A DNA stretch of 64,000 nucleotides, from the NCBI GenBank assembly GCA_963854835.1, contig OY978529.1, positions 13,105,139 to 13,169,138 of the forward strand, written 5' to 3'. The position numbers and the translations under genes are program-made. Under the pieces are notes generated by a model, which searched no databases, was not told the DNA's origin, and was given only the letters and a program-made list of their open reading frames with translations. This document shows positions 1-64,000 of the stretch, piece after piece; position 1 is the first letter of the stretch; each line of letters begins with the position of its first letter. The DNA is from Megamerina dolium (Eukaryota > Arthropoda > Insecta > Diptera > Megamerinidae).

Positions 1-736
1 TCTTCCATAGAATATACATATTTTACCAAGACTGACTGACATTTGGGTACTAGGACAATATATTCCAGATCCTGTGCCTTCTTCAGTCTTGGATCCATCA
101 CTGTACCATACAATGTCATCACAGGTATGACTGATTTTTGAGTTACCCCAGTCTATCCTATTTGGGACTTGAGTTTTATATTTCCTGTTAAAGATATGCC
201 TCGGAGGCATTAAGTCAAGAGTCATCCAAAAGCTCTCGTCTCGTCTCTTATCTTTAACAATGGATCGGAGACTATTTGCATGCAGATCTTGTGGTATGAA
301 TCCGATATGCATCAGTCTGTGTGTACTAATGATCGCATTCATTTGTACGGTTAAATCCAAAGGCAGCATACCCAAAATTACATTGAGTGGGGTTGTGCGA
401 AGGCAGTGATGCAGGAGTTAAAATCTCCTTGCAGTTGTTTTAGTCTATTCACAGTTGGTTTTACCGTGGTCTTTTTCTACCGTACTATCGCCCCATACAT
501 AGGTGATGATTGGGAGGATAACCAGGGTATACATTTTCTGAAGCCATATCGGCTTCATTCCCCAGTTTTTACCATAGATTCGTTTAGAAATCTAGAAAGC
601 ATTACCCGCTTTCTGAATAGTACGATCAATGTGAGATTTCCAGTTCAATTTACTGTCTAGAGTTACCCCAAGATATTTGGCTTCTTTTGCGAAGCCTACT
701 TCTTTGCACAAAGACCTTTATTGCTCTCAGGTCATA
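1..736 (-). mobile_element. LINE B, 3' part (RT thumb and RNase H), runs off the left edge
   Basis: The minus strand translates, with several frame breaks, into the end of a non-LTR reverse transcriptase (a segment reading KEAKYLGVTLDSKLNW near 610-690). An RNase H start with its catalytic aspartate (WYSDGSKTEEGTGSG, near 60-115) follows. The rest of RNase H lies beyond base 1. The element is interrupted at 736 by LINE A and resumes at 5174; the 13 bases at 724-736 recur at 5174-5186. It is a dead relic. RNase H after RT places it in the I/LOA-like group of LINEs (family knowledge); I cannot name the family. Confidence 0.8.
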
Positions 737-737
737 G

Positions 738-757
738 GTTAGGTTAGGTTAGGTTAT
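738..757 (-). repeat. TAACC-repeat 3' tail of LINE A
   Basis: Four TTAGG units on the plus strand (TAACC on the element strand) lie exactly between the LINE 3' UTR and the left target-site duplication. They therefore act as the short-repeat tail used by LINEs that lack poly(A). The same repeat ends two SINE copies at about 43400 and 63349. Confidence 0.8.
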
Positions 758-832
758 ACGGCCGCCACCCAAAGGGGGGCGCACTTAGGCCAAAAATTGG
801 CCCATTGTGTTACCATGCATCACTGATGCTTA

Positions 833-3617
833 CTATCCTGTTCCCTCTGTTAAGCGGAACCATTGAGATTTCCTGATGAATAAAGAAATGTCCCTGACAT
901 CCATGGATGCAAGCTCAGTGGTATCTGTAAAAAAGGCACTCCCCAGTAGAGTGTGCCTTCTGCGTGCCAAAACGGGGCATCTACAGAGGAAGAGGTGAAC
1001 ACTTTCCTCCTCTGTAGATGCCCCGTACATCTCTGGCAACCTAATGTCCGATCTCGTCAATTCATCTGCCTCATAGTTCCCTTGAATATCCCTATGCCCC
1101 GGTACACATACAATGTGTACATTGTAGTGTTCCGCTGAATGTCATTTAAGGGCAAGTGACGATTTGCGAGAGGTTTAATGGCGGCTTGACTGTCGGTGTA
1201 GATATAAACATCTTTGAAAGATATTGTATTATAGCGAAGCCACATTGTCGCCTCCTTTATAGCCATAATCACAGCTTGAAAAACACTGCAAAAGTCGGGT
1301 AATCGGAACTTAAGTTTAACGCGTAAGGAATCAGAAAAGACGCCACCTTCTACTCTTCCCTCCAATTTGGAGCCATCTACGCATAATTGTACCGATTGAA
1401 CTGGAGTTTCGTTGACAATACCCCTATTCTATTCTTCCCTTGAGGGCATATGTGTGGAGAATCTATTGTCAAAGCATGGTATGGGAATGGTATAGTCGAT
1501 GGCATTCGGAATTGTAGTGCACTCCCCCAGGATACTTGAATGCCCGTATCGTGGTTGAGCCCAGCGTGAAGCTATATTCTCTCTGCTTGCTAAATAAATC
1601 TACGGTTAGTAGATGCAATAGCGAGTAGAGTGTTTTTGACGGGGTTGTTCTTAGAGCACCTGTTGTCAACACCGCAGATGTCCTTTGAACCTTGTCTATT
1701 AGCCGTCTGTGTACCTCCTTATTTAAGGATTCCCACCAGACTATCACTCCGTAAAAAGAATTGGTCTGACGACTGCAGAGTATAGCCATGATACAATTGT
1801 TGGACTCATCCCCCATCTTTTACCTATGGTTTTCTACAAGGAATAGAGTGCTGCTGTTGCTTTACGAACCATTTCCTCCGTGTTTGGTTTCCCACTTAGT
1901 TTTCTATCTAAAGTTATATCCAAGTACTTCGCCTGTTCAGTTAGCTTTAGACTAGTTCTCCCAATTCTAGGTAAGATAAAAATAGGTATTTTATGCTTTC
2001 TAGTAAAGAGGACTCAGTTTTGGCAAGGTTGATGGCCAGACCAGAGTTTGAAGCCCATTTGGACAGGATTGATAAGGCATGGTTCATCACTTCGAGTAGT
2101 ATATTTAAATATTTTCCCCATGCCACAAGTGCCGCGTCATCTTCATAAGCCACCGCTTTGCAACCCGTGGCCTGTAATATGAGAACTTCATTGATGGTTA
2201 AGTTCCACAAAAGAGGCTACAACACACCCTCTTGAGGGGTGCCCTTAATCGCAAATCTACTAATACATGTGGTACCCAATTTTGAGTTTATCACTCTTTG
2301 CTTTAGCAACAGACTAATGAATCTAATAATAGGTTCATCCACCTTAAGCATAGCAAGAGAGTTTTCGACTGCTTCTGGATTTATGTTATTGAAGGCCCCC
2401 TCAATATCTAGAAAGGTGATCAAGCTATATTCTTTGCAGTGCATAGATGTTTCGATCTTCTGCACAAGTGAGTGAAAGGCTGTCTCAACGGACTTGTCTT
2501 TATGCATATAACATGTTGCAATGAAGTGATATTCTTAGCATCTACAGAGCCCCTTAAGTGCACATCAAGTAGTTTTTAAGGGTTTTCAATAAGAAGGATG
2601 ATAGACTTATAGGTCTGAAATCGCTTGGCCTTGAGTGGGACGTTTTTCCGCATTTAGGGATAAACACCACGTTTACTTTTAGCCATGTCTTGGGGACATA
2701 GCATAGCCTTAGGCATACAGAGAAGATTACCTCCAATCAAGGTGTTAGAGGATTCCAGACTTGAAGTAGTCCAATCACCATCCTCCTTCATAATGAAGCT
2801 GAGTGTAACTGGATTCGTTGCAAGAATCTTTCGTAGGTTGCTTGCCTCTGAAATATCCTCTATATTACTACAAAAGTCATTTCATGGTGATCTTTTTGCT
2901 TTCCTTATCACCTTTTTAAACACTCGTATGCTCTCCTTAGTGATTTTGGCTCGGTTGAATTGCTGTCGACATTCCTTCCTTAGAGTGATGATCTCTATCG
3001 ACCACCACTGAGGTCTCTTCTTCTTTGGAGTCCTTCTAATTGGACAGGTCGATACAGTAGTTTTTCTGCAAGCTTCCGTAATTTGTTGAACAGTGACTTC
3101 AAGCTGCTTCAAGGCTTGAGGGCGCCATGTGAATGAGGGATTTTATTAGGGTGGCCCTATCCCAATTTGTGCGTTTCCTATTTAAAAATGGTATCTGCTT
3201 TTGTGGCCTTATATAAAGACGGAAGCTAATATACCTATGATCCGAGGAAGAGTGTTCCCTGTCAACTCTCCATTCCCTAACTAGACAGCCCGAAGAGTTG
3301 TTTGTAAGGGTTATATCTAAAAACTCCTCCCTGTTGCAGATAATGAAGGTCGGTTTTGTACCCATGTTTGCGAGAGTCAAGTTAGAACTAATAATATATT
3401 CAACAAGTGACTCACCTCGATCGTTGTTGTATGAGCTTCCCCAGATATAATGGTGTGCGTTGGCATCGGATCCCATCACCAGATTCGCCTCGCGTTTCTC
3501 CGCCTCCCGAACTGACTTCCTTATTATAGGGTGAGGTGGGGGCTGAGTATGATCGTGAGCCATGTACGCAGTCAATAGCCAATATATATGGGATTGATGA
3601 TCTAACGCAATGTTCAC
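833..3617 (-). pseudogene. LINE A ORF2 (endonuclease, reverse transcriptase, RNase H), broken
   Basis: This is the replication protein of LINE A, which would nick chromosomal DNA and copy the RNA at the nick. In reading order, 3617-3099 is the endonuclease C-terminal half (GSDANAHHYIWGS and SSDHRYISF motifs). Then 3112-2882 is the linker, 2736-2554 RT motif 1 (FRPISLSS) and 2507-2217 RT (FLDIEGAFNNI, GTPQEGVL). 2210-1947 is RT with the catalytic box as YEDD instead of YADD, 1816-1469 the thumb, 1365-1057 RNase H (YTDSQAAIK), and 1060-833 the HLFLCRCP tail. It is split into at least seven frames and the N-terminal endonuclease is largely missing, so it is a pseudogene. Confidence 0.85.
974..1024. 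repeat. 17-bp perfect inverted repeat inside LINE A
   Basis: GGGGCATCTACAGAGGA at 974-990 and its exact complement at 1008-1024 are separated by 17 bases, in the C-terminal coding region of ORF2. Because of the palindrome both strands encode a similar peptide (GASTEEE followed by a CRCP motif). It looks like a locally templated inverted duplication rather than a functional site. Confidence 0.85.
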
Positions 3618-3849
3618 AGTATCCTTGTCGCTGTAGTCATATAGTAGGAATGCTTTGTAGCATTTCTTTACTGAAATACATGATCGAGGCTTACCTGCAT
3701 TCTGAGCGTACTAAAGTTCATAATTTGGGGAGCTTAGTCCGTACACCTTGTCCTCCAGGACCCATGGTTCCTGAAATAAAATTATGTCCTCCGCTTTATC
3801 GCTTAGCCAAAGGATAAGAGCATCGAAAGCTGCTTTAGAGTGGTGCAGA

Positions 3850-4767
3850 TTAATCTGGACCACCCTGAGCATCTTCCTTTGCAATATTTAATATAGACGC
3901 CTCGGTCACCGTCGTATCGGTGTCCTCGACGTCACAGCATAGTAGGTGGCCCTCATCCGCTGTGCTAACTTCCACATTTCGGAAGAGGTCGCCAACCATA
4001 TCAGACGTTGACAGCGTATCGCTGTTTTCGTCACACGACATGTCCTCTACCAGGGCCGAACTTTCTTTCGTATCCCCTGGTTTTGGACCTTCTTTTCCTG
4101 CGTCTTTTTCATAAACTTTCAGGGTGATTTGGGAGAAGCCATAGTTTATCACCTCTTTCTGTTTGGCAAGAGGTGTCAAGGATTGCTCATTCAAGATCAC
4201 AAGGGCCTGTCTTGAGTTTTCCTTGGCCTCTCCCACCTTCATTACCCTCCAATCATCTGTGGGAAGGGATAGATTTGCGATCCGTATATGATCCAAGATT
4301 TCCTTAGGATCTATTATGATCTGCTCGCTAGGAACGCCCTCAAGCCGTGCGTTAGGCCAAATCTCCCCAACATTCGCAATGGCTTCTCTAAAGAAATCTG
4401 CCGATCGATGGACAGCTGCTCTTCTTGCGAGCGTTGCCGTTTGGACGTAAGTTCAGAAAAACGGACAGTTTCGCGTTTAGCGATAATGCCTTTTGCCCAC
4501 TCCAGAGATTGTTTTTCTCGCACTGAGGGTTATGTTGTAGGAACGCCACTGAGCTTTTCAGTAATTCTAAATGCGGCTCTTTCCCGATATGTCCGGAGGG
4601 ACCCGCTAATTTGTTTAGCGGGAGCCCTCAAATTAGAGGCAGCAGCTGATGTTGATGGAGCTAAATCTAAAGGGGCTGCTAAAACAGGAGTCGCAGCCTT
4701 TGTTAGTGCCTTAGCAGCAGCGGGTTTTGATATGGTGGTCACAGACTCTTTGCTAACTTGCATTTAG
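3850..4767 (-). pseudogene. LINE A ORF1 (gag-like protein), broken
   Basis: Three consecutive minus-strand frames (4763-4530, 4523-4314, 4296-3850) look like one gag-like protein split by two frameshifts. The N-terminus is Ala/Pro/Ser/Thr-rich and the middle is charged. The C-terminal part (NLSLPTDDWRVMKVGEAKE onward) resembles the DUF4780-type domain I associate with ORF1 of RNase H-bearing LINEs. No zinc knuckle is visible. The expected role is RNA binding in the LINE particle. It lies directly upstream of the endonuclease, as expected for ORF1. The domain assignment is from memory. Confidence 0.65.
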
Positions 4768-5173
4768 GAGGGACTTGGAGGTCGTCCGAAGCAGAGCCTT
4801 TCGGAAAGTTCACAGTTACTCTCTGAGGCAAACAGGTATCAGAGATGCTCCGTTAAAATATAGCGAGTATAGCTATATTTTAAATATATACAGTATAGGC
4901 TGTAAACTATCCAGTGGGCACGGAAACGCATAACAGTCTGGATTGGGGGAAAGATTTTATCGACTCCCAGGTCTAGATCCATAGTGTTCTGTTAATGTGC
5001 AGGGTCACCTCAAGCAGGATGTGACCTTGAGAGTCACGCACTAGCGGTCTTAGTCAGATAGAGGCTAGCGCCGTATATAAGGCTACGGCTATATTGCGCA
5101 TATTCTGATCCTGCAAAGAACAATGCAGATCTGCAAATGCACACACCCGCACACCTTTACATTTGCTTGACCC

Positions 5174-6700
5174 CTCTCAGGTCATACTTCCTTTTAAGTG
5201 TAAAAGGTACAATCGTTGTCTTATCTGGGTTTACCGATAAACTCTGACTGACACACTAGTTTTCTACAATCCTTATTGCATCTTGTGGTAGATCAGAGAC
5301 GGTCTCCCAGTCTTTGCCTATAACTGCAATAACTAGGTCACCAGCATAGGCAATTACATCATATCTTCGATCCGTGAGGGTGGGGATTAATCCATTGATG
5401 ACTATGGATCAGAGTAAAGAAGCTAGTACGCGTCCTTATTTTAGCCGGTTCCGAACGGCAGAATTCTTGCGACATCACTTTTTCTGAGCTTTGTCGCAGA
5501 GTTCTTTTAGAAGCTTTTCTATGGCAAATTGTTACTGTCGGAAGAATTGCCAATTGCTTGCCGACAGGTGGGTACCTTTCGAAAGAAAAATATTTTCGAT
5601 ATCAAATTTGTTATGCTTCAGCCGGGGATTGAACCCACGACCTATAGATCAGAAGGCCAACAAACTAACCACAGAGCCACGGCACTTAAGTTTAGTGAGA
5701 GTATATAATTGAATAGTGACTCACCTCGAGTTGGTGTCCGTGCCTCCCCATATAAAGTGATGGGCATTCGCATAATATCCTAGGACCAGCTCCAGACAAT
5801 TGTTCCTCGCGAATGTGATCATCTTTTCTACCATATCCGTAGGACATTCGGGTACATCTTCAGGGAAGTATGCTGATGCAATGATCTATTCTTGGGAGTT
5901 GCAGTTGATCTTGGCCGCGCACAGGTCTGGCGTAAAATAATCTGTAAGCGGGAAGAAGGAAATGCCATTGAATATAATACAAGTTCTAAGGGTATCAGTA
6001 AGCTGATACCACAGCACATTACTTGACTGCGTAAGACCCAAAATGTCATTTGTGGTGCTGGTCCATGGTTGCTGCACCAGTGCTATGCTAGGACTGTAGG
6101 TATTGATGGTCCTAGCTAGGACAGTTGATGCTGCCTGTGCCCTATGGAGATTGATTTGCACAATCTCATTATTCGTGTGGGGCTTTTGTGTGAGTACCTA
6201 CACGCTTCCCCCTCTGCCCCTTGTCTGCACATGTACATTACTGTTCGGGGTTGCAGACTTATCTAAAATACTGAATCGTTTGGATGGATTATCGGACTTT
6301 TGAGTCTTCCAGACGGGTTTAGTTGAGGCAGGCTTTGCAGGTCTCACCGTTGTTGTGGTTGGCGTTTTGTCATCAGTCCGGATGGCAGTCCTTTTCTCGT
6401 TCCGGAAAGCATCTGAAGGATTTCATTAGCCGGGAGAGAGCAACCAGGGTAGTATTCAGAGGCAATATAGGGCTTGCGGATATCATTTCTCTCCACCAGC
6501 CTTTTATTCCTCAGTTGAATTTTTGACATTACCTCTTTCAGCCAATCCTTCGATGCCTCATCGGCACAGTTCATAATTATCCATCCCGATTTAAAAGAGC
6601 GGCCTTGAAAACGGATTTGAGGGCCATCAATGGGAAGCTTACGCAGCTCCTCCTTGATCGCCCTCTCGATTTCTTTCTGGTCCTCCAAATCGAGATGGAC
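5174..6700 (-). mobile_element. LINE B, 5' part (ORF1, endonuclease, RT fragments)
   Basis: Continuation of the LINE at 1-736. In element order, 6688-6344 is a DUF4780-like ORF1 remnant and 6161-5828 is the endonuclease start (QINLHRAQAASTVLART, then ALVQQPW). About 5800-5705 is a later endonuclease piece. 5425-5174 is RT, in which the YADD box appears as YAGD before LVIAVIGKDW. The endonuclease-RT linker is deleted where a SINE now sits. The reading continues across the LINE A insertion into 736-1, which confirms that the two parts are one element. Confidence 0.8.
5433..5684 (-). mobile_element. tRNA-derived SINE copy 1 (3'-truncated)
   Basis: On the minus strand this begins with a tRNA-like head (5622-5684) carrying an A box (TGGCTCTGTGGTTAG) and a B box (GGGTTCAATCCCC). 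A ~190-bp body shared with the copies at 43394, 44054, 51192 and 63349 follows. The 3' tail is absent. It lies in the deleted middle of LINE B, and no target-site duplication can be recognised. Confidence 0.8.
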
Positions 6701-6734
6701 CCCACATATTATTCACCATCTTTCCCCATGTAAT

Positions 6735-7525
6735 GTAATATAATGTATTGATTAAGTGTAATAGTACTGCGACCTAAAAGATCTATTGCACAACCCTGTT
6801 CTGGTATAGGCTATGCCTATAAAATCTCATCCAATCCTATTACTCTTGAAAATAATAAGATATTGGCTGGATCTAACGTTGCTCCCAGGTGGTTACGTCT
6901 TCTGTGCACCAATTTATTCATCGCAGAATCTTGACAATGGATTTGAAACTATTCTTAAATTACTTAAATATCCCTTAAGCCTACAGTGATCGATTAATAT
7001 TCTTAATCTATTCTTGGACAAGCTAATGCAACATTCAAATCTTTTACAGTTATAATTGCCCAATAGTAGTATTTTGAATTAGCCCTGAGTGGCTTATGAA
7101 GAGTGTCTGTCTCTTTTGTCGTTCTTGTTCTCTTGACTCTCCTTGTCATAATCCTGTTCCTATACCACAAAAAGGTTCTGCCCCAATCATAGTTCGTCAG
7201 CTAGTTCAATACCCTGAATTTCTATGTGTTTAGGGACCCGGCAGAGACTAATTTTGTTGTTGTCCGATACTAACTTGGAGTCTATTGGGCTATTGCTTTT
7301 TTTGTACTTTCTATCTAGATTAAATTGCGCACATATACCGATGAAAAGAATCCCTGCTTGAAAGATACTTGGGTAATTACCCACAGGTTCTGAGATTTGG
7401 TTTTAGTTCCTTATACTCGTATCTCTGCCCCTGTGCAACTGTTGGTCTTTGACCACATAATTGGTACCATATAACTGTGTTTCTCTTAAAAGAGTATGCA
7501 GCTCCATTCCTTTTTGTAACTTATA
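6735..7525 (-). mobile_element. LINE C, 3' relic (RNase H and C-terminal tail)
   Basis: Minus-strand reading gives RNase H pieces at 7384-7187 (IFQAGILFIGI, then a segment ending HIEIQGIELADEL). A C-terminal region follows (SKNRLRILIDHC, then IVSNPLSRFCDE near 6900-7000), typical of I/LOA-group LINEs. It is heavily decayed and 5' truncated, ending where Ty3/gypsy copy a begins at 7540. A short TAATG-rich stretch near 6730-6760 could be its tail. Confidence 0.65.
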
Positions 7526-7539
7526 GTAGACGACAACAT

Positions 7540-7915
7540 TGTTACGTTTTTATTTTGTGAACGTTTCATTCTAACTCGAATCAAACCTGTTCCAATACTG
7601 GATTGCGTCAATAACAACTGCAACACTCACTTTGTACTAAATATATGCAACAATTTATTTAATCAATATTTCTATTTACAATCACTCTTTAATGTACTTA
7701 CTACTTTAACTTGTTATCGTGTTATGTTGCCTCGGCGACTATCGAAATTGAATTGAATCATTCCTTAGCAAGCTCTTATACTCTCTAGCAACACTAAAAG
7801 AATCTTCTTTTATTGTTATCGAATTTGTTCTCTTTCTTTCTTGATGGATTGTTCACATTATCGCATATTCGGACTATTGTAGTTGATATTTGTTTCTATA
7901 CTTTACTTTAGTATG
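7540..7915 (-). repeat. Copy a, left (3') LTR, degraded
   Basis: It starts with TGTTACGTTTTTATTTTGTGAACG, shortened here to the first 20 bases as TGTTACGTTTTTATTTTGTG, the same end as the other LTRs of this family. It diverges strongly afterwards, and the CTCGTTACA end is deleted, so the right limit is approximate. It is the oldest copy of the family in the window. Confidence 0.75.
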
Positions 7916-7949
7916 TGCACCAACAAGAGTCTATGCTTCCCCTTGATAT

Positions 7950-10557
7950 AGTGCAAGTCGCACCAGGTGCACTACTTTAAATTTTGTTCTGTGTTTCCTG
8001 CACGACGTCATTAATAGTTTATTATCTCATATGGTCCTTCCCAATGAGTCTGTAGTTTTGGAGGCAGGGGACTGTTCCCGCTTTCCGCCAGTGTAGTAAC
8101 CTGCGGTTGTTACCATTGGTGTGGTGACTCCAAATTTAAAAAGCGGCCATTGTTGATGTAGTGGCCATCGTATCATGTTGTGCGCATCGATATGCCATAA
8201 GGAGCATTGGTATATAAACATCTCAGTCTTATTTATCTACGTCCTTTTTAAGATATTCTTCCAAGGTACGGTTAAACCGTTTTACTACGCCATCAGGTTA
8301 TGGATGCAAAGTTATTGTACGAGTTTTGTGTATACCCAATATATGTCACATCTCCTGGAATACAACTGATTCGAAATTTCGACCTTGGTCTGAGTGTAAC
8401 TCCATCGGTACACCAAAGCGAGTAATCCATGTTTACATTCCATTTTGCAAGGAGGACGGGATAAAGCATCGGCGTTACCGTGATATCCTCCTTTACGATA
8501 CTCGATTGTAAAGTCATAACTCTGTAGCCGTTTAATCCAGCGCGCCAATTGTCCTTCTGGATTTTTAAATTGTAATAACCAACTTAGCGATTCGTGGTCA
8601 GTTCGTAGATGAAATGACTGGCCGTACAAGTATTTATGGAAATACTTTACACATCCCAGTATTGCTTTGACAGGATTTTACTATAGTATGCTACCACTTT
8701 TTCTTTCCCATCTATGATCTAAGAGAGTACACCACCTATTCCATACCCACTTGGATATATGACCAATACAAACTTTTGACCTGGTAATGGATACGCTAAT
8801 ACTAGTGCTGAACAGAGTCTCTCTTTCAGCTGTTCGAATGCTTTCTGTTCTTCCTCGCCCCACACAACTTGCCCATCATTCACATTCGTCTGTGACAAAA
8901 TCACCACTTCTAATTTTGCTGGAACCTCTTGGCGTTGACATGCCAGTATTTCGTTTGATGTTTCCACAACATAGGTTACGTTCAATGGTAACTCGACATT
9001 TGCATATCGTAATATCCGTTGTCAGTCATAAAATCAACACCAATTATTACGTCTTCGATGATGCCAATCACAATGAATTCATGTTCCCACTTGCAATTTC
9101 CAATAGATACTCGTTTCTTTATCTTACTCAGAATCTGTGCATCCTCACCCGTTGCTGCACGCATTTTATTCCTAGTAAAGGCTCAAACCTCTTCACCAAA
9201 TAGCTCTTGATTATAGAATGTGATGCACCAGTATCCAGGGTTAACATGAACTCCATATTGTCCAGTTTTCCATCAATAGTCATGCTGCTTGGCACACTCT
9301 GTAGTTGTGAAATGTGAATAAAGGGGTAACTCACTGTCGGAGTTAGTTCACGCCCCGCTGAACTGACTCCGATTTAGTTTAACGATTGATTTGTGTTAGT
9401 GTAGCGATCGCTATCCACCTTATTCTCCTACTTTTGTCTTCCTGGAGAATTCGATCTTGATCGCTTTTTTCGTAGACGGCAGTCACGTGCCATGTGCCCT
9501 GGTTATGAAATGAAGAACTTACCAGTAAATTAGTTTTCGCGTCTGTATTCTTTGGTGACACGACTAGAGCACTTTTGGTGTCTCCATCACGTATGCCGTC
9601 TATGAATGCCTCTACTTTTGTTTTCTCGGTGAATTCTTCCGAATTACCAGAGAATACTAGATGACATAAGCGCTCAATGTCGGAAGTGATTTCCTGAAGG
9701 CTCTCATTACTCCGTAGCACTATTAATTCCACTCAATGCAATTGGCTCCTATATTAATTTCCATATTTGCGCGATTGTTAGCTACCACGATCATTCTCTG
9801 GAAACATCTGCAAGATTTCTAACGCATTGCCCATTAATTCAACTATTCAAGCAGCAGGCTTGTTACTATCGTCCCATTGATTCTCCGAAGCTGTTGTCTC
9901 GAACTGAAGTTTAAAGATGTTGAATGGTGGTTCCATCAAATGTCAGCGGCTTTAGCTTGATTGCACTCGTGTCTTTAATTGATGTAGATGGTCCGTTTAT
10001 TTTTAGTTGATTGAGTTCGTGCTCTAATTGCTCGAACTTATTTTCCCGGTCATCTACATGTTCCTTCAGCTTACTTTATCATTGATGACACCAGAAATTT
10101 CATCTACATGTTCTTTTAGTTCTGCAGCTTTTTCATTGATAGCCCCAGTACTTTCTTAAAGCCTGTAGTGAATTGTTCTGGAATTCCCCAATAACGTTTT
10201 CTTGGCGAGCCGGATGTTCTTAAAGCTTGGAATCAATGCGACACGCATTTTCTTGTAGCTTTGAATTAATTCCTTTCAGTTGCAGTTGTATCATGGATTT
10301 CATGAATTCCATGGAACCACTAGAATCTAACTTGCCCTCTTCCTCAGCGTGCACAACTACATGTATCTCGGTCTCTCAAAGAAATCATGTTATTCTACAT
10401 TAATACCCTTTGCCTCCATGGCTTGCCTTAGCCTCACCACCAGTTCCGCCTTTGTACCTGATGACGATAGATTCATCTCTCCCAACAGCTTTTTAAGTTG
10501 GTCCACTTTTAGTTGTTCAATTTTTACCATATTAACAGAATCCCACTTCAGACACCA
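7950..10557 (-). pseudogene. Copy a gag-pol remnant, internally deleted Mdg3-like Ty3/gypsy
   Basis: In element order: a tRNA-Leu primer-binding site (10538-10557); gag with SAP-like start and coiled coil (about 10530-9379); the first half of protease with LDTGASHSII (9334-9128); the second half (9164-8982, DVIIGVDFM); an RT end fragment near 8860; RNase H (8629-8430); then integrase fragments down to about 8020. Most of RT, the integrase N-terminus and the gag zinc knuckle are deleted, and there are many stops. A hairpin and GTTAAAC motif like those in copy b remain at 9350-9390. It is non-functional. Confidence 0.8.
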
Positions 10558-10559
10558 TT

Positions 10560-10777
10560 TGTTACGTTTTTATTTAGTGAACGTTTAATTGTACTCGAAT
10601 AAACCCTGTTCGATCACTGGATTTATGTAATCAACTCTATTTAATCAACTATTTACATCCACTTTAATTGAACTTGCTATCGTGTGATGCTGCCTCGATC
10701 ACTTGTTTCTGTTATGTTGCCTCTATCACTTTCAGAGTCAAATTGATTCTTCTGTCAACAACTAGCCCTATTTATAT
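10560..10777 (-). repeat. Copy a, right (5') LTR, first part
   Basis: Begins TGTTACG two bases after the primer-binding site and stops at the AT-rich CTATTTATAT where copy b inserted. The rest of this LTR is at 21733-21908, and the four bases ATAT at 10774-10777 recur at 21733-21736. This shows copy b is nested in this LTR. Confidence 0.85.
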
Positions 10778-11214
10778 TGTTACGTTTTTATTCTGTGAAC
10801 GTTTAATTCTATTTGAATTACCTTGTTCGATCACTGGATTCTGTTAATGATAACTGCAACACTTACTTTATACAACTATATACAGCAACAATTTATTTAA
10901 TAATCTCTATTTACAATCAACACTGTTTACAATCAACTATTTACTATAACACTTAAATGTAGTTGCAACTTTTGCCTCTGTATCAATGTTTTCGCAATCA
11001 CGTTCGGAATTAGATTGATTTTCCTCCTCAACACTGGCTCTATTTATACTCTGTTGGCAACACCCCAGAATCTTCCTTTATCGAGATTCTTCTCTTCCTT
11101 TCTCGTTGGCTTGTTCTGGTTATCGTTCATTTCTTTTTGTTGACATTCGTTTCGATGCTGCCAATAGTGTCAGTCACAATAGTGATGAGTAATCAACTAT
11201 CGATACTCGTTACA
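10778..11214 (-). repeat. Copy b, left (3') LTR, 437 bp
   Basis: Bounded by TGTTACG and CTCGTTACA (TGTAACGAG to CGTAACA on the element strand). It contains AATAAA near the element-strand 3' end and a TATAAATA box about 165 bases from the 5' end. In its central part it matches the LTRs of copy d (TATCAATGTTTTCGCAATCACG) rather than b's own right LTR (TATAGATGTTTGCGCATTCACG), so the two LTRs of b are mosaic. Confidence 0.9.
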
Positions 11215-11227
11215 CTGCCCTCCTCTT
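11215..11227 (-). promoter_or_regulatory. Polypurine tract of copy b
   Basis: AAGAGGAGGGCAG on the element strand abuts the 3' LTR, the position where plus-strand DNA synthesis is primed in LTR elements. The same tract is found at 23071-23083 (copy c) and 30225-30237 (copy d). It is followed by a short hairpin, CTTGTTCG-TCC-CGAACAAG, in all three. Confidence 0.8.
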
Positions 11228-11318
11228 AAACTTGTTCGTCCCGAACAAGTTTTTATACTTCCCCTCGATATGGCGCAAGTCGCTCTAAGTGCACTACTTT
11301 AAACTTTGCTCTTTTAAT

Positions 11319-12187
11319 TCAGGCACGTTGAATACGATACACTACGTCATTTATCTTTGCTATAATCTCATATGGTCCTTCCCAATGAGTCTGTAGTTTA
11401 GGGGACAGGCCTTTCTTTCGTTGTGGATTATGAAGCATTACAAGATCTCCTTCATAGAACCCTTTTGAATTTGCTTTCAAGTCATACCTGGCCTTCATCT
11501 TATCGCTTATCATCTGCGACCGCTCTCTGATGAACTGATGTACTTCATCCAACTGTTCCCGCTTTTCGCTAGTATAATTACCTTCGGTTGATCTCGTTGA
11601 TGTTACGACTCCAAATTTTAAATCAGCTGGCAGTCTTAACTCGTTTCCAAAAATTGCCATTGCCGGTGTAGTAGCCGTCGTATCATGTTGTGCGGATCGA
11701 TATGCCATGAGGAACATTGGTATATGTACATCCCAGTCTCTTTGGTATTTATCTACGACTTTTCTCAAATATTCCTCGAAGGTACGGTTAAATCGTTCTA
11801 CCATGCCATCAGATTGTGGATGCAAAGGTGTTGTACGAGTTTTGTATATACCCAGCATACGGCATATCTCTTGGAATACAACTGATTCGAAATTTCGACC
11901 TTGGTCTGAGTGTAACTCCATCGGTACACCAAAACGAGTAACCCATTGGTTGACGAATACATCCGCAACTGTACTAGCTTCCTGATTTGGAATGGGGTAT
12001 ACTTCAGGCCATTTACTGAAGTAATCTATAACCACCAGAACATACTTGTTTCCTGCGTTGCTTATTGGAAATGGCCCAGCTATGTCCATAGCAATTCGCT
12101 CAAATGGAGCACCCACGGTGTATTGGTGCATCTTACCTCGACTTTTCTTAGTGGGACCTTTGGCCATTGCACATTGCTTACACTTCC
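11319..12187 (-). pseudogene. Copy b integrase, C-terminal part, split by copia
   Basis: The open stretch holds the integrase core with all three catalytic positions (MDIAGPF; HSDQGRN; an E in MVERFNR, with 35 residues between the second D and E). It also holds a GPY motif (HWEGPYEI) near the end. The copia element at 12188-17210 separates it from the zinc-binding N-terminus. The predicted M at 12197 lies in copia sequence and is artefactual. It would join viral-type cDNA to the chromosome, but is disrupted here. Confidence 0.9.
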
Positions 12188-12511
12188 TATTGGGCAAACG
12201 CGCTTTTCTTTTCTTTTAAATTCAAACAACCAAAAGCTCTCTTTTAACAGTAACTTCTTTTTATTACTTTTTTATCAGCACAACCCGCCAACTGCGTCTT
12301 ATATTTAAAACGGTCAAAGAAGAAGTAAGGAAATAAACTGAACGAAAAATGAATAATTCATTTACACTCATATACAGATGTATATACATTATATACATTC
12401 ACATAACGCATCTATGTTTGATCAAATGAATTTTTGTATACTCACTGTGATTATTCACAATGAACAAGAACAGTGTTGCATCCTCAAAACAAAAGTTATG
12501 AAAACCCAACA
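12188..12511 (-). repeat. Copia left (3') LTR
   Basis: 324 bp, from TATTGGG to CCCAACA on the plus strand (TGTTGGG...CCCAATA on the element strand). A purine-rich tract, GAGGAGGTG on the element strand at about 12512-12520, abuts it and is the likely plus-strand primer. Confidence 0.9.
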
Positions 12512-12731
12512 CACCTCCTCAAAAATTACATTGATCATTACAAATTAGTTTATCCTAAAATAACAAAATAATATTTCACATTTATATGACGAGTTGTGCA
12601 CTCTGGGGTATTACAATGATATAGTCCAACATTTGTTGCAAGGATTGGGAAAAACCCAGAAAAACCCAATCAGACTACCATGATTTAACCTTAAAATTTT
12701 CATTAGATTATTAATAAATTATATGTTATAT

Positions 12732-15497
12732 CTAATTTGTCTCATCTATGAGTCCCATTTGGCTTCTCAACTCTAGGAATCGAGCTGCAGGTAGCGGTTT
12801 CGTCAAAATATCAGCCAGCTGTTTATTTGTAGGGATATACTCAAGTCTAAATAGTTTATTTTCAATTTGTTCTCTAGAAAAATGATACTTGATATCAATA
12901 TGTTTTGACCTTTTGTGACATGAAGGGTTATTAGCAATGCATATACAACCTTGATTATCTTCAAAAACTTTTATTGGTTCGGACAATTCAACTTTTACAC
13001 TTTTTAATAAAGATTTCAACCATAAAGCTTCCCTCACTGCCTCAAATAATGCCATATATTCCGCTTCCGTAGATGAAGCAGCTACAGAGTTTTGTTTCTT
13101 TGTATTCCAGCAAATTAAACATGATTCGAACATCTGAAATAAATAGCCAGTAGTGCTTTTTCTATCAGTCTCACTTTCACCCCAATCTGAGTCAACAAAA
13201 CCAATTAACATGTCTTTATAATCGGGTTTCCTAACATAACTTAATTTCAAATCGACAGTACCCTTAAGGTATCTGAGAACCCTTTTTAAGCATTTCCATA
13301 ATTCCTCATTATTTTTATTGGTATATCGACTCAAAATATTAATAGATGTGCTTAAGTCTGGGCGTGTGCATAACATAACATACATTAAACAGCCAATCAA
13401 ATTACGACATGGTGCTTCACATCTTTCATCTGAATTTAATGCCTCATAATCGAGTTTACTTGGAAGTGGAGTACTAACCGGTTTGCAGTCATCCATTTTA
13501 AATTTCTTCAAAATATTTTTAATGTAAGCTGTTTGACTTAAGCACAACTGATTATTTTGCTGTTCAATTTTTATTCCAATGAAATATCGAATTTCAAATA
13601 AGTCAGTCATTCTAAATCTATTCATTAAATAACTTTTGCATTTATCTATAGTTTTAATATTTGCTGTTGCAATAACCAAATCATCTACATATAATAGCAC
13701 ATACACATTTTTCAATATGTCCCCATTGTCAAGAATATAAATGCAATGATCTACGGTTGAATTCACAAAACCCATTTCCTTTAATACGCTATCAAAAACT
13801 TCAAACCAACATCTGGCGGCTTGCTTAAGACCATATATGGCTTTGTTTAATTTACAGACTTTATCTGTACCACAGGATAATCCTGGAGGAATCGTCATAT
13901 AAATTTCCTCTTTTAACATGCCATTTAAAAATGCCGTTTTTACGTCCATATGATGAACTTTTAAACCAAATTGGTTAGAAAAAGACAATATAAAACGAAA
14001 ACTAGAAATTCTTGCTACTGGAGCAAACGTTTCATCATAATCATTTAAATATTCTTGTGTAAAACCACGTGCAACAAGTCTAGCTTTATATTTAACTGGG
14101 TTCCCTAGTTCATCATGCTTTATTGTAAAAACCCATTTACAGTCAACTATATTTTTATGTTCAGGTCTTTGTACAAGCGACCAGGTTTTGTTAAAAGAAT
14201 GCGAATCTAGTTCTTCCTCTATTGCTTTTTCCCAATAAGATCTATCATTTCTATTTTTTATTTCTTCAAATGAATTTGGAGTGATACTAAAGAAAGTGTG
14301 TTCATTCATTATGCAACTATATGACATTGAGTTTTCTTCATTATATGATAGCTGTTTCCGGTCCTCTAACCTTTTACTTCTTCTGATTTCATAATTATTT
14401 ACGGTGTCACTCAATTGTGAACTTGTCGACTTATAATTGTGTTCATCTGTATCTGCTGATACACTTTCACCACCATTTACTGAATCGGGATTCTTATTTG
14501 TGTCCAAAGAATCAGGCTTTTTATCTGATTTAATGTTGTCAGATTTTTCTTCCGTACTCTCATTCGGGAAAATTAATTTTTTACCTTCCATACTCTCATT
14601 CGAGAAAATTAATTTTTCTCCTTCCGTACTCTCATTCGGGAAGTCATAGCCTTTTGATTGATTCATTACAGTCCTTGAATGTACCATGTTGGTCTCATCT
14701 ACAATAACATCTCTTGCTATTATAAAGCCCCTTATCTCTTCATCCCATAATTTAAAACCATTCGGTTCGTATCCGACAAGTATACATTTCTTTGATTTTG
14801 CATCAAATTTTCTTTTTCTTGTTTTGTTATGCACGTATACTGTCGAACCAAATACTTTTAAATACTTTAAATTAGGCTTTCTCTCATGCCACATTTCATA
14901 TGGTGTCTTTGTATCATCCCTCAAAGCTTTACTTGGACTTACATTGATTAAATAGGTAGCTGTCAAAACTGCTTCACCCCAAAACCTCTTGTCCAATTTT
15001 GCACCATTTACCATAGCACGCGCTTTTTCTGTTATTGTTCTTATCATTCGTTCGGATACCCCATTCAATTGTGGAGTGTGTGGAACTGTTAAATGATAAG
15101 TAATCCCTCTTTGAACACAATAATCCTTCATCTCATTCGATAAGTATTCTCGCCCATTATCTATGTATAAATTTACAACTTTTAAATTGAAATGAGCTTC
15201 ACTTTTAGCGACAAAGTCCTTAAACATTGCAAAAACGTCAGATTTATAAGTGATTAGATAAGTTACACAATAATGTGTAAAATGATCCACAAATATTACA
15301 TAATAATTTCTACGGTCAATTGTGGAAGGTGTTATGGGACCACAAACATCCGAATGAATTATAAATAAAGGTCTCTTTACGTAAGTTTTATCTTTAGATT
15401 TTTCAAAACGTAGTCTAGCCTGTTTCCCATTAATACAAGTCTCACATAAATCATTGTTAGGTTGCACATGGTTTAAAAGATTAGTATCATTGAACAT
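12732..15497 (-). CDS. Copia Pol: integrase, reverse transcriptase, RNase H
   Basis: 921 residues. The start used is simply the first in-frame Met after a frameshift; the protein really continues from the Gag-protease frame. In order: end of the integrase zinc-binding region (CETCINGKQARL), the integrase core (HSDVCGPI; YIDNGREYLSN; GVSERMIRT), RT with YVDDLVIA, then copia-type RNase H (VDSDWGESETDRKSTTGYLF; SSTEAEYMAL; KHIDIKYHFSRE). This order, integrase before RT, is diagnostic of Ty1/copia. All catalytic motifs look intact over the whole length. Confidence 0.92.
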   Translation of the reverse strand: MFNDTNLLNHVQPNNDLCETCINGKQARLRFEKSKDKTYVKRPLFIIHSDVCGPITPSTIDRRNYYVIFVDHFTHYCVTYLITYKSDVFAMFKDFVAKSEAHFNLKVVNLYIDNGREYLSNEMKDYCVQRGITYHLTVPHTPQLNGVSERMIRTITEKARAMVNGAKLDKRFWGEAVLTATYLINVSPSKALRDDTKTPYEMWHERKPNLKYLKVFGSTVYVHNKTRKRKFDAKSKKCILVGYEPNGFKLWDEEIRGFIIARDVIVDETNMVHSRTVMNQSKGYDFPNESTEGEKLIFSNESMEGKKLIFPNESTEEKSDNIKSDKKPDSLDTNKNPDSVNGGESVSADTDEHNYKSTSSQLSDTVNNYEIRRSKRLEDRKQLSYNEENSMSYSCIMNEHTFFSITPNSFEEIKNRNDRSYWEKAIEEELDSHSFNKTWSLVQRPEHKNIVDCKWVFTIKHDELGNPVKYKARLVARGFTQEYLNDYDETFAPVARISSFRFILSFSNQFGLKVHHMDVKTAFLNGMLKEEIYMTIPPGLSCGTDKVCKLNKAIYGLKQAARCWFEVFDSVLKEMGFVNSTVDHCIYILDNGDILKNVYVLLYVDDLVIATANIKTIDKCKSYLMNRFRMTDLFEIRYFIGIKIEQQNNQLCLSQTAYIKNILKKFKMDDCKPVSTPLPSKLDYEALNSDERCEAPCRNLIGCLMYVMLCTRPDLSTSINILSRYTNKNNEELWKCLKRVLRYLKGTVDLKLSYVRKPDYKDMLIGFVDSDWGESETDRKSTTGYLFQMFESCLICWNTKKQNSVAASSTEAEYMALFEAVREALWLKSLLKSVKVELSEPIKVFEDNQGCICIANNPSCHKRSKHIDIKYHFSREQIENKLFRLEYIPTNKQLADILTKPLPAARFLELRSQMGLIDETN

Positions 15498-15556
15498 ATC
15501 TTTACTTTGAATTTGTAAAAATTTTCTTTTGCTAATGTGTCCTAACCTCTCATGTA

Positions 15557-16882
15557 CTAACGATAGTTATTATTATATGATGTATATATTTTATTACATA
15601 ATGTAAAATCAATATATGGTACGTTATAAATACCTTTGTTTTCAAAAACTACTTCACCATTTTTAGCGACTTTGACACCACCTGTATGAAATTCAATAGT
15701 CATCCCAGAATCTTGCATCTTTTTAACAGAAAGTAAATTTTCTGGAATATCACGGCAAAACAGAACATCCTCTAGAGTAATCGGGTTTTGAAAATTGTTG
15801 TACAGCCTCACTATGCCTTTCTTTGTTGCGTACACGTATTCACCACACTTTGCAACTGCGATTTCCACTGGCGGCTCTAATTCAATACATTCAGTGAACA
15901 TTTTGTCATCGTTTATCAAGTGGTCATAGGCGCCAGAATCTAAAATGAAAGATTCGCCATTTTCTTTACGACTTGCCACACCACGTCTCATCATGAACGC
16001 GAATCCTCTGTCTTGCTGAGCAACTGCAATTTGAACCGTTTTTGACTTTTCTGTATTTTGGTTCTTCAAAACCTTTCTATACGTATAGCAGTCCTTTTTA
16101 ACATGACCTATTTTTCCACAATGGTGACACTTTATTTTTGTTTTAAAGTTATTTTTGAAGTATTTATGCTTGTATTTATTTTTAAAATTATATGGTGTTG
16201 TTTTGTGAACGTTTTGTGAAATAGTCCCTACGGCTTGTAACACTTTGACACTGGTATCTCTATCAGCACTTCTTAACTTGATTTCATGATCAAGCAATCT
16301 ATTTTTCACAAATGCTAATGTTAAGTTATCTTCAGATAATGTTTCAATCGCAGTTATAACTCCGTCATAAGACGATGGTAAAGTAAGTAGCAAATGTGAC
16401 ACCTTGTCCATCTCTTCGATCTTAGCTCCCGAAGCTAACAGCTCAGTCATCAAATCATCAAAAACATTAAAATGATTCAATAGCTGTGATTCACTTTTCA
16501 ATTTCAATGACAATAACTTCTTCCGTACCGCCAATTGCGTTGCTAAACTCTTTCGTTCATATATCGTATCCAAATTTCTGAAAATTTGTTTAGCAGTACT
16601 TTCATTGCTTGCAAAGCCAAGAAAAGAGTCACTCAGGAATTCAATAATTAAACTTTTTGCATTTCTTTCAGTTTTCTTCCATCCTTCATCAGGATCCTCC
16701 GGCGCACTTTCATCAATAACCTTCAGAGCGTCGATTTCAGCCAAAACTGCTCTGACTCGAAACTTCCAGATTCCATACTTCTCGCCGCAGAAAGGAACAA
16801 TATTTCGTTTTACTTTTTCCATGCTTCTTTCAGTTGCTGCTGCAGTTTGGTTACTGTTAGTTAAGGCGTAGTCTGGGCCCAT
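15557..16882 (-). CDS. Copia Gag and protease
   Basis: 441 residues. Gag capsid region, a CCHC zinc knuckle ([14 protein letters not shown]) near residue 255, and an aspartic protease with [12 protein letters not shown] near residue 315. The first Met lies inside the primer-binding site; by comparison with copia the second Met (MEKVKRN, at about 16820) is more likely the true start. The frame stops just before the integrase zinc-binding segment. Reading the next frame restores HERLGHISKRK, so a single-base indel near 15560 separates it from Pol. This may be a recent mutation or a sequence error. Confidence 0.9.
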
Positions 16883-16886
16883 AACC
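16873..16886 (-). promoter_or_regulatory. Copia primer-binding site for an initiator tRNA-Met half-molecule
   Basis: GGTTATGGGCCCAG lies directly after the 5' LTR on the element strand. It is complementary to the anticodon-arm region of initiator tRNA-Met (CTGGGCCCATAACC) rather than to a tRNA 3' end. Priming from an internal tRNA fragment is an established trait of copia. Confidence 0.88.
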
Positions 16887-17210
16887 TATTGGGCAAATGC
16901 GCTTTTCTTTTCTTTTAAATTCAAACAACCAAAAGCTCTCTTTTAACAGTAACTTCTTTTTATTACTTTTTTATCAGCACAACCCGCCAACTGCGTCTTA
17001 TATTTAAAACGGTCAAAGAAGAAGTAAGGAAATAAACTGAACGAAAAATGAATAATTCATTTACACTCATATACAGATGTATATACATTATATACATTCA
17101 CATAACGCATCTATGTTTGATCAAATGAATTTTTGTATACTCACTGTGATTATTCACAATGAACAAGAACAGTGTTGCATCCTCAAAACAAAAGTTATGA
17201 AAACCCAACA
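16887..17210 (-). repeat. Copia right (5') LTR
   Basis: 324 bp, practically identical to the left LTR. It ends at CCCAACA, followed by the CTTCC duplication at 17211-17215 and then copy b integrase sequence. Confidence 0.9.
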
Positions 17211-19870
17211 CTTCCGAATCCAATCAGCGACATGGTCATGACATCCAACCCAATAAAATCGTTTCTTTATTTTCTCGACGGTTTTGGTGATTCCCAAATG
17301 CCCTCCACTGGAGGCATTGTGATACTCAGCTATCACTTCATTTATTCTTGCCTTGGGTACCACTAGAAGATCATAAGTGATTTTTCCATCTTCACTTTCC
17401 CATGTTCGGAATAAACATCCGTCTCGTAAGCGCTTTGCCACTGCGCCCAGTATGCCTTTGCTATTGGACTCTCTTTAACCATTTCTTGCCAATCTGGACG
17501 TATGCCCTGCTCCTTGTATTCCATAATCTTTACGAGATCTGGGTCGTTCCGCTGATCTTCTTGCACTCGTTCGGTGGTCCATGACTCCTCCGGCAATATA
17601 TTCGTAAGTCGTATGTCGACAATGTGCTCCTTGCTTTCCACTCGAGAACAATGTTTACATTCCATTTTGCAAGGACGACGAGATAGAGCATCCGCGTTGC
17701 CGTGATGTCCTCCTTTACGATGTTCGATGGTAAAATCATAACTCTGCAGCCTTTCAATCCAGCGCGCCAATTGTCCTTCTGGGTTTTTAAATTGGAATAA
17801 CCACCTTAGCGATGAGTGGTCAGTTCGTAGATGAAATGACTGTCCGTACAAGTATTTATGAAAATACTTTACACATTCCAGTATTGCGAGTAACTCTCTT
17901 CGAGTGACACAGTAGTTTCTTTCTGGCTTCGACAGGATTTTACTGTAGTATGCTATTACTTTTTCTTGCCCACCTATGATCTGAGAGAGCACACCACTTA
18001 TTCCATAGCCACTCGCATCTGTATCCAACACAAACTTTTGACCAGGTACTGGATACGCTAATAATGGTGCTGAACAGAGTTTTTCTTTCAGCTGTTCGAA
18101 TGCTTTCTGTTGGTCCTCGCCCCACACAAATGGTTTGTTCTTTCTTGTCAACTCATGCAGACTGCTGGCGATGTTTGCAAATCCAGGAACAAATCGTCTA
18201 TAGTAGGTGCATAAGCCTAGGAAGCTTCTTAACTCGTGAAGATTCGACGGAATAGGCCATTCTTGTACTGCTGCTACTTTCTCCTCGTCGGTATGTACCC
18301 CTTCTGTTGTTACTTTATGACCAAGATATTTAACTTCTTGCCTAAAGAGTGAACACTTTTTCATATTCAGTTTAAGCCCTGCTGATTGTATACGCTCAAA
18401 TACTTCTTTCAGCTTTTCCAGGTGGTCGTTAAAATCTTTTCCCATCACGATAATGTCATCGAGGTACACCAAGCACGTTTTCCAGTGTAGTCCTCTGAGT
18501 ACACGCTCCATCAAACGTTCAAAAGTAGCTGGCGCATTGCATAAGCCAAATGGCATAACTGTAAATTGCCATAGACCATCGCCAATACTGAAAGCTGTTT
18601 TCTCTTTGTCCTCCTTACCAAGTTCCACTTGCCAGTATCCACTTTGCAAATCAAGAGTTGAGAACCACTTCGCACCAGATAGTGTGTCCAGAGTGTCATC
18701 GATTCTTGGCAGTGGATAGCTGTCTTTTTTCGTAATCTCATTCAGCTTTCTGTAATCCACACAGAATCGAGTACTTCCATCCTTCTTCTTTACCAGCACA
18801 ACTGGTGAACTCCATGGACTCGCTGATGGTTCAATAACACCTTGTTTCTGCATATCGGAAATCAGCTTAATGACTTCGTCTCTTTTGGCCAATGGAACTC
18901 GTCGTGGTGTTTGACGAATTGGTCTAGAATCACCGGTGTCAATGTGATGCTTCACGATGGTTGTTCGTCCTCCAGTTTTTCCATTTGAAGAAAAGATTGA
19001 ACTGTACTTCTCCAATAGTTGTAAAGCCTTTTCTTTTTGCTGGTTGGTAAGCACACCTGCCCATTCTTCCATCTGTGCTTTTATTTCCGCTCTGACAGTT
19101 CCTGATCTTCCACTTTTTATCGACGAACCCTTTTCGCAGTCTACTACGGCAGTAACTTCCTGGCAATGACCAATCACCATTCCTTTCTTCACAACTGTAG
19201 ATGTATTAGTTGGATTTAATATTCGCACAGGTACTATTCCATTTTCTTTAGGTTCCACTAACGTCCTACCAGGTATGATGTTTTTATTTTGTATTTCTTT
19301 ATCTGCTTCCACTAACCACAACTTGCCTGTCCCATCATCCACATTTATCTGTGCCCAAATCACCGCTTCTGATTTTGCTGGAACCTCTTGGCGTTGACAT
19401 GCCAGTACTCGTTTGATGTTCCCACTACGCTTGTAACCGATGTTCAATGGTAGTTCGACATTTGCATAGCGCAGTATCCGTTGATTTAAATCTAACGTAA
19501 ATCCGTTGTCAATCATAAAATCAACACCAATTATTACGTCATCAATGATGTCAGCCACAATGAATTCATGTTCCCACGTGTAATTTCCAATAGATACTCG
19601 TTTCTTTATCTTACCCAGAATTTGTGCATCCTCACAATTTGTGCTGTACGCAATTTTATTGCGTACAGCAACGCAATTAAAGGCATTAAAGGCTCAAACC
19701 TCTTTACCAAATCGCTCTTGATTATAGAATGTGATGCACCAGTGTCCAGGGTTAACATGAATTCCATATTGTCCAATTTTCCATCAATAGTCAAGCTGCT
19801 TGGCACACGCTGTAGTTGTGAAATGTGAATGATGGGGCAACCCACTGTTGGAGTCAGTTCACGCCCCGCT
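17211..19870 (-). pseudogene. Copy b pol: protease, RT, RNase H, integrase N-terminus
   Basis: The first protease half is at 19845-19606 (LDTGASHSII). The next frame, 19558-17363 (731 residues), carries the protease end (DVIIGVDFM), RT (VDYRKLNEIT; LDLQSGYWQV; YLDD box in VYLDDIIVMG) and RNase H (DTDASGYGISGVLSQ; ending GGHHGNADALSR). The integrase HHCC finger (YHNASSGGHLG, then RKC) follows. A 4-base deletion near 17430, relative to copies c and d, shifts the frame. Protease is split between two frames, and the same split is seen in copy a. It is the only copy here with a recognisable complete RT-RNase H. Confidence 0.9.
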
Positions 19871-19893
19871 GAACTGACTCGATTTAGTTTAAC
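19851..19893 (-). promoter_or_regulatory. Candidate -1 ribosomal frameshift signal at the gag-pol junction
   Basis: On the element strand, GTTAAAC (19887-19893) is read as G TTA AAC in the gag frame and is immediately followed by the gag stop TAA. Six bases after the heptamer comes a perfect 11-bp stem (GAGTCAGTTCA, loop GCGGGGCG, TGAACTGACTC). The protease frame is -1 to gag and opens across this point. Slippery heptamer, 5-9 nt spacer and hairpin is the standard layout, and GUUAAAC is a known slippery heptamer. Copy a keeps the motif and hairpin. Confidence 0.75.
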
Positions 19894-21266
19894 GATGGAT
19901 TTGTGTTAGTGGAGCGAGCGCTATCCACCTTATTCTCCTTCTTTTGTCTTCCTGGAGAATTCGATCTTGATCGCTTTCGTCGTAGACGGCAGTCACGCGC
20001 CATGTGTCCTGGTTTGTCGCAAATAAAGCACTTACCAGTAAATTTGTTTTCGCGTCGACCTGTTGTTCTTCCTTCAGGCTGCACTACAGATTTGAATGCC
20101 TGACACACTGCTTCAACCAGATGTACTGTTTCTGTTTCTAGTTGGCGTACCCGTAGCATTGGTCGACACATCAAACTGGCGGCTTCAAACGTCAAGGCAC
20201 TACTGACTGTTTCGGCATAAGTATTCCTTGGTGACATAACTAGGGCACGCTTTGTCTCTCCATCACGTATGCCATCTATGAATGCCTCTATTTTTATTTT
20301 TTCGATGAACTCTTCCGAATTACCGGAGAACGCTAGATGACATAAGCGCTCAATATCGGAAGCGAATTCCTGAAGGCTCTCATTATTCCGTTGCACTCGC
20401 GATCTCAATTCCACTCGATGTAATTGACTCTTGTATTCATTTCCATATTTCCGCTGGAGTGTGTCCATCAGTGATTGGTAGCTACCACGATCTTTCTCTG
20501 AAATCATCTGTAACACTTCGGAAGCATTACCTTTTAATGCGACTATTAAAGCAGCAGTCTTGTCGCTATCATCCCATTGATTCTTCGAAGCGGTTGTCTC
20601 GAATTGAAGCTTGAAGATATTGAATGGCGTGCTTCCGTCAAATGTTGGTGGCTTTAGTTTGATTGTACTTGAATCTCTAATCACTGATGTGGCTGGCCCA
20701 TTTATTTTTAGTTGGTTGAGATCGTGCTGTAATTTCTCGAACTTATCTTCCAAGTCATCTACATGTTCCTTCAGATCCATGACTTTTTCATTAATGGTTC
20801 CGGAAATTTCCTGAGATCTAATCTCAATTCCTTTTTGTAGATTTTCGATGACGTGTTCTTGTCGACCCGAACCTTCTTGAATTTCCATACGCAATTCAGC
20901 CGAATGTTCTTGAAGCTTGTAGTCAATTGTTTTCTGAAATTCTCCCATAGCGTTTTCTTGGCGAGACGCATTTTCTTGTAGCTTCGCATTAATTCCTTGC
21001 AGTTGCTGCTGCTGTTGTTGCATCATGGATTTCATGAGTTCCATTAGTTGACCACTCGAATCTATTTTGCTCTCTTCCTCAGCGTGCACAACTGCTTGTA
21101 TATCGGCTTCCTCAAAGAACTCATGTTCTTCTACATTAATTCCCTTAGCCTCCATAGCTTGCCTCAGCCTCACCAGCAGTTCCGCCTTTGCACCTGATGA
21201 CGATAGATTCATCTCTACCAACAGCTTTTTAAGCTGGTCCACTTTTAGTTGGTCAATTTTCACCAT
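19884..21266 (-). CDS. Copy b Gag with SAP domain, coiled coil and one zinc knuckle
   Basis: 460 residues, complete. The N-terminal 40 residues match a SAP DNA-binding motif (LKVDQLKKLLVEMNLSSSG). Residues ~70-205 are a long heptad-rich coiled coil with QQQQQ. A capsid-like region follows (TFDGSTPFNIFKLQFETTA, LIVALKG), then a CCHC knuckle (CFICDKPGHMARDC) and a basic tail. It would form the retrotransposon particle and package RNA. It starts 8 bases after the primer-binding site. A SAP domain in Gag is unusual and could bind AT-rich matrix DNA (inference). Confidence 0.92.
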   Translation of the reverse strand: MVKIDQLKVDQLKKLLVEMNLSSSGAKAELLVRLRQAMEAKGINVEEHEFFEEADIQAVVHAEEESKIDSSGQLMELMKSMMQQQQQQLQGINAKLQENASRQENAMGEFQKTIDYKLQEHSAELRMEIQEGSGRQEHVIENLQKGIEIRSQEISGTINEKVMDLKEHVDDLEDKFEKLQHDLNQLKINGPATSVIRDSSTIKLKPPTFDGSTPFNIFKLQFETTASKNQWDDSDKTAALIVALKGNASEVLQMISEKDRGSYQSLMDTLQRKYGNEYKSQLHRVELRSRVQRNNESLQEFASDIERLCHLAFSGNSEEFIEKIKIEAFIDGIRDGETKRALVMSPRNTYAETVSSALTFEAASLMCRPMLRVRQLETETVHLVEAVCQAFKSVVQPEGRTTGRRENKFTGKCFICDKPGHMARDCRLRRKRSRSNSPGRQKKENKVDSARSTNTNPSLN

Positions 21267-21273
21267 CTTTACA

Positions 21274-21293
21274 GAATCCCACTTCTGACACCA
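21274..21293 (-). promoter_or_regulatory. Copy b primer-binding site, tRNA-Leu
   Basis: TGGTGTCAGAAGTGGGATTC, two bases inside the 5' LTR, is complementary to the 3' end of dipteran tRNA-Leu (…CCCACTTCTGACA plus CCA, from memory). It is the same in copies c (26077-26096) and d (33204-33223). A tRNA-Leu primer is typical of the Mdg3/blastopia/micropia group. Confidence 0.82.
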
Positions 21294-21295
21294 AT

Positions 21296-21732
21296 TGTTA
21301 CGTTTTTATTCTGTGAACGTTCAATTCTATTTGAATTACCTTGTTCGATCACTGGATTCTGTTAATGATAACTGCAACACTTATTTTATACAACTATATA
21401 CAGCAACAATTTATTTAATAAACTCTATTTACAATCAACTCTGTTTATAATCAACTATTTACAATAACACTTTAATGTACTAGCAACTTTTGCCTCTGTA
21501 TAGATGTTTGCGCATTCACGTTCGGAATTCGATTGATTTTCCTCCTCAACACTGGCTCTATTTATACTCTGTTGGCAACACCCCAGAATCTTCCTTTATC
21601 GAGATTCTTCTCTTCCTTTCTTGTTGGCTTGTTCAGGTTATCGCTCATTTCTTTTTGTTGACATTCGTTTCGATGCTGCCAATAGTGTCAGTCACAATAG
21701 TGATGAGTAATCAACAATCGATACTCGTTACA
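21296..21732 (-). repeat. Copy b, right (5') LTR, 437 bp
   Basis: TGTTACG to CTCGTTACA. It differs from copy c's LTRs by only one or two bases but from b's own left LTR at many positions. It is followed by the ATAT duplication at 21733-21736. Confidence 0.9.
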
Positions 21733-21908
21733 ATATATATGGCACACTCCAGAATTTTCATTTATCGTAGTCGAGTTTCTTCTCTTTCTTTCTCATTGGC
21801 TTGTTCTGGTTATCGCTTTTTTCTTTTTGTTGACATTCGTTGCTATGCTACCAGTATTCGTGGCATTCACAATTAGTGATGAATAACCAACCATCAATAC
21901 TCGTTACA
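21733..21908 (-). repeat. Copy a, right (5') LTR, second part
   Basis: The sequence resumes as ATGGCACACTCCAGAATTTT and ends in CTCGTTACA, completing the LTR begun at 10560-10777. It is diverged from copies b-d, consistent with copy a being older. Confidence 0.85.
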
Positions 21909-22258
21909 GTATTCTGATTTTCAAATTTGTGAATGGTGGGGGAAATAGTGGTTTCGGTCGATTATGCACACCGTAAATTGTGTGCATAATCGTGTGCGTA
22001 ATAAGTGTACGAAAAACGTCTCTCACAGAACGTTGATTTTCGTAATACAGCTGAACAATTTGAAAACGTTGTTGCGGTACAAGTCTTTCCATGATGATTT
22101 GTCGAACAATACTAAAAAAATAACAGGACAGTTCGACACGAATCAAATGCGATCTGTCAAAAGACCTCCAAATGAATCGAACTATAAAAGGTAAAGCAAC
22201 TGAAAATGCTTTCCCTTGTTGTGGGAGTATAATGTCAAAAAATATTAAGGCGCAAACT
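21909..22258 (-). mobile_element. Mariner-like transposase N-terminal fragment
   Basis: The minus strand encodes MERLVPQQRFQIVQLYYENQ and a following helix-turn-helix region, nearly the same as the start of the transposase at 47152. The bases upstream of the ATG are also shared with that copy. It is cut off after about 60 codons. A 13-bp perfect inverted repeat (21959-21971 and 21980-21992) lies within the coding part. Confidence 0.75.
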
Positions 22259-22633
22259 TGCCGGGTTGATGGCTTAATGTAGGGTGTGGCTATTTGCACT
22301 TCTTGGAAAGCAGCTCCGTTAGTTCGAAAATAGCTGAGCTTATTTCCTGTTTTGATTTGAGAGAACTTTTAATATTAAGATGTGAACTGATATTATAGTC
22401 AAGATAGGTTCTTCCGTTTTTCTTATGAGAGTTTTCAGAGATAGAGGTTATTATCGTGGGAGAATGGTCGGAAGATAGCTCCAAAGAGGAATTCACGCGG
22501 GAGTGTACATTCTTCAACCCTTTAGTGATTGCAAAATCAAAAAGCTCTGCAGTCTTCCGTCTATCTGATGACCAATATGTGGGGTTAACATTGGATAAAA
22601 CGTCAAGACCCAGCGCAGGAGTTATTAAACTAT
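22259..22633 (-). mobile_element. Jockey-clade LINE relic, endonuclease C-terminal part
   Basis: The minus strand reads NPTYWSSDRRKTAELFDFAI and SSDHSPTIIT, matching the endonuclease of the intact LINE at 60454 (PTYWPTDKRK; SSDHSPTVI). The 5' portion of the same relic lies at 26536-28345 on the other side of Ty3/gypsy copy c, with CTAT duplicated at 22630-22633 and 26536-26539. It is truncated at 22259. Confidence 0.85.
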
Positions 22634-23070
22634 TGTTACGTTTTTATTCTGTGAACGTTTAATTCTATTTGAATTACCTTGTTCGATCACTGGATTCTGT
22701 TAATGATAACTGCAACACTTATTTTATACAACTATATACAGCAACAATTTATTTAATAAACTCTATTTACAATCAACTCTGTTTATAATCAACTATTTAC
22801 AATAACACTTTAATGTACTAGCAACTTTTGCCTCTGTATAGATGTTTGCGCATTCACGTTCGGAATTTGATTGATTTTCCTCCTCAACACTGGCTCTATT
22901 TATACTCTGTTGGCAACACCCCAGAATCTTCCTTTATCGAGATTCTTCTCTTCCTTTCTCGTTGGCTTGTTCTGGTTATCGCTCATTTCTTTTTGTTGAC
23001 ATTCGTTTCGATGCTGCCAATAGTGTCAGTCACAATAGTGATGAGTAATCAACTATCGATACTCGTTACA
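22634..23070 (-). repeat. Copy c, left (3') LTR, 437 bp
   Basis: TGTTACG to CTCGTTACA. It is almost identical to c's right LTR (26099-26535), for example AATTTG versus AATTCG, so this is a recent insertion. It is followed by the polypurine tract at 23071-23083. Confidence 0.93.
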
Positions 23071-23081
23071 CTGCCCTCCTC

Positions 23082-24704
23082 TTAACCTTGTTCGTCCCGA
23101 ACAAGTTTTTCTACTTCCCCTCGATATGGCGCAAGTCGCTCCAAGTGCACTACTTTAAACTTTGCTCTTTTATTCCAGGCACGTTGAATACGATACACTA
23201 CATCATTTATCTTTGCTATAATCTCATATGGTCCTTCCCAATGAGTCTGTAGTTTAGGGGACAGGCCTTTCTTTCGTTGTGGATTATGAAGCATTACAAG
23301 CTCTCCTTCATAGAACCCTTTTGAATTTGCTTTCAAGTCATACCTGGCCTTCATCTTATCGCTTATCATCTGCGACCGCTCTCTGATGAACTGATGTACT
23401 TCATCCAACTGTTCCCGCTTTTCGCTAGTATAATTTCCTTCGGTTGATCTCGTTGGTGTTACAACTCCAAATTTTAAATCAGCTGGCAGTCTTAACTCGT
23501 TTCCAAAAATTGCCATTGCCGGTGTAGTAGCCGTCGTATCATGTTGTGCGGATCGATATGCCATGAGGAACATTGGTATATGTACATCCCAGTCTCTTTG
23601 GTATTTATCTACGACTTTTCTCAAATATTCCTCGAAGGTACGGTTAAATCGTTCTACCATGCCATCAGATTGTGGATGCAAAGGTGTTGTACGAGTTTTG
23701 TATATACCCAGCATACGGCATATCTCTTGGAATACAATTGATTCGAAATTTCGACCTTGGTCTGAGTGTAACTCCATCGGTACACCAAAACGAGTAATCC
23801 ATTGGTTGACGAATACATCCGCAACTGTACTAGCTTCTTGATTTGGAATGGGGTATACTTCAGGCCATTTACTGAAGTAATCTATAACCACCAGAACATA
23901 CTTGTTTCCTGCGTTGCTTATTGGAAATGGTCCAGCTATGTCCATAGCAATTCGCTCAAATGGAGCACCCACGGTGTATTGGTGCATCTTACCTCGACTT
24001 TTCTTAGTGGGACCTTTGGCCATTGCACATTGCTTACATTTCCGAATCCAATCAGCGACATGGTCATGACATCCAACCCAATAAAATCGTTTCTTTATTT
24101 TCTCGACGGTTTTGGTGATTCCCAAATGCCCTCCAGTGGAGGCATTGTGATACTCAGCTATCACTTCATTTATTCTTGCCTTGGGTACCACCAGCAGATC
24201 ATAAGTGATTTTTCCATCTTCACTTTCCCATGTTCGGAATAAACATCCGTCTCGTAAGTGCAGGCTTTGCCACTGCGCCCAGTATGCCTTCGTTATTGGA
24301 CTCTCATTAGCCATTTCTTGCCAATCTGGACGTATGCCCTGCTCCTTATATTCCATAATCTTTGCGAGATCTGGGTCGTTCCGCTGATCTTCTTGAACTC
24401 GTTCGGTGGTCCATGACTCTTCCGACAATACATTCGTAAGACGTAGGTTAACAATGTGATTCTGGCTTCCTACCCGCGAGCAATGTTTGCTATCTACGGT
24501 GCAAGTACGATGATATGGATTATCAGCCTTACCACGATGAATGACATCACGATCTTCCTTTCGTTGTCCTGGTGAATTCGATCTTTGTTGCTTGCGTCGT
24601 AGACGACAATTACGCGACATGTGTCCTCTTTGATCGCATATGAAGCACTTACCGGCAAATTTATTTTTGTGTTGATTCCTTGTTCTTTGATTGATTGCAA
24701 TCAC
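23082..24704 (-). CDS. Copy c: zinc knuckle fused to integrase (no protease, RT or RNase H)
   Basis: 540 residues open. It begins within Gag's C-terminus (second knuckle CFICDQRGHMSRNC) and passes directly into VIHRGKADNPYHR. That stretch aligns with the very end of RNase H in copy b (GGHHGNADALSRRPC). A complete integrase follows: HHCC finger, D-D-35-E core and GPY motif, ending KLVRDEQG. The whole protease-RT-RNase H block is missing. The same junction exists in copy d at a different genomic site, so the deletion predates both insertions. The true start is upstream in gag (24661-26069), which is frameshifted here. Confidence 0.9.
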   Translation of the reverse strand: MIAINQRTRNQHKNKFAGKCFICDQRGHMSRNCRLRRKQQRSNSPGQRKEDRDVIHRGKADNPYHRTCTVDSKHCSRVGSQNHIVNLRLTNVLSEESWTTERVQEDQRNDPDLAKIMEYKEQGIRPDWQEMANESPITKAYWAQWQSLHLRDGCLFRTWESEDGKITYDLLVVPKARINEVIAEYHNASTGGHLGITKTVEKIKKRFYWVGCHDHVADWIRKCKQCAMAKGPTKKSRGKMHQYTVGAPFERIAMDIAGPFPISNAGNKYVLVVIDYFSKWPEVYPIPNQEASTVADVFVNQWITRFGVPMELHSDQGRNFESIVFQEICRMLGIYKTRTTPLHPQSDGMVERFNRTFEEYLRKVVDKYQRDWDVHIPMFLMAYRSAQHDTTATTPAMAIFGNELRLPADLKFGVVTPTRSTEGNYTSEKREQLDEVHQFIRERSQMISDKMKARYDLKANSKGFYEGELVMLHNPQRKKGLSPKLQTHWEGPYEIIAKINDVVYRIQRAWNKRAKFKVVHLERLAPYRGEVEKLVRDEQG

Positions 24705-26069
24705 GCGCTATATGCCCTCGTTTGTCGCAAATGAAGCACTTACCATTAAATTTGTTTTCGCTTCGACCTGCTCTTGCTTCAGGCTGAACTACTGATTTTA
24801 CTGCCTGACGCACTGCTTCAACCAGATCTGCTGTTTCTGTTTCTAGTTGGCGTACCCGTGGCATTGGTCGACACATCAAACTGGCGGCTTCAAATGTCAA
24901 GGCACTACTAACTGTTTCGGCATATGTACTCCTTGATGACATTACTAGGGCGTGCTTAGTGCTCCATAACGTATTCCGTCTATGAATGCCTCTATTTTAA
25001 TTTTTTCGACGAACTCTTCCGAATTACCGGAGAACGCAAGATGACATAAGCGCTCAATATCGGAAGCGAATTCCTGAAGGCTCTCATTACTCCGTTGCAC
25101 TCGCGATCTCAATTCCACTCGATGTAATTGACTCTTGTATTCATTTCCATATTTTCGCTGGAGTGTGTCCATCAGTGACTGATAGCTACCACGATCTTTC
25201 TCTGGAATCATCTGTAACACCTCGGAAGCATTACCTTTTAATGCGACTATTAAAGCAGCAGTCTTGTCGCTATCATCCCATTGATTCTTCGAAGCTGTTG
25301 TCTCGAATTGAAGCTTGAAGATATTGAATGGCGTGCTTCCGTCAAATGTTAGTGGCTTTAATTTGATTGTACTTGAATCTCTAATCACTGATGTGGCTGG
25401 TCCATTTATTTTTAGTTGATTGAGTTCGTGCTGTAATTTCTCGAACTTATCTTCCAAGTCATCTACATGTTCCTTTAAATCCGTGACCTTTTCATTAATG
25501 GTTCCGGAAATTTCCTGAAATCTATGTTCAATTCCTTTTTGTAGATTTTCGATGACGTGTTCTTGTCGAGCCGAACCCTCTTGAATTTCCATACGCAATT
25601 CAGCCGAATGTTCTTGAAACTTGGAGTCAATTGTTTTCTGGAACTCTCCCATAGCGTTTTCTTGACGTACCGAATGTTCTTGAAACTTGGAGTCAATTGT
25701 TTTCTGGAACTCTCCCATAGCGTTTTCTTGACGTACCGAATGTTCTTGAAACTTGGAGTCAATGCGAGACGCATTTTCTTGTAACTTCGCATTAATTCCT
25801 TGCAGTTGCTGCTGCTGTTGTTGCATCATGGATTTCATGAGTTCCATTAGTTGACCACTCGAATCTATCTTGCTTTCTTCCTCAGCGTGTACGACTGCTT
25901 GTATATCGGCTTCCTCGAAGAACTCATGTTCTTCTACGTTAATTCCCTTAGCCTCCATAGCTTGCCTCAGCCTCACCAGCAGTTCCGCCTTTGCACCTGA
26001 TGACGATAGATTCATCTCTACCAACAGCTTTTTAAGCTGGTCCACTTTTAGTTGGTCAATTTTCACCAT
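24661..26069 (-). pseudogene. Copy c gag, two frameshifts
   Basis: Gag from the SAP domain (26069) through coiled coil and capsid is open to 24945, where a small deletion shifts the frame. 24942-24661 continues it to the first knuckle (CFICDKRGHIARDC), then a second shift leads to the 24704-23082 frame. The coiled coil has an extra tandem copy of a 66-bp (22-residue) unit (FQEHSVRQENAMGEFQKTID), so the linker length differs from copies b and d. Confidence 0.88.
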
Positions 26070-26098
26070 CTTTACAGAATCCCACTTCTGACACCAAT

Positions 26099-26535
26099 TG
26101 TTACGTTTTTATTCTGTGAACGTTTAATTCTATTTGAATTACCTTGTTCGATCACTGGATTCTGTTAATGATAACTGCAACACTTATTTTATACAACTAT
26201 ATACAGCAACAATTTATTTAATAAACTCTATTTACAATCAACTCTGTTTATAATCAACTATTTACAATAACACTTTAATGTACTAGCAACTTTTGCCTCT
26301 GTATAGATGTTTGCGCATTCACGTTCGGAATTCGATTGATTTTCCTCCTCAACACTGGCTCTATTTATACTCTGTTGGCAACACCCCAGAATCTTCCTTT
26401 ATCGAGATTCTTCTCTTCCTTTCTCGTTGGCTTGTTCTGGTTATCGCTCATTTCTTTTTGTTGACATTCGTTTCGATGCTGCCAATAGTGTCAGTCACAA
26501 TAGTGATGAGTAATCAACTATCGATACTCGTTACA
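26099..26535 (-). repeat. Copy c, right (5') LTR, 437 bp
   Basis: TGTTACG to CTCGTTACA, two bases from the tRNA-Leu primer site at 26077-26096, followed by the CTAT duplication at 26536-26539. Confidence 0.93.
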
Positions 26536-28345
26536 CTATATAAGGAGTTATTAAACTATATAAGTTATTAAGCTATATTTTTTTTGTGTGAGGTGAGCTT
26601 CTGACATAAGCATATATTAGGATTGTTCTTTGAGAAACAGATTAATTTTTATGTTAACTTACGCCATTTGCATTCCAGTGGCAGATTTTTAAAGCACTCA
26701 TTGCTTCAATAGGAGGGATTGCAAAAGCATATTCTGGTTTCTGCGTTGAACACATGAATTGTGTCATATTTTCTATAAACAATTGCATTGTTTTCTCAAG
26801 CTAACTATTCTCTTCACTAGAAGTTATTGCCGAAGAAGTTCCTTTGAAAATATTTGGGTCAGTCAGACAGTCTCACTGAGGGGTATACTTTTAGCTGGAT
26901 TCGATTGAGGCATAAGTTTCTGTTTAATTCTGACGTATACAGAACAGCCTATATAGTTGGTTGTGTGATTTTCACCGCAATTACTGCATTTTTTTTTATT
27001 CTGGAGTCTTCCTTTGGCTTGGTGCATAATTGAGACTTATGTAGGTCACCACAGATAACACATATACTGGGGAGTGTACAATATTCCTTGGTGAGTCCAA
27101 ATTCATGTCAATTAGCGCATTCAACTGGACCCAACCTCTTACGGGGCTCTTCTACTGAGATTTTCCAGTGTAACAAATAGCGTAGACTATAAATAGAATG
27201 AGATTCACCTTTCTTCAAAGCCACATTTTCCGGCTCTAGCTCAACTCTGTAAGGGACAATGGAGCTTTGTTCTTGTTTCGTTTATTGTACACCAATCGTA
27301 CTTTAAAACCTTCTTGGCGTAGGGCGTCGAGAATATCGTTTGTTTCCACGTCAGGTTCAATGCCATTTATTATCACAATCAGACCTTTCTCACTCTTGAG
27401 TTGGTATGTGTATAACTTTTTTTTAAATTTTTTCAAAATACTCCACTTACGGTATCCAGGTTCAGAGTAAAATTGAATTTTTGTCCCTTGTATGATACCT
27501 CTCTTGCAAACAGGTGCTACTTTGGGCTAAGTAAGCAATTGAGAAGTCGAGCTCTCTCTCGAAGAACGAAAACTACACCCTACAAGTCTTTCGTCCTAAC
27601 ATATGGCGCTGAAGCCTGCACAATTTCCACCTCGGATGAACGAATGCTTGGAGTTTTCGAGAGAAAAGTCCTACGGAAGATCTTTGGACCTATTTGCATT
27701 GGTGGCGAGTATCGAATAAGGTACAACCATGAGCTGTACGAGCTGTATGTCGATATTGACATAGTAAAGCACATCAAAATCCAGCGGCTGCGCTGGCTAG
27801 CGAATGGAAGAACACGCTCCAGCTAAGAAGGTGTTATATTCGGAACCCGCTGGAGGACGACGCAGAAGAGGAAGACCTAACTTCCGTTGGAAATACCAAG
27901 TACTGGAGAACCTGACGGCGCTTGGAATTTCTAACTGCCGCCAGCTAGCGAAGAACAGAGATGGCTGGCTACTGGCTAAGCATGTTATATTCGGCCTAAA
28001 TCGATATTCGGTTGTTATGGCCACATAAGTAAGTAAGTAATGATACCTTTAGTTATTGGAACAACATACGATTCATTATGATGCTTAGATACATTATTGC
28101 TTGGAGTTTGTTTTCAAGCAACCTGTGTCAATTTTTCACCGTATTGATTTGGAGTTATTTGTGTTCGTATTTGTTACTAATGCGGGAGAATTATAAATAC
28201 TGCTATGTGTTATACTCACATTAGTAGAAGAGGGAGAAGGATACTTATTAATTTTTATTTTAGGGTCTGAAGCAGCAACAGACGAAATTTTTATCGTTAA
28301 AAGATGCAGCGTTCGGACGACGGGGAGAAACACTCATCGTTGTTT
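26536..28345 (-). mobile_element. Jockey-clade LINE relic, ORF1 and start of ORF2
   Basis: The minus strand has an ORF1 start near 28340 (MSVSPRRPN, compare MSVQRSPLR in the intact element). A PRE_C2HC-like part at 27436-27236 (LYTYQLKSEKGLIVIINGIEP) and a decayed zinc-knuckle region near 27150-26950 follow. ORF2 starts at about 26703 (MSALKICHWNANG). It is the same family as the intact LINE at 58731. It is interrupted by an RTE-like insertion (27501-28039) and by copy c. Part of the endonuclease between the two halves is deleted. Confidence 0.85.
27501..28039 (+). mobile_element. 5'-truncated RTE-like LINE fragment
   Basis: The plus strand encodes the end of a reverse transcriptase (DERMLGVFERKVLRKIFGP; then IRYNHELYEL; IQRLRWLANG) with one frameshift. 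It ends with GRRRRGRPNFRWKYQVLENL and a TAAG-repeat tail at 28026-28039. The 9-bp duplication ATGATACCT at 27492-27500 and 28040-28048 gives exact borders. Removing the insert restores the ORF1 reading of the surrounding jockey relic (VVPITKG then IIQGTKIQFYSE). Confidence 0.88.
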
Positions 28346-28602
28346 TTTCAATCTCCTTGACTTGTTTATTTTTATATTATATCGAATATCGATTAAAACT
28401 TTCTTCAATATACAATTATATGTTTTTTTACAATTTTTCAAATATAAAACTGAAATAAATTTAAGCCGTCGCCGCTCAACTTAAAAATAGAAAAAAATTA
28501 AAATGGATAGTAGACGGTCGACGGTAAAAACGCTGCCGATGCAATTTTTATTATTACCGCTTTACCGTCGTCTACCGCAATTCTAAGTACAATTTATGCT
28601 AT

Positions 28603-29539
28603 TGTAACGAGTAGCTGTGGTTGGTTACTCATAACTATTGTGAATGACACGAATATTGGTAGCATCGAAACGAATGTCAACAAAAAGAAATAGGCGATAA
28701 CTAGAACACGCCAACGAGATAGAAATGGTGCAACTAGCCACGAACGTACCGCCCGTACGTACGAACAAAAATTTGTCAAAAGTTATGCCCTTAGCAGCGA
28801 CGGAGAAATCGACTGTTCTTTCTTATATACATACATAACAATGTTACCATGTAACACTGTGTGTGCATGCTTTTAATCACACTTACCATTTTCATGATAA
28901 AATTTCATAATATAGAAACTAAAAAAAAAAATAAATATACGTGAAGTATATTTTAATAAATAACTAAACACGATGATAGTTTTGATTAATTAAAAAAAAA
29001 AAACTAAACTTTTTTAGTTAATTTTTTATTCATTTATAAAAGTCTAAGCTGGTAACCCTGTAAACATATAGAACGATCAGCTGACACGGGTTTACGTAAA
29101 AATCAAATTGCTGTTGATTCTCTCCGTTACGCGCTACGGGAACGTCACCGTTATACGGTGGTGAGTTTTTGTTAACACGACATTCCCATAAGATAGGTCG
29201 TGTCAACTGACAAGTTCTACGTTTTCACGTTCGTGGCTAGTTGCAGCAAAAGAGAAGAAACTCGACTACCATAAAGGAAGATTGTGGAGTGTTGCCACAG
29301 AGTATAAATAGAGCCAGTGTTGACAAATTGCGCAATCATCGATACAGTATCAGAGGCAAAAGTCGCAAGTACATTAAAAGAGTTATTGTAAATAGTTGAT
29401 TGTAAATAGAGTTAATTAAATAAATTGTTGCTGTATATAGTTGCACAAAATAAGTGTTGCAATTATTATTAACAGAATCCAGTGATTGGGCAAGGTTTAT
29501 TCAAATAGAATTAAACGTTCACAAAATAAAAACGTAATA
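28603..29539 (+). mobile_element. Solo LTR of the Mdg3-like family, split by a MITE
   Basis: Plus-oriented LTR starting TGTAACGAGTAGC and ending AATAAAAACGTAATA, with no internal gag-pol sequence or primer site beside it. It is therefore a solo LTR left by LTR-LTR recombination. It contains the family TATA box (GTATAAATAGAGCC near 29303). The middle is interrupted at 28729-29245. Flanking duplications are not clear (CTAT versus ATAT). Confidence 0.85.
28729..29245. mobile_element. 517-bp MITE with 19-bp perfect terminal inverted repeats
   Basis: TGCAACTAGCCACGAACGT at 28729-28747 is exactly inverted at 29227-29245. The repeat extends outward to about 22 bp with one mismatch (TGGTGCA versus TGCTGCA). 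There is no coding sequence; the centre is A/T-rich with several runs of A. The flanking LTR reads through once the insert is ignored. The target-site duplication is uncertain, so I cannot assign a superfamily. Confidence 0.75.
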
Positions 29540-29786
29540 ATATGCATACGTTGGCTTAAGCCAGCTGCCAAACTATACTGCACTTAACACAAATTTTCGT
29601 CAAGTTTCGTCAAATGCCATTTGCTTAAACAAAGCGAAACTGATTACACATTCCGTACGGAAACTGCTGTTTGTGAATTGTTTACGTATTAAATATAAAG
29701 TAAACAAATTCGCAATGGACCTAAAAGGCGCAAAAACATCTTTTAAATTTAATTAAAAGACGAAAAGAGAATGTGTCTATTCATAT
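29540..29786. other. Spacer between solo LTR and copy d
   Basis: About 250 bases of unremarkable AT-rich DNA. No open frame, repeat end or RNA gene was recognised. Confidence 0.5.
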
Positions 29787-30224
29787 TGTTACGTTTTTAT
29801 TTTGTGAACGTTTAATTCTATTTGAATTACCTTGTTCGATCACTGGATTCTGTTAATGATAACTGCAACACTTATTTTGTACAACTATATACAGCAACAA
29901 TTTATTTAATAATCTCTATTTACAATCAACACTGTTTACAATCAACTATTTACTATAACACTTAAATGTACTTGCAACTTTTGCCTCTGTATCAATGTTT
30001 TCGCAATCACGTTCGGAAGTAGATTGATTGTCAATTCTCAACACTGGCTCTATTTATACTCTGATGGCCACACCCCAGAATCTTCCTTTATCGAGATTCT
30101 TCTCTTCCTTTCTCGTTGGCTTGTTCTGGTTATCGCTTATTTCTTTTTGTTGACATTCGTTTCGATGCTGCCAATAGAGTCAGTCACAATAGTGATGAGT
30201 AATCAACTATCGATACTCGTTACA
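29787..30224 (-). repeat. Copy d, left (3') LTR, 438 bp
   Basis: TGTTACG to CTCGTTACA, with the TATA box at 30051-30058 (minus strand) and AATAAA near its element-strand 3' end. ATAT at 29783-29786 is repeated at 35317-35320 after the right LTR. The polypurine tract follows at 30225-30237. Confidence 0.93.
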
Positions 30225-30262
30225 CTGCCCTCCTCTTAACCTTGTTCGTCCCGAACAAGTTT

Positions 30263-33196
30263 TTATACTTCCCCTCGATATGGCGCAAGTCGCTCCAAGT
30301 GCACTACTTTAAACTTTGCTCTTTTATTCCAGGCACGTTGAGTGCGATGCACTACGTCATTTATCTTTGCTATAATCTCATATGGTCCTTCCCAATGAGT
30401 CTGTAGTTTAGGGGACAGGCCTTTCTTTCGTTGTGGATTATGAAGCATTACAAGCTCTCCTTCATAGAACCCTTTTGAATTTGCTTTCAAGTCATACCTG
30501 GCCTTCATCTTATCACTTATCATCTGCGACCGCTCTCTGATGAACTGATGTACTTCATCCAACTGTTCCCGCTTTTCGCTAGTATAATTTCCTTCGGTTG
30601 ATCTCGTTGGTGTTACAACTCCAAATTTTAAATCAGCTGGCAGTCTTAACTCGTTTCCAAAAATTGCCATTGCCGGTGTAGTAGCCGTCGTATCATGTTG
30701 TGCGCATCGATATGCCATGAGGAACATTGGTATATGTACATCCCAGTCTCTTTGGTATTTATCTACGACTTTTCTCAAATATTCCTCGAAGGTACGGTTA
30801 AATCGTTCTACCATGCCATCAGATTGTGGATGCAAAGGTGTTGTACGAGTTTTGTATATACCCAGCATACGGCATATCTCTTGGAATACAACTGATTCGA
30901 AATTTCGACCTTGGTCTGAGTGTAATTCCATCGGTACACCAAAACGAGTAATCCATTGGTTGACGAATACATCCGCAACTGTACTAGCTTCTTGATTTGG
31001 AATGGGGTATACTTCAGGCCATTTACTGAAGTAATCTATAACCACCAGAACATACTTGTTTCCTGCGTTGCTTATTGGAAATGGTCCAGCTATGTCCATA
31101 GCAATTCGCTCAAATGGAGCACCCACGGTGTATTGGTGCATCTTACCACGACTTTTCTTAGTGGGACCTTTGGCCATTGCACATTGCTTACACTTCCGTA
31201 TCCAATCAGCGACATGGTCATGGCATCCAACCCAATAAAATCGTTTCTTTATTTTCTCGACGGTTTTGGTGATTCCCAAATGCCCTCCACTGGAGGCATT
31301 GTGATACTCAGCTATCACTTCATTTATTCTTGCCTTGGGTACCACTAGCAGATCATAAGTGATTTTTCCATCTTCACTTTCCCATGTTCGGAATAAACAT
31401 CCGTCTCGTAAGTGCAGGCTTTGCCACTGCGCCCAGTATGCCTTTGCTATTGGACTCTCATTAGCCATTTCTTGCCAATCTGGACGTATGCCCTGCTCCT
31501 TGTATTTCATGATCTTTGAGAGATCTGGGTCGTTCCGTTGATCTTCTTGAACTCGTTCGGTGGTCCATGACTCTTCCGACAATACATTCGTAAGACGTAG
31601 GTTAACAATGTGATTCTGGCTTCCTACCCGCGAACAATGTTTGCTATCTACGGTACAAATACGATGATATGGAGTATCAGCTTTACCACGATGAATGACA
31701 TCACGATCTTCCTTTCGTTGTCCTGGTGAATTCGATCTTTGTTGCTTGCGTCGTAGACGACAATTACGCGCCATGTGTCCTCTTTGATCGCATATAAAGC
31801 ACTTACCAGCAAATTTATTTTTGTGTTGATTCCTTGTTCTACCTTTAGGCTTCATATTCGATTGATTGCAATCACGAGCTATATGCCCTCGTTTGTCGCA
31901 AATGAAGCACTTACCATTAAATTTGTTTTCGCGTCGACCTGCTCTTACTTCAGGCTGAACTACTGATTTTACTGCCTGACGCACTGCTTCAACCAGATGT
32001 ACTGTTTCTGTTTCTAGTTGGCGTACCCGTAGCATTGGTCGACACATCAAACTGGCGGCTTCATACGTCAAAGCACTACTGACTGTTTCGGCATAAGTAT
32101 TTCTTGGTGACATGACTAGGGCACGCTTTGTCTCTCCATCACGTATGCCATCTATGAAAGCCTCTATTTTGATTTTTTCGATGAACTCTTCCGAATTACC
32201 GGAGAACGCTAGATGACATAAGCGCTCAATATCGGAAGCGAATTCCTGAAGGCTCTCATTACTCCGTTGCACTCGCGATCTCAATTCCACACGATGTAAT
32301 TGACTCTTGTATTCATTTCCATATTTCCGCTGGAGGGTGTCCATCAGTGACTGATAGCTACCACGATCTTTCTCTGGAATCATCTGTAACACGTCGGAAG
32401 CATTACCTTTTAATGCGACTATTAAAGCAGCAGTCTTGTCGCTATCATCCCATTGATTCTTCGAAGCGGTTGTCTCGAATTGAAGCTTGAAGATATTGAA
32501 TGGCGTGCTTCCGTCAAATGTTGGTGGCTTTAATTTGATTGTACTTGAATCTCTAATCACTGATGTGGCTGGTCCATTTATTTTTAGTTGATTGAGTTCG
32601 TGCTGTAATTTCTCGAACTTAACTTCCCAGTCGTCGACATGTTCCTTCAGCTTATCATCCAACTCATCCACGTGTTCTTTCAGCTCTGTAACTTTGTCAT
32701 TAATAGCTCCGGAAATTTCCTGAAATCTAAGTTCAATTCCTTTTTGTAGATTTTCGATGACGTGTTCTTGGCGAGCCGAATGTTCTTGAAGCTTGGAGTC
32801 AATTGTTTTCTGGAACTCTCCCATAGCGTTTTCTTGACGTACCGAATGTTCTTGAAACTTGGAGTCAATGCGAGACGCATTTCCTTGAATTTCCGTACGT
32901 AATTCACTAATAACGCCCTCTTGTCGAGACGAACTTTCTTGTAACTGTTGCATCATGGTTTTCATGAACTCCATGAGTTGACCACTCGAATCTATTTTGA
33001 TCTCTACCTCAGCGTGCACAACTGCTTGTATATCGGCTTTCTTGAAGAACTCATGTTCTTCTACATTAATTCCCTTAGCCTCCATAGCTTGCCTCAGCCT
33101 CACCAGCAGTTCCGCCTTTGCACCTGATGACGATAGATTCATCTCTACCAACAGCTTTTTAAGCTGGTCCACTTTTAGTTGGTCAATTTTCACCAT
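30263..33196 (-). CDS. Copy d: intact Gag-integrase fusion protein, 977 residues
   Basis: Single open frame with no protease, RT or RNase H. Domains: SAP motif 3-41; coiled coil ~60-205; capsid-like 215-350; zinc knuckles C430-C433-H438-C443 and C466-C469-H474-C479; junction about 500-514 (VIHRGKADTPYHRIC, the residual end of RNase H). Integrase follows, with HHCC finger H632-H639-C669-C672, catalytic D701-D761-E797 (35 spacing) and GPY at 937-939. The gag stop and frameshift signal seen in copy b are gone, so every Gag would carry an integrase. The start is the conserved MVKIDQLK shortly inside the primer site. No protease remains to separate the parts. It presumably borrows RT in trans (inference). 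Confidence 0.93.
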   Translation of the reverse strand: MVKIDQLKVDQLKKLLVEMNLSSSGAKAELLVRLRQAMEAKGINVEEHEFFKKADIQAVVHAEVEIKIDSSGQLMEFMKTMMQQLQESSSRQEGVISELRTEIQGNASRIDSKFQEHSVRQENAMGEFQKTIDSKLQEHSARQEHVIENLQKGIELRFQEISGAINDKVTELKEHVDELDDKLKEHVDDWEVKFEKLQHELNQLKINGPATSVIRDSSTIKLKPPTFDGSTPFNIFKLQFETTASKNQWDDSDKTAALIVALKGNASDVLQMIPEKDRGSYQSLMDTLQRKYGNEYKSQLHRVELRSRVQRSNESLQEFASDIERLCHLAFSGNSEEFIEKIKIEAFIDGIRDGETKRALVMSPRNTYAETVSSALTYEAASLMCRPMLRVRQLETETVHLVEAVRQAVKSVVQPEVRAGRRENKFNGKCFICDKRGHIARDCNQSNMKPKGRTRNQHKNKFAGKCFICDQRGHMARNCRLRRKQQRSNSPGQRKEDRDVIHRGKADTPYHRICTVDSKHCSRVGSQNHIVNLRLTNVLSEESWTTERVQEDQRNDPDLSKIMKYKEQGIRPDWQEMANESPIAKAYWAQWQSLHLRDGCLFRTWESEDGKITYDLLVVPKARINEVIAEYHNASSGGHLGITKTVEKIKKRFYWVGCHDHVADWIRKCKQCAMAKGPTKKSRGKMHQYTVGAPFERIAMDIAGPFPISNAGNKYVLVVIDYFSKWPEVYPIPNQEASTVADVFVNQWITRFGVPMELHSDQGRNFESVVFQEICRMLGIYKTRTTPLHPQSDGMVERFNRTFEEYLRKVVDKYQRDWDVHIPMFLMAYRCAQHDTTATTPAMAIFGNELRLPADLKFGVVTPTRSTEGNYTSEKREQLDEVHQFIRERSQMISDKMKARYDLKANSKGFYEGELVMLHNPQRKKGLSPKLQTHWEGPYEIIAKINDVVHRTQRAWNKRAKFKVVHLERLAPYRGEV

Positions 33197-33203
33197 CTTT
33201 ACA

Positions 33204-33223
33204 GAATCCCACTTCTGACACCA
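33204..33223 (-). promoter_or_regulatory. Copy d primer-binding site, tRNA-Leu
   Basis: TGGTGTCAGAAGTGGGATTC, two bases from the 5' LTR, identical to copy b. Its preservation, with the polypurine tract and both LTRs, means the element keeps every cis signal needed for reverse transcription in trans. Confidence 0.85.
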
Positions 33224-33326
33224 ATTGTTACGTTTTTATTTTGTGAACGTTTAATTCTATTTGAATTACCTTGTTCGATCACTGGATTCTGTTAATGATA
33301 ACTGCAACACTTATTTTGTACAACTA

Positions 33327-34977
33327 CAGTGGCTCACAGCTTATTTCGTACAGTGTATATATTTTTATGTACATGGCTGTAACATCGAAACTAAAAAACT
33401 TATCGATAAGTTTTGAATGTAGATGTCTGTGTATGTGTTTAGTAAACCTAATAAGAAAACGGAGAACCCCAAAAATTTTTCTTTTTGTTATGCAAGAGAG
33501 AAAAACTATTGATCAGCTGATTTTCAGCTCACATCTTATTTCGTACACAAACTTCAATGTAAGTAAGTTTCATTCTGCCGCGCAGTTACAAAGTTTTTTT
33601 GAATTGTATGAGTTTTTGGACCTTTTTAACTATTATAACAATTTTTATTATTATTATTTTAAATAGTTAAAGTGCTGTAAATTAAACATTTAGCTTTATG
33701 GGTCATCGTACAACGATGGAACAGGGTAAACTGGTAATTAACCATTTTAGGAAAGGTCAGAGTGTGCGAAAAATTGCTGAAATGACAAATTTAAGTGCCT
33801 CAACTGTCCAATACATCATTCAACGCTTCGTTCGCGAAAATCGGTTGGAGAACAAGGGCAGAGAAGCACCTAATAAGATTTTCAACACATCAGACGAGCG
33901 TTATATTGTACGAAAAATTAAGAAAAATCCAAAGTTATCCGCTCCGAAGTTGGCTGCAGAGGTTCAGCGTGAAATAGGAAAATCATCCAGTGCTGAAACT
34001 GTCCGACGTGTGCTGCGCAATCATGACTTGAACGGTCGAGTAGCCCGAAAGAAACCATTCATTTCGAAAATGAATATACAACGCCGACTTGACTTCGCCA
34101 AAGAGCATATTATTAATACTCCTGCGTTCTGGAATACCGTTATTTTCGCGGATGAGTCTAAGTTTAATATTTTTGGCTCGGACGGAATGTCATATGTTTG
34201 GCGTAAAGCTAATACCGAGCTAAACAAGGAGAACCTTAAGCCCACAGTGAAGCATGGTGGCGGTAGCGTGATGGTTTGGGCCTGTATGTCAGCAGCCGGA
34301 GTAGGTGAATTGGTTTTTATTGAGGGAACAATGGACAAAATGAAGTACCTCGAGATTCTGAAAAACAATTTACTTCAAAGTGCAGACAAACTGGGTTTGC
34401 GGGAAGAATTTCGGTATTACCAAGATAATGACCCAAAACATAAATCTGGGATATTGCAATCTTGGCTTATTTGAACTGCTCACACTTGATGTCTCCACCA
34501 CCACAGTCACCTGACATGAATGTGATTGAAAATCTTTAGTCTATTTTGGACAATAAAATAAGAACACACAAGATTTCTAATAAGCAAGACCTAAAGAAGG
34601 TACTGATGGAGGAATGGAAAAAAATCACACCAGACATCACTCAAAAATTGGTGGATTCAATGCCAAGTAGACTCCAGGCTGTCATTAACGCTAAGGGATG
34701 TCATACTAAATATTAAAATCAACTTACTTTGTTTTTAGTTTGAACTTAAAGAGACTGTACGAAATAAGCTGTGACATGAATTTTCCTATTTTTTTCTTAT
34801 TTTATTTTTTTATAGTGTCAAACACTAAAATTTTGAAAAAGTAAATTTTGGAAAATAAAAAACAAACCTTCCTTTCAAAAATGGCATTTATATTTTGTTC
34901 AAATTTTTGCTATATTAGGAATTACGACTGCAGCAATTTTTAAACTGTCACTGTACGAAATAAGCTGGGAGCCACTG
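33327..34977 (+). mobile_element. Tc1-like DNA transposon, 1651 bp, IR/DR ends
   Basis: Terminal repeats start CAGTGGCTCACAGCTTATTT and match the complement of the right end over 29 bases with one mismatch, flanked by TA at 33325-33326 and 34978-34979. A second, inner copy of the motif (CTTATTTCGTACA) lies at about 33534 on the left and about 34757 (inverted) on the right. Each end thus has two transposase-type repeats, the IR/DR layout of some Tc1 elements. It carries one transposase gene, now damaged. Confidence 0.92.
33698..34716 (+). pseudogene. Tc1-like transposase, frameshift and nonsense mutation
   Basis: The first 258 codons are open: paired helix-turn-helix DNA-binding region (residues ~10-120; VRKIAEMTNLSASTVQYII), first catalytic D152 (IFADESKFN) and second D243 (YYQDNDPKHKS). 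A one-base indel near 34468 shifts the frame. The next frame continues NCSHLMSPPPQSPDMNVIEN with the catalytic E at a spacing that fits DD34E. TAG at 34537-34539 replaces the usual tryptophan of ENLW. The protein would otherwise end at 34716 at a normal Tc1 length (~340). It would cut and paste the element but is inactive here. Confidence 0.92.
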
Positions 34978-35412
34978 TATATACAGTAACAATTTATTTA
35001 ATAATCTCTATTTACAATCAACACTGTTTACAATCAACTATTTACTATAACACTTAAATGTACTTGCAACTTTTGCCTCTGTATCAATGTTTTCGCAATC
35101 ACGTTCGGAAGTAGATTGATTGTCAATTCTCAACACTGGCTCTATTTATACTCTGTTGGCAACACCCCAGAATCTTCCTTTATCGAGATTCTTCTCTTCC
35201 TTTCTCGTTGGCTTGTTCTGGTTATCGCTTATTTCTTTTTGTTGACATTCGTTTCGATGCTGCCAATAGAGTCAGTCACAATAGTGATGAGTAATCAACT
35301 ATCGATACTCGTTACAATATGATAAAACGAAAGTATTTTCTCCATCTCAAAAAGGACAGAAAAACCAATTTTCCTTCTATTTCGGATTATTTCTCCAACT
35401 GAATAGGAGCAT

Positions 35413-36985
35413 TTTTTATACCCTGCATAATGCAATATGCATGGTATATTCATTTCGGTCAAATGTTTGTGTCCACTTGAAGGAATCTCCGGAGATATAG
35501 ACATGGATATATATTCGTGATCAGCGTCGATTAAATTTTCGATTTAACGATGTCCGTCCGTCCGTCTGTCTGTCACCTGGCTGGTTCGCACGATAACTTG
35601 AGTAAATATTGAGCTATTTCGATGAAATTTGGCATAAGTAATCTATGATCCAAGGGTACGGAGGGGATTGATATTGGGCATGATCGGTCAATAACCACGC
35701 CCACACCAAGCATTCAAAGCGACTAACCTCGAAATTTTCAAAATCTTTAACTTGCTATAACTCACACAATATACGACTTGGGACAACAATATTTGGCACA
35801 TAGACTTATACTATACTACTATATAACCTCACCAAAAGTGGATGAGCCACGCCTACTTCCTAGCGTAGCTCCCATACAAAGTGTCTGTACTTCTTTTAAA
35901 TTGAAACTGCTGTAACTTCTACAATCTTCTGTCTAGAATAACCATAATTGACACTTAGATTAACACGGTAGTCGAAAATAATATGGCAGAAAATCAATGT
36001 GCCATGCCCACTCCTTTTTGGGTCTCCCATACAAAGTTGCGGAAATTAAAAAAAATGTTACCGGTTATAACTTGCAAACTATTCAGCGTAGAATAACGAG
36101 ATTTAAGGTGTGGATTAGTATTGTACGAGCAACTAGGCTCACAGAAAATGGGCGCACCACGCCCAGTGTTTATCGTAGCCCCCATACAAATTTTAAATTG
36201 AAACAGCTGTAACTTCGGCAATCTTCTGTCTAGAATAACCCTAATTGACACTTAAATTAATATCCTAGTCGGAAATAATCTGGCAGAAAATCAGTGTGCC
36301 ACGCCCACTCCTTCATGGGTCTCCCATACAAAGTCGAGTGAATTAAACTAAAATTTTAAGCTCCATAGCTTACAAACCATTTAGCCTAGGACAACGAGAC
36401 TTAGGGTATGGATTAGTATTATACGAGCAACTAGGCTCACAGAAAATGGGCGCACCACGCCCAGTGTTTATCGTAGCCCCCATACAAATTTTAAATTGAA
36501 ACAGCTGTAACTTAGGCAATCTTATGTCTACAATAACCATAATTGACACTTAAATTAATATCGTAGTCGGAAATAATCTGGCGAAAAATCAGCGTACCAC
36601 GCCCACTTCTTATTGGGGCTCCCATACAAAGTTGAGGAAATTAAACAAAAATGTTAACCACCATAACTTAGAAACTATTCAACGTAGGACACCAAATTTA
36701 AGGTGTGGATTAACATTGAAAAATTAATTGGATTTACTAGAAAGTGATAAGCCACGCCCACTTTTTATATAGCTCCCATACTAAGCCTCGGAATTATCTT
36801 AAAATCCTTTTATTTCGTCAAATTCAACCATATTTCGGGTGTAAATTAGTAGTATATGCAAAAATTGTTTCTCGAAAAGTGGAAATAAAAGAAAAGTTGG
36901 ATATTCGAGTAAACTTTTTATATATAAATCTACATATGCAGGGTATAGTTTGGTCGGCCCCAGCCGACTTTAAGGAGATTTTTTT
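35413..36985. repeat. Noncoding interspersed repeat, copy 1, built of ~150-bp units
   Basis: Shares most of its length with 55996-57632. It has a 13-bp inverted pair TATACCCTGCATA (35417-35429) and TATGCAGGGTATA (36935-36947), a CCGTCCGTCCGTCTGTCTGT microsatellite near 35547, and a GTCGGC-CCCA-GCCGAC hairpin at 36953-36968 near the right end. A CCACGCCC-type motif followed by CCCATACAAA recurs at 35695, 35847, 36002, 36157, 36299, 36455, 36597 and 36752. There is no credible coding frame. It resembles dispersed noncoding repeats I recall from Drosophila, but I cannot name it. Confidence 0.82.
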
Positions 36986-36989
36986 TGTT

Positions 36990-39900
36990 TCAATTCACTA
37001 ATAATGGCTTTTGATATACAGGATCCTTCGGATGCAAATTTCAACAATTTCAGGGTCTTTAGATATTTTAATTCCTAATCTTACTTCTTAAAACAAAATA
37101 TGACAAGTTTGATAATTCACTGATGCTTTTGCATTTGTCAGTACTTTAATTCCTGAATTTCACGAATAGTAGAAAGTGTGTAAATTTTGTTAAAATTAAT
37201 AAATATAATCATAGATTTATGTTACGAATCGTCTAAATTATAGTTATTCAATATATTTATGAACAAATTTTATTTATTTTGACAGTACGTTGACCCAGTT
37301 TATTTATAATAAAGATAACCCCAGTCGCGTGTAGTGGCCTATCATGTGTTTGTTTACAGAAAAGTCATACGAATTAATACAAATTATAATTATTTTTTGT
37401 CAAACGGTATTTGTTTACACCCAAAAACTTACAACTAGACAAAAAATTGAGAGCGAAAAACTACGGTTCGCTGTGAGAGAACTTACAAGTTTTTACTGGA
37501 TAAAAATTTACTTGTAAAAATATGCAACTAAATAAAACATATGACAACAAAAAATTATTTTAGTAGTGTGCATAAATTTCAGAGTCTACCGCTTGCTGCA
37601 CCATGCATTCTCTGTGGTCTCTGTAATTTGTTTCAAAAAATATTTAGGAAATGATCACGACTTCTAATTTTGTTCGCTGTGGTTATCGTTTCAACTTTTC
37701 AAAATATTCCCAGAGAACTTTTTACATCAAGTTTCCTTGCCATTTCACTGCTTTTATTTTTTCTAAATAATTTATATTCACAATCATCTGTCTCTGTTAA
37801 CTTGGAAATTTTTGCAAATTACTGTTTGTTTACTTTTTTTTATATATTTCTGTTTTTTACTCTATGAAATTTCGTTGCTGGAAAAGTAAAAGAGTCAAAC
37901 CTGATGCACAATATCACGATCAAAATTTTTCTGCATTATACCTATATCTTCGGCTGAGCCTGGGCATCCTTAATTTTTTTATGGTTTTATGCAAGTTCAT
38001 TTCATCTGTAAGAAAAAGTTTGAAGTTAATTTTTCATTCTTATCCATTGCTGAATTCAATCCTCAAGACAATAATTGCATAAGTTTGACAGTAAAAAGAA
38101 TTATATACGAATTGTGTTTCGTGCATTACAGAATTTTCTATTAGGGGAAGCAACACTTTTCAGATACAGAAAAAGCAACACTGTGTGGACATATTAAATT
38201 GGATGGTATGTACTTAAAATGCTTGCAAAATTTTTTTAGTTGCAAAAAGAAGACTATCGGATAGTGTGGGTTAGTGTGGTGATGTTAATCACTGGATGGT
38301 TTTACGTGAAAATAAATAAGATATTAATTATTATGTAGTGAATTTTTATTAAATATGTCTTAAATATAAAAATCTCGGAGACATCTACGCGTTATTGAAC
38401 ATATTTTAAAGAATATAACGATAAACGCGTTGAAATCGGGAAATAAGTGATTTCTCTGTTGTCAATGTTCGACATGGATGTGGTTTAAAATGGATAAATC
38501 AGCTGTTATTCCTTTCTGCAATTCCTTCAATAAGTTTATATGAATTTTTCGATTTTTTTTCAATTAGGGAAAGACCAAAAATTAAACAAAGCTATTCACG
38601 AAAATCAAATCGAAGAATATCTAAGCTTTTCTCTATAGTTACATCAAGTGTGCATAAATTTTTCCAACTATTTCTTCAAGTTTATGTGTTGGCATATTTC
38701 ATCCCATCTCCATGTTATACAATTAGAATCGGAAAAAGTGTGAAGTTAAATCGAGAAGTTTAAGTTAAACAGAAAAGATTAGCAATATTCGTACATACAT
38801 TATATTTGACCTAATAAATAAGAATGCTTTAATTATTGATCTAGAAATACATCGGTAGAATGAAGATATCCATGGGTATGTGAAGTGCACATCGAAAAGT
38901 AAATCATGCTCGTTGGATGAGGTGAAACAATACACAACAAATATACAAAGAAAACGACATTTTTTTTTATGTAAGTATATTTCTCCAGTTTCGGTATATT
39001 GCAACAAAGGATGGTGTTAACTTAAAACGAGAAAGGCATTTCTCCAATTCAAAGTAAAATATCAACCTGTCTTAGCCGAATTGGTATATCTACATTTTCG
39101 CCTATTATTTCCTTTGTCGTATGCCAATGCCATGACTTTATGCACATTTATATAAGCTCTGAAAACATATACTTATGTATATTAGGATGGAGTGATTTTA
39201 TATGGAGAATTGTTTATATTTGTTTTTAATTTTTTTGTTAACCAATTTTACCTATTGTGATTACGATTTGAGGTGCACCATTTAAAATTTTAAATTTACC
39301 ATAACTAACTATTGTATACGTAAAGAACTCCAAGAATGCAGTTTAAAAAATATTTTAAGAAATTCGCGATAACAAAAAGAAACCCCGCATTGCACTAAAA
39401 ATGCATTTGCAATGAATACCTAAATAGATATGTAACATATACATATAAGGTACACAAAAATACGTTTTATTTATTTGAGTTTATATTTGGTTTTCCTATA
39501 TAGCTGTTATATTAGATATAATCATAAATAAATAGGTGCCTACTAAATATGTACTCAATATAAGTGATGCAGATCTGATAACAATTTGATATATACTAAA
39601 CTTAATAATTGCCAAGAAACATACAGGGAAACTGATAACACAAAAAAAAAAAAATAATAAACAAATTTTGTCGAAATGTACGCTTTATCGATGCTAGCAC
39701 CAAATCCATTAATGCCAGCTTAACTGATAGAACGGAATAGAGAATGAAAGCGTTTCACTATAAAATGCGTTTGAAATTCATGTGTGCGTGTACTTGTACT
39801 TGTGATTTTTGAAAAAAAACACATTACAAATAAATATGTACTCATATTGCTTATCAAAGGCAAACGGAAATTCATACTTGAGCGTGGAAAAGAATTGCAG

Positions 39901-40915
39901 AGCGACAAAGGCATGATAATTGTAGTTGAAGAACTGGTCGAGTATGCAGATTCGCAGAATTTCATTGTATTGACTTAAGACAAGCCGTATGCTATTGCCA
40001 ATGCTTTCAACCCAGTAAACAAAAAGGTTACAAAAAAGCAATTTATGTTAACTTATGCATTTTATATATCTGTTTTCCCTTTACTAAAAGGAAATTATTT
40101 CTAATTTCGATTAATTCTAAGTTTTCTTCGCATAATATCACAGATTTGTAATTGTTTTCCAATCATGTTTTGCACATTGTTGACATTTTTCTTGTATATA
40201 AGCTTACTCCATGAAATATTTCTTTATGCTTACTCTATTGTTTATTGGTTATACACGCACGTACACATAAACATGTGTATATAGGCAGATCCGCACTCAT
40301 TTAAAGCACCCTCTTATAAATGTTACAGGTGTAAGTGGTGCTTTTCAATAACAACCATTTTTTCGGAGGAGTACATTGTACTAACACAGTGTAAACAAAT
40401 ACGTACTTACCTATTAACAGAAAAACATTTTTTAATTAATTTCAAAAATAATTAGTCTCTATTAGTTGAAAAGAATGGTGCAATTTGGTGTTTTTAATCT
40501 GAAACGGAACAAATATATATAATACTATTAACATTTAACTTAATTTGCGTAATATCATTGAGAAACGTGTAACTAAGTTATCGTCTACCGTTGCGTTGTT
40601 CCTGCTGTTGTTTTGGAATATGCATTGTAGGTACAATATTAATAAATAATGTAAGACAGCAAAGTCAAGTGACTGAAGTGACAGCTGTCAAGTATGTTAT
40701 GCACCTTTATATAATATGCTAGTAAATATGTACAATGCAAATAGTACATATGTATATAGTAATTGTTATTGTAGATATTGCAAACAATATGACTACCTAC
40801 ATAATAAACAACATGTCTTAGATAAGCAAAATGACAAATACAGTTGCTTATATTGCACTTTCATTAGTAAATAGCTATTTTATTGGATCCTTTATTATTA
40901 CCTTTATACGGGGTA
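36990..40915. other. AT-rich spacer without recognised genes
   Basis: About 3.9 kb of A/T-rich sequence with homopolymer runs. The open frames in it are short (under ~90 codons), low in complexity and without recognisable domains. I see no RNA gene, transposon end or long repeat. Host introns or distal regulatory DNA cannot be excluded from sequence alone. Confidence 0.5.
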
Positions 40916-41345
40916 TTTCATTAAGGGGTGTCATTTTAAATTTCTAATTATTTTTTCAGGTGTAATCGCAGCTGTAGCTGGCTGCAAATCCAGGTTTGTC
41001 CATTTCGAGACAATTACGAGGGTTGCATTTTATATATTTTTTTTTTTAATTATGGAAATGCATTTGGTTATCATCAAAAATGGGTTTATTGTTTTTCAAA
41101 GTATTTTCCATGAAGGTTTATACACCTTTACATGCGCTCAAACCAATTGTCGAAGCACTTTCACCACTCCGACTGAGACATCTGCAAAATATAGTTTTTG
41201 TTGGGTTTGGCTCGTCTTGGAAGACCGGTCAATTTCTGTTTTGTTTCGGGCTCATACGCATATGTCCATGATTCGTCATCTCGAAAATGTTCAGAAGTTA
41301 AATCCATGTTTTGACCGAGATGAATTTTTCAAGTCACTGTAAACA
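40916..41345 (-). mobile_element. Mariner-like relic, C-terminal half
   Basis: The minus strand reads DDESWTYAYEPETKQK, then CFDNWFERM and CINLHGKYFEKQ with several stops, the pattern of a decayed mariner transposase. The end near 40920-40945 (GGGGTATTTCATTAAGGGGTG) resembles a mariner terminus. The central catalytic part is deleted. Confidence 0.65.
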
Positions 41346-41539
41346 ACAAAAATAGCGCTTGTATATCCAAACGTTCTGAGTACGTTTCGGCTAAAGAACT
41401 TTCCAATGGTAATGTCAGATTTGACGCAAACGTATTTAAAAAAAATATATAAAAGGAAACATACGTATAGGAATTGGGTATAACCAACCCACTTTGCATA
41501 AAGATCTTGGCCTACAGTCTTATAAGGTGTAGTTGACAA

Positions 41540-41812
41540 AGAATTGAAGCCTGTAGACATTGAGTTTGAGTGCTGGAGAAAATGCATAAAGAAAATAATG
41601 ATTTCACAAACAAAATTTTTCCGAGTGATGAGGCTCATTTTCTACTGACGCATCTGGGCTCCGAAAACCCAAGAGAAATGGTCGAACAACCTCTCCATAT
41701 TCCAGAACGTATGATTTTTGAATGGCCGCCGAGATCGTACAACTTAACACCATCAAATATTGTGTTTCATTACAAACCTCAGAGTTTGTACTTTGAATTA
41801 AAATAAAATTAT
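41540..41812 (+). pseudogene. Mariner-like transposase fragment
   Basis: The plus strand encodes FTNKIFPSDEAHFLLTHLGSENPRE, HIPE, then WPPRSYNLTPSNIVF. These are the first catalytic D region and the PPRSxDLTP block of the same transposase type as the copy at 47152, with the sequence between them deleted. It lies beside, but on the opposite strand from, the relic at 40916-41345. Confidence 0.7.
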
Positions 41813-41950
41813 CACAAAAATATTAAAAAAAAATTTTTAATGGCACTTCTCGTTGAAAGACGCTTTTATTAGGTATATGACTTTTTTTTTTAGAAAATTT
41901 CCACCTATTGTTAGATGTTGAGAAATTATGAAAACAGAACAAAAATAATG

Positions 41951-42960
41951 TCACCTTGGTGAGAATATGGCGAAATATGGCTTCACCCTTACGGGCGCAT
42001 GACGATGGGGCTTCCTCTCGGTAAGTTCAGCGAAAAGAGGCCACTTTGCTTTGCTAAAGTTAATGAACGTGGCCTTCTCAGATATTACAAATTTCTTAGG
42101 TTTAGCTATTTGGATCACAATCGGGATGTGGTCAGAGTTCAGGGCTACGTCCGCATTCCACTTTACACTGGAAAGCAGAGATGCACTCACAAAGGCAATG
42201 TCGGGAGAGCTAATCCGATTATGTCGATCCATGTAATCAGCAATCTCCACTATCTTCGACTGAAAACCGTTGCAATTTAACTTCATGACCTTAAAGGTAG
42301 GGTGGAGAGAATCCCCGAGTAGATGTTAGCGGCCGAACAGAAAACAGAGGTTGAGCAGGACCGCAGGTGTATCCAACTGTCGCAGGCGTTTCAAAGCACA
42401 GACGTAGCATTGCGATAAATGCACCGGTGGCAAACTCAACTGCGCCAGGGACGCACGTCCGGGAGCGTGGAGTGACAGATCAGGACATATGGACAGGATA
42501 TGGTTTTTGGGGTGAGGGCTGCAATCTACAGCATTCAGCAACAAAATCTGTGTTCCAATCCATGTGGGTGCGGAGTCCGGCGCAGGGCCTCATATGACTT
42601 CAACCACCACAGTTGTTGCACAAACTGATGTGGAATTGTGGATGGGTGGATGGGCCGATGACATGTGGTGCACTGCCAGCCGTTCGTGCCTCGCGAACCC
42701 GGAGGCATTCTGTTGGCATTACGTTGAGCTGGCTGTACGGTGGTTGTATGATGAACATTGCACTCAAATCTTGATGGCTGCGAAGGCCAGAGCAACCTCG
42801 AAAATGGCACCACCTATTACAGGCATTACATCTGACTGATGTTGCGTTGGGATGAATCACCAAGTTGCAGATGGAGCAGAACCAAGTTGGCCCCGGGTTT
42901 CTCTAGACACCAGCACGCAGCAAAAGGATAACGAGCACACCAACTGGCAGAGTGTGCTCG
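41951..42960 (-). mobile_element. LINE relic E with PHD-like zinc finger and endonuclease remnants
   Basis: Minus strand: near 42880-42780 a Cys/His-rich finger (FCSICNLVIHP, then CNACNRWCHFRGCSGL), then a Pro-rich linker. An endonuclease start follows (MKLNCNGFQSKIVEIADYM, at 42286) joined directly to its end (VALNSDHIPIVIQI, about 42110). The middle of the endonuclease and everything downstream are missing. Fingers of this type occur at the N-terminus of some CR1/I-type LINE proteins (from memory). Confidence 0.65.
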
Positions 42961-42964
42961 TAGA

Positions 42965-43390
42965 ATAAATTAAGTATATTTTATCTGGTAAACTTTTACG
43001 TGGCTCGTAAAATCTTTTTCATACAAATATATGACAGTAGATTTACGAGCGTATAATTTAATACAGTTTAGCTGTTTACGCGGCGTTTATACGATTGCAT
43101 GAATCCCACCAATATGTATTTCAAATAAGAACCCGTTAAATAAGATATGGTTACCTTTGTGTGCAACTATATACAAATTTTTCATTTGTCAATTGATAAG
43201 CTAAAAGTGGGTACGTAAATTTTAATTTCTGATCAAATTTGAAGTGTTATCGCAAGTATCGAATAAAGATGTATTGGTTGAAATACTAAATAAGTTATGA
43301 CGGTTCAAAAGTTTCATAAAAATTCCGCGGCTAAGTTTACCGATCCCCCTTTTAATCGACTCACGATACTTTTTAATAGCGTCCGTACCC
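42965..43390. other. Spacer
   Basis: AT-rich, no feature recognised. Confidence 0.45.
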
Positions 43391-43393
43391 TTA

Positions 43394-43627
43394 GTTTAGG
43401 TTAGGTTAGGTTATTGTGCCCTCTCTCTGGAAGGACACACTTAGGCCAGAAAGGGCCATTTTGATACCACCGAGCTTCTCTTCCAATACTGTTGTGCGTG
43501 TTAAATTTGAACAGCATTAGAAGGAACCTACTTATATTAGCCGGTTCCAAACGGCAGAACCCTTGTGAGATTACTTTAACTTACTGTCGGAAAAATTGCC
43601 AATTCCGTAGGCAATACAATTAGTCGA
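43394..43627 (-). mobile_element. SINE copy 2 (5'-truncated, LINE-type tail)
   Basis: It has the TAACC-repeat tail, then GTCC..GGCCTAAGTG sequence and the shared body (TTCTGCCGTTTGGAACCGG on the minus strand). It stops before the tRNA-like head. The tail resembles the 3' end of LINE A. Confidence 0.78.
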
Positions 43628-43629
43628 AT

Positions 43630-44040
43630 TATCTTAATATTTGTTTAACTTGTCGTGTGAACTTTTCTAAATCTACAGCGATTTCTCCAATTGGCTACAA
43701 ACATTTAACCAAAATAAATATAGCATTGCCATTGGTTAGAGGATATAGTAATAATCTTCCACTTTTTAAAATATCTTATTGAATGAAGCTTTTTCATTTA
43801 AACCAATAAATTCATAAGTTAGTTCATTATTTTCTCTACAAATATTATTGAATTAATTAGAGACAATAGTTTTGAGAAACATTATTTTCCAAATAAATAA
43901 TTGAGCTCCCAGCCTAAACATTTTGAATTTTTGTCCCTAGGCTTTTAATAAAACAGAATTATTACAAAAAAATCTAATGTAAGGTTTTGTATAGTAGTTA
44001 TGGCTTTACTTACCTGTCAATACAAAAAAGAAACATTCCG
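43630..44040. other. Spacer
   Basis: AT-rich sequence, nothing recognised. Confidence 0.45.
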
Positions 44041-44053
44041 ATTTTAGCGTTTA

Positions 44054-44401
44054 TAAATAAATATGTGGCACTTAAAGCCCCAAAGGGCTCATTGGCCAAG
44101 CTTCTCTTCCATTACTGTTGTGCGTGTTAAATTTTGGACAGTATTAGAAGGGACCTACTTATTTTAGCCGGTTCCGAACGGCAGAACCCTTGCGACATCA
44201 CTTTTTTTGAGCTTTGTCGCAGAGTTCTTTTAGAAGCTTTTCATAGCAAGTTATTACTGTCGGAAGAACTGCTAAATGCTTGCCGACAGGTGGGTACCGT
44301 TCGAAAGAAAAATCTTTTCGATATTAAATTTGTTATGCATCAGCCGGGGATTGAACCACGACCTACAGATCAGAAGGCCAACACACTAACCACTGAGCTA
44401 C
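44054..44401 (-). mobile_element. SINE copy 3 (full, GGGCTTTAAGTGCC-type tail)
   Basis: tRNA-like head at 44341-44401 on the minus strand with A box (TAGCTCAGTGGTTAG) and B box (GTGGTTCAATCCCC). The common body follows, then a tail ending AGCCCTTTGGGGCTTTAAGTG. The imperfect 10-bp pair TTAGCGTTTA (44044-44053) and TTAACGTTTA (44402-44411) is a likely target-site duplication. Internal RNA polymerase III promoter boxes are implied by the head. Confidence 0.85.
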
Positions 44402-44453
44402 TTAACGTTTACTTCGTAAAAATAAATAAATACAAATATTCACAACATACATA

Positions 44454-44570
44454 AGTTGCATTCTTTTGTAAGCGAGTTGCAAAAGAACACCAACTCACAT
44501 ATAATTTCCTTTTTACTTGCATATAATTTCCCTTTTACTTGCATATAATTTCCCTTTAGTTACTTAGCAA
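44454..44570. repeat. Short interspersed repeat with 22-bp tandem units
   Basis: TGCATTCTTTTGTAAGCGAG and the following ~50 bases recur at 48408-48475. Here the motif ACTTGCATATAATTTCCCTT is repeated in tandem about three times. TTCTTTTG and CAAAAGAA form a small stem. The origin is unknown. Confidence 0.75.
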
Positions 44571-44574
44571 CGCT

Positions 44575-45210
44575 GGTAACGCTGGATATATTCGCGAGTT
44601 CAATTGATAACGATTCAAGTGCTCTTTCAATTGACTCCCATTGCATTACCTTTAACCAGACATGAGCTAGAGCTGCATTTGTTAAATAATTACAAAACTA
44701 CATTCGCTATCAACTGACTCCCTCCCTCTATATTACTTTGAAATTGTTTTAAAGGAAATTTCTTTTTAACTACGCTTTACTTGTCCAAAATATGCTATTT
44801 AACTCACTCTATAACTGACTACTCGGGGGCAATTGACACTCACTTAGACTTCAGGGTATGCATGTTGATTGATTAACTTTTTTATTTGAGTATTTTAGAA
44901 GATTTTTCCAATCACCTGGATCCAAACTAATTTGATCAAATCTGTGTGTATGCTAACTTCTAGCATTATGTTAACGTGTTCTGAATGTATTCATAATTGT
45001 AGATAAAGTCACTTAAAGATAAACAAACAGTAGTTACGAGTATCATTGAGAATAAAACGATAAAATGTTGCACTTGGTCGATATTTGATAAAATTTGTTG
45101 AATTGTTGAATACTTCCGGCTTCAAAAGTATGTTCGCTTTCTAGAGAACACAAAAGCCTTTAAATTATTGTATAATATTTTCCCATTTTTATTATGTACT
45201 GTGAACTTCT
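44575..45210. other. Spacer
   Basis: No coding or repeat feature recognised. Confidence 0.45.
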
Positions 45211-45212
45211 TA

Positions 45213-45950
45213 AGGGGTTATATACCTTTTTCTGGCTCAAAAAATCGAAAAAAAATTTATGATTTTTTTTGTTATGTACATACTTTTAACAATTTTTCTG
45301 CAAAATTTCATAGAGATCGGGGCACTAGAACCTAAGCTACAGCCGTTCATAGCGCGCTGTGTCCATAACAACCTAATGTCCATCTAAAACTTTAAACGCG
45401 ATTATCTCGGAATCGCATTTTTGAGAAAAGGTCATTGCGGTGAGCACGATATCTCGGTAACCACTACATCGATCGATTTGAAATTTTGGCGGATTGTTTG
45501 TATATACAATAGCTAGTTCGTGAACGAAGGAATTTTATTTTCGAAAAATTTTTCTATTTTTTTTGGGCAATAAACTAAATTATTCGACCTCGAAAAATCG
45601 ACTTTTTTGAAAAAAATATCACTGTAACTGTAAAAATTTTTTTTTTCGTAAAATCCTTCGTTCACGAACTAGGTAACACTATATACTAACGTAATTTTTC
45701 TTTTTTTTTCAGTTGAGCCGTTTCCTTGTTTTCATGCTCACCGTTAGCCACTACTGAAAAAAGGAATTCTGCGGCAAGGACTATAACTTCCACAATTATT
45801 AAAATTTTCACTCGAAATTTTATATGAATTTACTTAAGGACACGTACGTTAATACAATTTGTATTGTATTTGAATAAAACAATGGTAACATGCTTAAAAA
45901 AAATTAATAAAAACCCTGTATTTCTCTGGAGAAAAAGGTATATAACCCCA
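45213..45950. mobile_element. 738-bp palindromic MITE flanked by TA
   Basis: The ends are GGGGTTATATACCTTTTTCT and its exact complement, with TA on both sides (45211-45212, 45951-45952). A second, internal 19-bp perfect inverted pair (CTAGTTCGTGAACGAAGGA at 45513-45531 and its complement at 45654-45672) makes a nested foldback. It is noncoding. TA flanks suggest mobilisation by a Tc1/mariner-type transposase (inference). Confidence 0.8.
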
Positions 45951-45954
45951 TAAA

Positions 45955-47035
45955 GCAATTATGACTTTTCATGCTTAAAGTGCTGATGAAGTGTCTAATT
46001 AGGAGTGCTGTAATAATGCATTAGCAATTGTATAATATATGAAATAATTAGCAATAGTTTGATAAGCAATAAAATGGAATTGTCAAGCTCGAAATATACG
46101 ATTAGTTAATTACGCTTTGATAACAAATACGAGTAGTAATATTTATAACAATAATACTATACTCATACATGTGCAGTGAACTTCATTCAATGTGGGAGAT
46201 TGACCAACTGACCGCGTCGAAAAATGTAAACAAAGTATTGAATAACTTGTTTATTTTATTTTAAATAACTTTCAGCAGTAATAACATATATACTCATATG
46301 TAAAAATCTATGTATGCATTTATGTTGTACTATATAGTGTATGTATAAGGATGTAGGTGGGAAGAAAAATCGTAAAGCATAAAATCGAGCAAAGAGCAAA
46401 CAAGAAAAGCGGAAGTGTTATTGTTTGTGACCATGTGTGCATCAGGCTAAATGAATATATCGTCCAATATTCGTATATCGAATGTACAAGTATATGTTTT
46501 TTTTTAATTATTCGACCTTTTCAAATATTAACATTATTCGAAAGATGAATTGAATTGAATCAAATAACAAATTATTCGTATAATTATTATTTCCATTAAT
46601 TAAAATTAAATTAATTCGATTAATCAGAATTCTGATAGAACTTTTTTTAAAAACCATTAGGTAATAACATTGATGGGATTAACCGCCTCGTTATGTGATA
46701 TCACACTTCTAGACTTCTTGCTTAGGGGCTACAAAAAGTCATCGGAAACGATTTCTTTTTTATTTATGTGGGTTTGGGGTACTTTGCCTTGGTTTCGATA
46801 TGATAAATTAATATATTCAGTTTGAAAATCTGTTTTATCTGAAAGAAATAAACATTTGTGTGTTAATAAAGAAAGAAAAGTCAATTTGAAATTAGATATA
46901 TATTTTTTATTTATTGAAAAAAAAAACACTTCTAAATAAATCACCCATGATTTATGTAGTAAAAGTGCAAAAATGAAATTATTGTGGAAAACGGGTACTT
47001 ATGTATGTATATTATCATTGTTTTAATGTAGACAT
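45955..47035. other. Spacer
   Basis: AT-rich; short frames only, no domain or RNA gene recognised. Confidence 0.45.
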
Positions 47036-47151
47036 GCTATTGGGTGATCCAAGTAGACATACTTTTTTCAATAACCTTTTTTTGACAGATCACGTGTGAG
47101 TCGTGCCATGCTGTCATGTTATTTTTGTTTAGTATTGTTTGGCATTTCATC

Positions 47152-47996
47152 ATGGAAAGACTTACTCCTGAACAACGTTTACAAATCGGTCAACTTTATT
47201 ACGAAAATTCATGTTCTGTGAGGAATGTATTCCGTGTACTTTGCTCAACTTATGGTCAACATAATCGGCCTACTGAGCGTACTATTCGCAACACCATCAC
47301 CCATCTTGAGACCCAGCATTCATTATTGGATAATATTCGACCGAATAGACCACGTCCAGCACGCAGTAAAGAAAATATAGCGGCCGTAGCTGTGAGTGTA
47401 CACGAAGACCGTGGAGAGTCGACTCGGCGCCGTTCGCAGCAACTCGAACTGACGTATGGAACGACTTGGCGCATTTTACGTCGTTCCAAGAAGATCCGAC
47501 GTTTTCGAGCCAAATTTTGTTCAGCGATGAGGCCCATTTCTGGCTCAATGGATATGTAAACAAGCAAAATTGCCGTATTTCGGACGAAGAGCAACCTGAA
47601 GAGATTCAACAGCTGCCACTTCATCCAGAAAAAACAACGGTTTGGCGTGGTTTGTGGGTCGGAGGAATCATTGGTCCATATTTCTTCAAAAACGATGTCG
47701 GTGAGAACGTAACCGTCAATGGCGTTATCGTGCCATGATATCCGACTATTTGATGCCTGAAAATGAAGCTCGTGATCTCGGCGACATTTGGTTTCAACTA
47801 GACGGCGCCACTTCCCATACATGTTGGTTTTCTAATTTGGCGACATGTGATTATTTCAAGTCGTATGAATATTTTAGAGAAACTTGAACAAATTGGCTTT
47901 AGACGCAAAATTTGTAGGACTAAAAACGAAATTATCAACAAATTTGTAACAGAACCTCACTGGGATCTGATACGGCATATAAAAGCAGAATTGTGA
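47152..47996 (+). pseudogene. Mariner-like (Tc1/mariner superfamily) transposase, frameshifted
   Basis: Begins MERLTPEQRLQIGQLYYENS with an N-terminal helix-turn-helix region (residues ~1-80). After a frameshift and deletion near 47460 it continues as QILFSDEAHFWLNGYVNKQN (first catalytic D), HPEKTTVWRGLWVGGIIGPYFF, then in a third frame DIWFQLDGATSHT (second D). The segment holding the third acidic residue is deleted before a C-terminal remnant ending at 47996. The sequence just upstream of the ATG is shared with the fragment at 21909-22258. Inverted ends were not identified. It is inactive. Confidence 0.85.
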
Positions 47997-48059
47997 AAAA
48001 GCAGTTAATCTTTGTCTGAAATGTACTGAATTTATCTGGATAGTGTCCTCTGTCGAAAA

Positions 48060-48405
48060 ATCAAATTTATTGTCGCGGAAATAATGGTGTTCGGTGTAAT
48101 ATAATTAGACAATATAATATAAATAAAAAAATTATTCGCATTCGTATTTTTCATTTTTGTTATTCGTATTTGTACGTTCGTACAACCCTAATATTCGTAC
48201 TTAATATGATTGTTTTTACTGTAATTGCTCATTGTTTTTTTTTGTTGCTTTGTAATACGGTTAGAATGCGGCCAAGGTTTTTTCTGTACTCTTCATATAT
48301 ACATATATTGTGAATTGTGCTCTTGTTTTTTTATCTGCCTTAAAGTATAAATTTTTAAGGCCTGTACTACTGGTACGTTCTTAAATCTACTTACATATAC
48401 AATAG
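48060..48405. other. Spacer
   Basis: Nothing recognised. Confidence 0.4.
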
Positions 48406-48407
48406 CT

Positions 48408-48475
48408 GCATTCTTTTGTAAGCGAGTTGCAAAAGAACACCAACTCGCATATAATTTCCCTTTTACTTGCCCAGG
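48408..48475. repeat. Second copy of the TGCATTCTTTTGTAAGCGAG repeat
   Basis: Nearly identical over about 68 bases to 44454-44520, with only one ATATAATTTCCC unit here, so the tandem expansion at 44 kb is local. Confidence 0.8.
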
Positions 48476-48538
48476 TGCGAGACGAGCGGACGGACGGATT
48501 GGCATCTTTAAATCGACTATTTATGCGACCCTGATCTA

Positions 48539-48798
<260 letters not shown>

Positions 48799-48799
48799 T

Positions 48800-49640
48800 T
48801 TTTTATCTACGACATCTTTCCAAAATGAATATACCGTTGCACCTGTGTGCAGGGTACGAAAATTATTCATGCCATACCCAAGTAACACTTGCAGCAAGTA
48901 GTTGAAAGAAGAACCAATTTTTGCATAGCAATCACATAAGGATTGCAGAAAACAAATTTAATTGTATAAAATTGCCTTGATGTTGCTTGAATCTTGTAAG
49001 TTCTTAGTTGTTGCGGCAATTTCCATGTAACGTGTACTATATACAACATATTTTCTGGTTGCAACTCAGGACAAGTAATATGAAGAATAATAAATCTGTA
49101 CCAAAAAGCAGTAACCGTTTAAGTCAAATTTATGAATTTTATAGGAGAGTGTTTTTTAATTTCTGAATGGAAATGGTTAATCAACAAAAACTCAATGCAA
49201 TGGTCGAAGTTTAAAATTTCGAAGATATCAGCAGCATTGGTATAATCTCAAGAATTACCTGCTATTAAAAGGTGTAATTTGGAGTTTTCCTTCCTCGAAG
49301 GAAATGAATGTATCGGAGCCTTTAATTAGTTTTGAGGGATTTTTTTCTGCTTTTATTTAAGTAACAAAAAGAATTCATACATTATTCAAACTGCTGTCCA
49401 TCGTTAGCTACGACTTTTTTAGGCAATCTATGAATCGACCAAATTTTTAATTTCAAATTTGTACAACACTTCTATATTACCGAAATCAGTTTTTCTGTTA
49501 AAAAGGGGAAAGCATCGAGGGCCTAAAAGTAGTGTGGAATTTCAACTCACTAAAATTTCCTTTATGTTCGATTGTTTAACTAGTAGAAACCTCAACAACT
49601 TGGTCTTGGACTCCTATTAACTTATCATCGTTATATAGGC
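48800..49640. other. Spacer with a trace of mariner sequence
   Basis: Mostly featureless. On the minus strand at about 49375-49440 a short stretch reads IHRLPKKVVANDGQQFE, resembling the C-terminus of a mariner transposase. It is too short to be certain. Confidence 0.4.
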
Positions 49641-49645
49641 ATCAC

Positions 49646-50080
49646 AATAACAATTTTGGTTACTCATCACTATTGTGAATGACACTATTGTGAGTGACAC
49701 GAATATTGGCACCATCGAAACGAATGTCAACAAAAAGAAATAGGCGATAATCAGAACTAGCCAACGAGAAAGAAAGAGAATAATCTCGATAAAGGAAGAT
49801 TTTGGAGTGTTGCCACAGAGTATAATAGAGCTAGTTGTTGACAAATGAAATCAATTGAATCCCGAACGTGATTACGCAAACATCGATACAGTATCAGAGG
49901 CAAAAGTTGCAAGTACATTAAATTGTTATTGTAAATAGTTGATTGTAAATAGAATTAATTATAGTTGTACAGTATATATAGTTGTACAGAATAAGTGTTG
50001 CAATTATTATTAACAGAATCCAGTGTTCGAACAAGGTTGATTCAAATAGAATTAAAAGTACACAAAATAAAAACGTAACA
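49646..50080 (+). mobile_element. Second plus-strand solo LTR of the Mdg3-like family
   Basis: Matches the family LTR from GGTTACTCATCACTATTGTG to AATAAAAACGTAACA at 50080, without internal sequence or primer site beside it. The first ~15 bases are altered and a TATTGTGA-type segment is duplicated (49673-49700). Diverged, so older than copies b-d. Confidence 0.82.
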
Positions 50081-50084
50081 ATAT

Positions 50085-51178
50085 TATATTTCATTCGAAG
50101 CACATCAAGATAGAAACAACAATGAACAATCAATATGCCAATAGCAAAAAAAAAAATGCAAAAAAAAAAAACTGATTGAAAATAATACAAAAATGGAAAT
50201 CGTTCAAACACTACAATCTTTGTACACGAGCATGAAATCATTTTACTAGAGACTAAAGAGAAATCCTCAAGGACATATATATTATACATAAATGCAGGGA
50301 AAGCAACTAAGGCATTTGTATAAGCAATATTAACATTGAATACCTAACTTTATGCAACAAAAAATGTCGCCAAAAAATCTTTCCTTATAAATAAAACATT
50401 TAGGAATATACTCTGCAGTCTAACCGAGGGGCAATTGCTCCTTTTAAATAATTATAGAGTTGGAGTTACTTGTTCGAATTACTTTCAAGAGCTTTCAGTA
50501 CTCTCTAATTTATTTTTGGGATACGTTTTACAAGGACGAGCTTTTTTTGACAATTAGTGTTGAAACCTAACGATAATGTTAGGAATAATGTTGCAATTGT
50601 AGTTATAATTTCTAAGTATATATTGAAAAATATATCTAATTAATCTACAATTGGTTATCGTAGCTCCATGGCTTGTGTGATAGCTTCGATAAAGTTGTGG
50701 CTTCAATAGCATCTTTTTCCAGAAAGGAAAAAAAAATTGTTGGCCCTAATACTCAAAAGGAGGGGTTCAGCTAAGGTTTTTTGGAATACGTAGTACAATA
50801 TATTTCAAATTCTATTTAATAAATATTATATGATGGTATCTTATATGACGCTTACACAAAAATGAATGAAATTTTAATACAATTTTCATTAATTTCAGGG
50901 TCTTACGTTATTGAGCCGTAACAGTAGCAGCAATAGTAGCAGCATAAAAAAGTATATAATTTATGTAGAATAAGAAAAGACAACACTCACAATAACAAGC
51001 ACAAATCAACTCGGGCGTTTTTGTTTTCCATATTTTTCGAAAAACAAGGTAAGTGGTCATTAAAAAAATAACCAGAATAATCAAACGCCTACACTATGTT
51101 AATGCCACAATGAACTTTTTGAAGGATTTGAATTGAAATGGATGAAAATATACAAAACATTACCCAATGAAGTTTGAT
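50085..51178. other. Spacer
   Basis: AT-rich, no feature recognised. Confidence 0.45.
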
Positions 51179-51191
51179 AAAATGTATTATA

Positions 51192-51550
51192 TATATATAT
51201 ATATGTGGCACTTAAAGCCCCGAAGGGCTCATTGGCCGAGCTTCTCTTCAATTACTGTTGTGAGTGTTAAATTTTGGACAGTATCAGAAGGGACCTACTT
51301 ATTTTAGCCGGTTCCGAACGGCAGAACCCTTGCGACATCACTTTTTCTGAGCTTTGTCACAGAGTTCTTTTAGAAGCTTTTTCATGGCAAGTTGTTACTG
51401 TCGGAAGAATTGCCAATTGCTTGCCGACAGGTGGGTACCGCTCGAAAGAAAAATATTTTCGATATTAAATTTGTTATGCATGTGCCGGGGATTGAACCAC
51501 GACCTACAGATCAGAAGGCCAACACACTAACCACTGAGCCACGGCACCAC
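51192..51550 (-). mobile_element. SINE copy 4 (full, GGGCTTTAAGTGCC-type tail)
   Basis: Minus strand: tRNA-like head with intact A box (TGGCTCAGTGGTTAG) and B box, the common body, then a tail ending AGCCCTTCGGGGCTTTAAGT followed by a short TA run. The 12-bp duplication AAATGTATTATA at 51180-51191 and 51551-51562 is perfect, so this copy inserted fairly recently. Confidence 0.9.
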
Positions 51551-51562
51551 AAATGTATTATA

Positions 51563-53830
51563 GACTAGATTATATTTGAGGGAAATGTTGGGGCCGAAGA
51601 AAATCTGTAGGGTCGGTCATACGTTTCATTGTTCTGCGGGGAATTACTGGACAATTATGGGATGTATTTAAACTTTTATAATTTGTCAGATTATGGACCA
51701 AATTCGACCTGCGAAATCATCACGCACAGCCTGGGTAGTAATTCAGCGATCCAAAATACGTATATAAATGTTTATCTCGTCTGCTTAGCAATATCTTCTA
51801 TTTCCATATGGCTGTTTATTGCTTTTGAGTGAATAATTTTTGTTCTATAGAAATGAAATTGCTTAAGTTTTGGATATTTTAAATAGTAATGGTGATTGGA
51901 CTAGCTATTAATTTGTATTCCAAATATATTTTCGATACAATTTTTATGAAAACAATAAAAGTTTTTAAAAAAAAGTTATTTATTTTCTTTTTATGATCGT
52001 TATTTAGTGAACAGACTGTACATAGTACGTAATTTTATTAAATGCTAGCTTGAAATTAAAAAGATTTTAAATCATTGCTTAATATAATCACTTCTATGAG
52101 ACACTAGTTAGTTGTTATTTTAGTTGGTTTAGCTACCAGTCTATTTTTCTATTTTATTTATATACAAAACTATGTATGTGTGTATATTATCTAAGAGATG
52201 AGGTACTTAAAACATTTGTAACTAATTAATTTGCGATACGAAAACCGTTCTTTCGCTTTGAATGTAGTCGATACTTACACCACACCTAACCAATTTATGT
52301 ACGCAAAAAAAATATCATGCTAAACACCTTTAAAACAACGTCTATTACATTTCGTGCGAGTGTAAAGTCTTCATGATATATGGACAACACATTCATACGT
52401 ACTTGTTCATATGCATATGCATATTTATTTTATTTTTCTCTCTTTAGGGGCTTTCCATTTTCATTTCAATTTTGAAATATCATTGAGACTTTTTATTTTT
52501 CTCTCTGAATTTGTTTTGTGGTAGCTGGTTAATCAACTCATGTCGTTAATCTTAATTATCACTTTACATACGCACATGCACAAATGTAAGTGTAGGTATT
52601 TACATTCCCAGAAGGAAAACATGTCCTTGAAGACCATACATTCAGTTCGACATTATGTATTCGTGAAAAATACAACACAAAGCTTCCATAAAAAGCAATC
52701 GACCGATAAAGCGAATAACTAACGATTCCAAGATAAAAATAACAACACAAAAACAATATTCCATGTTTTGTTTTTACCCAAACTATCAATATGCGCTTCT
52801 ACTGTACACTATGTGATTTATTGTTGTTACCATTTAATAATGTGACATGTGGCGACGTTAATGATGACTGTGACTGCTGCTGCTGCTGTCATCGACACAT
52901 ACCAACTAAGTTTACCTTACATGTGTACGTACGAATAATTTACCAATAAACCAATAAATATTTTCACTTTTTTTAATATTAAAATATTTGGCCAGCCCTT
53001 TGTCATTCATCCATTTTGAGTTGCTTTTCATAATTTTGTTATCGGCATTCAACATTATTTCATTCGATTCTCATTCCTCATTAATAAAATGATACATTTA
53101 TATAAGGCGTTTGTACCGAAATATGCTGTACATCAGATTCGGAATTTTAAAAAAATCAAAATTATCAGATCAGATCAAGCCACTTTGCTGCTTTTCTTCT
53201 AGTTACAGGTATACAGTCTTACCTTGTCTATAATAGAAAAGCAAAATATGACTATAATGTTCCGAATTTTCACCCATTTTTAAACGTAGATAACTTTTCA
53301 CAGAATAATGCGCTTTTAATAACGAAATGAAGCTTTCAACCGAGCTATAGTATAACCAGCAGCCATATTCCAATTGACTCTTTCCCTTATGATCTTTGGC
53401 TAATAAATTTTAGAGATTTATTTATCATATTCTTGATTTGCTATTTCTTTATTTTGACTGACAGTTTCATACTTCGGCTAAACTGTCATATTCTAATAAT
53501 TCGATTATTTACAATTAACATTGAAGTCTGTTACTGTTACTTTGGTACACTTCATCCTATGCTGCTTCAACTTGTTAAGACTTCTGAATATTATGATCTA
53601 TTTAACTTCGCAAAAAAGGGATGTTTTTGAGCAATGGCTTTCATTGAACTCAATTTCGTTCAAATACAAGAAAACAAGATGAAAATCATCGTTTTGTGAG
53701 CATGTATATGTGAAGTGTATGCTTTTATTTTAATTCATCCCTGGTGTGATTTGACAGTTCGTGGACCATATACAACTTTCTTTGTAAAAATTAAAAAAAA
53801 AATTAACACATATAAATTTTTTCGGTATAT
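51563..53830. other. AT-rich spacer
   Basis: 2.3 kb without recognised genes. A 67-codon plus-strand frame at 51629-51832 has a hydrophobic C-terminus but no known domain, and I do not call it a gene. A short CTG run lies near 52874. Confidence 0.45.
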
Positions 53831-53834
53831 TATT

Positions 53835-54212
53835 AGTTTATTCGAAAAGCAAACATTCCCATTATTTATCGAATAGGACTTCATTCATGAGGCTATCTCG
53901 GCTGGTTTCACAGTAATATATCCAAACCAGTAATGTCCACCCAGTCTTCCAATGTCTTGGTTACGGTTTCTGGTTCTATCTCACAAATGGCATGATCGAT
54001 GTTCGCCTTAAGGGCCTGAATCGTTAATGGGTTGTTCGCATATATTTGCTACTTCACGGCACCCCACAAAAAATTCTAACGGCGTCAAATCACAGCTCCG
54101 AGGTGGCCAACTGATATCGCCGAGACGGCTGATAACCGATTACTGAACTTGGCGCTCAAAAGATCGATTGTGGATGACTATGTGGCACGGCGCCCATTTC
54201 CACTGAGAATTC
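53835..54212 (-). mobile_element. Mariner-like relic, C-terminal part
   Basis: The minus strand gives FLWGAVK, then NNPLTIQALKANIDHAICEI and TVTKTLEDWVDITG, with stops, matching the C-terminal third of insect mariner-type transposases. The N-terminal two thirds are absent. Confidence 0.75.
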
Positions 54213-54335
54213 TTTTATTCGACTACTCGCTATCTTTGCGCCAATAAAATAAATATATGCTAAGTTTCCTAATCAGAGTTGATTTGAATTTTATATTTTA
54301 TATCTATGGTAAAAACCGTTTAAGTGGAGCTAATA

Positions 54336-54880
54336 GCCTAGACAGATGGCAGCGTTAATCTGGATTACCGGCGCACTTATTCGGAATAAAATATTAACCT
54401 GACAGACGACAGTATTCCGAATTAACTAAACGGCTGATTGCTGTTTTATTAGGTCTGCTCACTTATATTACTATCACTATCAATTTCTGTCATCTGTCAC
54501 TCTCGATATGAGAAAATCTACAAGAAGTACGTGAACTGAAAACTTACAGAAACTTGTAAATTGACATTCACAGTTCGTAATGGACAGCTGAATTTATTTG
54601 TTCGCGGATGCTTTTCATGTCGAAAACTGTTAACAATTGTTGAATGTTTTTATGTTTTGTAAGTTGGATAGAGAAAAATTCACAATAGAATTTTTTCAGC
54701 AGATAGATAGAGAAAAATTCACAATAGAATTTTTTCAGCAGTGTTGCCATCGTAAATTGCCCTAATCCTCTTTAATTTTGAGAATTAACTCGTGGAGTTA
54801 ACGCGGATTAGCTGCAGTTAATGCCCGAGTTAATTCGAATTAAATCGTTAATCCGGATTAACGCTGCCGTCTGTTAGGTC
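54336..54880. mobile_element. 545-bp MITE flanked by TA
   Basis: Inverted ends are GCCTAGACAGATGGCAGCGT on the left and, inverted on the right, GACCTAACAGACGGCAGCGT. They continue TTAATC(T/C)GGATTA, with TA at 54334-54335 and 54881-54882. The interior is noncoding and includes a 39-bp tandem duplication (GATAGAGAAAAATTCACAAT repeated) near 54667-54745 and several TTAATCCG-type subterminal motifs. Confidence 0.78.
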
Positions 54881-54882
54881 TA

Positions 54883-55990
54883 TTACGATGGTAAGGAGTC
54901 TGAATAATACTTTTCATGTTATTTTTCTCAAAAAATAGTGTTTTTTCAACATATGAAATTAATTTTCTCACCGTATTAATCAACAAACTTAAACCCCTTG
55001 TCAGCTTTCGATGGCTCTCAAAAGTAAACTAATAAAAAGTGGTTTATAAAATTCTGTATTGCGAATTTTGAAGACTGACTGATTGCTAATAAGAATGGAG
55101 TATTGCTTCTTGTAGGACTTTTTAAAGGGCTACAAAAACATCTGTTTTAAGCTCTTCTATTTCTATACTTTATTCATTTAGTATTATTATGCTCTATGGG
55201 TCAATTTTTTATCACACACTTTGGCTTCTGTCTGTGTATGTTTTAAATAGAAAAGAAAATCTTAACACGTCAAGTGTTTTGTTTAACTTTTAGAAAAATT
55301 GTCACGTCTCTTATTTAGTCACGTACTATCAGGTGTTTTTTGCGGATGGGTACGTGTGTGTATTTCAAGAAATAGCGTTTTTATGCGAATAAACTATACA
55401 CCTTTGCTTAATTTGACCGTGGTTATTTGTAAATTACTTAATTACGTGTGTGAGAGAAACATTTTGTTAAGAAGAAAATATGTTTATTTAATTAAAGCCA
55501 GAACCAATTTATCATTTCATTTCCGAATATGGTTTGTATGCATTTTCGTGCATATTCATTCTGATTGTAGATTGTTTTATCATTGGAGGTAGGAAATTGA
55601 GTTGGGTTCTTACACTTATTACACACTTAACGATATTTTCGTAATAAGTACATATATATCTGTACATAGGTGTTTATGTACATTAGTGTGGGTCAAATTG
55701 GCCAAAAATCATGTGGAAAAAACGAAAACTACCGATGATTCTACATATGTATGTAAGTATATTTGCCTACTGCACAAAAGATCTTCAGGTCGCAGTTCTT
55801 CATAGTCTTATTAGTAATATTTGCCTACGAAACAATAGGTCTAAAATCAATTTTAACCGTCCTCATTTTAACCGTACAAAAATAAAAAAAAAATATAAAT
55901 GAACTATTTCTTTTGTGGATAACAATAATTAGTTGTCAAAATTTTTTTAAACCCATTAGTATTTAATATTTAATGATGTCACTGGTATTT
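54883..55990. other. Spacer
   Basis: AT-rich; no domain-bearing frame or RNA gene recognised. Confidence 0.45.
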
Positions 55991-55995
55991 TCATC

Positions 55996-57632
55996 TTTTT
56001 ATACCCTGCATAATGCAATATGCATGGTATATTCATTTCGGTCAGATGTTTGTGTCCACTTGAAGGAATCTCCGGAGATATAGACATGGATATATATTCG
56101 TGATCAGCGTCGATTAAATTTTCGATTTAACGATGTCCGTCCGTCCGTCCGTCCGTCTGTCTGTCACCTGGCTGGTTCGCACGATAACTTGAGTAAATAT
56201 TGAGCTATTTCGATGAAATTTGGCATAAGTAATCTATGATCCAAGGGTACGGAGGGGATTGATATTGGGCATGATCGGTCAATAACCACGCCCACACCAA
56301 GCATTCAAAGCGACTAACCTCGAAATTTTCAAAATCTTTAACTTGCTATAACTCACATAATATACCACTTGGGACAACAATATTTGGCACATAGACTTAT
56401 ATTATACTACTATATAACCTCGAAATAAGTTGTTGAGCCACGCCTACTTTTTAGCGTAGCTCTCATACAAAGTGTCTGTACTTCTTTTAAATTGAAACAG
56501 CTGTAACTTCTACAATCTTCTGTCCAGAATAACCATAATTGACACTTAGATTAACATGGTAGTCGGAAATAATATGGCAGAAAATCAGTGTGCCACGCCC
56601 ACTCCTTTTTGGGTCTTCCATACAAAGTTGCGGAAATTAAAAAAAATGTTACCGGTTATAACTTGCAAACTATTCAGCGTAAAATAACGAGATTTAAGGT
56701 GTGGATTAGTATTGTACGAGCAACTAGGCTCACAGAAAATGGGCGCACCACGCCCACTGTTTATAGTAGCCACCATACAAATTTTAAATTGAAACAGGTC
56801 TAACTTCGGCAATCTTCTGCCTAAAATAACCATAATTGACACAGATTAATATCGTAGTCGGCAAAAATCTGGCAGAAAATCAGTGTGCCACGCCCACTCC
56901 TTCATGAGTCTCCCATACAAAGTCGAGGGAATTAAACTAAAACTTTTAAGCTCCATAACTTACAAACCATTTAGCCTAGGACAACGAGATTTAAGGTATG
57001 GATTAGTATTGTACGAGCAACTAGGCTCATAGGAAATGGGCGCGCCATGCCCACTGTTTATTGTAGCCCCCATACAAAATGACTGAAATTCTTTTAAATT
57101 GAAACAGCCGTAACTTCGGCAATCTTCTGTCTAGAATAACCATAATTGACACTTAAATTAATATGATAGTCAGTAATAATCTGGCAAAAAATCAGCATCC
57201 CACGCCCACTTCTTATTGGGGCTCCCATACAAAGTTGAGGAAATTAAACAAAAATTTTAACCGCCATAACTTACAAACTATTCAACGTAGGACAAACGAA
57301 TTTAAGGTGTGGATTAATATTGGAAAATTAATTGGATTTACAAGAAAGAGGTAAGCTACGCCAACTTTTTATATAGCTCCCATACTAAGTCTCGGAATTA
57401 TCTTCAAAACCTCCTTTAAATTATCCCTTTTAGAACTCTCATAACATACAAGGTACTTCGTCAAAGTCAACCATATTTCGGGTGTAAATTAGTAGTATAT
57501 GCAAAAAATTGTTTTTCAAAAAGTTGAAATAAAAGAAAAAGATGGATATTCGAGTCAACTTTTTATATATAAATCTACATATGCAGGGTATAATTTGGTC
57601 GGCCCCAGCCGACTGTAAGGAGATTTTTTTTT
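55996..57632. repeat. Noncoding interspersed repeat, copy 2
   Basis: Same element as 35413-36985 in the same orientation, with identical ends (TATACCCTGCATA at 56000-56012, TATGCAGGGTATA at 57580-57592, hairpin GTCGGC/GCCGAC at 57598-57613). The CCGT microsatellite is two units longer here, and an extra ~60-bp segment is present near 57410. Most other differences are single bases. Confidence 0.82.
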
Positions 57633-57634
57633 TT

Positions 57635-58718
57635 TGTTATTATGTTCTTTTCGCTATACGAACTTGACCTTTGATTTTTATACATACATTTATCATAAGT
57701 ACAACGATTTAATCCGAAAAATGTTGTACGTATCTTCAGTACAATAAAATGGAATGGCATATGGACTTAATACCATAAATATTTTAATACAAACCTAACA
57801 TTTCTCTGATACATAGGTATTGCTAAAAGTTTCCGGCACCGGCCAAGAGATTCGTTTGCCGGATGCCCCAATATGACTTTCTTAAATTTTAATATAGTAA
57901 ACGTCACTGACTGACGTTTGCCTCGAAAATGGAAATTTTTGCGTGATAATGAAGCACCATCCGGTGATATCCCTGGACATACGTACAATAAGTACAATAT
58001 TTTTGAATTTGTGTGTTTCTGCCTCTATGGTACGGTAAGTGCTATATGACAAGTAATCAAAAATAAAAAATCCCACTGGTGTATGACGAACGACATTGTC
58101 AGATGACCGATTTCTATCTGAGTACTTAGCCATATGGTATATAAGAATAAACCGTACAATTAAAGCTCTGAAGTGGAAACAATATTGGCAATAGTCAGGC
58201 ACACAATAATGCGTTTGATCAAAATAAGTGCGAGTAAGGGTAAATTCAGTGGTCTGTATATATTATCTTAATGGATACACATATAATCTCTATACATATT
58301 TACATGGATACATATGATGATCATAGTTGATACTGTATGCTAAATGCTTTATGGTATATCGAATTCATTTTGTGCATGGTTTTTGATTAACCCTTATACC
58401 CTTTCAAAGGTACACTTCCACTACCCTCTTTTCGATAATACCTAATGAATGAGACCATATCTAATAAAATGCACAAGTATTTTATTGATATCATTTTCAA
58501 TTAAAAGCCAAAGCTTGTTTGTTTTACATTTTACTAAAGATACAACTAACCTAGATAATGTTATACTATTATAACTAAAAATAACTAAATAAAATGAATA
58601 AAATCCTGTAAAAAACGAAAATATGTCTTAAACAAAATAAAACTAAAATCGATATTACTTATATTAAAAAAAACAAATTCTTATTAAATTAAACAAAAGA
58701 AAAATATATTTTTTAAAT
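57635..58718. other. Spacer
   Basis: No recognised feature; short frames on the minus strand near 57880-58200 lack known domains. Confidence 0.45.
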
Positions 58719-58730
58719 TAATATCACATT

Positions 58731-58763
58731 TCAGTTCGCGAAAGTCACCAATAAGAGTGGACG
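58731..58763 (+). promoter_or_regulatory. Internal promoter of the jockey-clade LINE (Inr and DPE-like)
   Basis: The element starts exactly with TCAGTT, a perfect Drosophila initiator (TCAKTY) with its A at 58733. GGACG at 58759-58763 fits the downstream promoter element consensus RGWYV at about +27, one base from the canonical +28. LINEs of this group use internal initiator/downstream promoters so that full-length RNA carries its own promoter. Confidence 0.7.
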
Positions 58764-58843
58764 TCTTTATTTTGATTTTTAGAAAAAAAAAAAAAAAAAA
58801 CAAATAAAATAATAATATAATTTGCAAACATTTTGTTTACAGT

Positions 58844-60457
58844 ATGAGTGTTCAGCGCTCTCCTCTCCGGCAACGGCAATCGCCTGTTAATGTGTGTGTA
58901 AACAATAATTTGCAGTCACCCGCGCAAACCCCCCCGATAAGTGCATTATCAAATAAAACAGTTGATACACACTGCACAAGTGAAAGTAACAGTGCAAATC
59001 TTTTGCCTGCACATATTAAAAATTCATCAAATTTTGCAACAACAATAAATACAGACAAAAAAAATAATTTGTTCTATCGTGATATACTATCTCCCTCTAT
59101 ACCGTGGAGTGTACAATGTGCTTCTCCTGCTGTAACACCAACAGCTACAACATCAAAGCAATCAAATAACGGCACTTCTACTGAAGTGCATGACCCAGTA
59201 GTTAAAGCAACTAGTGCGATGACTAATAAAGAACCAGTTGCTGTTCAAACTGGTATTGATCGCTACATTACTGTAGTAAAGCGAAAGAGAAGTCCGCAAA
59301 ATTCAAAACAAATGAATTCAACAAAAATTCAAAAGCAGAACACTGTCCCTATTAGTTCGGAAAATAGATACGCTCTGCTTTCAGGTGATGAAAGTGACGA
59401 AAATATTATCTCCAAGAAAAATTTCAAACCCCCACCCATTTTCTTGAGAGAACGCAACTCAGATAAGTTGATTTCTAGAATTACAAGTCTTATAGGACCA
59501 AAGAATTTCCATGTTGTTCCTATTCGCAAAGGCCAAATTGAGGAAACAAAAGTGCAAATCTACAGCGAAACTCATTATCGCAAAGTAATAGCGGAATTTG
59601 ATGCTGTAAAAAAGAATTACTACACATATCAGCTAAAAAGTAGTAAGGGCTTAATCGTTGTACTCAAAGGCGTCGAACCCAACGTTGATATTAACGAAAT
59701 CAAACTTGCCCTCCAGGAAGAAGGGTTTCAAGCCAAAACAGTATTCAACATTCTCAACAAGAGCAATATACCTCAACCGTTATATCGTATTGAGCTTCAG
59801 CCTGAAACAAAACCCCTAAAAAAAGGTGAAGTACACCCCATATATAAAATTCGATATTTATTGCATCGCAAAATCACAATCGAAGAACCCCATAAGAGAA
59901 CTGGACCTCCTCAGTGCAGCAACTGCCAAGAATATGGACATACTAAGACATATTGTACTCTGCCAGCTGTTTGTGTGATTTGTGGAGATCTCCATAAATC
60001 AAACATATGCCCAAAATCTAAAGGCGATGCTAGCATGAAAAAATGCAGCAATTGTGGAGGTAATCACACCGCAAATTATAGAGGTTGCCCAGTATATACA
60101 ACCCTAAAGCTAAATTTCTCCGCTAGCAATCAACCTCTAAAACCAGTTGAGCAAACTCAGATAGCCAACTCAAGTAAGAGACAAAATATTGATGCAACAC
60201 AATTCTTCTCTGCAATCCCAAACAAGAATCAAACCAATTCATACGCTAGCGTCTTAAAACAAAACCCACACCAACAAAGCAATGTAAATAATGAGCAGAA
60301 ACACTCACTGCCCACCCAACAGCCAAGTACCCTTGAACATTTGCTTCAAACATTGATTCAGAATATGAACCAATTCATGAACTCAATGCAAACAATGATG
60401 CAAGAAATGATGAAAAATCAATCGATGTTACTCCAAACATTGCTATCCAGACCATGA
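58844..60457 (+). CDS. Jockey-clade LINE ORF1, gag-like RNA-binding protein
   Basis: 537 residues. The N-terminus (1-200) is Ser/Thr/Gln/Asn-rich and disordered-looking. A PRE_C2HC-like region follows at about 258-330 (YTYQLKSSKGLIVVLKGVEP). Three zinc knuckles come next: C358-C361-H366-C371, C377-C380-H384-C389 and C401-C404-H408-C415. The C-terminus is Gln/Met-rich (490-537). The expected role is binding LINE RNA and forming the particle. Its stop overlaps ORF2's start as ATGA. The first Met is used because the MSV start is shared with the relic at 28340. Confidence 0.93.
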   Translation: MSVQRSPLRQRQSPVNVCVNNNLQSPAQTPPISALSNKTVDTHCTSESNSANLLPAHIKNSSNFATTINTDKKNNLFYRDILSPSIPWSVQCASPAVTPTATTSKQSNNGTSTEVHDPVVKATSAMTNKEPVAVQTGIDRYITVVKRKRSPQNSKQMNSTKIQKQNTVPISSENRYALLSGDESDENIISKKNFKPPPIFLRERNSDKLISRITSLIGPKNFHVVPIRKGQIEETKVQIYSETHYRKVIAEFDAVKKNYYTYQLKSSKGLIVVLKGVEPNVDINEIKLALQEEGFQAKTVFNILNKSNIPQPLYRIELQPETKPLKKGEVHPIYKIRYLLHRKITIEEPHKRTGPPQCSNCQEYGHTKTYCTLPAVCVICGDLHKSNICPKSKGDASMKKCSNCGGNHTANYRGCPVYTTLKLNFSASNQPLKPVEQTQIANSSKRQNIDATQFFSAIPNKNQTNSYASVLKQNPHQQSNVNNEQKHSLPTQQPSTLEHLLQTLIQNMNQFMNSMQTMMQEMMKNQSMLLQTLLSRP

Positions 60458-63102
60458 GTTGTCTCAAGATATGCCACTGGAACGCCAACGGCTTAAGCCA
60501 GCACCGTTTGGAGCTAATTCAATTCCTTGAATCCAGCCAAATCGACATAATGATGATATCTGAGACCCATTTCACTGACAAAAATTGCTACCAAATACCA
60601 TATTACAAACTGTACACCACAAATCATCCGCATGGTAAGGCACGCGGAGGAACTGCCATATTGATAAAAAGCAGAATAAAACATCATGTTCTCGAAGATT
60701 TTAGTAGCGTCTACTTGCAAGCAACATCTATATGTCTGGAAGAATACATCTCTAAGCTAGTAATATCTGCGATATACTGTCCCCCAAGATACAGTATTAC
60801 CGAACAGCAATATAAAGAATTTTTCTCAACTCTTGGTAGCAAATTCTTGGTTGCTGGCGATTTCAACGCCAAACACACTCACTGGGGCTCCCGATTAATA
60901 ACTCCAAAAGGCAAAAGACTATGTTCAATCATCACTAACCACGGCTACGATGTTATTTCAAATGGTCAACCGACATATTGGCCGACGGACAAGAGGAAAA
61001 TACCCGATCTCATAGACTTTGGAGTCGCCAAAGGTTTGCAGATGGAAAATATCTCCACAGAGTGTAATTATGATCTATCATCTGACCACTCACCCACGGT
61101 AATATCTATAAAATCACCAAGCCCCCAAAGCAATTGCGTTAGAAAGAAAATAGACTGGTTAAAATTCAAGAAATATATAAATTCCCATCTTCCTCTGAGT
61201 ACTGTATTAAGAAATGGACACGATGTAGACTCAGCACTCGAAAAATTCAACCAGCTGCTCTCATTAGCTCTTAGCTCAGCCACCTGCACAAAGGTATGCA
61301 AGCAATCAAACTATAGCCCATACACACCAGCCGATATTGAATTGCTAGTAAGACAAAAAAGAAGACTCCGAAGACAATGGCAAGAATTCAGATCACCGAA
61401 TCTGAAAACACAGCTACAGCACTGCACTCGAAAGTTAAAGCAAGCCTTAAAAAATAAAAACAACAAAGAGTTAGAAGAGCACATAGCGAAATTAACACCT
61501 GGTGAAGCGTCAGACTACTCCTTGTGGAAATCAGCAAAAAAATCAAATCGGCCAATTCTCACTGATTCCCCCATCCGTTTGAGTGACGGTAATTGGGCTA
61601 GAAGCAACTGTGAGAAGGGTTTGGCTTTTGCAAACCACCTAAAAAGTGTGTTTACACCCAATCCACCCTCTTCACAGTCCTCATTACCAATATTAACTTC
61701 TCAACCTTGCTCAATAACGCTCAAAATTAAAAAAAAGGACATATTCAAAGCAATTTATAAAGATTTAAACCCAAAAAAATCACCTGGTCCAGATAAAATT
61801 ACCGGTAAAATGATAAAAGAGCTACCTCCGGCTTCAGTAATTCATCTGATGCACATTTTCAATGCTATCCTTCGTATTAAACACTATCCCAAATGCTGGA
61901 AAACTTCAAAAATTATTATGATAGCAAAACCAGGAAAAGACCCTACAAAAGTTGCATCGTACAGACCTATCAGCCTCCTGCCTCTACTTTCTAAAGTATT
62001 CGAAAAGCTACTTGTCATGAATATAACTCCATTTATTAATCTCAACCAACTGATTCCTCAACATCAGTTTGGATTTAGAAAACAGCACGGCACAATAGAA
62101 CAAGTCCACCGCATTGTAACTCTGATAAGGAACACTTTTGAAGAAAAAAAGTATTGCTCAGCTGTCTTTCTTGATATCACTCAAGCTTTCGATAAAGTAT
62201 GGCACGATGGCCTTATTTACAAACTCAAAATATTACTGCCTGCAAATGTCTCCTCATTGCTTAGTAGCTACCTCACGAAAAGACAATTTCTCGTACATCA
62301 CAAGGATTACACAACAAATCCATTGGATATTCACGCTGGCGTTCCTCAAGGAAGCGTTTTGGGTCCCTTACTGTATCTCTTATACACTTCAGATATGCCC
62401 AACAATAACTATACATTCATATCGACCTTTGCTGATGATACGGCAATATTGTGCTCTCGCTCTAACCCCATAGAAGCTACTAAACTCCTGCAGACTCATG
62501 TCGATTCTCTCGAAATCTGGCTAGCAAAATGGCGTATAAAAGTCAATGAATCAAAGAGCGTACATGTAACCTTCACGCTAAGGCTAGATACATGTCCCCC
62601 ACTTAAAATTAATGGCCAATCAGTTCCACAATGTTCCTCAACAAAGTACTTGGGTATTCACCTCGACAGAAGGCTGACATGGAAAAATCACATAGAGGCA
62701 AAGAAAACTCAGATCAAGCTTAAAATGAATCAGTTATGGTGGCTGTTACACAAAAGATCAAAGTTGAATCTTGAATACAAAGTGCTATTATATAAAGCAA
62801 TCCTGAAACCAATCTGGACTTATGGTATTCAGTTTTGGGGCACCGCATCTCCCTCTAATATCGAAAAATTGCAGCGAATACAATCCAAGTGTCTGCGAAT
62901 TATTGTAAATGCGCCTTGGTATATGAGGAACGTTAACATCCATCGAGATTTAAATGTATCCACAATTTCTGAGGAAGTTGCAATGTCCTGCAGAAGCTAC
63001 ATTCAAAAATTACACAATCATCCGAATCCCCTTGCTAGGCAATTGTTGCTGAGCAAGGGGCATCGTCGATTAAAAAGAAAAGACACACTGAATATGCTGT
63101 AA
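60454..63102 (+). CDS. Jockey-clade LINE ORF2, endonuclease and reverse transcriptase
   Basis: 882 residues, intact. The APE-type endonuclease is at 1-220 with N11, E37, D136/N138 (VAGDFNAKH) and D211-H212 (SSDHSPTV). RT is at about 430-760: KSPGPDKITG, SYRPISLLPLLSK, FLDITQAFDKVWHDGL, GVPQGSVLGPLLY and catalytic F659-A-D-D662. There is no RNase H, as usual for jockey. It would nick target DNA and prime cDNA synthesis there. The ATG overlaps the ORF1 stop by ATGA, implying translation by termination-reinitiation (inference). Confidence 0.95.
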   Translation: MSCLKICHWNANGLSQHRLELIQFLESSQIDIMMISETHFTDKNCYQIPYYKLYTTNHPHGKARGGTAILIKSRIKHHVLEDFSSVYLQATSICLEEYISKLVISAIYCPPRYSITEQQYKEFFSTLGSKFLVAGDFNAKHTHWGSRLITPKGKRLCSIITNHGYDVISNGQPTYWPTDKRKIPDLIDFGVAKGLQMENISTECNYDLSSDHSPTVISIKSPSPQSNCVRKKIDWLKFKKYINSHLPLSTVLRNGHDVDSALEKFNQLLSLALSSATCTKVCKQSNYSPYTPADIELLVRQKRRLRRQWQEFRSPNLKTQLQHCTRKLKQALKNKNNKELEEHIAKLTPGEASDYSLWKSAKKSNRPILTDSPIRLSDGNWARSNCEKGLAFANHLKSVFTPNPPSSQSSLPILTSQPCSITLKIKKKDIFKAIYKDLNPKKSPGPDKITGKMIKELPPASVIHLMHIFNAILRIKHYPKCWKTSKIIMIAKPGKDPTKVASYRPISLLPLLSKVFEKLLVMNITPFINLNQLIPQHQFGFRKQHGTIEQVHRIVTLIRNTFEEKKYCSAVFLDITQAFDKVWHDGLIYKLKILLPANVSSLLSSYLTKRQFLVHHKDYTTNPLDIHAGVPQGSVLGPLLYLLYTSDMPNNNYTFISTFADDTAILCSRSNPIEATKLLQTHVDSLEIWLAKWRIKVNESKSVHVTFTLRLDTCPPLKINGQSVPQCSSTKYLGIHLDRRLTWKNHIEAKKTQIKLKMNQLWWLLHKRSKLNLEYKVLLYKAILKPIWTYGIQFWGTASPSNIEKLQRIQSKCLRIIVNAPWYMRNVNIHRDLNVSTISEEVAMSCRSYIQKLHNHPNPLARQLLLSKGHRRLKRKDTLNML

Positions 63103-63218
63103 AATTGCTACATCTCGCGACTCACCAAATTGTGATGGAACGTAGGGGATATCACATAGTTTTATTTAGTTTGTAAGATTTTAATACTTATTGTTAGTTT
63201 CTTGTATAAGAAAGATTC

Positions 63219-63224
63219 AATAAA
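63219..63224 (+). terminator. Polyadenylation signal of the LINE
   Basis: AATAAA lies about 12 bases before the A tail at 63236-63263, the usual place for cleavage and polyadenylation of LINE RNA. Confidence 0.75.
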
Positions 63225-63234
63225 AAAAAATAAG

Positions 63235-63268
<34 letters not shown>

Positions 63269-63348
63269 CACATTCAGATAAACAACATAAAAATAAAAGT
63301 AAAAAATACAAAGGAATGTATTCTCTGAATTTATATGACATTTAGTTA

Positions 63349-63733
63349 GGTTAGGTTAGGTTACGTGGCTGCCCTCTTCCGGAGAGGACACACTTAGGCC
63401 AGAAAGGCCCATTTTGATACCACCGAGCTTCTCTTTCAATACTGTTGTGCGTGTTAAATTTGGACAGCATTAGAAGGGACCTACTTATATTAGCCGATTC
63501 CGAACGGCAGAACCCTTCTGACATCACTTTAACTTAGTTTTTGTCACAGAGCTCTTTTAAGAAGCTTTTTGGCAAATTGTTACTGCTGGAAAAATTGCCA
63601 TTTCTTGCCGGCAGGTGGGTACCGTTCGAAAGAAAAATCTTCTCGATATTAAATTTTATTATGCTTCAGCCGGGGATTGACTGCCCTACAGTTCAGAAGG
63701 CGAACGCACTAATCACCAAGGTACGGCATCTAC
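63349..63733 (-). mobile_element. SINE copy 5 (LINE-type TAACC tail)
   Basis: On the minus strand it has a tRNA-like head (about 63670-63733, decayed A box), the common body, a GGCC-TTTCT-GGCC hairpin and TAAGTGTGTCC segment, and TAACC repeats. The perfect 14-bp duplication ATGACATTTAGTTA at 63335-63348 and 63734-63747 fixes both borders and shows that the LINE-like tail belongs to the SINE. Confidence 0.9.
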
Positions 63734-63747
63734 ATGACATTTAGTTA

Positions 63748-64000
63748 AACATAATATTTTTTAATTCGCTCTGTATTTGCTCTATACATTAAATAACGAA
63801 ATTCAAATTTAATTTATAATTACGAAAAGAAATTACAATTTGATCCATTTTCTATATTAAAGCCGTTCATAGTGATGGCACTCTTGAGCGAAAAACGAAT
63901 CCAAGAAAATAAAAAAACAATCCATATGGACCATACACGTCAGGGTAGTAATGAAATTGAATAATACATCGTAAGCATATGTATTTGTATTTATTTGTTG
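63748..64000. other. Spacer to the right edge
   Basis: AT-rich sequence; nothing recognised. Confidence 0.45.

Follow-up and report, generated by a model that had tools for sequence, protein, structure and literature searches.

A probably semi-autonomous Gag-integrase element of the Ty3/gypsy type at hundreds of sites in the genome of Megamerina dolium

An LTR retrotransposon whose gag is fused in frame to a complete integrase, without a reverse transcriptase (RT), was found to have spread as one deleted form at hundreds of sites in the genome of Megamerina dolium, and some of its insertions are recent. It is probably a semi-autonomous element of the Ty3/gypsy type, mobilised by the RT, RNase H and protease of full-length partners in particles which both forms likely share; this complementation is what we infer from the sequences.

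The window, a stretch of 64,000 nucleotides of contig OY978529.1, carries the fusion copy d with the following features:

30263..33196, minus strand: fused Gag-integrase frame of copy d (977 aa)
31712..33196, minus strand: Gag part with SAP, coiled coil, capsid and two CCHC knuckles
31643..31711, minus strand: junction tail of 23 codons with gapless homology to the RNase H end of the full-length form
30266..31642, minus strand: integrase part with zinc domain, D,D-35-E core and C-terminal domain
33208..33223, minus strand: primer-binding site adjoining the 5′ LTR, with identical letters in 42 occurrences among the matches listed
30225..30237, minus strand: polypurine tract upstream of the 3′ LTR
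29787..30224, minus strand: 3′ LTR of copy d
33226..33326, minus strand: 5′ LTR of copy d, inner piece
34978..35316, minus strand: 5′ LTR of copy d, outer piece, separated by a DNA transposon
about 33327..34977, no strand assigned: Tc1/mariner-type element within the 5′ LTR, with a transposase-like ORF at 33698-34474 on the plus strand
29783..29786, no strand assigned: target-site duplication ATAT, 3′ side
35317..35320, no strand assigned: target-site duplication ATAT, 5′ side

An earlier note on this DNA had reported an intact frame of 977 residues here. The frame is indeed open throughout its 977 codons, but it lies on the minus strand and runs from 33196 down to 30263. In a Pfam scan it matched a SAP domain (residues 5-38), Retrotrans_gag (260-352), two CCHC stretches and, for the integrase, the zinc domain (619-676), the core (694-790) and the C-terminal domain (937-972), with zero matches to protease, RT or RNase H families. 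Between SAP and capsid, Gag contains a coiled coil. The order of domains read in the earlier note, from SAP over coiled coil, capsid, two knuckles and an RNase H remnant to a complete integrase, is thus supported by Pfam and by the alignment to the full-length-type copy b. The catalytic triad of the D,D-35-E core consists of D701, D761 and E797, exactly the residues named before, and is kept in all 34 fusion copies in which it could be read. Among solved structures (PDB), the Ty3 Gag-Pol chain gave the best match to the integrase part (E 3.4e-31).

Hardly any of the sequence between the two LTRs (about 438 bases each) lies outside the fused frame. All parts that had been claimed for copy d, namely LTRs, primer site and polypurine tract, were found, though the 5′ LTR is split by the Tc1/mariner-type insert. 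Two LTRs, a primer site, a polypurine tract and a short target-site duplication are characters of Ty3/gypsy elements, as is the position of integrase downstream of RNase H in the full-length partner.

Two further copies in the window bear on the comparison between the forms:

22632..26537, minus strand: fusion copy c, with the same junction, its own duplication ATAG and a broken gag frame
10776..21732, minus strand: full-length-type copy b (gag, PR-RT-RNase H, integrase), with a copia element at about 12186-17211

As had been claimed, copy c shares the junction of copy d and has a target-site duplication of its own, but it is not an intact copy. Likewise, copy b has the full-length layout and cannot be taken as a usable full copy, since the copia element lies inside its integrase and its protease and RT are in different frames. 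Copy a is of the full-length type and old.

In the fusion, the knuckle is followed by RLRRKQQRSNSPGQRK, then by 23 codons of RNase H tail and then by integrase, and the residues from knuckle 2 to integrase can be aligned to the end of RNase H in copy b without a gap. The fusion has lost protease, RT, almost all of RNase H, the slippery site and the gag stop. The full-length gag ends in GTTAAAC-TAA or GTTAAAC-TAG. The gag end was located in 12 full-length copies (copies a and b included): GTTAAAC, a known slippery heptamer, stands immediately upstream of the stop in 11 of them, and the twelfth reads GTTAAAG. It was looked for and not found in the full-length copies L025, L032 and L038. In copy b, the pol frame is -1 relative to gag, with an overlap of 22 bases. 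The idea that the fusion bypasses both the gag stop and the frameshift is therefore supported by the stop context, by the -1 pol frame of copy b and by the loss of both signals in the fusion.

The two forms also differ in the number of their knuckles. Two CCHC knuckles are present in 33 of the 37 fusion rows (36 distinct copies, copy d being counted twice), whereas six of the seven full-length rows have one and the seventh, the old copy a, has none, so the forms differ by more than one deletion. Gag knuckles bind RNA, and as a guess the duplication of the knuckle could favour packaging of the fusion element's own RNA. A splice origin of the junction was judged by eye: a donor-like AAG|GTGGAT is present at the gag end of copy b, yet there is no AG at the start of the fusion's RNase H part, and with the ends blurred by divergence such an origin is possible at most.

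A search of the genome together with a count of copies and target-site duplications had been proposed in the earlier note. With up to three mismatches allowed, 759 matches were obtained for the fusion-type tail, 1550 for an RT motif from the full-length form and 2388 for an integrase motif that both forms share, each with 0 matches in the reversed control, which excludes chance for the tail. The tail pattern begins one codon into the RNase H part, hence its 759 matches count tails; gag is joined to the tail directly, and by the same join, in all 36 distinct fusion copies read. Since the sum of tail and RT matches (759 + 1550 = 2309) is near 2388, the fusion form makes up about one third of the copies. 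The claim that the deletion arose once and then spread is thus supported for this genome, with one join in 36 of 36 copies and hundreds of sites. A domesticated host gene, which would be present in a single or a few copies without LTRs, is ruled out by the 759 matches, the LTRs and the duplications.

Furthermore, the insertions are independent and in part recent. Matching 4-bp flanks were found in 27 of the 28 fusion copies measured, and 13 of the 28 have identical LTR pairs. These copies comprise a first set of 24 with both LTRs measured (11 with 0 mismatches, 23 with matching flanks), 18 of which were picked by protein similarity to copy d and are biased to young copies, and a second set of four (two with 0 LTR mismatches, all four with matching flanks). 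The oldest among the other copies of the first set shows 27 LTR mismatches in 442 bases. The exception without matching flanks sits in a tandem array. Two of the 27 flank matches lie in AT repeats, eight abut another family LTR on one side and 17 are clean; the clean duplications include ATAC, GTAT, CTAT and ATAG, so that some are not ATAT.

Segmental duplication or an assembly artefact, as the source of the copies, would account for those that stand in tandem arrays with common LTRs and for the eight of 28 that abut another family LTR on one side. The copies lie, however, on different chromosomes with their own 4-bp duplications, and among the 28 there is no pair with both flanks in common outside LTR or AT-repeat sequence. 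The flanks refute this origin, to which we give next to no credence, and with it the case that the earlier note had named against its own claim, namely two copies only, explained by segmental duplication.

Of four full-length copies, two have LTR pairs with 0 mismatches, one of these pairs with a 16-base gap, and the other two pairs show 3 and 1 mismatches; the upstream flank of one of the four does not match. Pol, with RT and integrase, is open over a long stretch in three of 12 full-length copies, each examined in part. The low numbers of LTR mismatches in both forms indicate that fusion and full-length elements were both inserted recently. The fusion thus shares LTR ends, primer site, polypurine tract and active period with the RT-bearing full-length form.

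The relation between the two forms was analyzed in bins of 60 bases. In the first bin past the junction, the mean difference is 0.213 between the forms versus 0.039 within them, which corresponds to an Fst of 0.82. The following bins gave 0.53, 0.14 and 0.07, and then -0.02 to 0.13 through the end of integrase. Fst is likewise low in the LTR (-0.06 to 0.11) and in the capsid (-0.05 to 0.09), save for the last two capsid bins by the knuckles (0.17 and 0.28). A few bins remote from the junction reach 0.12-0.13 with permutation p values of 0.01-0.02, and the values of 0.03-0.21 in N-terminal gag are weak, being based on three full-length copies only. Trees gave the same picture: the labels of the two forms change once in the first 130 bases (6-12 times in 200 shuffles), versus 11 times in the rest of IN1, 9 in IN2, 7 in IN3, 7 in the capsid and 8 in the LTR, all within the shuffled range. 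Clean separation of the forms is hence confined to 130 bases past the junction. Synonymous divergence between the forms is highest in the tail (0.60), falls along IN1 (0.39, 0.30, 0.12 and 0.07 from part to part) and reaches 0.04 in IN2. The non-exchanged stretch near the junction is short.

In addition, a recombinant was directly visible. In one fusion copy, which is flanked by a GTAT duplication of its own and whose LTRs agree at all 438 bases, the sequence is the single-knuckle stretch of the full-length type as far as the knuckle and of the fusion type beyond. Together with the mixing outside the junction, this recombinant makes it likely that the two forms share particles and switch templates. 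The simplest reading would be template switching between co-packaged RNAs that is blocked locally by the deletion; at the DNA level, gene conversion is possible, yet seems less likely for insertions so young.

The peak of divergence at the junction points to one of two origins: either the fusion long predates the copies seen today, or another family donated its tail. The second origin, in which the junction stretch was taken from a diverged family when the fusion formed, is compatible with a semi-autonomous element and would make the divergence uninformative on age. The tail dS of 0.60 versus 0.04 in IN2 fits a foreign donor as well as it fits age. On the other hand, the divergence fades gradually into integrase and rises on the gag side by the knuckles, as in an old join eroded by exchange, and among the 36 copies read there is no unfused copy with a fusion-type tail, so we consider a foreign tail doubtful.

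Whether the fused frame is under selection was addressed by omega values, for gag and integrase separately, as the earlier note had suggested. A less biased set was used, consisting of fusion copies not picked by similarity (15-17 per segment, copies c and d included), with codon bootstrap intervals. In this set omega is 0.21 (0.13-0.30) for the capsid, 0.29 (0.16-0.52), 0.27 (0.14-0.55) and 0.19 (0.08-0.53) for the three parts of integrase and 0.27 for N-terminal gag. N-terminal gag gave 1.40 (0.34-6.4) in L002-L020, where variation is almost nil. The 24 codons of the junction have an omega of 1.42 (0.43-6.4), the interval overlapping slightly with those of integrase in the less biased set (0.43 versus 0.52-0.55), and of 2.33 (0.79-9.0) with all copies. 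The capsid and the integrase thus look constrained, in contrast to the junction linker, which argues against neutral substitution in all copies, the other case that had been set against the claim. Furthermore, the putative zinc ligands H632, C669 and C672 are kept in 36 of 36 fusion copies, and H639 in 33 of 36. The low omega of the capsid and the distal integrase could also be imported via exchange with full-length copies.

The same data were weighed against a passive deletion element, which, like a defective interfering genome, would be packaged and copied in trans while its protein stays idle; its frame would be open only because recent masters passed it on or recombination with full-length copies restored it. 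The free exchange of its flanks with full-length copies would suit such an element, as would an omega of 0.71 among the fusion copies in the first 60 bases past the junction and the state of the frame in the less biased set, where it is whole in four of 15 copies, broken in ten and open up to the edge of the fetched stretch in one. Against an idle protein stands the difference within one frame between the linker (omega 1.4-2.3) and the capsid and integrase (0.2-0.3), although the intervals overlap in the less biased set. More specifically, omega is 0.12 at 60-120 and 0.26 at 120-180 bases, where Fst is still 0.14-0.53. In addition, 39 of the 47 best-scoring loci, a biased sample, have no stop despite length variants of the coiled coil. 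A passive element is for these reasons considered unlikely.

For the semi-autonomous element, the following mechanism is proposed. Full-length partners would supply RT, RNase H and protease in trans, and RNAs of both forms would be packaged together, as suggested by the sequence mixing, with template switching between them. Owing to the loss of the slippery site and the gag stop, Gag and integrase are predicted to be made 1:1, and the fusion protein is predicted to put both into the shared particles. The frame would be kept by selection because Gag and integrase serve these particles, and the fusion would accordingly be a semi-autonomous partner rather than a dead deletion.

The earlier note had suggested that the deleted form may compete with or parasitise full copies. 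In yeast, truncated Gag of Ty1 acts as copy-number control, and in a similar manner a Gag-integrase protein without protease and RT might poison full-length particles. Particles likely common to both forms and a fusion share of about one third would fit such interference. Recent insertions of both forms indicate, however, that any suppression is incomplete, and we regard interference as a quite improbable main role. A contributing partner accounts for the exchange and for the conservation of the frame no less well than competition or parasitism does.

Several LTR elements that depend on helpers provide a comparison, the closest found described being Quinta with Cereba and Sabrina_SA, both of wheat. 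TR-GAG elements of plants have LTRs and a gag frame, lack RT and are not known to encode an integrase; the Megamerina fusion resembles them in its LTRs, its gag frame and the absence of RT. In wheat, RLG_Quinta is described as a non-autonomous Gypsy-superfamily partner of RLG_Cereba with intact gag and conserved LTR ends and primer site; its cross-mobilisation with Cereba was inferred, and exchange by template switching was proposed between Quinta lineages (PMC11302176). The Megamerina fusion is similar in having an intact gag frame without RT and partner-type LTR ends and primer site. Quinta encodes Gag and a domain of unknown function without integrase (PMC11302176), whereas the Megamerina fusion has a complete in-frame integrase and its nearest named relatives come from insects. 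This complete integrase with DDE rules out an assignment to the Quinta type (Gag only) or to the TR-GAG class.

RLG_Sabrina_SA of wheat has been termed semi-autonomous, since it encodes Gag and protease without RT and is supposed to contribute protein (PMC9744471). Both elements retain part of their coding capacity and lack RT, but Sabrina_SA keeps protease and lacks integrase, which is the reverse of the Megamerina fusion, and has hardly any sequence homology to its partner (PMC9744471), whereas the fusion has LTR, capsid and integrase in common with its own. An intact gag together with the absence of RT, which marks semi-autonomous partners, was found in the Megamerina fusion as well. In the open-access literature, searched by titles and abstract openings, no Gag-integrase element without RT was found described. 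The helper-dependent LTR elements found there retain no coding capacity, Gag alone or Gag with protease, unlike the combination of Gag and complete integrase in the Megamerina fusion.

By protein, the nearest named relatives are flies. The best match, LOC125777350 of Bactrocera dorsalis, is a gene model with 923 residues and has the same architecture end to end, with SAP, capsid, knuckle, RNase H tail and complete integrase. At least six such clusters were found in B. dorsalis among the matches listed, on contigs of 93.3, 74.7 and 42.5 Mb; the integrase core is complete in the first cluster only (LOC125777350), the rest being shorter. In contrast to the Megamerina fusion, to which they are about 50% identical, the Bactrocera models have one knuckle and are known as gene models alone. 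In five of the six clusters the knuckle is followed by NPSK..QP and TEHRK, and the position of TEHRK places the start of the RNase H homology no more than about one residue away from where it lies in the Megamerina element. An RT-bearing protein of 1151 residues (P0015), from an ENA contig of 4,994 bases with the species unstated, has an integrase 98% identical to that of LOC125777350 and reads YDFE-TEHRKG. Bactrocera thus probably has a fusion/RT pair of its own, and its fusion is probably of separate and younger origin, as its tail is nearly identical to that of the RT-bearing partner.

Moreover, six models from the pseudoscorpion Cordylochernes show at least three other junctions at almost the same place, and further candidate fusions were found in Haematobia and Aromia. 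Two other models include a protease: one from Lucilia, which also has the integrase core but lacks RT, and one from Eurosta, which also has the C-terminal domain of integrase. All cases from Bactrocera, Haematobia, Cordylochernes, Aromia, Lucilia and Eurosta are gene models read as proteins, which the annotator may have spliced. A profile search seeded with three fusion proteins returned 15 proteins that included few new fusions, and a pattern search of IMG/VR matched 54 stretches, none of which encodes a relative.

On this basis we tentatively put forward, as a possibility rather than a probability, that Gag-integrase elements arise recurrently and are kept by selection as one half of a two-part retrotransposon. 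The cut from the knuckle to the RNase H end may have been made more than once (Megamerina, Bactrocera, pseudoscorpion), with one half providing capsid and integrase 1:1 without a frameshift and the other the copying enzymes; template switching would join both halves, and the junction island would keep them distinct. The island at the junction serves as a built-in ruler: the partners recombine nearly everywhere else, which provides population-level evidence for co-packaging without an experiment. Finally, an element with Gag and complete integrase that makes up about one third of its family and has inserted recently makes the question of cooperation versus parasitism in retrotransposons directly testable in natural material.

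One young copy of the fusion form, the Ty3/gypsy-type LTR retrotransposon in which Gag is joined to integrase without a reverse transcriptase (RT), is a visible recombinant between this form and its RT-bearing full-length partner. This copy, L041 (G000:C1:331000-335200), carries a single zinc knuckle of the full-length type, which is followed by the fusion-type tail, i.e., the RNase H-derived codons after gag. A second CCHC knuckle, located at about 31757-31912 in the window, is present in the Gag of the fusion form and absent from full-length copies. Length variants of the Gag coiled coil differ by units of 66 bases (22 residues), as found at 25604-25763 and 32712-32953 in the window, and six loci from the protein search are split close to these units.

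Further elements were identified in the window, two of them nested in copies of the family:

7538-10623: copy a, a diverged, older relative with remnants of gag and pol and a GTTAAAC site as in the full-length form
12186-17211: copia-type element, LTRs 99.7% alike, in the integrase gene of the full-length-type copy b
33327-34977: Tc1/mariner-type element flanked by TA, within the 5′ LTR of the fusion copy d
35894-36712 and 56485-57322: two short arrays sharing a 298-base unit, about 20 kb apart
58844-63102: LINE-like pair, ORF1 with PRE_C2HC and ORF2 with endonuclease-RT, both frames open

Both 298-base-unit arrays belong to a longer repeat common to the two places.

Eight of the 28 fusion copies (L007, L010, L011, L012, L016, L019, L023, and L026) adjoin another LTR of the same family or lie at most 60 bases from one, as if ATAT sites at such LTRs were preferred for insertion. 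Fusion copies also form tandem arrays, in which they follow one another about every 3.36 kb and have LTRs in common (G000:C1 75419997, 75423361, and 75426725; L029).

Among the database matches to the Gag-integrase frame, the gene models P0006 (Lucilia sericata) and P0123 (Eurosta solidaginis) both combine SAP and protease without RT, the former with the integrase core and the latter with the integrase C-terminal domain only. Possibly, they represent a Gag-protease-integrase version.
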